A stretch of DNA of 56,876 nt from Bacteroidota bacterium. GTDB taxonomy: Bacteria > Bacteroidota > Bacteroidia > Cytophagales > Cyclobacteriaceae. The stretch is taken from NCBI GenBank assembly GCA_027592755.1, contig JAQCLE010000015.1, positions 1 to 56,876 of the forward strand, given 5' to 3'. The notes beneath the pieces were generated by a model. That model was not told the origin of the DNA. It ran no database searches and saw only the letters and a list, made by a program, of their open reading frames with translations. Each line of letters begins with the position of its first letter. Position 1 is the stretch's first letter. Shown here in pieces: positions 1-56,876 of this stretch. A program made the translations under genes and the position numbers.

Positions 1-91
1 GTGGTTTCAATTGAAAGGCGACAGAAGGAGGAAGCTCCGAAAAAATGTAAAAAGCCTCTGGCGGGAAAGGCTCTTGAATCGGAATTTCTTT
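1..91. other. Window edge, no confident gene
   Basis: The first 91 bases precede the stop codon of the GH95 gene. A plus-strand frame is open from base 1 to a TGA at 112-114 and would overlap the end of that gene. Its translation is rich in Lys, Arg and Glu and matches no family I recognise. It could be the 3' end of a gene lying outside the window, or chance. Confidence 0.2.
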
Positions 92-2380
92 TTAGGGTTC
101 AATATTTAGTGTGATTAGATCCTCCGGAGAGGTTGAAATCAACAAGACCCCTTCGCCATCTATATGATAATCCATTGAGCATTGAAAATCAGTCGTAACA
201 AATGGATTCCTTAATTTCAAAGTACCTTCCTTTTCCGCTCTAATTTCAACTTTGACAACTTTCCCGTTTTCCCTTTTGGCTGAGATCAAAAATGCCCCTT
301 CCGTACGCAATTGGTCAAAACTTAAATCTTTCCATTCGGCAGGAACTGCCGGAAAAATATGTACAATACCCGTGTGACTTTGGATTAGCATCTCTTGTAA
401 TCCTGAAGCAAAAGCAAAATTACCCTCCAGCGTAAAAGGACGATACTTAAAGTTCGAATATCCTTTTCCTGATTGATCTCCATTTACATGAAAACTGTTG
501 GGCAAGCAAAAGCTTGTGGCAAAGATTCTGAGATTTTCTGCAGCTCCTTCCCCATCAAAGGCACGAGCCTTTAATCCTCCCAACCAACTGAAAGAATAGC
601 CAACCCATCCGGACGATCCGAAATCGTCGAGGCTGGCTATTGTATTCTTAATGATTTTTTGGTGTACTTCTCCTTTAGAAAAATCTATAATCCCCAAAGG
701 ATGATATCCCACTTGATGGGAGAAATGGCGATGAGATTCGTTGTATGGAGCATAGGGTGCAAACAATAAACCGCCTTCATCATCCACTGCCAAATCTGGC
801 CACTGAGCGAGAAGTTCTTTCCATTTGGCCGCTTCCTCATCCTGACCAATTTCGCTTGCCAATTCATCTGCTTTTTCATAAGTCCATCGGATCATTGCCA
901 AATCATAGTTGGTGGTCTCAGCAAACCAGGCATCCCTATCGTTATTGTGGATTTCAGGACTGGAACTGATAGGCAGTTTTCTTATTCCTTTATCATTTAC
1001 TTCAGAAACCCCTTCCAAAAAAATCGCAACGTCCCGAATCCATGGGTAAGCTCTTTGCTCCAGAAATTCCCGATCCATCGAGTACCTCCAGTGCAAGTAG
1101 AAATGCTGTCCGAGCCAGGCGGATACGGTTGGTCCAAAAGCATATTGAATCCAGCCACCCATAGGTTGCCCGGTTAAAGTGGTCACACCAGGCACATTCA
1201 ACCCTTCTGTTTCGTAGAATTCTTTCGTATATTTTTTGAACGTGTCCCTGTAGTTCCACAACCAATCAAGAAAGCCCACTTCTTCTTCCAGGTGGTTGCC
1301 ACTATAGGCCGGCCAGTAGCTAAGCTGTGTATTGAGATCGTGGTGAAAGTCACCTTTCCACGGTGGTAATTTACCATGGTCTGCTGTCCACACTGCCTGT
1401 AATGAAATAGGCGGAGATCCTACCCTGGCTGCCGACCCAAATTTGTATTGTTCGAGGTGCCATTGTTTCTGTAATACAGTATCCGGTACTTGAATTGACG
1501 ATTTTGACCAGAAATTACCCCACCAGGTCTGATGTGTATCAAAGGCATTCGCTAATCCAATTTGCAAATTTTTATTGGTTACCTCTTTTGCCAATGGTTT
1601 TTTCTCCCATCCGGGAAACTCTGAGCTGATACTCCAGCAGCCTTCCATAACGCCATTCTTAATAACATTGATTACATCGGTCTGGTATTTAAAACCACCC
1701 CAACCTTCTTGTTCATAAGTGATTGAATTCTGATTTTTAGAAATCTTGCCGATAGGATAGCCAAGTCTTCTTAAATCCTGCCCGGTGACGGGGCTTTCAA
1801 ACTCACTTTTCCCTTCTATGTTATATGCTGGTGGAATGAGATCGTAAGACAGGGAATTTTCAAGACCTTCAAATCTGTACCATCCCACTGGCTCGGTAGC
1901 ATGTACGAATGTCAATAGTCTAGCCCCGTTTTTCCATTTCACTTCGCACACAGCTTTATCGATGTACAAATGCACCGATTCTACTTCTCCTAAAGAGGAA
2001 ATATCAAACTCCAACGCCGCACCGGGAATCTTAGAAGGTGCAGGACTTTTGTCATAAGGAACATCAAACCTCTCTTGAACAGGTTTGTAATCATTCTTTT
2101 TCCATTGATCATAAACCCAACTGTATTTCCATTCAGGTGTTATGAGGTTTTCCATAGGGCGTAAGTCCCATAAGTCAGCCCTGTCCAGAGAGAATCGCAG
2201 CTTACCCTCTTTCTTCCAAATCAGAGCGCCAACCATGCCATTTCCGAGTGGGACCGCTTCATCCCAGACGTTCGATAGTTGATCGAAATGCAGGTCATAA
2301 GGGGTTGCCGTTAAAACTATCTCAATAGGAGTATTCGAAGTACAACTAAAGAGTAATGAAAGTAGTGCAACTAATCGCAT
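92..2380 (-). CDS. GH95-like exo-hydrolase lipoprotein (alpha-L-fucosidase or alpha-L-galactosidase)
   Basis: Predicted surface or periplasmic exo-glycosidase. The N-terminal beta domain begins with the family signature EAVPLGNGMVGA. The (alpha/alpha)6 barrel carries HHDLNTQLSYWPA (about residue 345), which supplies the Asn residues of the GH95 active site, and SSSPEIHNN (about residue 473), which holds the expected general-acid Glu. An HRHFSHQ motif and GWVGYSFSWLGG follow, as in GH95. I prefer the ATG at 2380 because it directly precedes a lipoprotein signal ending LLFSC; the frame stays open to 2428. The 762 residues fit the family. GH95 contains both alpha-L-fucosidases and alpha-L-galactosidases, and the GH117 and L-galactonate-type genes elsewhere in the window make L-galactose a reasonable substrate. 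Family call is firm, specificity is inference. Confidence 0.85.
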   Translation of the reverse strand: MRLVALLSLLFSCTSNTPIEIVLTATPYDLHFDQLSNVWDEAVPLGNGMVGALIWKKEGKLRFSLDRADLWDLRPMENLITPEWKYSWVYDQWKKNDYKPVQERFDVPYDKSPAPSKIPGAALEFDISSLGEVESVHLYIDKAVCEVKWKNGARLLTFVHATEPVGWYRFEGLENSLSYDLIPPAYNIEGKSEFESPVTGQDLRRLGYPIGKISKNQNSITYEQEGWGGFKYQTDVINVIKNGVMEGCWSISSEFPGWEKKPLAKEVTNKNLQIGLANAFDTHQTWWGNFWSKSSIQVPDTVLQKQWHLEQYKFGSAARVGSPPISLQAVWTADHGKLPPWKGDFHHDLNTQLSYWPAYSGNHLEEEVGFLDWLWNYRDTFKKYTKEFYETEGLNVPGVTTLTGQPMGGWIQYAFGPTVSAWLGQHFYLHWRYSMDREFLEQRAYPWIRDVAIFLEGVSEVNDKGIRKLPISSSPEIHNNDRDAWFAETTNYDLAMIRWTYEKADELASEIGQDEEAAKWKELLAQWPDLAVDDEGGLLFAPYAPYNESHRHFSHQVGYHPLGIIDFSKGEVHQKIIKNTIASLDDFGSSGWVGYSFSWLGGLKARAFDGEGAAENLRIFATSFCLPNSFHVNGDQSGKGYSNFKYRPFTLEGNFAFASGLQEMLIQSHTGIVHIFPAVPAEWKDLSFDQLRTEGAFLISAKRENGKVVKVEIRAEKEGTLKLRNPFVTTDFQCSMDYHIDGEGVLLISTSPEDLITLNIEP

Positions 2381-2507
2381 GGCGTTAGATCTGATTAATC
2401 TTATAATTTGTAATATCATGGCTCTCATAATCCGACTACTGAATGGCGTTTAAATCCTTCGGTGTTCCTTCCCAGTATCCAGGGATACTTCTTGTGGTAT
2501 GAGAGCA

Positions 2508-2621
2508 CTAAAACACTTCAGAATTCATCCATTGCTTAAAGTCAGGAATCTTCTCCAGTATTTTCTGATTGTCTTTGTCATGCTGTGCATCCCATAAATT
2601 GTAACGGGCTTGCATATTCAT
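2508..2621 (-). CDS. Small ORF of 37 residues, possible gene remnant
   Basis: An ATG 5 bases after the AMP nucleosidase stop opens a 37-residue frame that contains LWDAQHDKDNQKILEKIPDF and ends WMNSEVF. The composition (amphipathic, charged, with Trp residues) looks coding rather than random, and resembles a protein C-terminus. No family is recognised. It may be a real small protein translated after amn, or the 3' remnant of a deleted gene that once sat between amn and the GH95 gene. Confidence 0.35.
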   Translation of the reverse strand: MNMQARYNLWDAQHDKDNQKILEKIPDFKQWMNSEVF

Positions 2622-2625
2622 CACA

Positions 2626-3396
2626 TTAAAATTGAAGATGTTTTACGGTCAGACCATTATTAATAAGTTGATTAAGTGAGTCAATGCCGATCTTGAGATG
2701 ATGGCTGACAAAATCCTCAGTGACCTTAACATCACTTTCCCTGGTTTTGACGCCTTCAGGTATCATGGGCTGATCTGAAACCAAAAGCAAAGCGCCCGTT
2801 GGTATTTGATTAGCAAATCCCGACATGAAAATGGTGGCTGTTTCCATGTCAATACACATGCACCGCATTCTATTTAAGTATTTCTTGAATATCTTATCAT
2901 GCTCCCAAACCCTTCGGTTGGTGGTATAAACCGTTCCTGTCCAATAGTCCCGCCTATTATCCCTGATACTTGTGGAAACTGCCTTTTGCAGGCTAAAAGC
3001 CGGTAGAGCGGGTACCTCTGGTGGGAAATAATCATTGGATGTTCCTTCACCACGAATGGCAGCAATGGGCAAAACGAGGTCGCCAACTTTGTTCTTCTTT
3101 TTTAAGCCGCCACATTTTCCTAAAAACAAAGCAGCTTTTGGCTGGATAGCGCCTAACAGGTCCATCACCGTGGCGGCATTAGCGCTGCCTATACCAAAAT
3201 TGATGATTGTGATGCGGCCAAAAGTGGCATTGGGCATGGGTTTATCTTTCCCATTTACCCTTACATTATTCTGGCTCCCAAACATGTCAACATAGTGCTG
3301 AAAGTTGGTCAGCAAAATATGATCACCAAATTCATCCAATTCCGTACCGGTATATCTCGGCAACCAATTCTCAACAATCTCTTTCTTGCTCTTCAT
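2626..3396 (-). CDS. amn: AMP nucleosidase (short bacteroidete form)
   Basis: Hydrolyses AMP to adenine and ribose 5-phosphate in the cytoplasm, adjusting the adenylate pool. The 256 residues correspond to the phosphorylase-superfamily catalytic domain only; the E. coli enzyme is about 480 residues with an extra N-terminal domain. Visible motifs are INFGIGSANAATVMDLL and the FLGKCGGL loop for phosphate/ribose contacts, CIDMETATIF with the ribose-binding Met-Glu pair, and LLLVSDQPM with the catalytic-type Asp. It is a housekeeping-type gene surrounded by polysaccharide genes. No signal peptide is present, as expected. The start at 3396 gives a normal N-terminus for the short form. Confidence 0.88.
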   Translation of the reverse strand: MKSKKEIVENWLPRYTGTELDEFGDHILLTNFQHYVDMFGSQNNVRVNGKDKPMPNATFGRITIINFGIGSANAATVMDLLGAIQPKAALFLGKCGGLKKKNKVGDLVLPIAAIRGEGTSNDYFPPEVPALPAFSLQKAVSTSIRDNRRDYWTGTVYTTNRRVWEHDKIFKKYLNRMRCMCIDMETATIFMSGFANQIPTGALLLVSDQPMIPEGVKTRESDVKVTEDFVSHHLKIGIDSLNQLINNGLTVKHLQF

Positions 3397-3636
3397 ATAG
3401 AAAAATTAGTCTTTCTTTAGCGGATTGCCAACAGCTCAAATGATTATCGAGGTACGACAAGGCAATCGCTACCCAGACATAAATTCATGCCAACATTGTT
3501 GCCGGATATGAATATTTGCAGGACTTCTATTCTATCGTTCTATGGTTTGAAAGCGTAAGAACTTAGCACTTGCCTGCTTATGGAAAATACATTTTAGAAT
3601 ATCTCTTATCCTATTTTAATTCCTGGAGTAGTTGTA

Positions 3637-4659
3637 TTATTTGGCATTCGCCTCAATATATTTATCAAGTTTATTAGGATTACCGTCCTCGAGATCGCTG
3701 ATATAGTGGTACCATTCGGCCCATTCAAGTCCGTATTGTTCCCCGAGTTTCTTGTTGGAAATCTGGCTGAAGTTCAATCGTTTCGCGTCGATGTCGAAAA
3801 CGAAATGTTTCACCCAGTTGTGATCTGGTGACTTACCATCTTTGTCAAGGATCGCAAGTTTCTTTCCTTCAGCCGTCAGCTTGTCCTTCAGTTGTTGTCC
3901 ATATCGCTGGCCGGCAGGTCCCTTCGTCACATTGAGCATATTTATTTCCACCTTCTTATCGATATAGTCAGAGATATCCACGATCCTGTTGGTCCGCTGT
4001 GGTGTCCTGGAAAAATAATACCGGACCTTGGGGCTATGGGGCTTTAGTCCTGCGTCAAAATGTTCAGGATAATCGGCCCTTCCTCCGGCCATCCACCGTG
4101 CAGCTTCCACTGCCCTTGCCGTAACGTAATGATCCGGATTTTCTTCATGGTGTTCCCACGGATCCCAGCAGACAATAGTATCCACTTTCAACAAACGGAA
4201 TAAAAATATAAGTCTTCCTTTCAGATCCTGAATCCCCATATTGTCCATCTGGTGATGGTTATACATCAAATCATAGGCTTTTTCCATGCCATATCCTTTG
4301 GCTACATTGCTGCTGTCGATGGCATTGCCCAGGGCGTCGCCCTTGCTGTCATCAGATGTCCGAATCAGATAGCCGGTGTACCCTTCATCCATTAATTTGG
4401 CAACCAGACCGCCAGCGAACAGTGGAATATCATCGGCGTGAGCTTGTATCGCTGCAAGCACTTTTCCCTGATGTGGCTTGCCCTTTACCGCTTTTTCAAC
4501 AATTATTTCTTCATCATCTTGTAAAATAACTGTCTGTTTTTTTGAGCTTCGGCTAACATTCCCCTTGATTTTGCCAGCCGGAGCAGCTGACGCCAATAAA
4601 GAAGATCCGACCAAAGCGCCAGACAACATTCCTTTTTGTAAGAATTCTTTGCGTTTCAT
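3637..4659 (-). CDS. Secreted PIG-L (LmbE) family deacetylase
   Basis: Predicted zinc-dependent N-deacetylase acting on an acetylated amino sugar or related substrate outside the cytoplasm. The N-terminus (KRKEFLQKGMLSGALVGSSL) resembles a Tat-type signal, though the first of the two arginines is Lys. The domain starts with AIQAHADDIPLFAGG, where His and the two Asp bind zinc and act in catalysis, followed by RTSDDSKGD and the second zinc site NPDHYVTAR. Length, 340 residues, is long for the core and includes a C-terminal extension of about 100 residues with YHYISDLEDGNPNKLD. The substrate is unknown. It is separated by 54 bases from the upstream dehydratase gene, so co-transcription is likely. 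Confidence 0.85.
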   Translation of the reverse strand: MKRKEFLQKGMLSGALVGSSLLASAAPAGKIKGNVSRSSKKQTVILQDDEEIIVEKAVKGKPHQGKVLAAIQAHADDIPLFAGGLVAKLMDEGYTGYLIRTSDDSKGDALGNAIDSSNVAKGYGMEKAYDLMYNHHQMDNMGIQDLKGRLIFLFRLLKVDTIVCWDPWEHHEENPDHYVTARAVEAARWMAGGRADYPEHFDAGLKPHSPKVRYYFSRTPQRTNRIVDISDYIDKKVEINMLNVTKGPAGQRYGQQLKDKLTAEGKKLAILDKDGKSPDHNWVKHFVFDIDAKRLNFSQISNKKLGEQYGLEWAEWYHYISDLEDGNPNKLDKYIEANAK

Positions 4660-4713
4660 ATGATTTTTGTTCTTATGGTTAAATTATAGGTTTTTTTAGA
4701 CCACACGGGTCAA

Positions 4714-6264
4714 TCATTTTTTATAGGGCTCCGGTTGCTTGATCTCAGTTCCACCGGTTGTTCTGCCGCTCCACAGGTAATCGCTTGAACTAATATCACT
4801 CCATTCAGGAGTGGGTTTGAAGAAACTATCATAACGTGGATCCAGATGCTCTTTCAAAACATCTTCTTGTAATTCAATTCCCAAGCCAGGGGAATCCGGA
4901 ACAAGCGCAAATCCCTTCTCCATGATGTTATTGCCATCGGTTGTTTTTACAAGATCCTTCCACCACGGGTTATCCAAAGAGCCATTATTAGGCATCTCCA
5001 ATGAAAGCACATTGTTTGTGGCAGCGGCACAATGAATATTGGCCATGAATGAAACAGGAGTGCCTGCAAAATGCAAAATCATGGGAACTCCCTGGGACTC
5101 GGCATAATCACCAATGATCTTGGTTTCCAAAAGCCCACCCGAGGTAGCTAAGTCAGGTTGAACAATATCTACCGCATGTGCATCAATAAGTTTGATGAAT
5201 TTTTCCTTTAAATAAATATCCTCTCCGGTAAGTGTAGGCGTTTCAATTGCGTCGGTAACTGTTTTCCATTGATCTATATAATCCATGGGGAAAAAATCTT
5301 CAAGGAACGCCAATCTGTAAGGATCAAGTGCTTTACCAACACGTATCGCTGTATTCACATCATAATTCCCAACTCCATCAGCGCCAAGCGGAAGGTCCCA
5401 CCCTACTACATTACGCACCATTTCAACATACTTGGCAAGCTCATCCAGCCCCTTATCAGTAATTTGAGTCTGTGTGAAGGGTTGTTTAGCTCTTAAATCA
5501 CCGGTTTGAACTGGAGCATAGCTGTTCCTGTACTCCGCGGTAAACCAAAACCGATCATTGACAGTTGTTCCGGGGATATCGGCAATCCATGATAAAGAGG
5601 GATACATCTTAAACCAGGTGATGCCCAGCTCTTCCTTGCGGAATTTCATTTCTTCTTTAAACTTATCGACATCCATGTTCCTTCCATCGTGCCTGGGAAC
5701 ATAAGCGTACATTCTAATCTTTTCGCGGTATTTTCCTCCCAGCAATCGCCAGCAAGGCACGTTATAGGCTTTACCGGTTAAATCCCACAGCGCCATTTCA
5801 ACAGCACTCACACCGCCACCTTGCCGTGCATGACCGCCAAATTGTTTGATGAGCTTGAATAACATTTCTACGTTAGTAGGATTCAAACCCAGAAGACGGC
5901 TTTTAAGCATCAATGCATACCGCCAATCCGCCCCATCTCTTACTTCACCTAATCCATAAATACCCTGATTAGTGTCAATGCGAATAATTGGTCGTCTACC
6001 AACAGCCACACAATACCGCATATCTGTGATTTTCAAATCAGAGGGATTTGAGGAGCGTTGCACTTTTGAGGTAGTCTCGGCAATGGAGTCTTCTACCGAC
6101 AAACTCATCATACCCGCCAAAGACATTCCCCCGAGGGCTGTTTTTTTAAAGAAATCACGACGACCCTGTTTCGGCGCAGGACCGATTGGTTCTTTTGGGG
6201 GAGGCTGGGTAGTGAAATTCTCTTCTTGCTTGTTTTTCGTAAGTTCTTTTAGGATATTTTTCAT
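4714..6264 (-). CDS. Tat-exported enolase-superfamily acid-sugar dehydratase (copy 1)
   Basis: Mandelate racemase / muconate lactonizing enzyme family member, expected to remove water from a sugar acid. After a basic leader the twin-arginine motif GRRDFFKK lies at 34-41, followed by a hydrophobic stretch to about residue 55, so export is likely. The barrel has Lys219 (WFKM), metal-ligand candidates Asp296 (GADG), Glu322 (LED) and Glu348 (GED), and His398 (LHFAGTP). At 516 residues it is longer than the usual 350-420 because of the leader, a loop near 225-265 and a C-terminal tail. It is about 45% alike by eye to the gene at 7724-9181, and the two flank an exported aldolase. Substrate unknown; dehydratase role inferred from the active-site pattern. 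Confidence 0.8.
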   Translation of the reverse strand: MKNILKELTKNKQEENFTTQPPPKEPIGPAPKQGRRDFFKKTALGGMSLAGMMSLSVEDSIAETTSKVQRSSNPSDLKITDMRYCVAVGRRPIIRIDTNQGIYGLGEVRDGADWRYALMLKSRLLGLNPTNVEMLFKLIKQFGGHARQGGGVSAVEMALWDLTGKAYNVPCWRLLGGKYREKIRMYAYVPRHDGRNMDVDKFKEEMKFRKEELGITWFKMYPSLSWIADIPGTTVNDRFWFTAEYRNSYAPVQTGDLRAKQPFTQTQITDKGLDELAKYVEMVRNVVGWDLPLGADGVGNYDVNTAIRVGKALDPYRLAFLEDFFPMDYIDQWKTVTDAIETPTLTGEDIYLKEKFIKLIDAHAVDIVQPDLATSGGLLETKIIGDYAESQGVPMILHFAGTPVSFMANIHCAAATNNVLSLEMPNNGSLDNPWWKDLVKTTDGNNIMEKGFALVPDSPGLGIELQEDVLKEHLDPRYDSFFKPTPEWSDISSSDYLWSGRTTGGTEIKQPEPYKK

Positions 6265-6536
6265 AATAGTTGGGGGTTAGTTTATCATCTAATTTAAGAA
6301 ATCGATGATGATTTTTGTTTTATTCAAATTGACACTACATAAAGCTTTGGTTGTTCATGAGAATAACCGTCGTAAAATTCTAGTAATAAATGGCAGTAAG
6401 AGATTGTAATAAAAAAAGGTGCTATAGATCTATAGCACCTTTTTTTAATGATGTCCATATGCATTGATTCGAAAATCATTTGAAAATGAGAACCGGGAGT
6501 GCGATTCCATTTTTTTGGGAATTCTAATTCAGCATA
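6265..6536. other. Intergenic spacer with strong hairpin
   Basis: This 272-base gap separates the aldolase gene from the next dehydratase gene. Apart from the perfect palindrome at 6411-6446 I see no coding pattern and no RNA gene. Confidence 0.6.
6411..6446. terminator. Bidirectional intrinsic terminator-like palindrome
   Basis: Seven A residues, a perfect 22-bp palindrome (11-base arm GGTGCTATAGA and its complement) and seven T residues follow one another without mismatch. The hairpin plus U-tract would form on either strand. It lies between two minus-strand genes, so it would end or attenuate transcription coming from the aldolase gene, giving copy 1 dehydratase its own transcription. Confidence 0.8.
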
Positions 6537-7511
6537 TTAGTTCGCACCCCTTGCCGCCCCTTTTTCTTCTCTCTCTTTTATAAAATCTGTTAATTCCTTT
6601 TTGGGCATCGGTAGATTCGGATATTGATCTATCCATTGCTTAAAATCTTTTTCAAACACATCATCATCTACAACAAAGGCCTCATTAACATATTGGTATT
6701 TGTTGGTCCTCATGCAAAAACGATTGAACTCATCACGTAGAGCCGTGTATTCACCAGAAATTACTACGCCCTGTACAAGATGAGGCGGAATAAAAGCAAC
6801 ACCCGTTGTTTTGGCAAGCACTACGTCACCCGGTAAAACCGTTACCCGACCTATGCGAATAGGACCATTTATACTGGCGATCATCATCTGTTTAATTGCC
6901 GAAGGATCTGAACCTCGAACCCAACCATTAAACCCTTCAATCTGGGATAGGCCCTCAACATCTCGTACAGATCCATTAAATATTATCCCTCTTTTCCCTG
7001 CCTTGTAAATAGCATTTCCAAGGTTATCACCAATCAAAGTACCTTCTACCATTTTACCATAGCTATCCGCTACGTAGACATCCCCATCCATTAATTTAAT
7101 AATGGGGGCATAATTTGTTACAGGCGTTTTTGTGCCTTCTTTTTCTGCCTGCTTCTGTACATAGTTATTAAAATCTTCTCTTAAAGGCGTAAACTGAGCA
7201 GTTACTACACGCCCTGTCATTACATTTTCAGGATGCAGAATCTCCCAGCCGTTTTCATAAGTACTTGCGAAGTTTTCAAATTGGCTCTCATATCCGCTCC
7301 TACGCAATGAACCCCAGACTTCTTCCATGGAAAGTGCTTTTAATCTTTCCAGCAACTGATCAGAAACTTTTGGCCTTCCATCTGATGTACGCTCACCTGT
7401 CCATTCAGGAGTTAGTTCCTTTATACTCCCGGCTGGCCATACGACACTCTGGGATTTAGAATGAAATCCAAGTAAAATAAAGGCAAAAGATATTAATAGT
7501 ATTTTTTTCAT
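6537..7511 (-). CDS. Exported RraA-like / HMG aldolase family protein
   Basis: Member of the RraA / 4-hydroxy-4-methyl-2-oxoglutarate aldolase fold, 324 residues including a Sec-type signal peptide (MKKILLISFAFILLGFHSKS). Known relatives with catalytic function cleave pyruvate from 4-hydroxy-2-oxo acids with Mg or Mn. The key loop GDNLGN (161-166), the Arg183-Asp184 pair in FNGSVRD, and GDVVLAKTTGVAFIPP (228-243) are all present, so catalysis is more likely than the RNase E-inhibitor role of E. coli RraA. The N-terminal 90 residues and the C-terminal 60 are extra to the core. Gene order dehydratase-aldolase-dehydratase suggests that it splits a 2-keto-3-deoxy acid outside the cytoplasm; this is inference, and secreted members are unusual. 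Confidence 0.8.
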   Translation of the reverse strand: MKKILLISFAFILLGFHSKSQSVVWPAGSIKELTPEWTGERTSDGRPKVSDQLLERLKALSMEEVWGSLRRSGYESQFENFASTYENGWEILHPENVMTGRVVTAQFTPLREDFNNYVQKQAEKEGTKTPVTNYAPIIKLMDGDVYVADSYGKMVEGTLIGDNLGNAIYKAGKRGIIFNGSVRDVEGLSQIEGFNGWVRGSDPSAIKQMMIASINGPIRIGRVTVLPGDVVLAKTTGVAFIPPHLVQGVVISGEYTALRDEFNRFCMRTNKYQYVNEAFVVDDDVFEKDFKQWIDQYPNLPMPKKELTDFIKEREEKGAARGAN

Positions 7512-7723
7512 AACATTTTGGTTTAGTTTAAAAATAGCAAGGGCACATTAATTCAAATTTTCCAGCTGCTGCAAGTTTGATCTTTTTAAGACTACCTAAG
7601 GGAATTAGGTTTTAACCAGGGCCTTTGGCATCACTGGTAGCCATAAACAAGAAAGACAAATCAGAGCAACCCAAAGCACCAACTTGTCTTTCGTCAAAAA
7701 TTCAATTCACCAAATGAAGCTCA

Positions 7724-9181
7724 TTAACTCCATAGCCTGTCATTGGCACGTATTTTATCCCATTCTGGGGTTGGGGCAAAAAACTTCTCTCCCTCTATCA
7801 GGTATTTCTTTACCATATCCTCATTGAGTTCTACTCCTATTCCTGGCTTTTCCGGTACGGTGACATAACCATCTTTAACAATTGGCCCATCAAAACCTGT
7901 CACCAGATTTTCCCAATCCTTCTTATCTACGGCATGATGCTCCAGCCACATAAAATTTTCAGTGGCAGCTGCAGCATGAACTGCACCAAGGAAGGAAACA
8001 GGTCCTGCTGCATGATGTTGCATAAACCCAATGCCATGTCTTGTCGCAAAATCTCCGATTTTCTTGGTTTCTAAAATCCCTCCTGCTGTGTTTGGATCGG
8101 GATGAACTATGTCAACTGATCTAGTCTCAATCAATTTTTCAAATCCACCCTGAAGCATATAGATATCTTCTCCTGTTTGAATAGGTGTTGTAGTTGACTG
8201 CGTTAATTCTCTTAACTGATCTGTTAACTGCCATGGTATGATATCTTCAATGTAGGCCAGGTTATACTTCTCAGAAGCCCTTGCGAGTTTAATGGCTTCA
8301 TTAATACCAAAATGTCCCCAATGATCTGTTCCCATTGGTATATCATATCCAATTTTCGAACGCATGACATCCAGAAATTCCATCAATTTATCAATACCCT
8401 TGTCAGTGACTTGAACCCTGGTAAACGGGTGCATAGTTTTGTTATATGTCGAATAATCATATTGATAGGGATTATATTTAGCATCAGGGGAATTGATAAC
8501 TGTACCTGGGATGCCCTCGAGTAAACGAATTCCAATGTCCATCTTCAAAGCAGTATAGCCCTGATCGATTCTAGCTTGCATCCGTGCAGCATATTCATTC
8601 GGATCTCGTGAAATAGTCGTATCACAATACACCCGTACTTTGTCCCGGTATTTTCCACCTAATAATTGATACACAGGGACATTGTAAGCCTTTCCTACGA
8701 TATCCCATAGGGCCATTTCAACACCAGATACACCACCTCCCTGGCGTGCGTGACCTCCAAACTGCTTAATGATACCAAACAGACGCTCCACATTACATGG
8801 ATTTTCACCCAGTAGCCGGCTTTTCAAAAACAACGCATACTCCTTTGCTGCGCCATCGCGAACGTCACCATGGCCAATTATACCCTGGTTGGTATAAATT
8901 CTTACAATCGGAGTTCTAAATACGACATCTCCACCAATCTCAGCAATCCGCAAATCAGTAATTTTGAGCTCTGATGGAGCCGAATATCGATTCACATTTT
9001 GTGAAGCGTAAGCTACTTGTTCACTTACCGAAGCTTTTGCTAACCCGGCAAGGCTCAGCCCCCCAAGGGTAAGACCGCCCGCTTTCTTAAAAAATGACCG
9101 TCTGCTGTCTGCCTGCTTTTCTTTTTCTTCTTTCTGGGTGTCTTTAAAAATGTTTTGTAGTTTTTTGTTTTTATAAATCAT
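7724..9181 (-). CDS. Tat-exported enolase-superfamily acid-sugar dehydratase (copy 2)
   Basis: A second mandelate racemase family enzyme, 485 residues. The twin-arginine motif SRRSFFKK is at 26-33, followed by a Gly/Leu/Ala-rich h-region to about residue 50. Active-site candidates are Lys213 (ALKMDIG), Asp286 (GTDHWGH), Glu312 (IED), Glu338 (GED) and His389/His390 (QHHAAGP). It shares with copy 1 the block QFGGHARQGGGVS and the ENP-NVE-LF signature. Differences in the loop after the catalytic Lys and in the His motif suggest different substrates. It is the first gene of the minus-strand trio and is transcribed away from the SDR gene at 9462 across a shared 280-base promoter region. Confidence 0.8.
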   Translation of the reverse strand: MIYKNKKLQNIFKDTQKEEKEKQADSRRSFFKKAGGLTLGGLSLAGLAKASVSEQVAYASQNVNRYSAPSELKITDLRIAEIGGDVVFRTPIVRIYTNQGIIGHGDVRDGAAKEYALFLKSRLLGENPCNVERLFGIIKQFGGHARQGGGVSGVEMALWDIVGKAYNVPVYQLLGGKYRDKVRVYCDTTISRDPNEYAARMQARIDQGYTALKMDIGIRLLEGIPGTVINSPDAKYNPYQYDYSTYNKTMHPFTRVQVTDKGIDKLMEFLDVMRSKIGYDIPMGTDHWGHFGINEAIKLARASEKYNLAYIEDIIPWQLTDQLRELTQSTTTPIQTGEDIYMLQGGFEKLIETRSVDIVHPDPNTAGGILETKKIGDFATRHGIGFMQHHAAGPVSFLGAVHAAAATENFMWLEHHAVDKKDWENLVTGFDGPIVKDGYVTVPEKPGIGVELNEDMVKKYLIEGEKFFAPTPEWDKIRANDRLWS

Positions 9182-9381
9182 TTATTTTGGCTTTAGGTTT
9201 CTATTAATAATTTAGTAAAAAGTAGTTAAAATAAAGGTTCCATCAAAGGCACCTTTTATAGTTAGAGGAGATTCTTATCCAAAGGGAGAAATTAAAGGCC
9301 TTACGATCTTCGATCAAATTTTAGTCAGCAGGCCTGAGGCATTTCTCATAATTCCTGACATGCAATAATTCATCTCAGTTA

Positions 9382-9389
9382 TATCTTTG
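9382..9389 (+). promoter_or_regulatory. Candidate -7 element, TAnnTTTG type
   Basis: TATCTTTG matches the Bacteroidota -7 consensus TAnnTTTG exactly. It lies 73 bases upstream of the SDR start in the divergent region between the dehydratase and SDR genes. No convincing -33 TTTG is seen at the ideal spacing. Confidence 0.45.
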
Positions 9390-9399
9390 TAATATAGAT

Positions 9400-9420
9400 G
9401 TTCATAAATCTATTATGAAC
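9400..9420. promoter_or_regulatory. Operator-like inverted repeat
   Basis: Perfect 8-base arms GTTCATAA and TTATGAAC flank a 5-base spacer (ATCTA). The site begins 11 bases after the candidate -7 element, so it would cover the first transcribed bases. This is a typical place for a dimeric repressor of a sugar-acid gene. No regulator gene is in the window. Confidence 0.5.
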
Positions 9421-9461
9421 TTATCAATCCGATATCAAATTTGTCAAGAAAGTAAAGCAAA

Positions 9462-10232
9462 ATGGAGCTAAGGAAACATGTAATAATTACTGGAGGAGCT
9501 AAAGGTATCGGTGAAGCATGTGCACGAATGTTTGTCCGAGATGGGTATTGTACAACCATCCTGGATATTGACAAATCTGCAGGCGTTACATTAGAGAAGG
9601 AGTTGGGAGGTCAAGCCCGGTTTATTCCCTGTGATGTTTCCAAGTCACCTGAAGTTGACGTATCCATTAGTCAGGCCATCGATTTTTTTGGTGATATTGA
9701 TGTGCTTGTAAATAATGCAGGCACGAATGATTACAGCACTGTCACTGAAACCACAGATGAACTATGGGATTATGTGATGAATGTAAATCTAAAAAGTCAT
9801 TTTTTATGCGCTAGAAGGTGCATCCCATCCATGCAAAAGAAGGGAAAAGGTGTCGTTGTAAATGTTTCCAGCGTGCAAGCATATATATCACAAGCAAAAG
9901 TTGCAGCTTATACAACGGCAAAAACCGCCCTTTTAGGATTGACCCGGAGTATTGCGGTAGATTATAGCCCCAATATTCGATCTGTAGCCATCTGCCCGGG
10001 TACGATCGATACGCCAATGTTGCAGAAAGCCATCCGGGAATCTCCAGACCCTGCTGCAGTACTGGAAGAGTGCAACGATATGCATTTGACTAAGCGTATT
10101 GGTACTGCGGAGGAAGTAGCTGAACTCATTGTTTTCGTCTCAGGAGATAAAGGTAATTTCATCACCGGTCAGGCAATACGAATCGATGGAGGCCTGGGAG
10201 TTTCAGTTGCAGGCAGCAAAAGGGACGAGTAA
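9462..10232 (+). CDS. Short-chain dehydrogenase/reductase, NAD type
   Basis: Classical SDR, 256 residues, cytoplasmic. The cofactor loop TGGAKGIG (10-17) is followed by Asp35 at the end of the second beta strand, which favours NAD over NADP. The NNAG motif is at 84-87 and the catalytic residues are Ser137, Tyr150 and Lys154 (YTTAK). The C-terminus FITGQAIRIDGGLGVS is standard. Context suggests a sugar or sugar-acid dehydrogenase, for example oxidation of L-fucose or L-galactose to the lactone, but the sequence alone does not fix the substrate. It has its own promoter candidate and inverted repeat upstream. Confidence 0.88.
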   Translation: MELRKHVIITGGAKGIGEACARMFVRDGYCTTILDIDKSAGVTLEKELGGQARFIPCDVSKSPEVDVSISQAIDFFGDIDVLVNNAGTNDYSTVTETTDELWDYVMNVNLKSHFLCARRCIPSMQKKGKGVVVNVSSVQAYISQAKVAAYTTAKTALLGLTRSIAVDYSPNIRSVAICPGTIDTPMLQKAIRESPDPAAVLEECNDMHLTKRIGTAEEVAELIVFVSGDKGNFITGQAIRIDGGLGVSVAGSKRDE

Positions 10233-10361
10233 AATAAATAAATCTGCCCTGTAGTGAGAACGAAATGACAACTCTGTGTCGATTTTAGTGGAAACTGGGA
10301 TAGTTCATAGTATCCTATCAATTGTACTTGTATTAAAGTAAATTCAGTGATGTTTCACATT

Positions 10362-11147
10362 ATGAACAACCCCAACTTGATTCGGGACTTAATCAGACCA
10401 TTAGTTTCTGGCCTCTTGGTATTCAATTTGGCCATGAGTTCAAATGCTCAGGAAATCAGAGCGCTTAAGGATTTATGGCCCGTCAAGGGTAGTAGCTTTT
10501 ACCAGGGTTTTGGCAAGACAATATCAGGTACCCAACTCGATTTCTTCCCCTTTCTGGATGACGGGAATATCTCGCTTTACCTGGGTGAGAATGGAAAATA
10601 CAAATCCTTCGAATTCCAAACCGAAAGGATTCCAGCAGACTATGATGAGCCCTTTATCACCTTTATTTGGGAAAGTGGGATCGCTAGAAGTGTTGATCCT
10701 GATAAATCAGAATTCCGAGTTTCTCTAAATGGAAGTGAGCTGGTCACGTTTAATTCCTTTACAGAGGGATCTCTATCCAATTGGGAGTTTACCGCCCAAA
10801 ACGGCGTCCAACTGGCTTTTGTCACCACCTCCATCGGTAAGGCTCATGGCGATTTATTTGGTTACATGTTTCTCAACGTACCCTTAAAGAATTTTCAAAA
10901 GGGAGAAGCATTGACATTAAAGTTCGATGAAATCAAATCGAACAACCGCGATTATTACATGGCTATCCAAAACCCTGTTAAAGAGTCACTGACTATACTC
11001 GCAGAACCGGCAATCCTTAAAACTGAAAACGGCCCTAAACAAAGCATCAAAGTTGATCTGACCCACCTGGGTCAGCCAACCAAAGCAAAATTCTCTATCA
11101 ATGGGAATACTATTATTGAATCCAAAATTCAGGTTGGGGAGAACATA
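10362..11147 (+). pseudogene. 5' part of a large secreted hydrolase, truncated (possibly GH38-like)
   Basis: Starts with a signal peptide that ends SSNAQ (ATG at 10362 preferred; the frame opens at 10347 with GTG). The next 230 residues look like the N-terminal beta-sandwich of a much larger secreted enzyme, with FFPFLDDGNISLYLG, EPFITFIWESGI and GDLFGYMFLNVPL. I recall this layout from bacteroidete and planctomycete GH38-type alpha-mannosidases, but I am not sure. The expected catalytic domain is missing. Reading continues for only eight codons past about 11147 into sequence that is antisense to the neighbouring GH106-like gene. The gene is therefore cut at its 3' side by a rearrangement or an assembly join. 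Confidence 0.6.
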
Positions 11148-12221
11148 AAAGTTCTTGATCATCAATTCTGACAATGTCCTTTGATGGTCTTTCATAAACT
11201 TTTCTACTACTTCCTTTTCAAATGCATCCGGGTTGAAAAGTACAGGCAGGAACTTGTTGATGTCATAACCATTGATGTTTTTAAATTCTTCGGGCAATGT
11301 CGACGTCCATACAAAACCGGTAGCCTCATAACTGGCCAGGTAGAGGCCCTTTATGGCGGTATTTTTCAAATCTCCCATCACCTCTTTTATTTTGCCAATA
11401 ATGTAAAGGAAATGAGCCTCGGTAGCCTGGGCATCGAAATGATCAATAATGGGGCCAACAGAATTGCGGCTGGGGAGTTTTAATTGCTCACCGGAATTGG
11501 AACAGATGTAGCGGTGTACTTCCCAGTCACCCGTTAAATTCCAATCAAGTTTTTCGTTTTGGGGATCAAATTGATTTGAAACATCTATGATCTTAGCTGG
11601 ATCCCAATCTGGTTTGCCATTATTCAGGGGAATGGCCACAACTGCAATCTCCTTATAGAAAACTGGTTTTCCATTACGTTCAAATGAGATTAGCCTTTCC
11701 TTGCCTTTTGCATCAATTTTTGAAATCTTCGGGAACGGAAGCTTCAAATTTCCACCTGATTTTCCTTTTACCTCAATTTTGGAATAGTAAATGGATTTGG
11801 CTGAATTTTCCGGAGTGGTCCATGCGCCACCGGCATTCCAGCTACTCGCCATATTTAAACCTACGTCCATATTCCGCTTTTTGGCTTCATCAAGGGCTAC
11901 CTTAATTGAATTAAGTGACTCTTCGCTTAAAAAAGCAGGTCCCGGTTCTACCATGGTATCCTGTGCCGGTACACCAATTTCAAAAATGTCAAAGCCTGAA
12001 ATGCCTACTTTGTCCATGGCAGCAATTTCTTCTTTAACCCTTACTGCGTCAACATTGCCATTTAACCACCAGTAGTACACTTTTGGCCTTGCATTTGATG
12101 GTGGAGTTTCAAAACCCTCTTTTAGTTTGGCATAAGAATCAGCGCTCTGAGAAAAGGCCCGATTACCCTGAAAATATTCAGCAATGAGAAAGACCATTAG
12201 TATCAAAAAAGGTGTCTTCAT
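11145..12221 (-). pseudogene. GH106-like (alpha-L-rhamnosidase type) gene, 3'-truncated
   Basis: Signal peptide from the ATG at 12221 ends RAFSQS. The region YYWWLNGNVDAVRVKEEIAA, then GISGFDIFEIG and NMASSWNAGGAWTTPENSAK, is the hallmark N-terminal half of GH106-type rhamnosidases; VEKFMKDHQRTLSELMIKNF matches the inner barrel segment. Family members usually exceed 900 residues, whereas homology stops after about 359 residues near 11145. The open frame runs on to a TGA at 10986, but those last 52 residues are just the antisense of the truncated hydrolase gene. The start overlaps the end of the isomerase gene, so MFS, isomerase and rhamnosidase form one transcription unit. Intact relatives release L-rhamnose or a similar deoxy sugar. 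Confidence 0.75.
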
Positions 12222-12231
12222 GCTGTGATAT

Positions 12232-13662
12232 TTAGGCATTAATTATTTTAGCATCCAGGTGTAAATAATCGGCTATTTTTTTTATCGTACCAGCATGATG
12301 CCCGACCCCAAGGGCGAAATGATGAGTTGGCCCTTCCTTAATCCAGCGGGTCAGGAACGTTTTTATATCCGGCTCAAAGAACCCGCGGGTATTTGTATTT
12401 CCAGTGGCAGGAATTGGACCTGAAACGGACTGACCCTCTGCTATGATGAATTTGAATTTTCCATCGTATGTTGAATTGATGGACAACATTGTAATGGGTC
12501 CTTCTTTGATCTTAAACTCAATCCCTGCACCATGTCCCGGCTTTCCATGATACTTCTTCAAACTTCTTAATATTGGTTTTCCGTCGGCAATCGAGATATT
12601 ATGAGGGCCATCATGACCAACGAGAACAAACCCCTCATTAAAGTCAACAGGATGGAATTCGGCAAAACTTCCACCTATGCCAAGCCGGTCAAAAATTAAA
12701 AGAGCAATCAACGTTTTTAGATCTGATTCACCACACATTGGAATATGGCTGGCGGTAAGGAGTGAGTTGCCCACAATGAGGTTGGACATTACCTTCCTCA
12801 GTTCAGAATCCTCCTAGCCATCATAGTAGTATGCCAAGCCATCAAGGCGATTCTCTTCAACAAATTTCTTCAAGGCCACGGCTACCTTGGCGGCCATTCT
12901 CAGATCTTCATCCTGAAGTTTTAAAGAAATTGGGTCGGAAACAGGGTCGGGAGTATCACAAAAATCCAATATTTCATCCTCACAGGCTGCTATTTCTTTA
13001 TCCGTTACGGCATCGAAGCATTTCATCAATTGATTGGCCTCGCATTGCACGATGTGGCTACCAAAAAAGGAGGTCAACATGGTTACATCAGAATGCATAT
13101 CCAACATAGCATTTATCGGATGCCCAATATGACCGAAGTGAGATTTTCGTAAATCACGCAATACCCTTGCAATTCGGCAATATTCATCAATCTGCTCATC
13201 AACTTCAGGATCATCGTAAAGTGTCCCAATAATCATATTGGGCACCTTTTTTCCCATACGGACGGCAACACCGGCAAACTCAGGTAATGAACAGATGTCA
13301 TCATTGACCAATTGCATGTAGGTGGTGGCTTTTGCATAATCCAGTGCTTTTAGAGGTTGCAAAGCCACCAGGACTATGGGTTTGTCTATGGTTTTAATGA
13401 TTATTCCGAATGTCCCTGAAGTCGCATAGGTCAGCATATCACAAAAAATCAAATCGAGATTGGCTTTGTTGATTTTTTCCACCATGTGATAAGCCTTCTC
13501 AGGGTTATCAACAAATCCCAGATCGATCACCTCAATCCCATCAGATTTTACCTTCTCAATAAAGACTTGCTGTTTGTTGGTTAATTCATCGAGTAAGCCA
13601 TCCAACTGAGACCAGTATTTTTCATACCCAACACCAAAGACTCCAATTCTAACCATATTCAC
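12232..13662 (-). pseudogene. L-fucose/L-arabinose isomerase-like gene interrupted by in-frame TAG
   Basis: Two open frames, 13662-12814 and 12789-12232, belong to one protein in the same reading frame. They are separated only by TAG at 12814-12816 and nine codons (E D S E L R K V then Met). Joined, they give about 476 residues. The N half has IGVFGVGYEKYW and the substrate-domain fold. The break falls inside a conserved segment: AYYYDG, stop, EDSELRKV, MSNLIVGNSLLTASHIP, CGESDLKT. The C half has FAEFHPVDFNEGFVLVGHDGPHN and GHHAG. In the family this is one cytoplasmic ketose/aldose isomerase chain. One substitution would restore it. It could be a true pseudogene, a base error, or read through at low level. 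Confidence 0.8.
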
Positions 13663-13668
13663 TTAAAA

Positions 13669-14892
13669 TTAAACCGTAGCGCTCAAACTCAATTTTTTAT
13701 TTGATTGGTAAATCCAATATCCGATAAAAACCACCGGGTACATCAAACCACAGTACAACCATAATGAATCATATGAATATATAGAAATGATATAGCCAAT
13801 AATTGGATTCAGGACAACAGAAGACAAGGCACCGGCACTACCCGACAATCCAACAACAGTTGAAACGGAATTCCTCCCAAAAACGTCGCTGATGGAAGTA
13901 ATGTAATTTGTTATCCATAATCCATGGGCGAAGAATGCCAAAGTCATGGCTGATAAGATAATTGTGTATGAATCAAAAATTCCGATGAGAGCAACTGGCA
14001 ATGTTAATAGGGCAGCCAAACCCATAACAATCATTCTTGATTGATTCAGCATTTTGAACTTTTGATATAGTAAATCTGAAAACCACCCTCCAATAATATT
14101 GGCAACCCCAAGTGCGAGAAATGGAATCCATAAAACCTGGCCAATTGTATCTATTGACATATCGTGAGTTTCGTTCAAATACTTGGGTATCCAGAACATA
14201 TAGAAATACAATATGGGATCTAAAAAGAACCGCATCATCATAAAAATAATAGTATCCTTCCTGGAGATTATTGATTTAATGGACTGCTTTTCAATTATCT
14301 CTGAGGTGTTTACACGTTGAATCTTTCCAGTTGAATAGAGCCATATAGCTAACCATAAAAATCCTATGGCACCTGTAATAACAAAAACCCAACGCCATCC
14401 CACAAATCCAAGAAAATAGGCGCATAATGGCGGAGCGAGAACGGCGCCAAATGCAGCGCCTCCAATGGCTATCCCGTTGGCCAATGCCCGTTTCTCAGTC
14501 GGTACCCATTCAATAACAGCTCTTACCGCTCCAGGAAAACAACCTCCTTCACCAAGTCCAAGCAGAAAACGGAATGCTGTAAACTGAAACACATTGCCTG
14601 CAAAACTATGTAGAACTGTTGCCAGGGACCAAAAACCAACAGAGAAGGCCAATCCCATCCTGCTGCCATATTTATCAATCAGAATTCCTCCAACAGTGAA
14701 CATGATGGCATAACTCACCAAAAAACCCGCATTAATAAAACCATAATCAACATCAGTAATGATCAGATCATCTTTGATTTTAATTATTGTGACAGAGAGC
14801 ACTTGCCTGTCTAAAAAACTAAGCGATGTTGCAACTAAAAGCAGAACCACGATCCACCAAAATTTCTGATTACTTTTCATTCGTTTTACCAT
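13669..14892 (-). CDS. MFS transporter, anion:cation symporter (hexuronate/galactonate) family
   Basis: Twelve-helix inner-membrane importer of 407 residues. The ACS-type signature appears in helix 1 (SLSFLDRQVLSVTI), with the loop motif DKYGSRMG after helix 2 and FRFLLGLGEGGCFPGAVRAV in helix 4; LGEGG is typical of ExuT and GudP relatives. Likely substrates are aldonates, uronates or aldarates. Its stop is six bases before the isomerase start, so the two genes are co-transcribed. It is divergent from the sulfatase gene at 15092. Confidence 0.85.
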   Translation of the reverse strand: MVKRMKSNQKFWWIVVLLLVATSLSFLDRQVLSVTIIKIKDDLIITDVDYGFINAGFLVSYAIMFTVGGILIDKYGSRMGLAFSVGFWSLATVLHSFAGNVFQFTAFRFLLGLGEGGCFPGAVRAVIEWVPTEKRALANGIAIGGAAFGAVLAPPLCAYFLGFVGWRWVFVITGAIGFLWLAIWLYSTGKIQRVNTSEIIEKQSIKSIISRKDTIIFMMMRFFLDPILYFYMFWIPKYLNETHDMSIDTIGQVLWIPFLALGVANIIGGWFSDLLYQKFKMLNQSRMIVMGLAALLTLPVALIGIFDSYTIILSAMTLAFFAHGLWITNYITSISDVFGRNSVSTVVGLSGSAGALSSVVLNPIIGYIISIYSYDSLWLYCGLMYPVVFIGYWIYQSNKKLSLSATV

Positions 14893-14929
14893 ACGGTGTT
14901 GGTTCGTCTAAAGTAGTTGGATATTTTAA

Positions 14930-15091
14930 ATGGTTGAGCTGTTTTGGGAATTGCAGCAATTCGATAATGATCCCAAATCTTGTGAAGAGCGCCAGTTTGC
15001 ATACTCAATATTTAATCATCCCCGCATTGTCATTGAATTTCATCTTAGTTTTGTCGAAAATATTCCTGGAATTGATTCCATTGCCAATCAC
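14930..15091 (+). other. In-frame upstream extension of the sulfatase frame, possibly a relic
   Basis: The sulfatase reading frame stays open for 54 codons before the preferred ATG at 15092. The translation contains FWELQQFDNDPKSCEERQFA and does not look like a signal peptide or a sulfatase. It may be the remnant of another gene or simply an open 5' leader holding the promoter between the divergent MFS and sulfatase genes. Confidence 0.3.
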
Positions 15092-16723
15092 ATGAAAAAG
15101 CATTTAAACACAGCCTTCCTAACATCTATCATTACCATTCTGATTTGGAGCTGCAAATCAGAAGATACCAAACCACCCAATATAATTTTCATTATGTCAG
15201 ATGATCATACCACTCAGGGTTTTGGTGTATATGGCAGCAGGTTAGCCGATCTCAACCCCACTCCCACGATTGATCGCCTGGCACATGAAGGAATCCTTTT
15301 TGAAAATGCCTTCTGCACAAATTCAATTTGTACCCCTTCCCGAACCAGTATAATGACAGGTCAATATGGGCATGTCAATGGGGTGTACGACCTGAGTGGC
15401 AAATTGGAGCCTGAACGACAATACCTGACCCTGGAAATGAAGAAGCTTGGGTATGAGACAGCCATGATTGGGAAATGGCATCTCAAGTACGCTCCTGAGG
15501 CTTTCGATTATTACAAAGTACTCCCGGGGCAAGGAGATTATTTTGATCCGATCTTGTATGGTCGCGAAGGAGATGAGGTGAAGGAAATAAGGTTTGAAGA
15601 AGACCTCATACGGGAAGTGAATATCACAAAATACAGCGGTTATTCTTCAGATGTAATAACTGATATTACACTCGACTGGTTGAAAAACCGAAGTGATAAA
15701 TCGAAGCCATTTTTCTTAATGCATCATTTCAAAGCTCCCCATGATTTCTTTGAATTTGCACCGCGATACAAAGACTACCTCGAAGATGTTAATATTCCGG
15801 AACCAGCAAGCCTTTGGGACAATGGCAACAACGGTTCAATTGCCACCAAGGGAATAAATAACTCATTGATGGATACCATAGGCTCTTCTATCGGGCACAG
15901 GAATATTATCCGCAACATGGGTATGCACATGGAAATTGATCCCAATATTCCTGATCCGGAATACAAGCGACTCGCTTACCAGGAATACCTGAAGCGATAC
16001 CTCCGATGTGTGAAAGGCGTTGATGATAATGTCAAAAGGATCTTTGATTACCTGGAAGCAGAAGGACTGATGGACAACTCTATTATTATTTACACAGGAG
16101 ATCAGGGTTTTATGCTGGGTGAACATGATTATATTGATAAGCGATGGATGTATGAAGAATCAATGAGGATGCCCTTCCTGGTTCGATATCCAAATAAGAT
16201 CAAAGCCGGAACCAGAACTGATGCCATCATCAATAATACGGATTTCGCTCCTACTATTATTGAACTGGCTGGTGGACAAGTACCTTCTTATATGCAGGGG
16301 AAAAGTTTTAAAGCAGTTTTGGAAACAGGCCTGGAGCCTGAAGGATGGCAGCAGGAAACCTATTATCGCTATTGGATGCATATGGCCCATAAGCATAACA
16401 ATCCTGCCCATTTTGGCATCCGGACAAAGGACTATAAACTCATATTTTTTTATGGCATAGACTATAAAGAAAGAGCTGGAGACGAACAGGAATGGGCACA
16501 CAATCCTGCGTCTATGTCTGACTTTCAGACCCCTGCCGCCTGGGAATTCTATGATCTTAAAGCGGATCCAATTGAAATGGAAAACAGATACGGCCAACTG
16601 GAATACGATGATATTATTAAAGAGTTGAAAGAAAGGCTTAAAAAACTACGGGCAGATGTCAAAGAAAACGACGCTGATTTTCCACGAATTGAGAAGATTG
16701 TTTCCGAGCATTGGGATGATTAA
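15092..16723 (+). CDS. Formylglycine sulfatase (S1 family), lipoprotein
   Basis: Hydrolyses a sulfate ester, most likely on an algal polysaccharide fragment. Starting at the ATG at 15092 the protein has 543 residues and a lipoprotein signal ending LIWSC21. The metal pair Asp37-Asp38 lies in IFIMSDDHT. The modification site is Cys80-Thr-Pro-Ser-Arg84 followed by TSIMTG, and IGKWHLKY and YTGDQGFMLGEH complete the active site. The long C-terminal part (HFGIRTKDYKLIFFYG, ADPIEMENRY) is typical of S1 exo-sulfatases. Its last 39 bases occur again 128 bases downstream. Confidence 0.9.
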   Translation: MKKHLNTAFLTSIITILIWSCKSEDTKPPNIIFIMSDDHTTQGFGVYGSRLADLNPTPTIDRLAHEGILFENAFCTNSICTPSRTSIMTGQYGHVNGVYDLSGKLEPERQYLTLEMKKLGYETAMIGKWHLKYAPEAFDYYKVLPGQGDYFDPILYGREGDEVKEIRFEEDLIREVNITKYSGYSSDVITDITLDWLKNRSDKSKPFFLMHHFKAPHDFFEFAPRYKDYLEDVNIPEPASLWDNGNNGSIATKGINNSLMDTIGSSIGHRNIIRNMGMHMEIDPNIPDPEYKRLAYQEYLKRYLRCVKGVDDNVKRIFDYLEAEGLMDNSIIIYTGDQGFMLGEHDYIDKRWMYEESMRMPFLVRYPNKIKAGTRTDAIINNTDFAPTIIELAGGQVPSYMQGKSFKAVLETGLEPEGWQQETYYRYWMHMAHKHNNPAHFGIRTKDYKLIFFYGIDYKERAGDEQEWAHNPASMSDFQTPAAWEFYDLKADPIEMENRYGQLEYDDIIKELKERLKKLRADVKENDADFPRIEKIVSEHWDD

Positions 16724-16725
16724 TA
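16687..16725 (+). repeat. 39-bp direct repeat, copy 1 (sulfatase 3' end)
   Basis: The last 12 codons of the sulfatase gene plus its stop and two following bases. An exact copy starts 128 bases further on. The first copy is coding. Confidence 0.9.
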
Positions 16726-16814
16726 CTCAAGACTCCCCACGACATTGTTAGTTTCTTTACCAACCATTATTTATGACTTGCTTGCGGTCGGTGATAACAC
16801 CAACCAAAAGCAAA

Positions 16815-16853
16815 AATTGAGAAGATTGTTTCCGAGCATTGGGATGATTAATA
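16815..16853 (+). repeat. 39-bp direct repeat, copy 2 (non-coding)
   Basis: Exact second copy of the sulfatase end, separated from the first by 89 bases of unrelated sequence. No gene reads through this copy. The arrangement looks like the scar of an insertion with a long target duplication, or a local duplication at a replication fork. Confidence 0.9.
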
Positions 16854-16895
16854 AGGATCAAAAAACATCCCAAGAAAGCAACGGCATAATTCGCT

Positions 16896-17900
16896 TCACT
16901 GATTAGGCTGCAATACATCGTCATATACTTTTTGCATTGCCGGTGACAGGCTTTCGTAAATTGCTGGTAGGCATTTTTCTTTAAAGGCCCTGTTGTCCAC
17001 CTCGATAAACTCCATTCCTCTTTCTTCTAATTCATGTTTCACTTCCTTTTCCCTTTGTCGAAATAATTGATGTTCATAAGTCTGCATATCTTTGGCCGCA
17101 TCAAGAAATATCACCTTAAGATCATCAGGTAATTTCTGGAATTGCTTTTCCCCAATTACAGGATAGACCCAACTTACTACATGATTGGTCAGGTTGAGAT
17201 AATCCTGAACCTCAGCAAATCCTGCACTTCTGATGAGTGCAAGTGGATTTTCCTGAGCCTCAATGGTTCCCTGCTGAAGGGAAGTAAATACTTCTGAGAA
17301 AGACATCGGCGTTGGTTTTGCACCCAAGGCACTCCATGCAGTGACAAACGAGGGCACGTTCGGCACACGGATTACTATCCCTTGAAGATCATCCGGATGC
17401 CTAATTGGCCTATTGGAAGTAAGTTGACGTGGTCCTCTTTGAAAATAACAAACTGGCCTTAATCCCAGTTTATTCAGCATTTCCTCCTCCATCCTTTTGC
17501 CTATAGGCCCATCGATAAAATTTTTCATGGAAATGGAATCTTCGAGAAAAAATGGCAGCTCACAAAATGCAGCTATTTCTATCCAGTTACTCAATAACGA
17601 CCCGGTCGTTGTCATATCAATTATTTCTGCCTGTATTAACCTGATCGCCTCAATCTCTTTCGCCAATTGCTCAGAATGATAATTCTCAAGCTTTATCCTT
17701 CCTCCCGATCTTTCATGGAGTATATCCCCAAAATACTCGAAGGCCAGAAACCATGTATGATTGTCATTTACCAGACTAGTGCTGCGAAATACGAATTCAG
17801 GTTCTTCTTTGCTCGCACATTGACATAGAAGCAATACTGAGATGACAATCATCAAACTTTTATTCAGAGCTGAGAACATTTTGACATCAGTGATTTTCAT
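16896..17900 (-). CDS. dctP: TRAP transporter substrate-binding lipoprotein (DctP family)
   Basis: Periplasmic receptor that delivers a carboxylate, probably a sugar acid, to the TRAP membrane subunits. A lipoprotein signal ends LLLCQC; Met8 (17879) is an equally good start. The DctP fold is marked by NDNHTWFLAFEYFGDILHER, then GGRIKLENYHSEQLAKEIEA, PFFLEDS, and RVPNVPSFVTAWSALGAKPT. The segment GLRPVCYFQRGPRQLTSNRPI and the Arg of IVIRVP hold the carboxylate-binding arginine expected in this family. It is the last gene of the long minus-strand run, about 8 kb from its membrane partners, an unusual separation within one operon. Confidence 0.88.
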   Translation of the reverse strand: MKITDVKMFSALNKSLMIVISVLLLCQCASKEEPEFVFRSTSLVNDNHTWFLAFEYFGDILHERSGGRIKLENYHSEQLAKEIEAIRLIQAEIIDMTTTGSLLSNWIEIAAFCELPFFLEDSISMKNFIDGPIGKRMEEEMLNKLGLRPVCYFQRGPRQLTSNRPIRHPDDLQGIVIRVPNVPSFVTAWSALGAKPTPMSFSEVFTSLQQGTIEAQENPLALIRSAGFAEVQDYLNLTNHVVSWVYPVIGEKQFQKLPDDLKVIFLDAAKDMQTYEHQLFRQREKEVKHELEERGMEFIEVDNRAFKEKCLPAIYESLSPAMQKVYDDVLQPNQ

Positions 17901-17954
17901 ACCAGTACATTTTTTTTAGAAAATGTGTAAATTAAGATGTTATCTATTCCATAT

Positions 17955-19256
17955 CTATTTCTCATCTTTCAGTGTAATTCTCTCAACTTTCCCTACGACA
18001 AAAGTATAACTCAGGAAACCGATTGCCGCCAGTATTCCTATAAAGAACAGTGCTGGTCTGAAATCACCTTCCTCAACCAAAAAACCGATAGCCACCGGAA
18101 CAATGACGGCCGAGAGTCCCCCGAAAAGATTAAATACTCCACCTATCAATCCAATCAGTCTCGTTGGAGCCATTGTTGAAACAAAAATCCAGGTAATGGA
18201 AGAAAACCCATTACCAAAAAACGCCACTGCAAGAAAGGTAATTATCAAAAATGTGCTATCTGTATAGTTGGCACCTATGATTATGATAGATAATAACATC
18301 CCTCCTAAAACAGGGGCTTTTCTAGATACTTCTTTAGAAACACCTTTTCTTACTAGCAGGTCAGATGTAAAACCAGAGAGTAGTACGCCAGCAAAAGCCG
18401 CCAGGAAAGGAATAGAAGCCAGAAAACCCGACTGTAAAAAATCCAATCCGCGATATTTAACTAAATAAGTAGGAAACCATGTCAAAAAAAAAATAAGGGT
18501 TGAAGTCATGCAAAACTGACCGATGTAAACGCCCCAAAGCTTTCTATATACAAATGCTTGCCTAAGGTCGGCCCAGCTAAATTTTGAATTGGCAGGCCTG
18601 TCCTTTACACCATCAACCAACCCTCCACCTTCTGATATGTAATCCAACTCTGACTGACTGACCTTTTTATGAGCTTTTGGATCTCTATAGAAGATATACC
18701 AAATACCTGCCCAGATTATCCCAATGATGCCTGAAACGATAAATAATCCTCGCCATCCAAGAAAATCCTGAGTCGCAACTAAAACCGGTGTTAGAAATGC
18801 CAATCCGATATACTGTCCGGATGTATATACTGCAATTGCGGAAGCTCGTTCATTCTCTGGAAACCAACTTGTTACGATCTTATTGTTCGCCGGAAAGGAA
18901 GGTGCTTCAAAAATGCCAATGGTTGCCCGATAACCGATCAAACTGATAAAGGAATTGGCGATGCCCTGTAATAAAGTCGCCAAGGACCAGAAAAAAAACA
19001 TAACGGTGTAAAGTATTCTCGTGCTTACCTTGTCAACAAAAATCCCTCCTGGTATTTGTAAGGAAGCATAAGTCCAGGCGAAAGCTGAAAATATAAGACC
19101 CATTTGTACACTACTCAATTCCAACTCCTCGCTTAAAGCTGCAGCGGCGATAGAGATGTTACTCCTATCCATATAGTTGATCACAACACTTATGAATACA
19201 AGGATTAAAATGTTAAAGCGTTTGCTTGTGCGCTTTGGATCTAACTGAGGGTCCAT
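17955..19256 (-). CDS. MFS transporter, anion:cation symporter family
   Basis: Inner-membrane importer of 433 residues with twelve predicted helices. Helix 1 reads VVINYMDRSNISIAAAAL, the ACS-family signature of GudP, GarP, ExuT and DgoT. The motif after helix 2 is DKVSTRI, and helix 4 has IGIFEAPSFPANNKIV. The likely cargo is an aldonate or aldarate. It follows rhaT by 53 bases and precedes the TRAP receptor by 54, so this operon encodes three different uptake systems. Ends at TAG. Confidence 0.87.
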   Translation of the reverse strand: MDPQLDPKRTSKRFNILILVFISVVINYMDRSNISIAAAALSEELELSSVQMGLIFSAFAWTYASLQIPGGIFVDKVSTRILYTVMFFFWSLATLLQGIANSFISLIGYRATIGIFEAPSFPANNKIVTSWFPENERASAIAVYTSGQYIGLAFLTPVLVATQDFLGWRGLFIVSGIIGIIWAGIWYIFYRDPKAHKKVSQSELDYISEGGGLVDGVKDRPANSKFSWADLRQAFVYRKLWGVYIGQFCMTSTLIFFLTWFPTYLVKYRGLDFLQSGFLASIPFLAAFAGVLLSGFTSDLLVRKGVSKEVSRKAPVLGGMLLSIIIIGANYTDSTFLIITFLAVAFFGNGFSSITWIFVSTMAPTRLIGLIGGVFNLFGGLSAVIVPVAIGFLVEEGDFRPALFFIGILAAIGFLSYTFVVGKVERITLKDEK

Positions 19257-19309
19257 TCTTTGTTTCGAATAACAGCGTCGAGAATTTCAGTAAGTTTCAT
19301 TTGCAGAAA

Positions 19310-20329
19310 CTATAATCCGTTGCCAATGGCCACTATTACAATTCCAATAATCATACAAAACAAACCCGTATATAAGTAAGCTTTTGCTTTGAATGAGGCA
19401 TTGACCCATTCTTTGGTTACAACGCCACTTACAATGGCCGTAGCAACACAGGACGTGTTAAATATGGCATATCCAACTGTGTTACCCAAACTCCCCAATT
19501 TAAATGCCGCAAATGCAAATAGTGCCGATGCAGCATAATGGAATACTGCCATTATTAATATCAGAATTAGGTTTTTACCAAAAGCAGGAGTCTTGAAATT
19601 AGCCCATGCTTTCTTTTGTGTCAGCTGCCAGCAGAAATAAGCAGTCATTACAATTCCGCCGCTAATGAATATGGGAAACATCACCACAACCGCTGTCACC
19701 CATTCAGCATTACCCGACTGCTGACTTGCTTCATGCAAGATTGGTCGTCCAACTGCGTTGGCATAACTAAATCCGGTGGCAAGTAAGCCGCCAATAATGG
19801 CAATTAGAATGCCTGTTCCCACTGATCGATTGCCCTCCGTTTCAATAGCTTTTGGTGAACCGATTTCATCCATTTCTCTCGTTAAGCCGGCTTTTCCATT
19901 GGCCAAAACACCAACCAATACAACTATTATTCCTGCCATAATGGTAATGAAAGCTTCCGTCTCTGGTAACCCATCAACTATAAAAGGCAAAAGTGATCCA
20001 ATGAGAATTACCGTTCCTATGAAAAGTGAGAATCCCAGTGACAGCCCAATATGGTTAATGGCCTTTCCCCACATCATCACACCGATCCCCCAGAGGAAAC
20101 TGGCACCAGCCATTTTAAATAAGACACTCGAAGGAACAGAGGCAAAGACATAGCCGAAACCGTTGATCAAGGTTAGCGAAGCAATTATGGGTACGACGAA
20201 CATGGTCATCATGAAAAACAAACCCCAGGTGTTTTCAAATTTGAATTCTTCAGTGAACTTTTCCGGAAGGGCATAAAGACCCAGCATTAATCCGGCTAAT
20301 ATTGCCCAAACTACTCCTTCAATCATCAT
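19310..20329 (-). CDS. rhaT: RhaT-like L-rhamnose/proton symporter family transporter
   Basis: Ten-helix inner-membrane transporter of 339 residues, similar in length to E. coli RhaT. Recognisable segments are GLMLGLYALPEKFTEEFKFE, the tract WGIGVMMWGKAINHIGLSLG, SNAEWVTAVVVMFPIFISGG and the C-terminal VIVAIGNGL. RhaT carries L-rhamnose and L-lyxose. In this operon, which looks devoted to 3,6-anhydro-L-galactose, the cargo may instead be that sugar or L-galactose. The TAG stop falls at the normal family C-terminus. A 19-codon frame (ATG at 19298) lies between this stop and the MFS start, with no clear meaning. Confidence 0.88.
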   Translation of the reverse strand: MMIEGVVWAILAGLMLGLYALPEKFTEEFKFENTWGLFFMMTMFVVPIIASLTLINGFGYVFASVPSSVLFKMAGASFLWGIGVMMWGKAINHIGLSLGFSLFIGTVILIGSLLPFIVDGLPETEAFITIMAGIIVVLVGVLANGKAGLTREMDEIGSPKAIETEGNRSVGTGILIAIIGGLLATGFSYANAVGRPILHEASQQSGNAEWVTAVVVMFPIFISGGIVMTAYFCWQLTQKKAWANFKTPAFGKNLILILIMAVFHYAASALFAFAAFKLGSLGNTVGYAIFNTSCVATAIVSGVVTKEWVNASFKAKAYLYTGLFCMIIGIVIVAIGNGL

Positions 20330-20358
20330 GGTTTTGTCTTTTTAGTGAGCCCTATAGT

Positions 20359-21456
20359 TTAGTCATTAATCTTATGGGGTTTCAGTTTATCCCAATCAAA
20401 CTCAACTCCAATACCTGGTGAATCCGGGGCAATTGCCCTGAAGTTTTCAACCACCAGAGGTCGTTTTGTATATTGATCAATTGGAAAGCTATGAACTTCA
20501 ATCCATCCAGTATTTGCCTGTGAAGAGACTAAACTCACATGAAGTTCATGCATCCCATGTGAACAAACTGGTAGTTTATATTTATTTGACAATTCCGCCA
20601 CTTTTAACCAGCCAGATATACCCCCACAATTGGAAGCATCCGGCTGAATAAAGGAAAGTTTCGATTGTTCAAAAGCATATTCAAACTCATGAATTGTATG
20701 CAGATTCTCTCCCATGGCCAATGACATTCCTGTTGCATTGGCTATCTCAGCATAGCCCAAATAATTATCAGGTATAATAGGCTCCTCGAACCAATAAATA
20801 TTATACTGTTCAAAATCCCTAATTGCCTTGATCGCCTGTTCCACGCTCATCGAATAGTTGGCATCAACCATAAAAGTGATATCATCACCAATAAGCTCTC
20901 GTACAGCCTTGATTCTATCAATGTCTTCAATTAGCCTTTCCCGACCAATCTTTATTTTAATCCCGTTAAAACCGCTATCCAGATACCTTTGAATATTCTT
21001 CAATAACTTATCAGTACTAAATTGTAGATCAATCCCACCGCAATAAGCTTTACAGGAGTTTTTTGTCCCTCCAGCCATTTTCCATAATGGTTGACCTTCC
21101 TTTTTGCACTTAATATCCCACAAAGCAATGTCAATCGTGGAAACAGCAAACGACGCTACACCTCCCCGGCCTACATAGTGGAGGTGCCATTCCATGAAGT
21201 CGTAAATCGCGGCTACGTCAGTTCCATCCTTACCAACCAACGAAGGAGCTAAATCATGTTCTACCATCGCTTTAATGGCATGCCCTCCCTTGCCCCCGGT
21301 GTAGGTGTATCCACTCCCTTCGGTTCCATCTTCAAGAGTGATCGTAGCCGTTACCAATTCGAAATGGGTGTGGTCACCATGTTTCGCATCGTTTAAAACC
21401 TCAGCCAATGGGACCTTGAAGAGTTGAACCTTAATATTTTCTATTTTGTTGATCAT
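20359..21456 (-). CDS. Enolase-superfamily enzyme, probable 3,6-anhydro-L-galactonate cycloisomerase
   Basis: Cytoplasmic mandelate racemase-type enzyme of 365 residues with no signal peptide. The catalytic pair Lys167-x-Lys169 is in GIKIKIGRE; metal ligands are Asp198 (VDAN), Glu224 (WFEEP) and Glu250 (MGENLH); His300 (SHGMHELH) is the second base. The N-terminal loop DAKHGDH and the [11 protein letters not shown] segment recall, from memory, the anhydrogalactonate cycloisomerase of agar-degrading vibrios, which opens the 3,6-anhydro ring to give 2-keto-3-deoxy-L-galactonate. Neighbouring GH117, aldehyde dehydrogenase, KduD and zinc dehydrogenase genes match the other steps of that pathway. 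If this is wrong, a related acid-sugar dehydratase is the alternative. Confidence 0.72.
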
Positions 21457-21507
21457 TGGCTCAATTGAAATGATACAAGCTGCTGAATGGCTTACCCAAT
21501 CCTATAA

Positions 21508-22959
21508 CTAATCCTTAAATTTTATGTAAAATGTTTTCTTTTCTAGGTACTGGTCAAAACCATATTTGCCATCTTCACCCCCTGAACCGCTCAGTTTATA
21601 TCCATTATGAAATCCCTGGTGCTGCTCTCCATGACCTCGGTTGACATAAATCTCACCAAACTCCAATTCATTAATTAGTCTCATTATTCTATTCATGTCA
21701 TTGGTAAAAACCATGGCCGCCAATCCATATTCACTGTCATTGGCAAACCCTATCACCTGATTAAAAGATTTGAACTTGATTACCGGCAATACTGGTCCGA
21801 AAATCTCCTCGTGGACGATCTTCATATCCTGTGTTACATCGCCTAAAATTGTGGGCTCAAACCAATGACCTTTTTCAAATTCAGGCCCACCAGGTCGACC
21901 TCCACCACAAAGTATTGTGGCACCTTCTTCCACGCTTTCAGCTACCAACTTTTCAAGATGTTCCACCCCGGCTCTATTGAATTTAGGTCCAACATCGGTT
22001 TCAGGATCCATAGGATCACCAACTTTTAGCAACTTCACTTTCTCCATAAATTTTTCCATGAAAACATCATAGATATCTTCATGCACATACATCCTTTCAT
22101 TGCAGGTACAAACCTGTCCGCAATTATCAAATCTGGTGTGCAACGCCCCCTGAACTGCAGTATCAATGTCAGCATCTTCGAAAATGATGCAAGGAGCTTT
22201 CCCTCCCAACTCCAATTGAACGTGAGTAAGGTTTTTGGCCGCAGATTTAAAAATGGCCTGTCCAGTTGGTGTGCTTCCCGTCATGGTAACCATCTTTGTA
22301 ATTGGGTGCTCGACTAAAGTCTGGCCTACTTCTACACCACCAGTCACCATATTCAAAACACCATTCGGAATTCCAGCTTTTTTGGCCAAATCGCATATCT
22401 CAAGGGTTGTTAATGGCGCTTCAGGGGTTGGTTTTAAAACGACCGTATTTCCTGCTACCAAAGCTGGTCCTATTTTACGTCCAGCAAGAGCCAGCGGAAA
22501 GTTCCACGCAGTAATAGCCACAACAACTCCTCTTGAGATTTTTTGAATCCAAATCTGCTCACCGGGATTGTCTGAAGGAACAATGTCTCCTTCTATTTGT
22601 CGTGCCCAATCACAAGCATATTCTATGAATGTTGCAGTCACTTCCACTTCACCCTGGGCTAAGGAAAATATCTTCCCTTGTTCTCTGACCAAAAGTTGAG
22701 CCAGGCGATCCTTGTTGGCCCTGATTTCGGTCGCAAAAGCTCGCATCAGCTCGGCTCTGGCTCTGGCAGGCATTTTTTTCCATGATTTATGCGCTTTCTC
22801 AGCAGCATTCAGGGCCCTTTCTGCATCGGAAGCATCCCCAATCGGAACAGTTCCTACCACTTCTTCATTCGAGGGATTGTAAATATTCTCACTCTTTCCG
22901 GTCTTCGAATTGACCCACTCTCCGTTTATGAAGAGTTTATAGTCTTTGATTTCTGACAT
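21508..22959 (-). CDS. Aldehyde dehydrogenase, AldA-like; candidate 3,6-anhydro-L-galactose dehydrogenase
   Basis: NAD(P)-dependent aldehyde oxidation in the cytoplasm. The 483 residues align well with E. coli lactaldehyde/glycolaldehyde dehydrogenase AldA, including YIEYACDWARQIEGDIVPSD and the C-terminal QGFHNGYKLSGSGGEDGKYG. Catalytic residues are Asn153 (WNFP), Lys176, Glu250 (LELGGK) and Cys284 (GQVCTCNE). In the anhydrogalactose pathway an enzyme of this superfamily makes 3,6-anhydro-L-galactonate, which would feed the next gene product. It could also oxidise lactaldehyde or glycolaldehyde from fucose, rhamnose or pentonate breakdown. Only 26 bases separate it from the KduD-like gene. 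Confidence 0.87.
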   Translation of the reverse strand: MSEIKDYKLFINGEWVNSKTGKSENIYNPSNEEVVGTVPIGDASDAERALNAAEKAHKSWKKMPARARAELMRAFATEIRANKDRLAQLLVREQGKIFSLAQGEVEVTATFIEYACDWARQIEGDIVPSDNPGEQIWIQKISRGVVVAITAWNFPLALAGRKIGPALVAGNTVVLKPTPEAPLTTLEICDLAKKAGIPNGVLNMVTGGVEVGQTLVEHPITKMVTMTGSTPTGQAIFKSAAKNLTHVQLELGGKAPCIIFEDADIDTAVQGALHTRFDNCGQVCTCNERMYVHEDIYDVFMEKFMEKVKLLKVGDPMDPETDVGPKFNRAGVEHLEKLVAESVEEGATILCGGGRPGGPEFEKGHWFEPTILGDVTQDMKIVHEEIFGPVLPVIKFKSFNQVIGFANDSEYGLAAMVFTNDMNRIMRLINELEFGEIYVNRGHGEQHQGFHNGYKLSGSGGEDGKYGFDQYLEKKTFYIKFKD

Positions 22960-22985
22960 AATTATCTTCTAAAGTGATTTCCTGC

Positions 22986-23756
22986 TTACCTGCCCATCCA
23001 GCCTCCGTCTACAAGCAAGATACTTCCTTGCATATATGAAGCTGCTTCAGAGCATAAGAATACTGCCGGCCCGGCAAAATCTTCTGCTTTTCCCCAACGT
23101 CCGGCTGGAATTCGGGAAAGAATAGCTTCAGATCGAACCGGGTCGTTACGCAAAGCTTCGGTATTATCTGTACTGATATATCCGGGTGCTATTGCATTTA
23201 CATTGACGCCTTTACTTGCCCATTCATTGGCGAATGCCATGGTCATTTGGCCGATGGCGCCTTTGCTGGCAGCATAACCGGGTACTGTAATTCCACCCTG
23301 GAAAGTAAGCAATGACGCAGTAAAAACAATCTTTCCGCCACCTCTGGCTACCATTTCCTTACCAATTTCACGGGTGAGTATGAACTGTGCATTCTGGTTT
23401 ACTTCGATCACCTGATCCCACATATCATCAGGGTGTTCAGCAACAGGAGTTCTTAAGATCATCCCTGCATTGTTTATCAGGATATCAATTATAGGAAAAT
23501 CGGTTTTCACTTCATTAATGAAGGCATAAAGCGCTTTTCTATCTGCGAAGTCACAAGTGTAACCTTTGAATTCTCTCCCCAATGCAGTTACTTCCTTTTC
23601 AACCTCACTTCCATTCTTTTCCAAAGTAGCACTAACACCTATGATATCTGCTCCTGCTTCTGCCAGCCCAATTGCCATTGCCTTGCCTATTCCTCTTTTA
23701 GCACCAGTTACCAAAGCAATCTTTCCTTCTAATTTGAATTTATCTATTACACTCAT
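22986..23756 (-). CDS. kduD: KduD-like short-chain dehydrogenase (2-keto-3-deoxy acid 5-dehydrogenase/reductase)
   Basis: Classical SDR of 256 residues when started at the ATG at 23756; the frame is open to 23798, but that start would run into the preceding gene. The cofactor loop TGAKRGIG (17-24), NNAG (95-98), Ser148, Tyr161 and Lys165 (YAASK) are intact. The line FKLEGKIALVTGAKRGIGKA and the ending GSILLVDGGWMGR are typical of KduD, which interconverts 2,5-diketo-3-deoxygluconate and 2-keto-3-deoxygluconate. In anhydrogalactose catabolism the same reaction follows oxidation of 2-keto-3-deoxy-L-galactonate. Confidence 0.85.
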   Translation of the reverse strand: MSVIDKFKLEGKIALVTGAKRGIGKAMAIGLAEAGADIIGVSATLEKNGSEVEKEVTALGREFKGYTCDFADRKALYAFINEVKTDFPIIDILINNAGMILRTPVAEHPDDMWDQVIEVNQNAQFILTREIGKEMVARGGGKIVFTASLLTFQGGITVPGYAASKGAIGQMTMAFANEWASKGVNVNAIAPGYISTDNTEALRNDPVRSEAILSRIPAGRWGKAEDFAGPAVFLCSEAASYMQGSILLVDGGWMGR

Positions 23757-23785
23757 TGGTATTATAGTTTGCAGTTTCGGTTTAT

Positions 23786-24805
23786 TTATTCTTGACAATT
23801 AATAAGGTATTTCATCCCGGCTGGATTGTTGTCGATCTCTTCGAATACTTCCTGAATATGATCCAGATCCCTAATCTGAGTTGTGAGCGTATCAAATGGA
23901 ATTCTTCCCGAGGCCGCTATTCGAATCGCTTCTTCATAATCATCTTCCTGATAAAGCCTTGCTCCTAAAAGTTCGATTTCTGACCAGAAAAACTTGAAAA
24001 GATCTACTTCTCTCGGTCCTCCACCGTGAATAGCAACCATGACGATGCGCCCTCTGACGTTGACTACCGTAGTCATTGCACTTACACCGGCAGTCGATCC
24101 TGAAACCTCAAAGACACAATCCATCATTGACTCATTTGTAAATTGAGAAACTCTCTCAACCAAATTCTCTTTTATGGGGTTTACAACAGCAAATCCAAAG
24201 CCTGAGAGCATTTCGAGACGCGATTCATTCACCTCGGAAATCATCACATTCGCCTTTTTCTCTTTCAAAACAAATGCAATGAGAGTTCCGATTGGGCCGC
24301 CACCAATAACCAGACAGTTTTCTCTCGCTTTTACCCTGCCAATTTTTACATCATGGCATGCCACAGAAAGGGGTTCAATGAATGCTCCATTTTGAAGTGA
24401 AAGGCCTTCCGGTAACACGTGTAATGTATATGCGGGAACAGTCCAGCTATTTTGAAACGCCCCCTGAGAATCAATTCCAATGAACTTTAGGTTTTTACCA
24501 ACATGGGCAAAACCCTTATCAAATGGATGTTGTTCACCGAATTTCAAAGGTCGTACAGCTACCCTATCTCCAACTTTGACATTCTCCACTCCTTCTCCCA
24601 CATCTCCAACCACAGCCGATGCTTCATGACCGACTATTTGGGGAGGACCTATTCTTTGATCCATAACGCCATGATAGATGTGAACATCTGTACCGCACAC
24701 ACCGCAGTAGGCTACATCCAATCTTACCTCTCCTTTTGCAGGTTGAATTTTCTGTCCTTCTCCAATCGTAAATCTTCCTTTTTCTTTATAAAATGCTGCT
24801 TTCAT
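23786..24805 (-). CDS. Zinc-type alcohol dehydrogenase lacking the structural zinc cysteines
   Basis: Medium-chain dehydrogenase of 339 residues, cytoplasmic. The catalytic zinc ligands are Cys37 (CGVCGTD) and His60-Glu61 (GHE), with Glu144 region IEPLSVACH. The nucleotide-binding loop is VIGGGPIGTL. The four-cysteine lobe normally found at about residues 88-103 is replaced by GEQHPFDKGFAHVGKNLKF, so the structural zinc is absent. Relatives oxidise the C5 hydroxyl of aldonates (L-gulonate, L-galactonate and similar). Here it is a good candidate for the 2-keto-3-deoxy-L-galactonate 5-dehydrogenase step, working in series with the KduD-like SDR. Assignment to that step is inference. Confidence 0.8.
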   Translation of the reverse strand: MKAAFYKEKGRFTIGEGQKIQPAKGEVRLDVAYCGVCGTDVHIYHGVMDQRIGPPQIVGHEASAVVGDVGEGVENVKVGDRVAVRPLKFGEQHPFDKGFAHVGKNLKFIGIDSQGAFQNSWTVPAYTLHVLPEGLSLQNGAFIEPLSVACHDVKIGRVKARENCLVIGGGPIGTLIAFVLKEKKANVMISEVNESRLEMLSGFGFAVVNPIKENLVERVSQFTNESMMDCVFEVSGSTAGVSAMTTVVNVRGRIVMVAIHGGGPREVDLFKFFWSEIELLGARLYQEDDYEEAIRIAASGRIPFDTLTTQIRDLDHIQEVFEEIDNNPAGMKYLINCQE

Positions 24806-24839
24806 TTCCTTCTATTTATAATTTTTCCTTTTCGATCCA

Positions 24840-26027
24840 TTATGGATTCATTGCAGGACCTCTTCCTTCAAACCTCCTGATATACTGCTCATCATAAGAG
24901 ACATACTTATGAGTGAGTCCCCATTTCAATGCCTCCAATGGTCCCTTTTCATTATCTACAGACTGATCCAAACCAGCCGCAGGAGGTCCATATTTGATAA
25001 AAGATTTAATTTCAAAATTGATACCGTCCGATGACCATTGAATGGTATTTCTTTCAGGACCATCAGTGATAATCAAAGCCGCTATTCCTCCATCGTATGG
25101 CCAAACACAAAGCTCATGGCCACTATTGGTAATGGGGTTGTATTCAGATTTGATATAAGGCCCTTCCAATTTATCAGCAATTGCCACACCCCATTTAATC
25201 TCTCTTCCCCCCAAAGTATTGCGCTCACCCATGCGCTCCCCTTTGTAATAGAGGTAGTACTTATTGCGATAATACAGCAACGTAGGATCATGGACTTTAT
25301 GACTATCAAATGATCCCTGTTTATTTACAATACGACGATTATCTTCTTCTCCCCTCCATTCGCCATCATCGGAGGGAGATAAAATGGGAGCATCAAGTTT
25401 AACAAATGGTCCATTGGGAGAATCTGCGATGGCCATCCCCACCTGGTTTTTTACCCGATTAACGTAGGGAGCTTTCACCGTTTGATAAACCAAAACATAC
25501 TTTCCTTCCCGAGTAAATATCTGAGGTGTAAAAACGGACCTGTCATCATAAGCACCGGCAGGACCTCTGCCTACTGCAATACCCTCCTCCTTCCATGTCC
25601 ATCCTTCTTGTGATGTTGCATACCAAACTTCTGTTTTATCCCAAGGGAAAACTTTCTTTTCAGGATCACCGGTCCCAAATCCATAGGTTTTACCTGAAGC
25701 TTTTGAATAATAGACATAGTAAATACCATTCACTGATATAACATCACTGGGATCTCTCCGGACTACACCGGGTTCATAGGCAAAATCCCCTTTGAGGTCG
25801 GATTCTTCAAAGCTTATAAACCATTCGGGGCCCTGGTAGTAATTCCTTTCCAATGCACGCTTTGAAGCCAGACTTAACTTGTCTTTGTTCATGATTGCGT
25901 TGAGTTCATATATTGAATCAGGATAAGTCTGGAGCGATTCTTCTCCGGTTTTTTGAGGAGTAGTCTGCTGATCACAGGAGACCATGCCCACTGTAACTAA
26001 GAAAATAATGCCATGAAATCTTTTCAT
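24840..26027 (-). CDS. GH117 family alpha-1,3-(3,6-anhydro)-L-galactosidase, lipoprotein
   Basis: Five-bladed propeller exo-hydrolase of 395 residues that removes 3,6-anhydro-L-galactose from the non-reducing end of neoagaro-oligosaccharides. A lipoprotein signal ends GMVSC18. The conserved GH117 sites are visible: Asp92 in [10 protein letters not shown], Asp247 in HKVHDPTLL, and His304-Glu305 in [10 protein letters not shown]; these match, with a small offset, the Asp90, Asp245, His302 and Glu303 I recall for a crystallised family member. The ring of [15 protein letters not shown] and [13 protein letters not shown] is also characteristic. It marks the whole operon as agar- or porphyran-related. 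It lies between the TRAP subunits and the metabolic genes. Confidence 0.85.
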
Positions 26028-26087
26028 TTGAAGTGGTTTATTGGTTTATATGAACATTCAGGTGTTTATCAATATGTTGCTTAGACA

Positions 26088-27362
26088 TTAATCCATAAAC
26101 AAACGAGGCAAAAACAACGAAATTTCGGGAAAAAGTGTAACAAGAAACAAAATTCCCAAACTAACCAGTAAAAAGGGCCAACTCGCCTTACTCACTTCTC
26201 CGATTGAAACTTTCCCTATACTGGAGGCAACAAAGAGACATACTCCAACTGGAGGAGTTGTTAGTCCAATGATCAGATTCAATACAGCGATCACTGCAAA
26301 ATGTACGGGATCAATTTCAACAGCAATCGCAATTTTCATAAGTATTGGAAACAGTATCAGCATCGCCGCAATCGTCTCCATAAATGTTCCGACAATGATC
26401 AACAGCAAATTAATCAACAGCAATACAACATATCTGTTTCTGGAAAAATCCAATATCTCGGCGGAAATCAGCTGGGGTAACTGTTCAGTAATTAAAATAT
26501 ATCCAAAAAGATTAGCAAAGCCAACGAGTACCATCAGCGATGCCGAGGTCTTCATAGACTCTAAAACAGCAATTTGGATGTTCTTAGAATTAAGCTTCTT
26601 GTAAACAAAAATACCAATAATAAGGGCATAAAGAACGGCAATAATTGAAGCTTCGGTCGGAGTAAAAATACCTCCAATTATGCCAAAAAGTATAATAAAG
26701 GTCATCAATAACGACCAAAAAGTGTCAATAAATCCCTGCCCAACCTGCTTGAGACTACTACGTGAATGCTTGGGATATTTTCTTTTTGATGAAATGAAAT
26801 AAGTAAGGGTCATTAACCCTGCTCCAAGTAAAAAACCAGGAATTGCTCCAGCAAGAAACAACCGTCCTACAGAGAGACCTGTAAGCGTTGCAGCAATAAT
26901 CATTGGAACACTTGGAGGTATTATCGGTCCCACAGTCGATGAGGATGCGGTAACAGCACAAGAAAATCCCGCTCCATAACCTTCTTTTTTCATAGCAGGG
27001 ATCATGATGGATCCAATACTTGCCGTATCAGAAACTGCTGTTCCGGATATTCCAGCAAACAACATACTGGCACCAACATTGGCCAGAGCCAATCCACCTC
27101 TGATATGTCCAAACAAATGGTTGCAGAATGCTATAATTTTTTCTGTTAACCCTCCGGCATTCATCAAATTGCCGGCAAGTATGAAACCTGGAATACTCAG
27201 TAAGACAAAAACATCTATTCCCGAGTACATCTTCATCGGCAAGATTAGCAGCGGTATTCCCTTAACCAGAAGGTATACCAGGCATGCTAAACCAAGGGAG
27301 AATGCTATGGGGAAGCGAAGGAAAAGACTAATTACGAAAACTAAGATCAGAATGGCAGTCAT
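26088..27362 (-). CDS. dctM: TRAP transporter large membrane subunit DctM
   Basis: Inner-membrane transport subunit, 424 residues with about twelve helices, which moves the substrate with sodium. Characteristic blocks are GIDVFVLLSIPGFILAGNLM, GHIRGGLALANVGASMLFAG, SGTAVSDTASIGSIMIPAM and SSTVGPIIPPSVPMII, and near the end GLTTPPVGVCLFVASSI. Its ATG overlaps the TGA of dctQ, so the two are translationally coupled. The binding protein is encoded about 8 kb downstream in the same run of genes. Confidence 0.92.
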   Translation of the reverse strand: MTAILILVFVISLFLRFPIAFSLGLACLVYLLVKGIPLLILPMKMYSGIDVFVLLSIPGFILAGNLMNAGGLTEKIIAFCNHLFGHIRGGLALANVGASMLFAGISGTAVSDTASIGSIMIPAMKKEGYGAGFSCAVTASSSTVGPIIPPSVPMIIAATLTGLSVGRLFLAGAIPGFLLGAGLMTLTYFISSKRKYPKHSRSSLKQVGQGFIDTFWSLLMTFIILFGIIGGIFTPTEASIIAVLYALIIGIFVYKKLNSKNIQIAVLESMKTSASLMVLVGFANLFGYILITEQLPQLISAEILDFSRNRYVVLLLINLLLIIVGTFMETIAAMLILFPILMKIAIAVEIDPVHFAVIAVLNLIIGLTTPPVGVCLFVASSIGKVSIGEVSKASWPFLLVSLGILFLVTLFPEISLFLPRLFMD

Positions 27363-27847
27363 CAGTATTTCTTCAGCTTTTTCATTACGTCAAAAAATGC
27401 GAATGAAACAATTGATAAAGCCATTACCAGCACACTGGCAAAAGCAATTGACATCGTTAATTGGAGACTTGGAGATTTCTCCGGAATCCCAAGCACAACA
27501 AACTCAATGGAATAAATTGCCATAATCAAGAACATTACAAAAACTGTAATTGATATGCTCAAATCCAAAATCCTTTTGTGATTTTCTTTCAATTTATTAT
27601 ACACTAAATCCAGGTGGACGTAATAGTTTCCGATCATGGCCAGCCCGGCAGCAAAACCCATGGCATATATGAAGAAGAAACGAGCAGCCTCCTCAGTCCA
27701 TGAAGGAGCGCTTTCCATAAGGAATCTGGCATAAATCTGAATAAGAGTTGATCCAATGAACCCACCAGTACTTACCAATGTGCCTATTTTCAATATTTTT
27801 GATATTATCCTCTTTGCGCTTTTCATTTCATCATTTGCAAGTGTCAA
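27362..27847 (-). CDS. dctQ: TRAP transporter small membrane subunit DctQ
   Basis: Four-helix inner-membrane subunit of 161 residues that pairs with DctM. The family signature ESAPSWTEEAARFFFIYAMG lies between helices 1 and 2, followed by GNYYVHLDLVYNKL. It follows the sulfatase-lactonase fusion gene by 50 bases and overlaps dctM by four bases. Confidence 0.88.
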   Translation of the reverse strand: MTLANDEMKSAKRIISKILKIGTLVSTGGFIGSTLIQIYARFLMESAPSWTEEAARFFFIYAMGFAAGLAMIGNYYVHLDLVYNKLKENHKRILDLSISITVFVMFLIMAIYSIEFVVLGIPEKSPSLQLTMSIAFASVLVMALSIVSFAFFDVMKKLKKY

Positions 27848-27897
27848 TACTTGACTTTATAATTGAACAACAGCTCGTTATTCCTATAGCTTTCACT

Positions 27898-30192
27898 TTA
27901 ATTCTTACCAATTTTATACCCCATGATTACCCGAAGCACATAGTCGTCGCAGGTAACATATAATACAGTCTCATCCTCATTCAATGTACAGTTCGATGTT
28001 CTTTTATCTGTCTTAATCGTACCCAAATGTTTGCCTTCGGGCGAAAAGACCAGGACTCCATCTGGCCCCGTTGCAAATAGGATCCCTTCGCTGTTTATCG
28101 TCATCCCGTCAGGGGCCTGCTTACTAATACTCTTTTCCATTAGGGATGTACCATCGAAGAGGACTCGTTCATTGGCCACTTTTCCATCGACAGATAGATC
28201 AAAGGCCATCCATCTTGGTGGAGTGGAATTGGCAACATACAATGTTTTGTTGTCAGGGGACAGCGCAATGCCATTTGGGGTATTGAGTGATTTTGTCAAA
28301 AGATCCATTTTCCCATTAGCGGTTAATCGATAGACACCACGAAAACCCAATGTGGTATCTGACACCGAAGCTATATTTCTTCCGAATTGCGGATCGGTAA
28401 AATAAATGTTTCCAGCCTTATCGACGGTAAGATCATTGGGGCCATTGAGTCGTTTACCTTCAAACTGGTAAGCAAGTGTTTGAAAGGTCGGTATTGGTGA
28501 GGCATATCCTGATAGTAACCGTGCAACTTCCCGATCTCCTATCCTGCATAGAAGGAGTTTCCCATTATTATCAAGGGTCAGACCATTGCTGCCACGACTT
28601 AATCGCTCATCTGTTCCAGAATAGCCACTGTACCTAAGAAATGGGGCTACGCCTTTTCCGTCCTCCCATTTATAAATCATATTTCTCGGTATATCAGAAT
28701 AAAGCAACATTTGCTTTTCCGGAATCCAGACCGGCCCTTCAGTCCATTGGTGGCCTTCAGCAATTACCTCGATCTTGGTGTAGGGCGGAACTATCTTGTC
28801 AAAATCTGAATGATAACTCTCAAGGTATCCAATGGTACCGTACCTCCGAAGTGAATCCAGTATCCGGGCATAGCGGTCTTTTAGTTCAGACAACTCGCCG
28901 GGTTTAACTTTCAATGGGTTTTCCTCCAGTTTGTCATTCTCAACATCAAAAAATCTTCCATCGTCATACAATTTGTATCTCGTGCCTTTCACAAATACGC
29001 TTTTTGGGAAATTTTCTTTATCCCATCCCGGTCGGGAGTCATGATCAATATAAACCCAATCCTTCATGACATTCTTATTGCCATCTAACACTTTCATAAA
29101 ACTCTGTCCGTCAGTATAAAAGTCCGAGGGCATTGTCCTACCAATTGCTTCAAAAATGGTTGGGATAAAATCACTTGGTGAAATCATCTCTTGGGTGACC
29201 AAACCACTTTGGATTTTACCCTTCCAGTTCACAATTAATGGTATTCTTGTTCCTGCATCATTGGTTAATCCTTTACCACCCCAAACAGTCTTGTCTCCCA
29301 TTTTAGAAGACAATGACAGATGGGTACCATTGTCACTATAAAAAATTACGAGGGTATTCTCAGCAAGATTATTCTTTTCAAGATGATCTAAAATTTTACC
29401 AACCAGTTTATCAGCATACTCCACCATGTCGCCAAAGAATTTATTGTCCTGTTTGTGCCGCAGCGTCAAGTCATTCCACTCTTCACTATCTGGTGTTGGT
29501 AAAAAAGGAGGATGTGTTAGCGCCATTGGATAATAGATAAAAAAAGGCTCTCGTCTGTTTCTATTGACAAAATCAAGCAGGTAGTCTGTATAAATATCAG
29601 GACCATATTTTCCAGCCGTATTGTACAGGAAATTGCCGTTTTGATAAATTAGCGGATCAGCATATCGTGAACCTTTGTCTTCGGTGTGATCCGTATGCCA
29701 CATACTGTATTCATCAAAGCCTGAATCCTCCACCCGCATTCCAGAACCCCGTCGTAATTCTCCACCTGGGAATCCTGGAGGATCATAACTCTGCAATTGC
29801 CACTTGCCTACCATGCAGGTCACATAACCCTCCTCCTGCATTAAATGTCCAAATGTTTTTTCCTTTGGATCAAGTATCCCAAATGCTCTCCAGTTCCTGA
29901 AATTGTATTTGCCAGTCATGAGGCTCACTCGCGTGGGCGTACATAACGGATAAGCATAGGCGTGTTCGAAACGTATGCCATTTTCTGCCATTTTATCTAA
30001 AACCGGAGTCTTGTATGAAGTACCACCATAGCAGCCAACAGCTTCAGACCCCAGGTCGTCAGCCATGATCAAGATTACATTTGGAGGGCTGCCTTTTCTT
30101 TCAGTTTGGGAGAAAAGTTGCCCAAATGACGCATGAAGAAATGTCAGAAATAAGAGATATCGCAAATGGTTAGTAGAAGTGAGATAATTCAT
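27898..30192 (-). CDS. Exported sulfatase fused to SMP-30/gluconolactonase propeller
   Basis: A two-enzyme protein of 764 residues. The preferred ATG at 30192 leads into a signal peptide ending HASFGQLFSQ; the frame opens further upstream only with TTG. Residues 37 to about 450 are an S1 sulfatase: metal Asp45-Asp46 (MADDLG), formylglycine site Cys84-Thr-Pro-Thr-Arg88, VGKWQLQSY and FYSDNGTHLS. From about 470 to the end is a complete SMP-30 domain with all three metal-ligand motifs: TEGPVW, NGPNDLTV and APDGMTI. The C-terminal blade resembles the free lactonase at 39917. First gene of the eleven-gene run. Coupling desulfation to lactone opening in one exported chain is an inference from domain order. 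Confidence 0.85.
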   Translation of the reverse strand: MNYLTSTNHLRYLLFLTFLHASFGQLFSQTERKGSPPNVILIMADDLGSEAVGCYGGTSYKTPVLDKMAENGIRFEHAYAYPLCTPTRVSLMTGKYNFRNWRAFGILDPKEKTFGHLMQEEGYVTCMVGKWQLQSYDPPGFPGGELRRGSGMRVEDSGFDEYSMWHTDHTEDKGSRYADPLIYQNGNFLYNTAGKYGPDIYTDYLLDFVNRNRREPFFIYYPMALTHPPFLPTPDSEEWNDLTLRHKQDNKFFGDMVEYADKLVGKILDHLEKNNLAENTLVIFYSDNGTHLSLSSKMGDKTVWGGKGLTNDAGTRIPLIVNWKGKIQSGLVTQEMISPSDFIPTIFEAIGRTMPSDFYTDGQSFMKVLDGNKNVMKDWVYIDHDSRPGWDKENFPKSVFVKGTRYKLYDDGRFFDVENDKLEENPLKVKPGELSELKDRYARILDSLRRYGTIGYLESYHSDFDKIVPPYTKIEVIAEGHQWTEGPVWIPEKQMLLYSDIPRNMIYKWEDGKGVAPFLRYSGYSGTDERLSRGSNGLTLDNNGKLLLCRIGDREVARLLSGYASPIPTFQTLAYQFEGKRLNGPNDLTVDKAGNIYFTDPQFGRNIASVSDTTLGFRGVYRLTANGKMDLLTKSLNTPNGIALSPDNKTLYVANSTPPRWMAFDLSVDGKVANERVLFDGTSLMEKSISKQAPDGMTINSEGILFATGPDGVLVFSPEGKHLGTIKTDKRTSNCTLNEDETVLYVTCDDYVLRVIMGYKIGKN

Positions 30193-30231
30193 TATTTGGT
30201 AAGAATTGGTTTTTATAATACTGCTAATTAA

Positions 30232-30263
30232 CAAAAGAATAGAAACAAGACACTATTTGCAAA
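30232..30263 (-). promoter_or_regulatory. Candidate promoter of the long minus-strand operon
   Basis: On the minus strand TTTG (30260-30263) is followed after 20 bases by TTCTTTTG (30232-30239), one mismatch from the Bacteroidota -7 consensus TAnnTTTG. It lies about 40 bases before the ATG of the sulfatase-lactonase gene. Confidence 0.35.
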
Positions 30264-30342
30264 ATCATTGGTCTCATAAATCATTGATGCATTAGGCCGA
30301 AATGAAAAAATTAACCTGATTTGTTAACTGAATTGAAATTGC

Positions 30343-31343
30343 ATGGCAAGACTGATTCTCCTAATGACTTTACTGGCAATTACCGGTTGTGAGAATTCTA
30401 CTCCAATAAATCATGTAAAAAGTGAATCCAAAGCTACAGAAATCGAGCCCGACCGAGCGACAAAAGAGATGATTGTAAAGGTTCGACAAGCTGTTTCAAC
30501 CATTGACGTAGCGACTGTTCCATATATACTAAATAGAAAAAAGGCTGACTTACTTATCAAAGAATACAAACTGCTTCAGGTTTTCAGCGAACCACTTTTT
30601 CGTTTAGTTATGGTCTGGAGTTAATGAAGAGTGGAAGAACCGAAGAAGCGATCACCATGCTCAACCAAGTAATGAAGGAAACAAATGCTCTAGAAGCTAT
30701 TGATATTGATTTTATTGTTGGCAATCTTGGTTTAAACTACAAGTTTAAAGCGTCAACAGATAAGCCATTCATGGTTTATGCAAATGACTTCGATACCAAT
30801 GGAACCAACGATGTATTCCTTGCCAAGTATTATAAAGACAACATTGTGCCGATCAGAGGTAAAGAATGCTCAACTGAGCAATTACCTGGTCTTCAAAGCA
30901 AATTCAAAACTTACAATGACTTTGCATATGCAGATATAAATCAGATCATAGGACGAAATATTACGGATGCACTTAAATACGAAGCTCATATTTTTGAGAC
31001 CATCTTATTGAAAAATGATAACGGTAATCTGTCAGTTGAACCACTTCCAATTGAAGCTCAATTTTCTACAGTAAATGGAATTATCGTACATGATTTTGAT
31101 GCTGATGGTTTGAATGATATTTTGTTAGCGGGTAACAAATTTGATGTTGAAATTGAAACTACTCCTGCCGATGCTTCTCCGGGGTATTTGTTCTCAGGTC
31201 AAACTGACAGCCACTTTGAAGCAGTAAATCCATGGGAAAGTGGCTTTTCCGTCCCCGAAAATGTTAAGGACATTCAACTCATCAAAATGAAATCAAATTC
31301 CAATGTTGGCGTGCTAGTGGCGGTTAATAACGGAAAACTATAG
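30343..31343 (+). pseudogene. Remnant of CRTAC1/FG-GAP repeat lipoprotein (internal deletion plus frameshift)
   Basis: A lipoprotein signal ending AITGC starts a helical, TPR-like segment. The frame breaks near 30596-30600: adding one T to the run CTTTTTCG would rejoin it to the next frame and give a continuous FSYGLELMKSGRTEEA. That frame then jumps within a few residues to what is normally the far C-terminal part of CRTAC1-like proteins: GNLGLNYKFKAS, YANDFDTNGTNDVFLA, PIRGKECSTEQLP, FSTVNGIIVHDFDADGLND. Intact relatives run to about 1,000 residues or more; the FG-GAP and ASPIC core is absent here. The end at TAG (NNGKL) may also be premature. This is a deletion derivative, probably not functional. 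Confidence 0.7.
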
Positions 31344-31374
31344 TATTTTGCCTCCATAACTGTGCAATAACTAA

Positions 31375-32622
31375 ATGAAAAGGAAATTACTATCAATTTT
31401 ATATGCTATTGGACCCGGGATATTTTGTATCGGATACACTGTAGGTACCGGCAGCGTAACATCCATGGCCAAAGCCGGAAGCGCCTATGGATCACAACTA
31501 CTCTGGGTATTGGCGATTAGCTGCCTTTTCTCGTGGGCGCTGATGGAGGCCTACGGCCGGTATGCCGTAGTTACTGGTCGTACAGCGATCAATAGCTTTA
31601 AAACCGAATTCAAATACGGAAAACTTATGGCCATCCTGGTGGTTGTTGGTGTGGTACTCGGGCAGATGAACTCACTTTCGGGTATTGTCGGACTTACTTC
31701 CAATGCCATTTATGAGATCATTCGATTGTTTATTCCTTCACTCAACCCGGAAAATTACTGGATGATATTAGGAATTGCCGTAGCGATGCTCATTATTCTG
31801 TATGGTTTATTGATAACCGGTAGTATCTCGTTCTTCGAAAAAATACTCGTATTTTTTGTGACCATCATGGGGATTTCCTTCCTGGTATCCATGTTCATGG
31901 TAATGCCATCAGCCGCTGCAATTGCTGCGGGGTTTATTCCTTCAATACCCCAAACCGAAGGAGGCACATTGCTTGTGGCCGCTTTTGTGGGCACTACAAT
32001 GGCCGGACCAACATTCATTGTCAGACCATTACTGATGAAGGGGAAGAATTGGGGAATGGATAATATAAAAGATCAATCGAGGGATTCCCTGGTATCAGCT
32101 ACCTTACTTTTTGTTATCAGTGGATCGGTTATGATCACATCAATGGGAGCACTTTATTACAATGGGCTTACGATCGAAAGGGTAATTGATATGGTACAAA
32201 CTCTGGAGCCGGTAGCTGGAAAATTTGCTGTAGCGCTATTCATGGTTGGAGCGCTGAGTGCTGGTATATCATCAGTATTCCCCATTTTGATGGTGGCTCC
32301 CTTGCTCATCGCTGACTACAAAGACGGATCGCTTGATACCTCTTCTCAACTTTTCAAAATACTAACCGCTGTTGCCTGCGTTATCGGGCTTTCAATCCCA
32401 ATCATGGGAGCGAATCCAATTGTTGCTCAAATAGCATCCCAGGTTGCCAATGTTTTCATTCTCCCATTAATCATATTTGGTATAATATACCTGATCAATA
32501 GCAAGCAAAGAATGGGAGACCATCGAGCAGGTATGGGATTAAACATTATATTAGCCATGGCTCTGATATTTGCCTGCATTATTTCCTGGGTAGGATTTAA
32601 CGCGTTACTTCAATTCATCTAA
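31375..32622 (+). CDS. Nramp-family membrane protein lacking the canonical metal ligands
   Basis: Eleven-helix inner-membrane protein of 415 residues with the Nramp (LeuT-type) fold. Helix 1 starts GPGIFCIGY as in Mn/Fe transporters, but the metal-binding DPGN is replaced by GTGS at 24-27. In helix 6 the MPH motif is replaced by MAGPTFIVRP. Divalent-metal transport is therefore doubtful. The gene lies 53 bases upstream of a DgoD-like dehydratase and shares its strand, so it may import an organic compound connected to that pathway. No function can be assigned from sequence alone. A start at 31375 gives a compact N-terminus as in the family. Confidence 0.75.
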   Translation: MKRKLLSILYAIGPGIFCIGYTVGTGSVTSMAKAGSAYGSQLLWVLAISCLFSWALMEAYGRYAVVTGRTAINSFKTEFKYGKLMAILVVVGVVLGQMNSLSGIVGLTSNAIYEIIRLFIPSLNPENYWMILGIAVAMLIILYGLLITGSISFFEKILVFFVTIMGISFLVSMFMVMPSAAAIAAGFIPSIPQTEGGTLLVAAFVGTTMAGPTFIVRPLLMKGKNWGMDNIKDQSRDSLVSATLLFVISGSVMITSMGALYYNGLTIERVIDMVQTLEPVAGKFAVALFMVGALSAGISSVFPILMVAPLLIADYKDGSLDTSSQLFKILTAVACVIGLSIPIMGANPIVAQIASQVANVFILPLIIFGIIYLINSKQRMGDHRAGMGLNIILAMALIFACIISWVGFNALLQFI

Positions 32623-32675
32623 ATAAGTAAATGACTTTGCATTAATATTCATTAATAAACTATGACAATTAAACC

Positions 32676-33902
32676 ATGATTAACGAAAAAAACACAACCT
32701 CAAGGAGGCGATTCTTCAAAAATTCCTTAGCTACTGCTGTAGCGGGTACAGCTGGTCTCTATGGCCTTAAAGGTGCAGTTCCGGTCAAACCATTCGATAG
32801 CCCAATCAATCCAAATGACAAGATAAAGGTCACCAAACTTGAGACTTTTGTATTGAAAAATTCCTGGGTCTTCGTAAAGATTTCTACCGATGCTGGTATC
32901 ACCGGATGGGGCGAGATGCTAAAAGATGACGCCAAAGCCTGCGCAGCTGGGGCAATGGAAGTTGGTGACTACCTTATTGGAGAAGATCCCCGCCCGGTGG
33001 TGAAACATTGGCAAGCGATCCACCGTGGTGCATTCTATCGTGGTGGACCAATAAAAACTGCTATCTCTTCCGGAATCGACCAGGCCTTATGGGACATTGC
33101 AGGTAAGTGCTATGGCGTGCCTGTTTATAAACTTTTCGGCGGTCCCACGCGTGACAAAGCGTTTGTCTATGGTACTCCTGATGCAAAAACAGGTGTCAAA
33201 GCAATGAAGGTGGGTCCCCAAGCCTCTCGCCAGGCTTTCAAATATACTGAGGGTTCGAAATTTGTTGGTGAAGTAGTGGAGCGTTTTGCGGCGTTGAAGG
33301 CACAGTATCCAGGTGTTGATATCGGCATAGACTTTCATGGTGCTGTTCAACCTACAACCGCTAGTCTCCTCATAAAAGCACTTGAACCACATGATCCCTG
33401 GTTCTATGAAGAAATTGTACAGGCATTGAACGTGGATGTGATGGCCGATCTTGCTAAGAAAACACATATTCCTTTAGCTACGGGAGAGCGTATTTTCACC
33501 AAGTGGGGTTTCAGGGAAATTCTCGAAAAAGGAGCCGCAATGATACTTCAACCTGATGTTAATTATGCAGGTGGTATTACCGAATTGAAAATTATTGCCG
33601 GAATGGCGGAAGCTTATTATGCGCCTATAGCTCCCCATAATCCTAACGGACCATGTTCCCTGGCAGCAAGCTTACAAATCGCAGCATGCGTTCCAAATTT
33701 TATGGTTCAGGAACGTGGTGATCGGGAACACGAGCTTCTTGCCGAACCTTTGCCACCTGTAAGAGACGGATATCGCCCTATTCCAACTGGACCAGGACTT
33801 GGTATTACCATCGATGAAAATAAGCTCATGGATGAGGTCGGAGAACCTATGGAATACGGACCCCGATATGATCCGGATGATAACTCCGTTGTTGACTGGT
33901 AA
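32676..33902 (+). CDS. DgoD-like D-galactonate-type dehydratase with Tat signal
   Basis: Enolase-superfamily dehydratase of 408 residues that clearly aligns with E. coli DgoD from residue 50 on (WVFVKISTDAGITGWGE, GAFYRGGPI, SGIDQALWDIAGK). Catalytic and metal residues are kept: Asp219 and His221 (DFHG), Glu245 (YEEI), Glu271 (TGER) and His321 (APHNPNGP). Unlike DgoD, it has an N-terminal SRRRFFKN twin-arginine motif (9-16) with a short hydrophobic region, so export is predicted. It would turn an aldonate (galactonate or a relative) into the 2-keto-3-deoxy acid, outside the cytoplasm. The segment after residue 173 (KAMKVGPQASRQ) replaces the usual FKLN strand, which may alter specificity. Confidence 0.85.
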   Translation: MINEKNTTSRRRFFKNSLATAVAGTAGLYGLKGAVPVKPFDSPINPNDKIKVTKLETFVLKNSWVFVKISTDAGITGWGEMLKDDAKACAAGAMEVGDYLIGEDPRPVVKHWQAIHRGAFYRGGPIKTAISSGIDQALWDIAGKCYGVPVYKLFGGPTRDKAFVYGTPDAKTGVKAMKVGPQASRQAFKYTEGSKFVGEVVERFAALKAQYPGVDIGIDFHGAVQPTTASLLIKALEPHDPWFYEEIVQALNVDVMADLAKKTHIPLATGERIFTKWGFREILEKGAAMILQPDVNYAGGITELKIIAGMAEAYYAPIAPHNPNGPCSLAASLQIAACVPNFMVQERGDREHELLAEPLPPVRDGYRPIPTGPGLGITIDENKLMDEVGEPMEYGPRYDPDDNSVVDW

Positions 33903-33917
33903 TTCTTCTTTCGGGTA

Positions 33918-33949
33918 GTGTTGTCTTTTGATCATTCAAAAGACAACAC
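33918..33949 (+). promoter_or_regulatory. Intercistronic stem-loop
   Basis: Perfect 14-base arms (GTGTTGTCTTTTGA and its complement) with a 4-base loop TCAT. It sits between the dehydratase stop and the oxidase start. No U-tract follows, so it is not a standard terminator; it could stabilise mRNA ends or set relative expression. The 11 bases to the oxidase ATG after it leave room for translation initiation. Confidence 0.6.
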
Positions 33950-33968
33950 CTCCTAAATTATCCATAAC

Positions 33969-36839
33969 ATGGCTGATTTTTTCTTTGATTTAAAGGACAA
34001 AATATCCGGTGAGGTACTTCAGGATGAATATACACTTGGTATGTATTCAACCGATGCCAGTATCTATCAGATAAAGCCAAGGGCGGTTGTATTTCCTAAA
34101 AATGAGGAAGATGTAAAAGCAGCGATTCAGGTAGCTAGGGAAAATGGAATCACCATCCTACCACGAGGTGCTGGCACAAGCCTGGCCGGACAAACGGTAG
34201 GGCGTTCTATTGTACTTGATTTTTCCAAGTATATGAATCAGGTCCTGGAGGTGAACGAAAAAAAAAGATGGGTGCGGGTTCAACCAGGCATGCCAAGAGA
34301 CGACCTGAATGCGGTTTTAGCGCAATATGGTTTACACTTTGCTCCCGATCCGGCTACCAGCAGCCGTGCCAATGTTGGAGGTATGGTGGGCAACAATTCC
34401 TCAGGTACCAAAAGTATCATCTACGGAAAAACGGTCGATCACATACTGGAGGTAAAAGCGTTATTGGCTGATGGAACCATCATTCATCTTAACGAAAAGT
34501 CACCATCTGAAATGGACAAGATCATCGCCAGCAATGATCGGGAAGGAGAAATCTATAAGACATTCAAGGAAATAGTCGATGACAATAAAGAGGAAATAAG
34601 AGCGCGTTACCCGAAAGTCATGAGGCGGGTAGGTGGATACAATCTTGATGAATTTATCGGCGTTGATAGTTGGAATTTAAGCAAAATTGTATGTGGCAGT
34701 GAGGGGACACTGGCAGTTTCACTTGAATTGAAACTAAATCTTGAGCCCTTGCCGAAGCACAAATCGGTTTGTGTAGTGCATTATGCTAAACTGTTGGAGG
34801 CAATACAGGCGGTTGAAACCATGTTGCAATTTAATCCATCGGCCGTTGAGATTCTCGATCACGTAGTCATCGGCCTGAGCCGTGAAAATCTCATAACCAA
34901 ACGGCATTGCCATTTTATTGAGGGGAATCCCGCAGCCATTCTAATTGTTGAATTCTACGGTGATACCCAGCAGGATGTGATGCAAAGGGCAGAGGCCATG
35001 ATTGCTGATCAGAAAGCTCATAATTTCGGATATACCTATCCCCTGTTTCCGGAAGGATCTGATTATGAAGATGTATGGGTGGTACGTAAAAAAGGTTTGG
35101 GCCTTATGTTGGGCTTGAAAGGTGATAAGAAACCGCTACCCTTTATTGAGGATGCCGGAATACCCTCGCAGCATCTCCCGGAGTATATTGATAGAGTTCT
35201 GAAGATTTGTAAAAAACATGGAACTGAAGTCGCCATGTATGCCCACGCAAGCGTTGGTGTGATACATGTGAGGCCAATTCTTGACTTGAGGCAGGCCGAA
35301 GATATTGAACGATTAAAGAATATCTCTGAAGAAACTTTCCAATTGGTGATGGAATACGGAGGGTCATGGTGTGGTGAACATGGCGATGGCCTGGTGAGAA
35401 GTGCTTTTAACAAGCGATTTTTCGGAGACCAGATTTACAATGCCCTTCTCGATGTTAAAAAACTTTTTGATCCGGAAAACTTAATGAATCCCGGAAAAAT
35501 TCTGGAGGCACAAACGATTGAACATAACCTTCGATATGGTGTCGATTACAAGGACCAGGAAATAAATCCGGAATTTAAATACAGAGTGGAAGAAGGATTT
35601 GAAGCATCCGTACACATGTGTTCAGGAGTTGGTGAGTGCCGAAAGATGCTAGGTGGAACCATGTGCCCTAGCTTCAAAGCTACCCGTGAAGAAGAACATT
35701 CTACGCGAGGTCGGGCAAATGCCCTGCGTATGGCCATGTCCAATCAATTAGGAAAAGATGGACTCGCCAGTGAAAGACTTCACGAAGTGATGGATTTATG
35801 CCTATCCTGTAAAGCATGTAAGTCAGAGTGTCCAAGTAATGTGGACATGGCAAAAATGAAAAGCGACACGCTACAAATGTATTATGATAAACATGGTGTA
35901 TCTTTTCGAGATAAGCTTATTCGGGATTCATCCAAAGCGGCAAAAAGTATAGCGGGGTGGAAAGCAGGAATCGTAAATACCATCCAACGAAGTGCTTTTT
36001 TCAAAACTTTGCTGGAAGCTACGGCCAAATTTGACAAGAGAAGAACACTGCCAGCGTTTGCCCCTGAGCCATTTTACAAGTGGTTTGAAAAAAATGTAAA
36101 CGGTTCTAACAAAGGGGATAAAAAAGTGGTGCTTTTTGCAGATACGTACATCAATTTTCATGAACCTGAAGTTGGTATTTCGGCTTACGAATTATTGAGG
36201 TCATGTGGATATGAAGTCATTTTGGCGAATGTAGGTTGCTGCCAAAGGCCAAAGATTTCACATGGATTTTTGCGGGATGCAAAAAAAGAAGGCACTAAAA
36301 CTGCTTTGGGATTGAAACCTTATTTGGATGAAGGGCTGAAAGTAGTCGTTTGTGAACCAAGTTGTGCCTCAGGGTTGAATGATGACTTACCGGATCTGAT
36401 TGAAGACAAAGAACTGGCAGACCAACTGAAAGATAGTGTGATGATGATTGATGTATTTCTGGCTAATGAAGTTATTTCTGGGAACATCAATGTAGCATTT
36501 ACATCAACTGTTGGTGATGTAGCAGTACATGGCCACTGCCATCAGAAAGCGCTCTATGGTACAAGTTCAATGAAAGCCATTTATGACAAGACCGCCAACA
36601 AGTCCGAGGAAATTCCTTCCGGTTGTTGCGGAATGGCTGGTTCATTTGGCTATGAAAAAGAACACTACGAATTGTCTAAGAAAATTGGGGAATCAGTTCT
36701 GTTTCCCGCAGTTGAAAAATATCGACACGATAAAACGATTGTAGCTTGTGGTTTCAGCTGTCGACATCAAATCGAACATTTTACGGGGGTGAAAGCAAAA
36801 CATTGGGTACAAACTGTAAGGGCCAATGAAAAAGTATAG
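33969..36839 (+). CDS. FAD/4Fe-4S 2-hydroxyacid dehydrogenase (YdiJ/GlcD-GlcF type)
   Basis: Large cytoplasmic flavoprotein of 956 residues combining an FAD-linked oxidase and an iron-sulfur oxidoreductase. FAD-binding motifs ILPRGAGTSLAGQ and FAPDPATSSRANVGGMVGNN are near residues 60-140. The C-terminal oxidase part with YAHASVGVIHVRP and GGSWCGEHGDGLVRS follows. Cluster cysteines are in CSGVGECRKM (about 550) and CLSCKACKSECP (about 611). Two CCG-type motifs (GCCQRPK, SGCCGMAGSFGYE) close the protein. Relatives oxidise D-lactate, glycolate or D-2-hydroxyglutarate. With malate synthase next, glycolate to glyoxylate is the likely reaction. Confidence 0.85.
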   Translation: MADFFFDLKDKISGEVLQDEYTLGMYSTDASIYQIKPRAVVFPKNEEDVKAAIQVARENGITILPRGAGTSLAGQTVGRSIVLDFSKYMNQVLEVNEKKRWVRVQPGMPRDDLNAVLAQYGLHFAPDPATSSRANVGGMVGNNSSGTKSIIYGKTVDHILEVKALLADGTIIHLNEKSPSEMDKIIASNDREGEIYKTFKEIVDDNKEEIRARYPKVMRRVGGYNLDEFIGVDSWNLSKIVCGSEGTLAVSLELKLNLEPLPKHKSVCVVHYAKLLEAIQAVETMLQFNPSAVEILDHVVIGLSRENLITKRHCHFIEGNPAAILIVEFYGDTQQDVMQRAEAMIADQKAHNFGYTYPLFPEGSDYEDVWVVRKKGLGLMLGLKGDKKPLPFIEDAGIPSQHLPEYIDRVLKICKKHGTEVAMYAHASVGVIHVRPILDLRQAEDIERLKNISEETFQLVMEYGGSWCGEHGDGLVRSAFNKRFFGDQIYNALLDVKKLFDPENLMNPGKILEAQTIEHNLRYGVDYKDQEINPEFKYRVEEGFEASVHMCSGVGECRKMLGGTMCPSFKATREEEHSTRGRANALRMAMSNQLGKDGLASERLHEVMDLCLSCKACKSECPSNVDMAKMKSDTLQMYYDKHGVSFRDKLIRDSSKAAKSIAGWKAGIVNTIQRSAFFKTLLEATAKFDKRRTLPAFAPEPFYKWFEKNVNGSNKGDKKVVLFADTYINFHEPEVGISAYELLRSCGYEVILANVGCCQRPKISHGFLRDAKKEGTKTALGLKPYLDEGLKVVVCEPSCASGLNDDLPDLIEDKELADQLKDSVMMIDVFLANEVISGNINVAFTSTVGDVAVHGHCHQKALYGTSSMKAIYDKTANKSEEIPSGCCGMAGSFGYEKEHYELSKKIGESVLFPAVEKYRHDKTIVACGFSCRHQIEHFTGVKAKHWVQTVRANEKV

Positions 36840-36895
36840 GGTCCGTAAATGACCTGTTTTATACTGTGTTAATCTTGTATAATTTATAAAAAGAA

Positions 36896-38500
36896 ATGAA
36901 CAACTCGATTCTTAATGTCGCCGGAGTAAAAGTTAAAGGAGAAATCAAACCTGGGTTTGAGGCCATCCTTACAAAAGACGCTCTCGAATTTTTGGCAGGT
37001 TTACAACGAAAGTTTAATGCTAAAAGAAAACAGCTCCTAGAAAACAGAGCAGCTCGTCAGAAAGATATTGACAAAGGTTTATTTCCGGATTTCCTTGAGG
37101 AAACTACCGCTATCAGAACAGGTGAATGGAAAGTAGGCTCAATTCCTGATGACCTTCAGGACAGACGCACTGAGATAACTGGTCCTGTTGATCGAAAAAT
37201 GGTGATCAATGCGCTGAATTCCGGAGCTAAGGTATTTATGGCAGATTTCGAAGATGCAAACTCCCCCACCTGGGACAATTGCATTGATGGTCAAATCAAC
37301 TTGAGGGATGCCATCAGAAGGCAAATCGACTTTACTGGTCCAAATGCAAAAGCGTATAAATTAAAGGATGAAACCGCGGTTTTGTTGGTGCGCCCCAGGG
37401 GTTGGCATTTAACGGAGAAACACGTCATGGTGGATGGTGAACAGATTTCTGCTTCCATTTTTGATTTCGGGCTTTATTTTTTTCACAATGCCAAAGAATT
37501 ATTAAAAAGGGGATCAGGACCCTACTACTATATTCCCAAACTTGAAAACCATAAGGAAGCAAGATTGTGGAATGATGTATTCATAGAGGCACAAAATAAG
37601 CTTGGAGTCTCTCAGGGTTCAATTAAGGTAACCGTACTATTAGAAACTATTCTGGCAAGTTTTGAAATTGAAGAAATATTATATGAATTGAAGGATCATA
37701 TAGTAGGAATGAATGCCGGTCGGTGGGATTACATTTTCAGTGCTATTAAAAAATTCAGAAATCATAAAGATTTCATATTTCCCGACAGGAATCAGGTGAC
37801 AATGAATGTTCATTTTATGAAATCATACGCTGAGCTTTTGGTGAAAATTTGTCATAAAAGAGGTGCGCATGCAATCGGGGGTATGTCAGCATTTATTCCA
37901 GCTAAAGATGAGGCCGCTAATCAACTGGCTTTTGAGAAAGTAACATTTGATAAGAGTACAGAGGCAAGCCAGGGATATGACGGAACATGGGGGGCGCATC
38001 CTTTCCTGGTGCCTATCGCAATGGAGCAGTTTAATAGAGTGTTGGGCGATTACCCACACCAAAAGCATGTACTGAAGGAAGATTTGGAGGTAAATGGAAA
38101 AGATCTTATCACCACCCATATTGAAGGAGGAAAGATTTCAGAAGATGGATTGAGACTTAACATCAATGTGGGCCTCTTATACATAGAATCCTGGCTGCAA
38201 GGGATCGGTGCTGCAGCGCTCTACAACCTGATGGAAGATGCGGCAACTGCTGAAATATCAAGAGCGCAAGTTTGGCAGTGGCTTCATAACGACGGGGTAA
38301 AACTTGACGATGGAAGAGAAATTAATTGGAGACTTTACGAACAATTTTTCGAGGAGGAAAAGCAGAAAGCTGCAGTGCTTTTGGGCACGGAGAGAACTAC
38401 TACTGGTAAACTTGAGATAGCAGCAAGGCTGTTTGATAAAATGGTCAGGGAAGAAGATTTTAAGGATTTTCTAACGTTGGATGCTTATGAGGAACTATAA
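36896..38500 (+). CDS. aceB: Malate synthase A
   Basis: Condenses glyoxylate and acetyl-CoA to malate in the cytoplasm. The 534 residues fit malate synthase A. The active-site Arg168 is in LLVRPRGWHL, Glu250 in VLLETILASFEIEEI and Asp278 in GRWDYIFS. Conserved VFMADFEDANSPTW and HAIGGMSAFIP are also present. No isocitrate lyase gene is in the window, so here the glyoxylate probably comes from the FAD/Fe-S oxidase 57 bases upstream rather than from the glyoxylate shunt. Confidence 0.94.
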   Translation: MNNSILNVAGVKVKGEIKPGFEAILTKDALEFLAGLQRKFNAKRKQLLENRAARQKDIDKGLFPDFLEETTAIRTGEWKVGSIPDDLQDRRTEITGPVDRKMVINALNSGAKVFMADFEDANSPTWDNCIDGQINLRDAIRRQIDFTGPNAKAYKLKDETAVLLVRPRGWHLTEKHVMVDGEQISASIFDFGLYFFHNAKELLKRGSGPYYYIPKLENHKEARLWNDVFIEAQNKLGVSQGSIKVTVLLETILASFEIEEILYELKDHIVGMNAGRWDYIFSAIKKFRNHKDFIFPDRNQVTMNVHFMKSYAELLVKICHKRGAHAIGGMSAFIPAKDEAANQLAFEKVTFDKSTEASQGYDGTWGAHPFLVPIAMEQFNRVLGDYPHQKHVLKEDLEVNGKDLITTHIEGGKISEDGLRLNINVGLLYIESWLQGIGAAALYNLMEDAATAEISRAQVWQWLHNDGVKLDDGREINWRLYEQFFEEEKQKAAVLLGTERTTTGKLEIAARLFDKMVREEDFKDFLTLDAYEEL

Positions 38501-38573
38501 AGATCGAGCAAACAATAATTTTACAGCATGATTCTGAGCATGTTGCTTTTAGCATATTGACAATCAGAAAACC

Positions 38574-39875
38574 ATGAACATAACACCAATTAGTACAGTG
38601 AAATTGATGTTGAGTATTTTCCTGTATACACTTTCTCTATCTGTTTTTAGTCAATCATGGATTGACAAAGATGAAAATCAAAACTATACTGCAAGACATG
38701 AATATTCTTTTGTCCAGGCTGGAGATAAGTTTATCATGTTTGGTGGTCGCGAGTCTGCTCAAAGACTAGACATGTATGATTATACAAATGACTCATAGAG
38801 TATTGGAAGCAGACCGCCTAAAGAGTTTAATCATTTTCAAGCTACTTTATACAATGGTTTTGTCTGGGTAATCGGTTCATTTAAGACAAATAATTTCCCA
38901 AAAGAAATTCCAGAGGAAAATATATGGTTATATCATCCTCCTACCGATAAGTGGATCCAGGGACCGGAAATACCTGAAAATAGAAGGCGTGGCGGTGCAG
39001 GATTAGTGGTTTATCAGGACAAGTTCTACCTGGTTGGTGGTAACACAATAGGTCATGATGGAGGCTTTGTGAACTGGTTTGATGAGTATGACCCAAAAAA
39101 TAACACCTGGACAGTACTCGAAAACGCTCCCCAAGCCCGGGATCATTTCCACGCAGCTATAATTGACAATACTCTTTATGCACCTGGTGGAAGACAATCC
39201 GGTGGTGAAAGCGGCGTTTTTGGCCCACTTCCAAGTATTGTGGACACCTATGATTTCGATACGAAAAAATGGGCAGAGCTTGAAAAACCCTTGCCAACAC
39301 CAAGAGCCGCGCCAGGTATTATTGTCTTTAATAATGAACTTCTTGTTATGGGAGGTGAAGGTGAAGAGCCTGGCCCGGCTTACAAACTGGTAGAAGCTTA
39401 TAATCCTACCACTGGAAATTGGTCTCGCAAGGCTGACATGAATTATGCCAGACATGGCACTCAAGCCATATTATCTGGTAATGGAATCTATGTGGCAGGT
39501 GGTTCGCCCAATCGCGGAGGGGGAAATCAATTAAATATGGAGGTTTATAACAAAGATGATCCTCAAGGTGAAGCAATCACGGCCTCCAAACTTGATACAC
39601 CTTTAGGAATCTCAATTGAATCTGGAGCTACCAAAAAAATAGTAATCAATAACAGAGGAGGTAATACAAGTAGTTTCATTCGTTCCGCAGAAATTACAGG
39701 AAGTGAAAAAGATAACTTTCAGATCAATTCTGATGTGGATTTAACTTTAGTCGGTGCCAATGAACAATTTGAGATAGAAATCAAACATTTAGGTAAAAAT
39801 GCATACGAAAGCGCTGTACTACGAATAGTTTACAACGAGGATATTGAAAAAGAGATCAAACTTTTTAGCGAATAA
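38574..39875 (+). pseudogene. Secreted Kelch-repeat gene with in-frame TAG
   Basis: Two frames (38574-38798 and the rest to 39875) are in the same phase and read as one 433-residue Kelch propeller if TAG at 38796-38798 is read as an amino acid. The local sequence YDYTNDS-stop-SIGSRPPKEF fits a Kelch blade with Trp (TGG) at the stop position. Blades are marked by YSFVQAGDKFIMFGG, VVYQDKFYLVGG, AIIDNTLYAPGG, IIVFNNELLVMGG and ILSGNGIYVAGG. A C-terminal Ig-like domain of about 100 residues follows. A signal peptide ends SVFSQS. Role unknown; such proteins often bind or oxidise carbohydrate. It may be a pseudogene or a single-base error. Confidence 0.75.
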
Positions 39876-39916
39876 TAAATTGATAGTTAAAAGAGACCAA
39901 ATGTCTATTATGATAG

Positions 39917-40939
39917 CTACAGGGTCACTTTCAAAATATGAGCATCGGAAGTAACATACAGTACACTTTCGTCTTCATTCAAATCACAATTAGAAGGCAT
40001 CATTATAGTCCTGATTGTTCCAAGATGCTTTCCTGAAGGCGTTAATACCAATACACCATCAGGACCGGTTGCAAAAATATTCCCATTTCTTGCGACGTCA
40101 AGTCCATCAGGGTTTTGGCGAACTTTTGCATTGGCTAATAGTTTAGTGGCATCAAAAAGTAGCCTCTCCTTGATTACTTCGCCATTATCGTTCAGGTCAT
40201 AAGCCATCAATTTTGGATCGTCAGGATCTGAATTGGCGACATAGAGTGTTTTACCATTTGGTGACAATCCAATACCGTTGGGTCTTTTAAGCTTCTTTGA
40301 AATTATTGATAATTGCCCTTGTATACTCAACCGGTAAACACCCGAATAGTCAAGCTCTTTTGTAGGATCATTGTCCTGTAAATCCAGGCCATAAGGTGGG
40401 TCAGTGAAGTAGACATTACCCTTCTTATCGATAGTCAGGTCATTGGGACTGTTGAATTTAAACCCGCCCATCTCGTCAACAACGGCCGTGTAGTTGGGCT
40501 TTGGGTTTAAAACTGATGAATTCATCCTGCCCAATTGACGATCACCTTGCTGTGTTAACAAAAGTCTCCCTTCATTATCAAGTAAAAGGCCTCCAGCGCC
40601 GCCACTTTTTCTTGGTATGGATCCGGTATAACCAGAAGGTTGAAGGTAAATACTAGTTCCCTCCCCCTCTTTCCACTTGAAGATTTTATTCTCAGGCACG
40701 TCGCAAAACAGCAAAAATTGCCCTTCTGGTACCCACAGCGGTCCTTCTGTCCAGTTAAAACCATCAGAGATCAGTTCCACTTTAGCATTCGGGGACACGA
40801 CGTTGTCCATTTGTGGATCAAGTCGTAATACATCGGTAGGATAAGTACCATCCTGAGCGTATGACTCAAACGAAATAAAGAAAATTACTGCAATACCGAT
40901 CGAAATGCCTAGGCCTATGTTCTTTTGCTTTGAATTCAT
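39917..40939 (-). CDS. Exported SMP-30/gluconolactonase
   Basis: Six-bladed propeller of 340 residues with a signal peptide ending FESYAQ. All metal-ligand motifs are there: WTEGPLW, FNSPNDLTI and NPDGLDV. The protein would open an aldonolactone with a divalent metal, in the periplasm. Its C-terminal section (PSGKHLGTIRTIMMPSNCDL, ESVLYVTSDAHILKV) is very like the C-terminal half of the sulfatase-lactonase fusion at 27898, so the two share a recent origin. It is convergent with the Kelch gene and lies downstream of the CBM9-like gene on the minus strand (54-base gap). Confidence 0.88.
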   Translation of the reverse strand: MNSKQKNIGLGISIGIAVIFFISFESYAQDGTYPTDVLRLDPQMDNVVSPNAKVELISDGFNWTEGPLWVPEGQFLLFCDVPENKIFKWKEGEGTSIYLQPSGYTGSIPRKSGGAGGLLLDNEGRLLLTQQGDRQLGRMNSSVLNPKPNYTAVVDEMGGFKFNSPNDLTIDKKGNVYFTDPPYGLDLQDNDPTKELDYSGVYRLSIQGQLSIISKKLKRPNGIGLSPNGKTLYVANSDPDDPKLMAYDLNDNGEVIKERLLFDATKLLANAKVRQNPDGLDVARNGNIFATGPDGVLVLTPSGKHLGTIRTIMMPSNCDLNEDESVLYVTSDAHILKVTL

Positions 40940-40993
40940 TTTAAGGTTTGATTTTGTTAATTAGTTTTTTACCGGATCCATTTTATGTCAAAT

Positions 40994-41764
40994 TCAATCA
41001 ACAAACTCCATAAACCCAAACCTGTTGGACTGGTGCACTGAGGAGTCATAAATTGGAAATATTGTAGAGGTAGACCTGCGATTACCTTCCAAATCATTGC
41101 GGTCCTGCCGAATTGCAAGAAAAGCCCATTGATTGCCCTTTTTAGCTGGCACAATAGAACCAAGCGAATTAAATGTAGAGAGTGGGATTGCCAATTCCAT
41201 AGTCCAACCCCTATCTATATCCGTGTTGTTGTTTAAGGTCCCGTCGTATGTTACAGCAACTCGAAAATCAGGATTGAAGGCTTTAAGTATGTTGTCTTCA
41301 CCCCCATAATAATTATTAAAATAGACGAAATCATTCGAGGCTTTATACAAATTAAGCTCGAAACCAAAATGAGTATCAAGGCTATCCGGTACGGGAATTA
41401 GAAAAATTTCTGCGCAATCATCAAAGTATGGTTGTCCATCCCGATTAGTTTCCCTGGCTGTAATGAATTTGTCTTCACATTGAAAAAACACATAGAGATT
41501 TTCCTCATCCCACGCCATCCTGAATGTAGTTCTTTGCTTATCAGTTGCTACATCCACTTTATAGAAATAATCCAAATCTCTTTTTTCAGTTTTACTCCAG
41601 ACCACCTCATTCATTTCGCCATCTATATTCATATTTTCATTGACTTTAAGCACTCTAAAAATGGGCTGTTCTCCCAGGGACAACCTCTTTTCGGATTGTC
41701 CATAACCCATAATGGAAGACAAACAAAGTATGATTAATTGAAAAATAATTTTTTGACTGTTCAT
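40994..41764 (-). CDS. Secreted CBM9-like carbohydrate-binding protein
   Basis: 256 residues with a signal peptide ending MGYGQS. Motifs of the family-9-like beta-sandwich are MNIDGEMNEVVWSKTEKRDL, WDEENLYVFFQCEDKFI, PYFDDCAEIFLIP, FELNLYKASNDFVY, RGWTMELAIPLSTF and QWAFLAIRQDRN. Such single-domain proteins bind sugars or act with surface enzymes; no catalytic residues are evident. It probably shares a transcript with the lactonase gene downstream. Confidence 0.8.
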   Translation of the reverse strand: MNSQKIIFQLIILCLSSIMGYGQSEKRLSLGEQPIFRVLKVNENMNIDGEMNEVVWSKTEKRDLDYFYKVDVATDKQRTTFRMAWDEENLYVFFQCEDKFITARETNRDGQPYFDDCAEIFLIPVPDSLDTHFGFELNLYKASNDFVYFNNYYGGEDNILKAFNPDFRVAVTYDGTLNNNTDIDRGWTMELAIPLSTFNSLGSIVPAKKGNQWAFLAIRQDRNDLEGNRRSTSTIFPIYDSSVHQSNRFGFMEFVD

Positions 41765-42119
41765 GATGACAAAATTCGATTTTAGGGATGCTAGTCTGAT
41801 TTAATTAATTCCTGGGTTTAAATTCGTTCAGCCGCTCTGTTTTCCGGCGTACTTACATCGGGTCCTTCCCAAATTTATAACAGGCAATAGGTAAGTTAGT
41901 GAAGGTCAGTCAATGTTGAAAGCCTATATAAAAACTTATCAACCATCCTCAGAGGCCGTGGTGTACATGATTATTCCAATAATCAATAAGGCAGTTTAGT
42001 TAGAGAGTTTCCTAAAAAATCATAATTGCTTTGAGTTTCTTTACGTATGGATCAAAATTGAATTAATTGAATTGTAGGAATGGCACCGTTACTGAAATGA
42101 AGGATTTATTAGAGTAAGA
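41765..42119. other. 355-base intergenic region between divergent genes
   Basis: Separates the minus-strand CBM9-like gene from the plus-strand amidohydrolase gene and must hold both promoters. At 41818-41910 there is a possible decayed C-terminus on the minus strand (own entry). The rest is AT-rich and I see no other gene, RNA or clear promoter. Confidence 0.6.
41818..41910 (-). pseudogene. Possible C-terminal relic of a lost gene
   Basis: On the minus strand one frame gives LPIACYKFGKDP and, after a one-base shift in a CCC run (about 41860), another gives DVSTPENRAAERI followed by TAA. Joined, they look like the C-terminus of a real protein. No start and no upstream domain exist, and a stop lies shortly upstream. 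The family is not recognised. Confidence 0.35.
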
Positions 42120-43079
42120 ATGGATAGAAGAAGTTTTTTAAGAAATGCGTCTCTTGCCGTCATTACGTCTCCGCTTAATTTACAGGCTTGTAATTCCGAT
42201 GTTGAACTTCCAATAATTGATACTCATCAGCACCTTTGGGATCTCAATCGATTTCCCTTAACCTGGGTAAAATCTCCTCTTAATAAGAGTTTTTTGATGG
42301 AAGATTACATGCAGGCCATCGAGAAACAGAATGTTGTGAAAGCCATTTATATGGAGGTATCGGTGCCTCCTGAACTGCGTAGGGAAGAAGCAGCGTGGGC
42401 ACTTTCATTGTGTGAAGATCCAGGTAATCCTACAGTTGCCTCAGTAATCCGTGCAGATCCAACAGATTCAGATTTTGAGCCATACATGAGATCATTTGAG
42501 GGAAATCGCTATCTGAAAGGAATCAGATACATTTTTAGTAATGAAAAAGAACATCTATTACCCCACGTGATTGAAAACATCAGGTTACTGGGAAAGATGG
42601 GACTCAGTGTTGATCTTAATCTATCAACTGAGAAGCTTCATCTCGGTGGCCAGTTGCTCGATAAATGTCCTGATACCCGGTTCATTCTCAATCACTGTGG
42701 TAATGCTGATCCGGCGGCTTTCTTTCCCCGTGAAAAAGAAATGCCAAGAAAACCAAAACATGACCGCGATAAATGGTTTAGAGATATGGAATTATTGGCT
42801 CAACGCACAAATATTGTTTGTAAGGTTTCAGGAATTGTTGATAATGTTTCAGACTATCCCTTAACCGCTGCCGACCTGGCCCCAATAGTGAATCATTGTT
42901 TAAATGTCTTTGGTCCCGACAGAGTGTTGTTTGCGGGTGATTGGCCGGTTTGCCTGGTGAATATGTCTTTGTACAGATGGATAGCAATGCTGAAGGAAGT
43001 TGTCTCCAATTGCTCCAATATTGATCAGCGTAAGTTATTCCATGACAATGCATATAAATTTTATGGACTAAATGATTAA
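42120..43079 (+). CDS. Exported amidohydrolase-2 family hydrolase (COG3618 lactonase type)
   Basis: TIM-barrel metal hydrolase of 319 residues. The N-terminus DRRSFLRN is Tat-like and is followed by a lipobox LQAC24, so the product is probably a Tat lipoprotein. Active-site motifs are DTHQHLWD (His36, His38), ILNHCGNAD and LFAGDWPVC with the catalytic-type Asp. Cytoplasmic relatives hydrolyse L-fucono-, L-rhamnono- or L-galactono-lactones. A periplasmic lactonase of this fold complements the exported SMP-30 proteins. A cytoplasmic paralogue is encoded at 49236. Confidence 0.82.
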   Translation: MDRRSFLRNASLAVITSPLNLQACNSDVELPIIDTHQHLWDLNRFPLTWVKSPLNKSFLMEDYMQAIEKQNVVKAIYMEVSVPPELRREEAAWALSLCEDPGNPTVASVIRADPTDSDFEPYMRSFEGNRYLKGIRYIFSNEKEHLLPHVIENIRLLGKMGLSVDLNLSTEKLHLGGQLLDKCPDTRFILNHCGNADPAAFFPREKEMPRKPKHDRDKWFRDMELLAQRTNIVCKVSGIVDNVSDYPLTAADLAPIVNHCLNVFGPDRVLFAGDWPVCLVNMSLYRWIAMLKEVVSNCSNIDQRKLFHDNAYKFYGLND

Positions 43080-43227
43080 GCTCAAGATTAATAAACCAGA
43101 AGAAATGTCTTGTTCAAAAGGTTATGTGGAATAATTACAATTGAAGGGTATTAATATCTATTCTAATAATATAAATGATGAACCAAAGCGGTACAGGCAA
43201 TTGGCTTCAAAAGAAATTTTAACTAAT

Positions 43228-43241
43228 ATTCACTAGTGAAT
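43228..43241 (+). promoter_or_regulatory. Palindrome upstream of beta-helix gene
   Basis: Perfect 14-base palindrome ATTCACTAGTGAAT, 33 bases before the ATG, followed six bases later by TTTG that could belong to a -7 element (TTTATTTG, one mismatch). A candidate operator. Confidence 0.35.
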
Positions 43242-43273
43242 TTTTATTTGGACTATATCTAACAACATAAATC

Positions 43274-45229
43274 ATGCATAAGCTAATTTGTATTCTATGC
43301 CTGGTCTTCCTCTCAATGGGAGTGACCATGGCTCAAAAAAATGCCACAGCAGTAGGGGAATTTATTATTGAACCACCAACGCTTCAAAATTTAGGGTTCG
43401 AATGGTATATCAATGGTGACGATAACCGTAATGCCACCGTAATGGTTGAGTATCGAATCGCTGGAAAGGGTAACGAATGGAAACTGGGCATGCCGCTTCT
43501 AAGAATTGGAGACGAATATATCAGCAGGGCAGGAATTGACTACACCACTCCACATATGTTTGCTGGAAGTATTTTGGATCTTAATTCCAATACCGAGTAT
43601 GAGGCCCGCTTTACATTAGAAGATCCTGATGGGGTTGAAGGAGAGGCAGTTAAAGTAGTCAGTGTTTCCACGCGTGCTGAGCCTAAAGCTGCCACTGGAG
43701 GACGGGTAAGACATGTGTATTCACAATATTATACGGGTGAGAAAGAAGAGCCAAATTACCCGGGTCTGGTTTCTGCCTATGGCGGTTCGTCAAATACAAA
43801 GGGGGATTGGTACGTGGTAGCTGAAGATCCGGTTCAACCGGGAGATATTATCAAAATACATGGAGGACTCTATCAGGCGCCTCTTCGTAACTATCCCGAT
43901 TGGAACAATATACCATTCGATGGAACTTATTGGTTCACGCAAAAAGGCACTGCAGAGCGCCCTATTGTAATCGAGGCAGCAGGGGATGGCGAGGTCATCT
44001 TTGATGGTGCTGGAGCCGCCAACCTATTTAATGTTATGGCCACCGACCATCATATTTTTCAGGGGCTTACTTTCAGGAACGCCGACAGGGTTTTCGAAGC
44101 CGGCAGGAAACATCTGGCAGGAGCAAGTAATTTAACGATACGGAATTGTCGTTTTGAGAACGTCGGTGAGGGCATTCGGACAGAATATGCCGGTTCAAAG
44201 AATTTTCTTATCCAGGACAACGTCATCATTGGTCGCGATGACCGTTACAGGTTGTACGGTTGGGCTGCTCACCGGGAGGGTCTGATTCCTTATGGAACAC
44301 ATCTTATGGATTCTTACTATGGAATCAAAGTCTACGGTTCCGGGCATGTAATTGCTCATAATTCCATTGCATACTTCCACGATTCCATTGGTATATCAAC
44401 ATATGGCACCCCAGAGGAAGAGCAGGAATTAAAAGCGGTATCCATCGATATTTACAACAATGATTTACACCTTCAGGTCGATGACTTTATTGAGGCGGAC
44501 GGTGGTGTGCACAATATTCGTATTATGCGGAATAGAGGTGTAAATGCTGCAGAGAATGGAATAAGTGCTCAACCCGTATTTGGTGGTCCTGCCTACTATA
44601 TTAGGAACATACTCTACAATGTCCCACTGGGAGGAGCGCTTAAAATTCATGGGGGCGTACCTGGTCTCACAGCTTATCACAATACATTCATTACGGAAAG
44701 CAACACACGTGGAAAATATCCAAATTCGAATTTCCGGAACAATTTGATTCTTGGTTCGGATGGACCAGTAATCGTTGCTGCTTTCCCCTTTACCACTTCC
44801 TATTCGATAGCTGATTATAATGGGTATCGAACAAATCAAGGGCCTGGTAGCCCTGAAAATCAATATATATGGTTATCACCTAATGGGGAGTATGTAGAAT
44901 TTAAGACATTAAAGGATTTGGAAAAAGCTAGTGGTCTTGAAGCACATGGTATAACAGTCGACTATGATGTTTTTGAGGATCTTCAAAAACCGAACTTAGC
45001 ACCGATGGGTACGCCGTTGGGCAATATGCCAGGTCCTGTTTATCACGCAGTAGATCTTAATTTTAATCTTAACCCTAAAGGGAAGGCAGTAGATGCAGGA
45101 GTTAATATTCCAAACGTAAATGATAACTTCAACGGAAAAGCTCCGGATTTAGGCGCACTCGAAGTAGGTAGTCCTGCTGTGATCTACGGAGCACGTGGAC
45201 TTAATCCGAATCAGGAGTTCTACCGTTGA
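43274..45229 (+). CDS. Secreted right-handed beta-helix protein, lyase-like
   Basis: 651 residues with a signal peptide ending VTMAQ. Residues about 25-135 look like a fibronectin III-type domain (YEARFTLEDPDG). The rest is a parallel beta-helix: DHHIFQGLTFRNADRVFEA, LTIRNCRFENVGEG, FLIQDNVIIG, VIAHNSIAYFHDSIGIS, HNIRIMRNRGVNA, LTAYHNTFITESN. The C-terminal APDLGALEVG is common in this group. Members include polysaccharide lyases and epimerases, but I cannot identify catalytic residues. Context suggests a surface enzyme acting on an acidic or sulfated glycan. Confidence 0.78.
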   Translation: MHKLICILCLVFLSMGVTMAQKNATAVGEFIIEPPTLQNLGFEWYINGDDNRNATVMVEYRIAGKGNEWKLGMPLLRIGDEYISRAGIDYTTPHMFAGSILDLNSNTEYEARFTLEDPDGVEGEAVKVVSVSTRAEPKAATGGRVRHVYSQYYTGEKEEPNYPGLVSAYGGSSNTKGDWYVVAEDPVQPGDIIKIHGGLYQAPLRNYPDWNNIPFDGTYWFTQKGTAERPIVIEAAGDGEVIFDGAGAANLFNVMATDHHIFQGLTFRNADRVFEAGRKHLAGASNLTIRNCRFENVGEGIRTEYAGSKNFLIQDNVIIGRDDRYRLYGWAAHREGLIPYGTHLMDSYYGIKVYGSGHVIAHNSIAYFHDSIGISTYGTPEEEQELKAVSIDIYNNDLHLQVDDFIEADGGVHNIRIMRNRGVNAAENGISAQPVFGGPAYYIRNILYNVPLGGALKIHGGVPGLTAYHNTFITESNTRGKYPNSNFRNNLILGSDGPVIVAAFPFTTSYSIADYNGYRTNQGPGSPENQYIWLSPNGEYVEFKTLKDLEKASGLEAHGITVDYDVFEDLQKPNLAPMGTPLGNMPGPVYHAVDLNFNLNPKGKAVDAGVNIPNVNDNFNGKAPDLGALEVGSPAVIYGARGLNPNQEFYR

Positions 45230-45325
45230 TCATGTAGTAAGGAAAACCATAATGTTAGGTTAAGTTTCTTCCTTTGCATACGAAAAAAGTAATGTTGTAA
45301 CTAGGGACTTTAGTCGCTTCATTTT

Positions 45326-46786
45326 TCACATTTTCTGATCCCATAGTCTATAAGGGTCATTATTAGAAATCATTTGTTCTAGTAACAGATCTTCCATCTC
45401 TTTTAGCTTATCAGCATATTTTGGATCTTCCGCAAGATCCGTTTCCAACTCGCTTGATCTTTGATGCTCCGGCAAGTATTCATGAGGATTTTCTGCGAGA
45501 TTGAAGAGTTGAGTTTCCCGAACTGCACCCTCCATCATATCATATTTAATTAACTTCCAATCGCCTTTCCGAACCGTTCGCATTCCGGGTTTTGTGCCTC
45601 CACAATAAACACCATATTGCACCTCCCTTATGACGTTCTTTTCACCCATCAACACAGGTTTAAAACTGCTTCCATTGACCGTCTTAGGGATTTCAATACC
45701 TGCCAAATCACATACTGTTGGCAGAATATCCAATAGATAAATATTTCCTTCAACTCGCTTTCCGGGTTCAATTCCTGGCCCTTTTACAATAAATGGTACC
45801 CTCCAGGTATGTTCATATAAATTTTGCTTACCCATTAATCCATGACGACCAATAGACATCCCATGGTCAGAAGTATAGATGATGTATGTATTCTCTATCT
45901 CGCCCATCTCTTCCAGTTTCTTTAAAACTTTACCTAATTGAATATCTATATTTTCATCACAAGCATATTCCCTTCCCAGCTCATTGCGCACGGTTTGTTC
46001 ATCTCTGTTTTTCCAAACACCACTTACCCGCTCCTCGTCCCTCAGCTCCGGATGACCATGAAAGAAAGGATGTACAGGAAGGTAATTCTCCTGCAGTGGT
46101 GGTTGCAGCGGATTCGCGGAAGGAAGCCTTGTTGAATCGGTATGATTTACTGCGCCATACCTGGCAAGTAGTTCAGGCGTACCATCGCGGGTATCATGGG
46201 GATGAGAAAAACCATAATGGATAAAGAATGGCTCCTCCTCCTGCTTGACTTCCCTGTCGTCCAGATACTCCAGAACCTGTTTGGCATGCCATGCGCTACC
46301 ACTTTCCTCTGTACCACCTCTTTTTGTAGCATCTTTCACAATAGTGAACTGGGCATTTGCCGCCGGATAGGAGTTTCCTATTTTACATGTACGCATGGTT
46401 TTGTATCCTGCTCTATTAAAAACAGCTCCTATAGTTTGTTCATCCAAAGGATGAGGATCAGTATTTTTCTGGAATTCGGCACTTGGTGGTAAATGCCATA
46501 AGGTTCGACCGGTCATGATCATATGCCTGGACGGTGTACATACCGCACCGTTCATAGAACCCATGTGACGTGCACTTTCGAAAACCATTCCTGCTTGAGC
46601 TAAATTATTGATGTAAGGGGTTTCCAAAATGGATTTAGGGTCATAGACCTTTAAATCAAATGGCGATTGGTCATCGACTAAAACAAATAGAAAGTTTGGT
46701 CGTTTTTGAACTTGTGATTCCTTTTGAGAACAACCTAAACTCAGTATTAAAAGGAAAGAGATCCCAAAAAATATCCTTGTCATCAT
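45326..46786 (-). CDS. Formylglycine sulfatase (S1 family), lipoprotein
   Basis: 486 residues from the ATG at 46786, with a lipoprotein signal ending LSLGC19. The longer frame to 46852 would place repeat elements inside the coding region and is less likely. Metal pair Asp38-Asp39 (VLVDDQ), formylglycine site Cys83-Thr-Pro-Ser-Arg87, and IYTSDHGMSIGRHGLMGKQN are intact. The usual GKWH motif is replaced by TCKIGNSYP, which may change sulfate or substrate contacts. Blocks TVRKGDWKLIKYDM and LFNLAENPHE complete the family C-terminus. Confidence 0.88.
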   Translation of the reverse strand: MMTRIFFGISFLLILSLGCSQKESQVQKRPNFLFVLVDDQSPFDLKVYDPKSILETPYINNLAQAGMVFESARHMGSMNGAVCTPSRHMIMTGRTLWHLPPSAEFQKNTDPHPLDEQTIGAVFNRAGYKTMRTCKIGNSYPAANAQFTIVKDATKRGGTEESGSAWHAKQVLEYLDDREVKQEEEPFFIHYGFSHPHDTRDGTPELLARYGAVNHTDSTRLPSANPLQPPLQENYLPVHPFFHGHPELRDEERVSGVWKNRDEQTVRNELGREYACDENIDIQLGKVLKKLEEMGEIENTYIIYTSDHGMSIGRHGLMGKQNLYEHTWRVPFIVKGPGIEPGKRVEGNIYLLDILPTVCDLAGIEIPKTVNGSSFKPVLMGEKNVIREVQYGVYCGGTKPGMRTVRKGDWKLIKYDMMEGAVRETQLFNLAENPHEYLPEHQRSSELETDLAEDPKYADKLKEMEDLLLEQMISNNDPYRLWDQKM

Positions 46787-46811
46787 TGTTAAAAAATTCG
46801 CAAATGATTTG

Positions 46812-46863
46812 AGTGCTAATTTCAAATAAATAGTGCTAAATAAATTCGACATATCAGTGCTAA
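46812..46863 (-). repeat. Three copies of an 8-base repeat upstream of sulfatase
   Basis: TTAGCACT (minus strand) occurs at 46812-46819, 46832-46839 and 46856-46863, at 20- and 24-base intervals. This is about two helical turns each, immediately upstream of the sulfatase start. Candidate regulator-binding sites. Confidence 0.45.
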
Positions 46864-47040
46864 ATTATTTTTATGCTGGTTCCATGTTCTCTAAAAATTC
46901 ACCATTGGTTCCAATTTCACAATTACTCGCCAATAATGAATGGGCATTCCGGTTTCGTTCGTTAAAACTCAGTGTGTCCCAATAAAAGAAGGATGCACAA
47001 TAAATTAATTTCATAGGATAATCTAGATATGAGTTGCGCA

Positions 47041-49145
47041 TCAGTCATCTCCAAGTGCAAAAGACACATAACTATCTCCTGATTTAAGCCCACCTTTTCC
47101 TCCACCGCAGGCAACCACTACATATTGTATTCCATCAACATAATAGGTCGCAGGTGTAGCAAAACCCGCATTTGGTAACGCAGCTTCCCAAAGTAGATCA
47201 CCGGTATCTTTGTCAAATGCCCTGAATTTAGCGTCAATGGTTGCGGCTATGAATAGAACTCCCCCTGCAGTAACTACGGGCCCTCCATAGTTCAATGTAC
47301 CTGTAATCTGATGTCCTGGAATATTTAATGAATCTATATCTCCAAGTGGGATTTGCCATTTTTTCTCAGCCGAATTCAGGTCGATGGCTGTGAGTTGTCC
47401 CCATGGAGGTTTAAAAAATGGCAGATTATCTGGAGCTTTATCTATCTTGTAACCATCATAAATATATGGATATGGCCAGTTTTGCTTTGTTGTTTTGACC
47501 GTGTCCGTTTCAATTCCTCTTAAAAAGTTTACCACACTTTCTATTTCGTGAGCTTCAAGTGAACCGAAGGAAGGCATAATACCCTTTCCATTGGTTATAG
47601 TGTTTATCATTTCACTTTTGGTCAAAGAATCTGTGACATGAATCAAGGAAGGTACATTACCAAACATATTGCCTCCTTCCCTGCCAGCCCCATGGCAAGA
47701 TTGGCATTTGGTTTTATAAACCCCTTCACCGGGAGTTGAAGTCTTAAATTCTGAAACCTTGATTTGATATGAACTTTCATTTGAATTCACATAAAGCACA
47801 TTAGTGTTCGGATCTATTGCGGCACCACCCCACTCACCGCCGCCATTCATGCCGGGAAAAAGAATACTACTTTGCAAAGATGGTGGTATAAAAGGCCGTC
47901 CTTTTCGGTTCTTTTGCCACAATTCCTTTGCATATGCACTGGCTTCCTCAGACCTTATGGCTAAGTCTTCTTCAGTCAATAACGTCCTCGAAAAAGGTGG
48001 ATAAACCGAGGGAATAGGTTGGGTCGGCCAGGATTCTTCACCCTCAAGATCAGAGGCCGGCACCTCTGCTTCAATGATCGGGTATATAGGTTCTCCGGTT
48101 ACCCGATTTAAGACATATAAATATCCCATTTTTGATATCTGCACAATGGCGTCAATTTTCTCACCGTCTTTTTCAATGGTTACAAGATTTGGTGGTGCTG
48201 GTAAATCATAGTCAAATAAATCATGATGAACTGTTTGGTAGTGCCAAATTCTTTTACCGGTTTTGGCGTCTAATCCGATTATACTATTGGCGAAGAGATT
48301 GGATCCAATCCTGTCTCCACCATAAAAATCAAAGGAAGGTGAACCTGTTGGCGCATACACAATCCCTCTTTCTTCATCAAGGCTAAAGCCACTCCAAACA
48401 TTAGCTCCACCACTCTTTTGATAAGCCTCCTCCGGCCACGTTTCATAGCCATATTCCCCTGGGTGTGGAATGGTATGAAAAATCCATTTCATATCACCAG
48501 TTCGAACGTCATATGCTCTGATATGACCAGGTACATGTCCCGTAGTTTCAGAAACCTTTCCTCCAATAATGTACAGGTCATTGTAAATTATTCCCTGGGA
48601 ATTTGCAGAAAAGAAAAGATTATCTACCTCACGACCCAAACCATTCTTCAGATTAATTCTACCATCCTCACCAAAAGAAGAAATCAATTGTCCGGTGGAA
48701 GGATCAATTGCAAATAAATATTCCCCTATTGCGTAAAATAGTCTTTGGTCGTTCTGTTCTTGCCAAACAGCTAACCCACGGTTAGTTGCGTTTGCAATAA
48801 CCGAGTCCTTATTGGGATCAAATTGCCACAATTGTTCTCCCGTGGCAGCGTTCAAGGCAAATAATTTCAGCAGTGCTGTTGTACCAAAAAGCACACCATC
48901 AATTATCAGAGGATTACATTGAATTTGGGTTCGGTTGTTTGTGCTTGTTTTACCACCATCATAAATCCAGGCTTGTTTTAGCCGGTTTACATTTTCTTTG
49001 TTGATTTGGTCTAATTGAGAATAATGTGAAACACTTTTGTCTCCCAGGTAAGAGCCCAATTTTCTTTTGAATAAACAGATCCCTGTTTTGTGGAACAGGA
49101 AAAACTAATAAAGAATAGCAATAAAAGGTAAATTCCTGTTTTCAT
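47041..49145 (-). pseudogene. PQQ-dependent dehydrogenase with embedded cytochrome c, one-base frameshift at the N-terminus
   Basis: Quinoprotein propeller that would oxidise a sugar or polyol in the periplasm. The main frame (672 codons) begins only at TTG 49059 without a signal. Upstream, ATG 49145 opens a lipoprotein signal ending FISFSC in another frame; adding one base to the CCC run at 49055-49057 joins the two as KENWGSYLGDKSVSHYSQL, a standard PQQ-enzyme N-terminus. The cytochrome c insert has Cys452-Gln-Ser-Cys455-His456 and Met495; PQQ-family motifs such as HHDLFDYDLPAPP and GGPVVTAGGVLFIAAT flank it. With the base restored the enzyme looks complete, so a sequencing error is quite possible. 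Confidence 0.8.
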
Positions 49146-49235
49146 AGAATTACAAAATGAAATCCACTGAGGGAGTTTTATTAATAATACTAATTTAATT
49201 TATCCGGTAAATTATCAAGTTTCCTTAATCGGTCC

Positions 49236-50066
49236 TTAGGCAATCCCATAAAATGCGGCAGCATTCTCTCCGAATATTTTTGATTTCTCACTGTCTGAAA
49301 ATTCCTGGAAATAATCATCAACCACTCCTTTCACCTCTTCATATTTTCCTGCTAACCGGCAAACAGGCCAATCCGAACCATACATTATTCTGCCAACACC
49401 GAAAGCTCCAAACACCAAATCCAAATAAGGAGTAAAATCTGCTTTGCCCCAGTTTTTCCAGTCTGCCTCGGTCACCATACCAGATATTTTGCACGAGACG
49501 TTGTCACAGGCTGCAATCTGACCCATAAGGTGACCCCAGGGCTCTATTATACCGTCTTTGATGCGAGGCTTGGCAATGTGGTCGATGACGAACTTCTGAT
49601 TCGGAAAGTTTTTTACTGTCTGTAGTGCAGCATCTAATTGGTTTGGAAATATCAGGATATCATAGGTGAAACCATACTTCTCAAGAAGTGAAATGCCATT
49701 TTGGAAATCTTCCCGTAACATGAAGTTTTCATCTGGCTCATCCTGAACTACATGACGGAACCCAGCTAGCTTTGGAGTGCCCTGGTAATGTTCTAACCTT
49801 TCTTCAATGTTATTGGAGCGCAGGTCTACCCAGCCTACCACCGCTTTTACGAATTCGTTTTTCCGGGCCAAGTCAAGTAAGTATTCTGTTTCAAATTCAG
49901 TTTGGCTTGCCTGAACAGCAACACTTCCATCTAAACCATTTTGATTGAGCTCCTTGAGAAGATCGGTAGGCAGGAAGTCTCTTTTTAAAACGGACATCTC
50001 ATTATTGATCCAGCCATAATTTTGAGGATCATAATTCCAAAAATGCTGATGTGAGTCTATTTTCAT
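49236..50066 (-). CDS. COG3618 amidohydrolase, L-fucono/L-galactono/L-rhamnono-lactonase type
   Basis: Cytoplasmic TIM-barrel hydrolase of 276 residues that should open an aldonolactone. Motifs are IDSHQHFWNYDP (His6, His8), GWVDLRS, GFRHVVQDEPDENFM, FVIDHIAKP and IMYGSDWPVC with the catalytic-type Asp. Its ATG overlaps the stop of uxaB, so the genes are coupled. With the C5 dehydrogenase and tagaturonate reductase it completes lactone to L-galactonate to tagaturonate to altronate. Confidence 0.88.
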   Translation of the reverse strand: MKIDSHQHFWNYDPQNYGWINNEMSVLKRDFLPTDLLKELNQNGLDGSVAVQASQTEFETEYLLDLARKNEFVKAVVGWVDLRSNNIEERLEHYQGTPKLAGFRHVVQDEPDENFMLREDFQNGISLLEKYGFTYDILIFPNQLDAALQTVKNFPNQKFVIDHIAKPRIKDGIIEPWGHLMGQIAACDNVSCKISGMVTEADWKNWGKADFTPYLDLVFGAFGVGRIMYGSDWPVCRLAGKYEEVKGVVDDYFQEFSDSEKSKIFGENAAAFYGIA

Positions 50067-51562
50067 ATCTGTACTTTGTTATTCAACGTTTTCAGCGCAT
50101 CAAACATTCCCAAATCCTGTATCTGATGAAGCTTTGCAGTGATTGCTTCTGTAATCCCCCTAATCTCTGAAAGGTCTCGACCCCAAAAATCTGATTTAGA
50201 CAAAATATTAAATACTAAATTTTCAAGGCTAATTTCAGATTTCCCTACATTGTTCCATTGCTCCGAAAAAAAAGTGATGTTTTCCGGGTCATCGTTAAGT
50301 TGGATGATCTTCCCATGGTATTCACCTCTATAAAAAGTGAAAAGGGAGGCGAAAGAAAACAATAACCTTTCCGGAAAGGCATTTTTTCGTTCATGGTATT
50401 CCATGATCGATGGCAAGACCCTGGTTTTAAACTTGGATATTGAATTTAGTGAAATACTTATTAATTCATGCTTTAAGTACGGGTTTCTAAAGCGGTCTAA
50501 AACATCATTGGCAAATTGTTCCAACTCTTCCAAAGGAAGATCCAGCGTTGGGCATATTTCATTGAAAATCGTCTCTTTAATAAAATTTCCAGTTAGATCA
50601 TTTTCTACTGCCTCACGGACTGTTTCAATTCCATATAGATAAGCCACAGGCACCATTGCCGTATGGGCTCCATTTAAAATCCTGACTTTGCTGGTCCTAT
50701 AAGGTTCCATGTTGTTGGTAAATACAACATTAAGACCGGCTGATTCAGTCGGTAACTCCTCCTTTATCCAATCAGGCCCTTCGATTACCCATAAATGAAA
50801 CTGTTCCCCTTCCACAACCAGCTTATCATCGTAGCCCAATTCCAAGTTAATTTCATCTATTTTTTCCTTTGGGTAGCCGGGAACAATGCGATCAACCAAT
50901 GTATTGCAAAACGTATTGGCATTTTCTACCCAGTCGATAAATTCATTGCCCAAACTCCAGTCAGTGGCATACTGAAGAACATAAGTCTTTAACTTATCAC
51001 CATTTCCGTCAATTAATTCACTGGGTAAAATGATCCATCCTTTGTCAGGATCACCAGAAAAAGTCTTAAACCGACGATATAACAACGCGGTTAGTTTGGC
51101 AGGAAAGGTCTTTGAAGGCTTATCTGAGAGGGTGTCCTCTTCATTATAAGTAATCCCAGCCTCAGTTGTATTACTTACAACAAATCTTAAATGAGGATTA
51201 TCAGCAATTTGAAGGTATTCCTGGTAATTTTCGTAAGGGTTGACTGCATGCTGGATACAATCGATAAGCTGATGCTCACTAATGGCCTTTCCATTTTTAA
51301 TCCCATTGAGATAAAGTGTATAAAGACCTTGCTGCTCATTTAACAAAGCAACCAGACCTTGCTCTTTTGCTGGTACCACTACGACCCCCGCATTAAAACT
51401 TCCTTTATCATTCATTTCATGAATCATCCAATCAACAAATGCCCGGAGAAAGTTACCAGTCCCAAATTGAAGGATTTTGATCGGGTATTTCTTAGCAATT
51501 TGAGTGTTTCTATTTAAAGACTGGAATGACATTGGCTTTTTTGCATTTCTATTATCCATCAA
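50063..51562 (-). CDS. uxaB: Tagaturonate reductase (altronate oxidoreductase)
   Basis: NAD-dependent polyol dehydrogenase-family enzyme of 499 residues that reduces D-tagaturonate to D-altronate in the cytoplasm. The N-terminal nucleotide fold has ILQFGTGNFLRAFVDWMIHE, the middle has RFVVSNTTEAGITYN and GWIILPSELIDGNGD, and the catalytic Lys is in KVRILNGAHTAMVP. These match UxaB better than fructuronate reductase or mannitol dehydrogenase. No uxaA or uxaC gene is in the window. It lies 45 bases after the zinc dehydrogenase. Confidence 0.9.
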   Translation of the reverse strand: MMDNRNAKKPMSFQSLNRNTQIAKKYPIKILQFGTGNFLRAFVDWMIHEMNDKGSFNAGVVVVPAKEQGLVALLNEQQGLYTLYLNGIKNGKAISEHQLIDCIQHAVNPYENYQEYLQIADNPHLRFVVSNTTEAGITYNEEDTLSDKPSKTFPAKLTALLYRRFKTFSGDPDKGWIILPSELIDGNGDKLKTYVLQYATDWSLGNEFIDWVENANTFCNTLVDRIVPGYPKEKIDEINLELGYDDKLVVEGEQFHLWVIEGPDWIKEELPTESAGLNVVFTNNMEPYRTSKVRILNGAHTAMVPVAYLYGIETVREAVENDLTGNFIKETIFNEICPTLDLPLEELEQFANDVLDRFRNPYLKHELISISLNSISKFKTRVLPSIMEYHERKNAFPERLLFSFASLFTFYRGEYHGKIIQLNDDPENITFFSEQWNNVGKSEISLENLVFNILSKSDFWGRDLSEIRGITEAITAKLHQIQDLGMFDALKTLNNKVQI

Positions 51563-51607
51563 TTAATTCCTGATTTCCAAGGATAAAACATACTGATTTA
51601 ACCTCCC

Positions 51608-52621
51608 TCAAAAACTTACCATTGCTTTAATCACACCTGTTTCCGGTTTCAGCCAACTGTCGAAATTGGCAATCATTTCTGAAAAAGGAACCCTATGGGT
51701 GATAAAGGAATCTACAGGAAAATCTCCGCGTTCAATTACACTCATAACATGTTTAAAGTCTTCAATCGTGGCATTTCTGCTGCACATCAATGTGGTTTCT
51801 TTTGCATGGATTGCGGGGTGGCTAAAAGTCAAATCTCCCTTTGAGAGCCCTACCAATACAAACTTTCCTCCGTGAGACATATATTGGTGTCCAGATTCAA
51901 GCGCTGGTTTACTCCCTGAGGCATCAAATACAGCAGTTGCCAGATCACCGTCGGTAATTTCCTTTACTTCATTTACCGGGTCAGAATTTGCATTTACTAC
52001 ATGATCCACACCAATCATATCCCTGGCATACTTCAACCGGCTTTCGTTCATGTCTATGGCAATAACTTCAGCCCCGGCTATCTGTGCTAATTTCATGATG
52101 CCAATGCCAATAGGCCCACAACCAATTACTACGATTTTCTCTCCGGGAGTAATATTAGCTCTTCTAATCGCATGTGCTCCGATTGCAAGGGGCTCAACAA
52201 TAGCCATTTGATCATCTGTAAGATTTGAAGCTGGTAATAATAAATCAACGGGAACACTAATTTCTTCCTGCATCCCTCCGTCGGTATGAACTCCAAGGAC
52301 CGAAAGATTAGAACAGCAGTTAGTTTTTCCTTTACGACATGCTATACAATTGCCGCAATGAATATAAGGGACTACTACAACTCTATCTCCTATCTTTATC
52401 CTGGCAGGATTATTATCAATTTCCAGCACTTCAGTGGCTAACTCGTGGCCAAGAATACGGGGATAAGTGAAATAAGCCTGGTTACCCCCATAAGCATGGA
52501 GGTCAGTTCCACATATACCAACCTTGTTCACTTTCAACAAAGCTTCATTACTTCCTCTTTCGGGCTTAGCTTTTTCTTTAATCAAAAATTCGCCTGGTTT
52601 CCGACAAACTATGCTTACCAT
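51608..52621 (-). CDS. Zinc alcohol dehydrogenase, L-galactonate/L-gulonate 5-dehydrogenase type
   Basis: Medium-chain dehydrogenase of 337 residues with catalytic ligands Cys37 (GICGTD), His59-Glu60 (GHE) and Glu143 (IVEPLAIG), plus a complete structural zinc lobe Cys89, Cys92, Cys95 and Cys103. The nucleotide loop is VIGCGPIGIG with Asp at the end of the next strand (IAIDMNESR), favouring NAD. Placement directly before tagaturonate reductase suggests oxidation of L-galactonate at C5 to D-tagaturonate, as done by E. coli LgoD. Unlike the paralogue at 23786 it keeps the structural zinc. Substrate is inference. Confidence 0.82.
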   Translation of the reverse strand: MVSIVCRKPGEFLIKEKAKPERGSNEALLKVNKVGICGTDLHAYGGNQAYFTYPRILGHELATEVLEIDNNPARIKIGDRVVVVPYIHCGNCIACRKGKTNCCSNLSVLGVHTDGGMQEEISVPVDLLLPASNLTDDQMAIVEPLAIGAHAIRRANITPGEKIVVIGCGPIGIGIMKLAQIAGAEVIAIDMNESRLKYARDMIGVDHVVNANSDPVNEVKEITDGDLATAVFDASGSKPALESGHQYMSHGGKFVLVGLSKGDLTFSHPAIHAKETTLMCSRNATIEDFKHVMSVIERGDFPVDSFITHRVPFSEMIANFDSWLKPETGVIKAMVSF

Positions 52622-52689
52622 TTATCCAAAGTATTCTTTTAGTTTTTTAATTGAAATTAAGGTCAAATAAAACTGCTACCTCATAAATT

Positions 52690-54177
52690 CTAACTCAAAA
52701 TATCTTTTACTACGTGCCCGTGTACATCTGTAAGTCTGTATCTCCGACCCTGATGTTTAAAGGTAAATTGTTCATGGTCAATACCCATTAAATGCATAAT
52801 GGTCGCCTGTAAATCATGGACATGCACATTATTTTCTATAGGATTGAATCCAAAGTCATCAGAAGCTCCATAGGTGAAGCCCGGCTTTACGCCGGCTCCT
52901 GCCATCCAAAGTGTAAACACATAAGGATGATGGTCTCTTCCCCAATTTTTAAAGTCTTTGATGTTGCCCTGGAGAAATGGTGTCCTTCCAAATTCTCCAC
53001 CCCAGATAACAAGAGTATCTTCTAACAGCCCCCGCTGTTTTAAATCCCTGATCAGTGCGGCACTTGGGGCATCTGTGTCATTACACTGAATTTCTAATTG
53101 ATAATTTAAATTTCTATGTTGATCCCAGCCGGCATGCATGCATTGAACAAAGCGGACACCCCGTTCGGCCAATCTCCTGGCCATAATGCAATTGTAAGCA
53201 AAACTACCCTTGCGCTGCACATCGGGGCCATACATATCCAGTATGTGCTGTGGTTCCGTTGAAAGATCTGTGAGTTCCGGAACACTCATTTGCATTTTAT
53301 ACGCCATCTCATATTGAGCAATGCGAGTATTTATTTCCGGGTCACCATATTCCCTGAGATTAAGTTCGTTCAACGCTTCTATGTCATCTAACATATTCCG
53401 ACGTACTCGTTGACTCATTCCTTCCGGATTTTTCAGGTATAACACAGGATCGCCTCCTCCCCGAAATTTCACCCCCTGAAATTTGGAGGGCAAAAAACCG
53501 CTTCCCCAGTAGTAGTCATAAAAAATCTGTCCGCAACTTGCTTCTTTATCCCTTGAAGTCATCGTTACAAAGGCAGGAAGGTTTTCGGAAGTACTTCCTA
53601 AACCATAGGTAAGCCATGAACCCATACTTGGCCTGCCAGGTTGCTCAGACCCGGTGAGGAAAAAAGTAATCGCGGGTGCATGATTGATCGATTCGGTGTA
53701 CATCGATTTTATAAAGCAAAGGTCATCTGCCACCCTGGCTGTTTCCGGCATAAAATCAGAGACCCAGGCGCCGCTTTGCCCATGCTGAGCAAAGTTGGTT
53801 ATTTCTGCAATTAGCGGTCGTTCAACCTGAGTTCCTGTCATGGTAGAAAACCTTTTACCATGTGTCAGCTCATCAGGAATTTGTTTTCCGTGCCATTTGC
53901 GAAGCATCGGCTTATAATCAAACAAATCAACATGAGAAGGAGCCCCATTCTGGAAGAGATAGATGATTCTTTTGGCTTTGGGTGCAAAGTGTGGCAGTCC
54001 TAAACCAGCATATGATGATGTTGGGGAAGAAGCCAGGGCAGCAGCTGATAGCATCCCTGGATCAAGCATTGATCCCAATGCCAACGTACTTATTCCCTGC
54101 ACCATTTTCCCAAAGAAATTTCTTCGGTTCATTGATGCTGCATATTCTTCTACCGGATGTATAATTCTTTTGTTCAT
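52690..54177 (-). CDS. DUF1501 secreted protein (sulfatase-like fold)
   Basis: 495 residues. An N-terminal MNRRNFFGKM twin-arginine motif (residues 16-25) predicts Tat export. Family blocks include RIIYLFQNGAPSHVDLFDYKP, DLCFIKSMYTESINHAPAITF, RFVQCMHAGWDQHRN and LVIWGGEFGRTPF; the His/Asp/Glu residues in these resemble an alkaline-phosphatase-type metal site. The function of the family is not established. The gene overlaps the preceding PSD1 gene by one base; this pair is common in Planctomycetes and in some Bacteroidota. Confidence 0.88.
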   Translation of the reverse strand: MNKRIIHPVEEYAASMNRRNFFGKMVQGISTLALGSMLDPGMLSAAALASSPTSSYAGLGLPHFAPKAKRIIYLFQNGAPSHVDLFDYKPMLRKWHGKQIPDELTHGKRFSTMTGTQVERPLIAEITNFAQHGQSGAWVSDFMPETARVADDLCFIKSMYTESINHAPAITFFLTGSEQPGRPSMGSWLTYGLGSTSENLPAFVTMTSRDKEASCGQIFYDYYWGSGFLPSKFQGVKFRGGGDPVLYLKNPEGMSQRVRRNMLDDIEALNELNLREYGDPEINTRIAQYEMAYKMQMSVPELTDLSTEPQHILDMYGPDVQRKGSFAYNCIMARRLAERGVRFVQCMHAGWDQHRNLNYQLEIQCNDTDAPSAALIRDLKQRGLLEDTLVIWGGEFGRTPFLQGNIKDFKNWGRDHHPYVFTLWMAGAGVKPGFTYGASDDFGFNPIENNVHVHDLQATIMHLMGIDHEQFTFKHQGRRYRLTDVHGHVVKDILS

Positions 54178-56720
54178 TATTGTCTGGTAATAGTTTCATC
54201 TAAATTCAATACCAGGGAACTGAGCACCGTATAAGCGGCATAGTCAGTTCTGTCCAGATTTTCATTTACTTGAAATTCTCCAATCAAGGTTATCTTTTTT
54301 GCTTCTTCTTCAGAGCCATCATATTCTTTTCTTAACTCCTTCAATCGATTTTCGAGGATTTTAATCTCCTCCGATTTCGGTTTTCTGGATGTTGCTAACT
54401 CAAAAACATATTCCAGTCTTGATTTGTCTGAGTCTCTATCGTTTAAAACACGCTCAGCCAAAACCCTTGCCGCTTCCATGTACGTCACATCGTTAAGTGT
54501 TGTCAACGCGTGCAGAGGAGTATTGGTCTTCATCATGTTAACTGAACAAACCTGGCGAGCCGAATTGTCAAATAACATTGTCGGCCCTACAATTCGTCGC
54601 CAGAATGTATATAATGTTCGCCGATACAGCGCATCGCCATGATCCTGTTCGTACTTGATAAATCCAAAGGTAGCTTCCTCCCAGATACCGGGCGGCTGAT
54701 ATGGTTTTACCGGTTTACCACCCAGTGAATCTACCAGTAACCCACTGATAAACAAGGCCTGATCCCTGAGCATCCATGACGGCCATCGCATCCGTGTGGC
54801 TCTTGACAAGTACTTATTTTCAGGATCATTTTCGAGACTTTCTTCTGAGACTTTTGAAGATTGCCTGTAGGTCGCACTCATCACTATTTTTTTAAATAAT
54901 GCCTTTAAGTTCCAGCCATTATCCTGAAAATCTGTCGAAAGCCAATCTAGTAACTCCGGATGGGTGGGTAATGCTCCCTGTACTCCAAAATCTTCAATGG
55001 TCTTAACAAGTCCATTACCAAAAAATGCCTGCCAATACCTGTTGACCGTAACCCTGGCAGTGAGTGGGTGTTCTTTTGCTACCAACCATTTTGCCAACGC
55101 CAGTCTATCGTTCTTAATCCCTTCGGGAAGGGCGGGCAATACAGCTGGTACGTTTCTAAAAGCCGAATCGAGGGGTTTGCTGTAAGTGCCTCGTTGTAAA
55201 ACAAAAGTTTGACGTGGTTCCTCAACCTCATCCATCACCATCACCAGAATATTTTTTGATTTCTGATCTTCGTAATTGATTTTGGCAGCCCTCAGCTTAT
55301 TCAGGAGCGCTGCAAACCTGGAATCAGGTTTCACATAATAATCCTGCAATAAAAGTAGTTGAGATGGGTTCCTTTTGATCGGTTTGTTCTCTAAAACACC
55401 GACTATTGCTTCCGGAATTTTTTCAGCTTCATCTGATTTAGAAGCTGGTAAACCTGGCTCTCTTGGAAATTTAACTGTTTCAAATTCATCTACTTTACCG
55501 GATATTTCTATCAGAAATTCTTTAAGCTCATCTGCTCTCTGCGCATCCTCAATAGGGCTGACATCCAACACAGGTGGCGTGCTGCCACTACCAACATTCC
55601 CTTCTTCTGAAATCTGATTGAAATAATCAAATAATTGATAATACTCCTTCTGCTTGAGCGCATCAAATTTATGATCGTGACACCTGGTACAATTCAACGT
55701 AAGTCCCATCCATACCGTCCCCACGGTTTCTACCCTGTCAAATACATTTTCCACTCTTGTTTCCTCAGAAATACGTCCTCCCTCACCGTTATAAGTATGG
55801 TTGCGATTAAAACCCGTAGCGAGGATATCTTCTTTTGTGGCGTTTGAAAGCAAGTCGCCAGCCAGTTGTTTTATGGTGAACTCATTATAAGGCATATTGT
55901 TATTAAATGCATTAATCACCCAGTCCCTCCAGGGCCACATATTTCTTGTTGGATCTCCCTGGAATCCATTCGTGTCGGAATACCTGGCCACATCAAGCCA
56001 TTCCCAGGTCCAGCGTTCACCGTATTTTGGTGAGGCAAGCAACCTATCCACTAATTTTTCATAGGCATTTGCTGATTTGTCAAGTTTAAATTTATTGACT
56101 TCATCCGGTGTTGGGGGAAGGCCTGTGAGGTCAAATGATAACCTGCGTATTAAAGTCTCTTTATTCGCTTCCTCGGAAGGTTGAAATCCAAGGTCTTCCA
56201 GCTTGTTCAAAACAAAGTAATCGATCTCGTTCCTGACCCAGGATTTGTTTTTCACCTCTGGTAATCCTACTTTTTCCGGCGGAATAAATGCCCAGTGCTT
56301 TTTCCATTTCGCTCCCTGTTCGATCCATTTCACCAAAATTGCCCTTTCTTCATCTGTTAACGCAAGCTTAGATTCAGGGGGTGGCATTGCGAAATCAGGG
56401 TCGTGACTTAAGATGCGTTCAACCAATGCACTTTCCAAGGGATTACCAGGAATGATTGGGAAGGTTTCTTTATCCTTGATTTTTGAAAATGCACTTTCTT
56501 CTAGGTCAAATCTTAAATCAGCCTTTCTTGCCTTTTCATCTGGTCCGTGACATTTAAAGCAACGATCAGATATTATGGGTCTAACGTGAAAATTAAAGTC
56601 AATTTCTTCCGGAAGTCTGTTGTATGCGGTTTCGACTGCGTCGGGCAAGTTTGAACTACATCCTGCAAGCAACAAGCATCCTAAAGAGAAAAAGATTATT
56701 ACTTTAATTGTTTGTGCCAT
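54177..56720 (-). CDS. PSD1 cytochrome c domain protein (DUF1549/DUF1553), lipoprotein
   Basis: 847 residues with a lipoprotein signal ending CLLLAGC. The PSC1-type haem domain has CFKCHGPDEKARKADLR with a likely Met ligand in FAMPPPESKL. The DUF1549 region (WVRNEIDYFVLNKLEDLGF, RRLSFDLTGLPPTPDEV, YGERWTWEWLDVARYSD) carries a second haem motif CTRCHDHKFD. DUF1553 follows (LAKWLVAKEHPLTARVTVNR, RYWQAFFGNGLVKTIEDFG, SATYRQSS, MLRDQALFISGLL, NTPLHALTTLNDVTYMEAAR). Such proteins occur beside DUF1501 and carbohydrate genes in Planctomycetes; the reaction is unknown. It is the first gene of a six-gene run to 47041. Confidence 0.9.
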   Translation of the reverse strand: MAQTIKVIIFFSLGCLLLAGCSSNLPDAVETAYNRLPEEIDFNFHVRPIISDRCFKCHGPDEKARKADLRFDLEESAFSKIKDKETFPIIPGNPLESALVERILSHDPDFAMPPPESKLALTDEERAILVKWIEQGAKWKKHWAFIPPEKVGLPEVKNKSWVRNEIDYFVLNKLEDLGFQPSEEANKETLIRRLSFDLTGLPPTPDEVNKFKLDKSANAYEKLVDRLLASPKYGERWTWEWLDVARYSDTNGFQGDPTRNMWPWRDWVINAFNNNMPYNEFTIKQLAGDLLSNATKEDILATGFNRNHTYNGEGGRISEETRVENVFDRVETVGTVWMGLTLNCTRCHDHKFDALKQKEYYQLFDYFNQISEEGNVGSGSTPPVLDVSPIEDAQRADELKEFLIEISGKVDEFETVKFPREPGLPASKSDEAEKIPEAIVGVLENKPIKRNPSQLLLLQDYYVKPDSRFAALLNKLRAAKINYEDQKSKNILVMVMDEVEEPRQTFVLQRGTYSKPLDSAFRNVPAVLPALPEGIKNDRLALAKWLVAKEHPLTARVTVNRYWQAFFGNGLVKTIEDFGVQGALPTHPELLDWLSTDFQDNGWNLKALFKKIVMSATYRQSSKVSEESLENDPENKYLSRATRMRWPSWMLRDQALFISGLLVDSLGGKPVKPYQPPGIWEEATFGFIKYEQDHGDALYRRTLYTFWRRIVGPTMLFDNSARQVCSVNMMKTNTPLHALTTLNDVTYMEAARVLAERVLNDRDSDKSRLEYVFELATSRKPKSEEIKILENRLKELRKEYDGSEEEAKKITLIGEFQVNENLDRTDYAAYTVLSSLVLNLDETITRQ

Positions 56721-56876
56721 ATGTTAAAAACAGCCACAATATTAATTTACACAAATTAACAACTTATTTGATAAGATGAGGTCTATACAGGGTAAAAGCA
56801 TATTATATTAACCTGTTGTGTGAATTAAAAGATAGCATGTTTGATATTATTTATTGGTCTATTGAGGATAAAGTAG
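56721..56876. other. Upstream region of the PSD1 operon, no gene seen
   Basis: AT-rich 156 bases at the window edge. It must hold the promoter of the run that starts with PSD1, but no unambiguous element stands out and no ORF is supported. Confidence 0.4.

Follow-up and report, generated by a model that had tools for sequence, protein, structure and literature searches.

Enzymes of the sugar-acid dehydratase and aldolase type usually act inside the cell. In the DeLey-Doudoroff and Dahms sugar-acid pathways the dehydration of a sugar acid precedes a pyruvate-forming cleavage, and the known D-galactonate dehydratases (as typified by DgoD of the MR subgroup) and route enzymes are cytosolic. The DeLey-Doudoroff pathway is also named in passages of PMC5507952. 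Among RraA-like class II pyruvate aldolases, to which the HMG/CHA aldolase (3noj) belongs, the cited passages of PMC5065237 assign catalysis to R123 and metal binding to D124 in the P. putida aldolase, with Glu-199 as a further metal-binding residue. Within the Bacteroidota, FlDet of Flavobacterium sp. UMI-01 is an RraA-like protein that acts on a keto-deoxy sugar acid: the cited passages of PMC8563752 describe a keto-deoxy-glucarate dehydratase/decarboxylase from cell extract and name no MR partner, and the main text of that paper does not contain the terms 'signal peptide' or 'periplasm'. BASS proteins, which include the plant organic-acid transporters BASS2, BASS6 and BASS5, transport pyruvate, glycolate and 2-keto acids according to the cited passages of PMC10645422.

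The window analysed here (the whole stretch of 56,876 nucleotides from a contig of a Bacteroidota bacterium) carries a trio of genes that recalls these enzymes:

4714..6264, minus strand: P1, second MR-subgroup protein, 516 aa, active site altered by its sequence (PF02746 and PF13378)
6076..6264, minus strand: Tat-type signal region of P1, residues 1-63, RR at 35-36 (sequence; RR invariance)
6537..7511, minus strand: P2, exported RraA/HMG-aldolase-type protein, 324 aa (PF03737)
7449..7511, minus strand: Sec-type signal peptide of P2, residues 1-21, end placed by eye (MKKILLISFAFILLGFHSKSQ)
7724..9181, minus strand: P3, probable sugar-acid dehydratase of the MR subgroup of the enolase superfamily, 485 aa (PF02746 and PF13378)
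9026..9181, minus strand: Tat-type signal region of P3, residues 1-52, RR at 27-28 (RR invariance; pLDDT)

P1, P3 and a further protein of the window (P4) share their superfamily with DgoD, and P4 exceeds the galactonate dehydratase cut-off; unlike DgoD, all three bear Tat signals, P1 and P3 lie below every NCBIfam equivalog cut-off shown, and the active site of the P1/P3 relatives (MRa proteins) differs at the D-x-H acid. P2 shares the fold and the Arg-Asp pair of the HMG/CHA aldolase, but has a Sec signal, is longer (324 residues, as compared to 238 in the 3noj chain), falls far under the aldolase cut-offs and belongs to a family whose partners are MR genes, not aromatic cleavage enzymes. 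In relatives, ECF sigma/FecR, SusC and SusD genes stand beside the enzymes as in Sus-type utilisation loci, whereas the core is formed by MR- and RraA-type enzymes and a BASS symporter. This symporter is of the same family as the plant transporters (PF01758), but is bacterial and operon-linked to exported enzymes, and may carry pyruvate, glycolate or 2-keto acids. A Pfam scan detected neither SusCD nor BASS among the window's 43 ORFs of at least 150 aa; the single BASS gene of the source genome sits on contig C34, outside the window.

Export signals and paralogues

The three ORFs, which are transcribed in the order P3, P2, P1, together with their Pfam domains, N-termini and motif conservation, bear out the preliminary description of two twin-arginine enolase-superfamily proteins flanking a Sec-signal RraA-type protein. 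As read from the sequence, the twin-arginine motif is SRRSFFKK in P3 (residues 26-33) and GRRDFFKK in P1 (residues 34-41), and the N-terminus of P2 is of the Sec type. A motif-level test for Tat substrates found a conserved RR ahead of a mildly hydrophobic stretch and a TatC gene in the source genome (one copy). Both arginines of the P1/P3-type motif are invariant in an 18-row and in a 55-row alignment, and in a set of 80 named Bacteroidota loci 62 of the 64 MRa and 21 of the 23 MRb proteins show the RR pattern, as compared to 40 of the 703 remaining ORFs, some of which are further Tat-like proteins. The two MRa proteins that lack RR are both incomplete frames. A hydrophobic N-terminus was found in 96 of the 101 RraA proteins of these loci; as 307 of the 703 other ORFs share it, this measure is by itself weak for RraA. 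Furthermore, pLDDT lies below 50 from residue 13 to residue 44 in the predicted model of P3, whose PDB matches begin at about residue 68, as would be expected for a signal followed by a linker. On the strength of these N-terminal sequences, we have little doubt that P1, P2 and P3 are exported from the cytoplasm.

Within the source genome, export-type N-termini (judged by eye) were recognised in 7 of the 17 MR_MLE genes (one of which, the C33 copy, is truncated at the end of its contig) and in 5 of the 6 UxuA-type genes, and the RR/signal motifs are absent from the cytosolic-type paralogues. For five of the seven RraA matches, one of the 17 MR genes is found no more than 3 kb away (~2e-7 under uniform placement), and the compartments of RraA and MR proteins, again with N-termini judged by eye, agree in 5 of 5 pairs. 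In a tree of 41 MR proteins chosen by hand (including 16 of the 17 source-genome copies, with the contig-cut C33 copy omitted and 45 N-terminal residues stripped from exported proteins), the export label changes 3 times, as compared to a shuffled mean of 10.7 (0 of 500 shuffles as low), and P1 and P3 fall into an all-exported group of 13 (support 100/99). A single export event among these proteins was rejected, as the starred branches require at least 2 changes. The deep order of the tree is unsure owing to long branches.

Folds and active sites

Both MR_MLE domains (PF02746 and PF13378) score above the Pfam cut-offs in P1, P3 and P4. The nearest solved structure to P3 is 2qq6 (Z 50.1, rmsd 1.5, 369 residues aligned), and residues K213, D286, E312, E338, D362 and H389 of P3 are identical in 18 of 18 alignment rows. 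The acidic D286, E312 and E338, which we take to be metal ligands, have their equivalents in P1, and the presumed His-Asp dyad (H389 with D362) is retained in both proteins. In the second-strand K-x-K, which we assume to be a motif of the MR subgroup, the first lysine is retained, and the second position is occupied by D in P3 and most MRa rows, by Y in P1 and by H in L189, L191 and L192. Besides this Y for D215, P1 has G for H287, N for H290 and no His at 415-416 (P3 numbering). A loss of metal and base residues had been named beforehand as evidence that would refute the proposed pathway; P1 keeps the metal ligands and the dyad but has lost other residues that are near-invariant in the family, and its active site is, to judge by the alignment, altered. 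The MRa active site reads D-H-x-G-H in an 18-row alignment, as compared to D-x-H in the galactonate dehydratase type, and the NCBIfam cut-off for PRK14017 galactonate dehydratase (311 bits) was missed by P1 (166.2 bits) and P3 (198.6 bits). In NCBIfam, P1, P3 and P4 all score best against acid-sugar dehydratases, with the cut-off passed by P4 only, and we consider the MR proteins of the P1/P3 family to be probable dehydratases.

P2 scores 67.3 bits against PF03737 (cut-off 24.5), and structure comparison aligned it with 5x15 (Z 23.3, rmsd 1.9, 196 aligned) and with the HMG/CHA aldolase 3noj (Z 21.0, rmsd 3.7, 213 aligned). Its R183-D184 (R183 invariant and D184 conserved to at least 90% in a 57-row alignment) corresponds to the catalytic Arg and metal-binding Asp of the P. 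putida aldolase; the NCBIfam aldolase scores are 45.6 bits (cut-off 304.5) and 46.0 bits (cut-off 179). On balance, we lean slightly towards RraA being a pyruvate-releasing aldolase that would act on the MR product. Pyruvate cleavage stays a candidate activity, because the RraA-like enzyme of Flavobacterium is a dehydratase/decarboxylase.

Gene neighbourhoods in relatives

The 80 named Bacteroidota loci were collected with RraA as search bait (RraA is thus present in 80 of 80 by construction), and cluster members outside the Pfam and NCBIfam scans were named by similarity only. Gene order across these loci indicates that the family-level pairing of RraA and MR is a conserved operon (sigma/FecR-SusC-SusD-RraA-MR-RraA-MR-BASS symporter): RraA directly adjoins an MR gene in 61 loci, two RraA and at least two MR genes are found in 18, BASS occurs in 45, SusC in 37 and SusD of one type in 35, and 17 loci have no MR gene, partly owing to contig ends. 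Within 146 relatives, a P3-like MR gene lies at most 3 kb from 66 of 104 RraA rows, on the same strand in 56 (104 of 108 rows listed, E up to 4.7e-40); among the matches listed, both genes occur in 39 genomes, RraA only in 6 and MR only in 1.

At the family level, the notion of the trio as an isolated oddity was rejected, with P2 matches at E up to 1e-10 in 46 of the 146 relatives and, at E up to 1e-40, in 24 of 395 genomes sampled from the phylum. The exact trio, as gene order among its nearest relatives indicates, is not a conserved unit, and the genes most similar to P2 and to P3 stand apart in most cases. An MR gene lies in the flanks of one of the seven named loci closest to P2 (L112 within L108-L114, 70-83%), a P3-like gene is absent from the P2-bearing contig in 3 of 3 genomes with 79-80% P2 (G032, G046 and G086), and RraA lies nearby in one of eight relatives with 72-81% P3 (G025). 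The exact combination of three genes thus appears to be partly an isolated oddity. L108, a locus that carries an 82% relative of P2, shows an uninterrupted series of SusC, SusD, a YhcH/YiaL-type gene, RraA and BASS.

The neighbours give mixed hints as to the substrate: gluconokinase-like FGGY genes occur in 9 of the 80 loci, KDG-kinase-type PfkB genes in 8 (adjoining a core gene in 6), UxuA-type dehydratase genes in 7 (RR starts in 5 loci and 10 of 13 copies), KDPG aldolase in 5 and PQQ dehydrogenase genes in 5 (with a core gene as immediate neighbour in 4). L117 and L099 have malate synthase and lactate-permease-family genes in the vicinity of exported RraA operons. The named loci come in part from culturable genera such as Algoriphagus, Cyclobacterium, Dyadobacter and Maribacter. 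Algoriphagus iocasae and Maribacter flavus are examples of culturable relatives that possess the complete operon; in Dyadobacter fermentans, the flank retrieved contains no BASS gene.

A possible extracytoplasmic sugar-acid route and its alternatives

We regard it as close to an even call, and marginally on the doubtful side, whether the three proteins supply the enzymes of an extracytoplasmic, non-phosphorylating sugar-acid route. Sequence comparison yields the conserved Tat and Sec signals and the RraA-MR-SusCD-BASS operons of the relatives, and from these we infer reaction steps and transport as follows. SusCD porters (in relatives) would bring a sugar acid or its precursor into the periplasm, MR enzymes would dehydrate the sugar acid to a 2-keto-3-deoxy acid, which would be split by the RraA-type class II aldolase into pyruvate and an aldehyde, and a BASS symporter (or the TRAP system of the window) would import the small organic acid; the PQQ dehydrogenases of some relatives could convert sugar into sugar acid in the same compartment. 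The substrates of known BASS proteins (pyruvate, glycolate and 2-keto acids) fit acid release in the periplasm; the binding of pantoate, but not of ketopantoate, by one studied BASS protein (in the cited passages of PMC10645422) counts against the route. The periplasmic dehydratase-aldolase route, as first proposed for the window, is partly supported: the conserved signals, the family-level pairing, the SusCD and BASS genes in relatives' operons and the PQQ genes of 5 loci favour it, whereas the mostly separate location of the nearest P2 and P3 homologues, the altered active site of P1 and a window without SusCD or BASS tell against it.

It is unlikely, in our estimation, that the exported dehydratases make a 2-keto-3-deoxy sugar acid which BASS imports intact, with cytosolic KDG kinase and KDPG aldolase finishing the route and the exported RraA as an accessory. 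The PfkB and KDPG aldolase neighbours (among them a KDPG aldolase in L164 that exceeds its NCBIfam cut-off) and the 2-keto acid transport of BASS relatives (PMC10645422, cited passages) agree with this reading, but the 18 loci that combine two RraA with at least two MR genes point to RraA having a main role, and the malate synthase neighbours in L117 and L099 to a C2 product. Entry of the intact keto-deoxy acid into the cytosol is nevertheless suggested for some loci, because PfkB is present in 8 and KDPG aldolase in 5 of the 80. We hold it to be quite improbable that the RraA proteins are dehydratase/decarboxylases acting on keto-deoxy aldarates, in a route that would be Weimberg-like and not aldolytic: FlDet, with its flanking alginate lyase gene (PMC8563752, cited passages), provides a Bacteroidota precedent, whereas the Arg-Asp pair of the HMG/CHA aldolase is kept in P2 and its relatives, a non-discriminating trait given that FlDet may keep the pair.

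Similarly low credence is given to the MR proteins being periplasmic epimerases or cycloisomerases of sugar acids or lactones, with RraA performing a separate step. Structure comparison matched, among others, the cycloisomerases 5olc and 4hpn, most of the closest P2 relatives lack an MR neighbour and a YhcH/YiaL-type gene occurs in L108 and L114, but the best NCBIfam matches, as described above, are acid-sugar dehydratases (P4 alone over the cut-off). As the export call consists of motif and hydrophobicity tests, the N-terminal motifs could in principle have no export function and the pathway be an ordinary cytosolic one; the near-complete conservation of the motifs, their absence from cytosolic-type paralogues of the same genome and the matching compartments of all five RraA-MR pairs make this very improbable.

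Returning to the extracytoplasmic route, we suggest tentatively, and with some doubt, that the Bacteroidota may possess a widespread, undescribed class of loci in which Tat/Sec-exported enzymes dehydrate and cleave sugar acids to pyruvate in the periplasm, with SusCD and BASS as importers. No description of an exported MR and RraA system was found in the titles and abstract openings of the literature covered (subscription papers and preprints lay outside this scope). If true, central carbon metabolism down to pyruvate would proceed outside the cytoplasm, with the committed sugar-acid steps (C-C cleavage included) relocated there and inner-membrane sugar transport unneeded. Moreover, SusCD loci built on MR and RraA genes would be read differently, a number of MR_MLE, RraA and BASS genes would gain a role, and the export-type N-termini of 7 of the 17 MR_MLE and 5 of the 6 UxuA-type genes in the source genome would be accounted for.

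Other genes of the window

The following genes may be connected with the route:

3637..4659, minus strand: PIG-L type deacetylase whose N-terminus resembles a signal; on this strand it directly follows P1 downstream (PF02585)
16896..17900, minus strand: TRAP transporter DctP
26088-27362: TRAP transporter DctM
27362-27847: TRAP transporter DctQ
32676..33902, plus strand: P4, Tat-bearing galactonate-dehydratase-type MR protein (NCBIfam 349.4 bits, cut-off 311)
33969..36839, plus strand: FAD/Fe-S 2-hydroxyacid dehydrogenase type protein (PF02913, PF01565, PF13183)
36896..38500, plus strand: malate synthase (PF01274)
39917..40939, minus strand: SGL/gluconolactonase-type protein with signal-like N-terminus, presumably linked (PF08450, 118.6 bits)
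47041..49059, minus strand: PQQ-cytochrome c dehydrogenase, presumably linked (PF01011, 622.5 bits)

The link of the PIG-L deacetylase to the trio is putative. The TRAP system is a possible inner-membrane acid importer, and the 33969..36839 protein, with best NCBIfam matches of the YdiJ and GlcD type (under cut-off), may oxidise glycolate or a D-2-hydroxyacid; malate synthase would consume glyoxylate. The wider pathway of the preliminary description rests mainly on the window and on the PQQ cases, because SGL and malate synthase each occur as a neighbour in 1 of the 80 loci. Of its exported lactonases, the SGL-type protein at 39917 has a signal-like N-terminus, the gene at 27898 encodes a sulfatase-SGL fusion, and that at 42120 proved to be an Amidohydro_2 protein with an RR start and not SGL. 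The PQQ-cytochrome c identity at 47041 holds, but the gene is frame-disrupted near its start and a lipoprotein-like signal peptide lies upstream in another frame. The third Tat-bearing dehydratase, placed at 32676, was recovered as P4, an RR-bearing MR protein above the galactonate dehydratase cut-off, with 3rr1 as its best PDB match. Damage to P4, which has an 8-residue gap before strand 2, was rejected: both 84-85% relatives share the gap and the lysine is retained, so that the gap is a trait of the subgroup.

Export signals and active sites

The gene trio comprises, in order of transcription:

7724-9181, minus strand: P3, mandelate-racemase-type (MR, enolase superfamily), 485 aa, both MR_MLE domains
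6537-7511, minus strand: P2, RraA/HMG-aldolase-type, 324 aa, RraA-like domain
4714-6264, minus strand: P1, MR, 516 aa, both MR_MLE domains

The N-termini of P3 and P1 consist of a long polar N-region, a twin-arginine (RR) motif (SRRSFFKK and GRRDFFKK, respectively) and a mildly hydrophobic stretch, which we take to be the layout of a Tat signal, while P2 begins with a predicted hydrophobic signal peptide; TatC is encoded in the genome. The twin-arginine MR pair flanking a Sec-signal RraA protein, as proposed in the preliminary description, can thus be read from the sequence, and the third Tat-bearing dehydratase (P4, an MR protein at 32676-33902, plus strand) likewise displays an RR signal by eye.

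The structural model of P2 (pLDDT 91.6) superposes on Streptomyces RraAS2 (Z 23.3, rmsd 1.9, 196 aligned) and on the HMG/CHA aldolase 3noj (Z 21.0, rmsd 3.7, 213 aligned). Within the family alignment (57 rows) R183 is invariant and D184 is kept in at least 90%; by alignment they correspond to Arg-123 and Asp-124 of HMG/CHA aldolase, the latter a metal ligand according to excerpts of PMC5065237. The P3 model (pLDDT 83.9) is closest to 2qq6 (title without function; Z 50.1, rmsd 1.5, 369 aligned), followed by sugar-acid dehydratases and their relatives. The loss of metal and base residues, envisaged earlier as an objection, was not encountered: K213, D286, E312, E338, D362, H389 and E414 (P3 numbering) are present in 55/55 MR rows, P1 included. 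H287 and H290 are conserved in all rows except P1; D215 is replaced by Y in P1 and by H in three 59% relatives, and is kept in every other row; the His pair at 415-416 is absent from P1 and the same three relatives. Judging by its residues, P1 may be inactive or have a changed specificity.

MR and RraA genes within the genome

The 4.2 Mb genome (the window is its entire contig C15), which its relatives place in all likelihood among the Bacteroidota, holds 19 MR_MLE_C matches, 17 of them above the cut-off (the two sub-threshold ones read as true enolases), and seven RraA-like matches. By eye, RR signals were recognized in seven MR proteins (P1, P3, P4 and copies on C188, C177, C31 and C101; the copy on C33 ends at a contig edge and was left out of this judgement) and Sec-type signals in three RraA proteins (P2 and those on C188 and C131). 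An MR gene lies within 3 kb of 5/7 RraA matches (probability about 2e-7 under uniform placement), and in 5/5 pairs the compartments agree: both partners exported on C15 and C188, both unsignalled on C24, C27 and C153. No MR match was found on C131 beside its exported RraA. The match on C183 (23076-23504) belongs to the exported family too, but is a short remnant with an open frame of 175 aa.

RR-type N-termini were also seen by eye in 5/6 UxuA-family (mannonate dehydratase type) genes of this genome (C23, C195, C107, C98 and C183), so that export may extend to another superfamily of sugar-acid dehydratases; the only copy devoid of one (C164) adjoins a PfkB sugar-kinase-type gene.

Conservation of the pairing in relatives

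A survey of 146 related genomes yielded P2 matches in 46 (E up to 1e-10) and P3 matches in 40 (E up to 1e-60). RraA and P3-like MR co-occur in 39 genomes (RraA alone in 6, MR alone in 1), and in 66 of 104 P2 rows (E up to 4.7e-40; four weaker rows of the 108 listed were left out) a P3-like gene is found within 3 kb of RraA, on the same strand in 56 of these; such pairing counts are lower bounds because the MR cut was strict. Across the phylum, the exported RraA family (E up to 1e-40) was detected in 24/395 sampled genomes.

The best 80 loci of at least 307 relatives, retrieved by scanning named genomes, include, by record title, Cytophagales, Chitinophagales, Bacteroidales, Flavobacteriaceae, Saprospiraceae and Mucilaginibacter. 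Their recurrent gene order is ECF sigma, FecR, SusC, SusD (outer-membrane importer), RraA, MRb (a second MR type), RraA, MRa (P1/P3 relatives) and BASS (inner-membrane symporter), partial forms being frequent; in locus L090 Pfam assigns SusD to PF12771/PF12741 and the symporter to PF01758. RraA immediately adjoins an MR gene in 61/80 loci, and 18/80 combine a pair of RraA genes with two or more MR genes. The fetched flanks, many interrupted by contig ends, contain MR in 63 loci, BASS in 45, SusC in 37 and one SusD type in 35. The RR motif is present in 62/64 MRa (the misses being one contig-truncated and one broken frame) and 21/23 MRb (one cytosolic-type paralogue, and one RRDAM outside the search pattern), and a hydrophobic N-terminus in 96/101 RraA (the exceptions being a short paralogue that lacks a signal, a truncated frame and three proteins marginally below threshold), against a background of 40 and 307, respectively, among 703 other ORFs. 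MRb carries a D-x-H-G-R stretch, as does 3rr1.

The pairing is therefore conserved at family level, and the exact P3-P2-P1 trio is no fixed unit, since the closest homologues of P2 and P3 mostly occur apart. Of seven named loci with P2 relatives at 70-83% identity (L108-L114), only L112 has an MR gene in its flanks (L109, L111 and L114 end shortly past RraA); no P3-like gene shares the contig of the P2 relative in G032, G046 and G086 (79-80%); and of eight relatives with P3 at 72-81%, G025 alone has RraA within 3 kb. The P2 subgroup is itself linked to SusCD and BASS, as follows from the consecutive genes of L108 (sigma, FecR, SusC, SusD, YhcH/YiaL-type with a signal-like N-terminus, RraA, BASS), an order matched by L114 as far as RraA at the contig end. 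The YhcH/YjgK/YiaL (PF04074) proteins between SusD and these nearest P2 relatives (L108:9307-9939, L114:7568-8227; both with signal-like N-termini) could possibly replace MR as the subgroup's partner.

Several further genes accompany these loci. A small DUF4440/SnoaL-like protein (L171:10951-11412, the copy scanned with Pfam, and 10 other loci), with signal-like N-termini on several copies, immediately adjoins a core gene of the operon in 10/11 loci. Near the operon at L090:17444-18892, L092:5932-7314 and L122:12576-13853 lie members of the N-acylglucosamine 2-epimerase family whose N-termini look like signals. In L098:8815-14862 the P2 orthologue of G032 adjoins homologues of the DUF1501 (56%) and PSD1/PSCyt (48%) genes of the window, where they sit at the far end (52690-56720).

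A putative route outside the inner membrane

We propose that the MR enzyme would convert its substrate into a 2-keto-3-deoxy acid, which the RraA-type enzyme would cleave into pyruvate and an aldehyde. The strongest hint to the product is the BASS symporter adjoining the exported enzymes: the BASS proteins named in excerpts of PMC10645422 transport pyruvate, glycolate, chain-elongated 2-keto acids and pantoate, although the protein studied there binds pantoate, not ketopantoate, which calls for caution. In L117 (Cyclobacterium xiamenense) and L099, RraA has malate synthase and a lactate-permease-family gene in its vicinity; these, together with the hydroxyacid dehydrogenase and malate synthase downstream of P4, would be in keeping with a C2 by-product. 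A PQQ dehydrogenase gene adjoins a core gene of the operon in 4/80 loci (five genes off in a fifth), and RR starts are seen on UxuA-type genes in 5/80 (10/13 copies).

Against this route, KDG-kinase-type genes (8/80 loci) and KDPG aldolase (5/80) near some operons suggest that the keto-deoxy acid may enter intact, and the RraA-like FlDet of Flavobacterium sp. UMI-01 is described in excerpts of PMC8563752 as a dehydratase/decarboxylase. Moreover, SusCD and BASS genes are absent among the window's 43 ORFs of at least 150 aa, a TRAP transporter being encoded in their place; the one BASS gene of the genome (C34) shares about 59% identity with the L090 copy, inside the 38-70% range of the 45 BASS copies in named loci. 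The PQQ dehydrogenase invoked for the exported route is indeed encoded (PQQ-cytochrome c dehydrogenase, 47041-49235), but its lipoprotein-like signal peptide is read in another frame, a short way upstream of the TTG start listed for it, and the gene is therefore disrupted or mis-sequenced.

Searches of open-access literature aimed at this system brought up no description of exported MR and RraA enzymes; SusCD, BASS and the families of the enzymes have been described before, and it is the compartment and the combination that appear new.

Other genes of the window

The same-strand run 31375-38500 (Nramp transporter, the Tat galactonate-dehydratase-type P4, FAD/Fe-S 2-hydroxyacid dehydrogenase and malate synthase) looks like an operon ending in glyoxylate use. 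The GH106 rhamnosidase gene (10347-12239) looks incomplete, its 417-aa ORF matching portions of a 743-position profile; an ORF on the opposite strand (10347-11171) runs into its end. In region 12232-12789 the C-terminal domain of L-arabinose/L-fucose isomerase is recognized, and Pfam gives no hit for the neighbouring 282-aa ORF immediately upstream (12814-13662); 12232-13662 is perhaps a single isomerase-like gene split over two frames. A 778-aa protein (27898-30234) is a fusion of a sulfatase and an SGL/gluconolactonase-type propeller.
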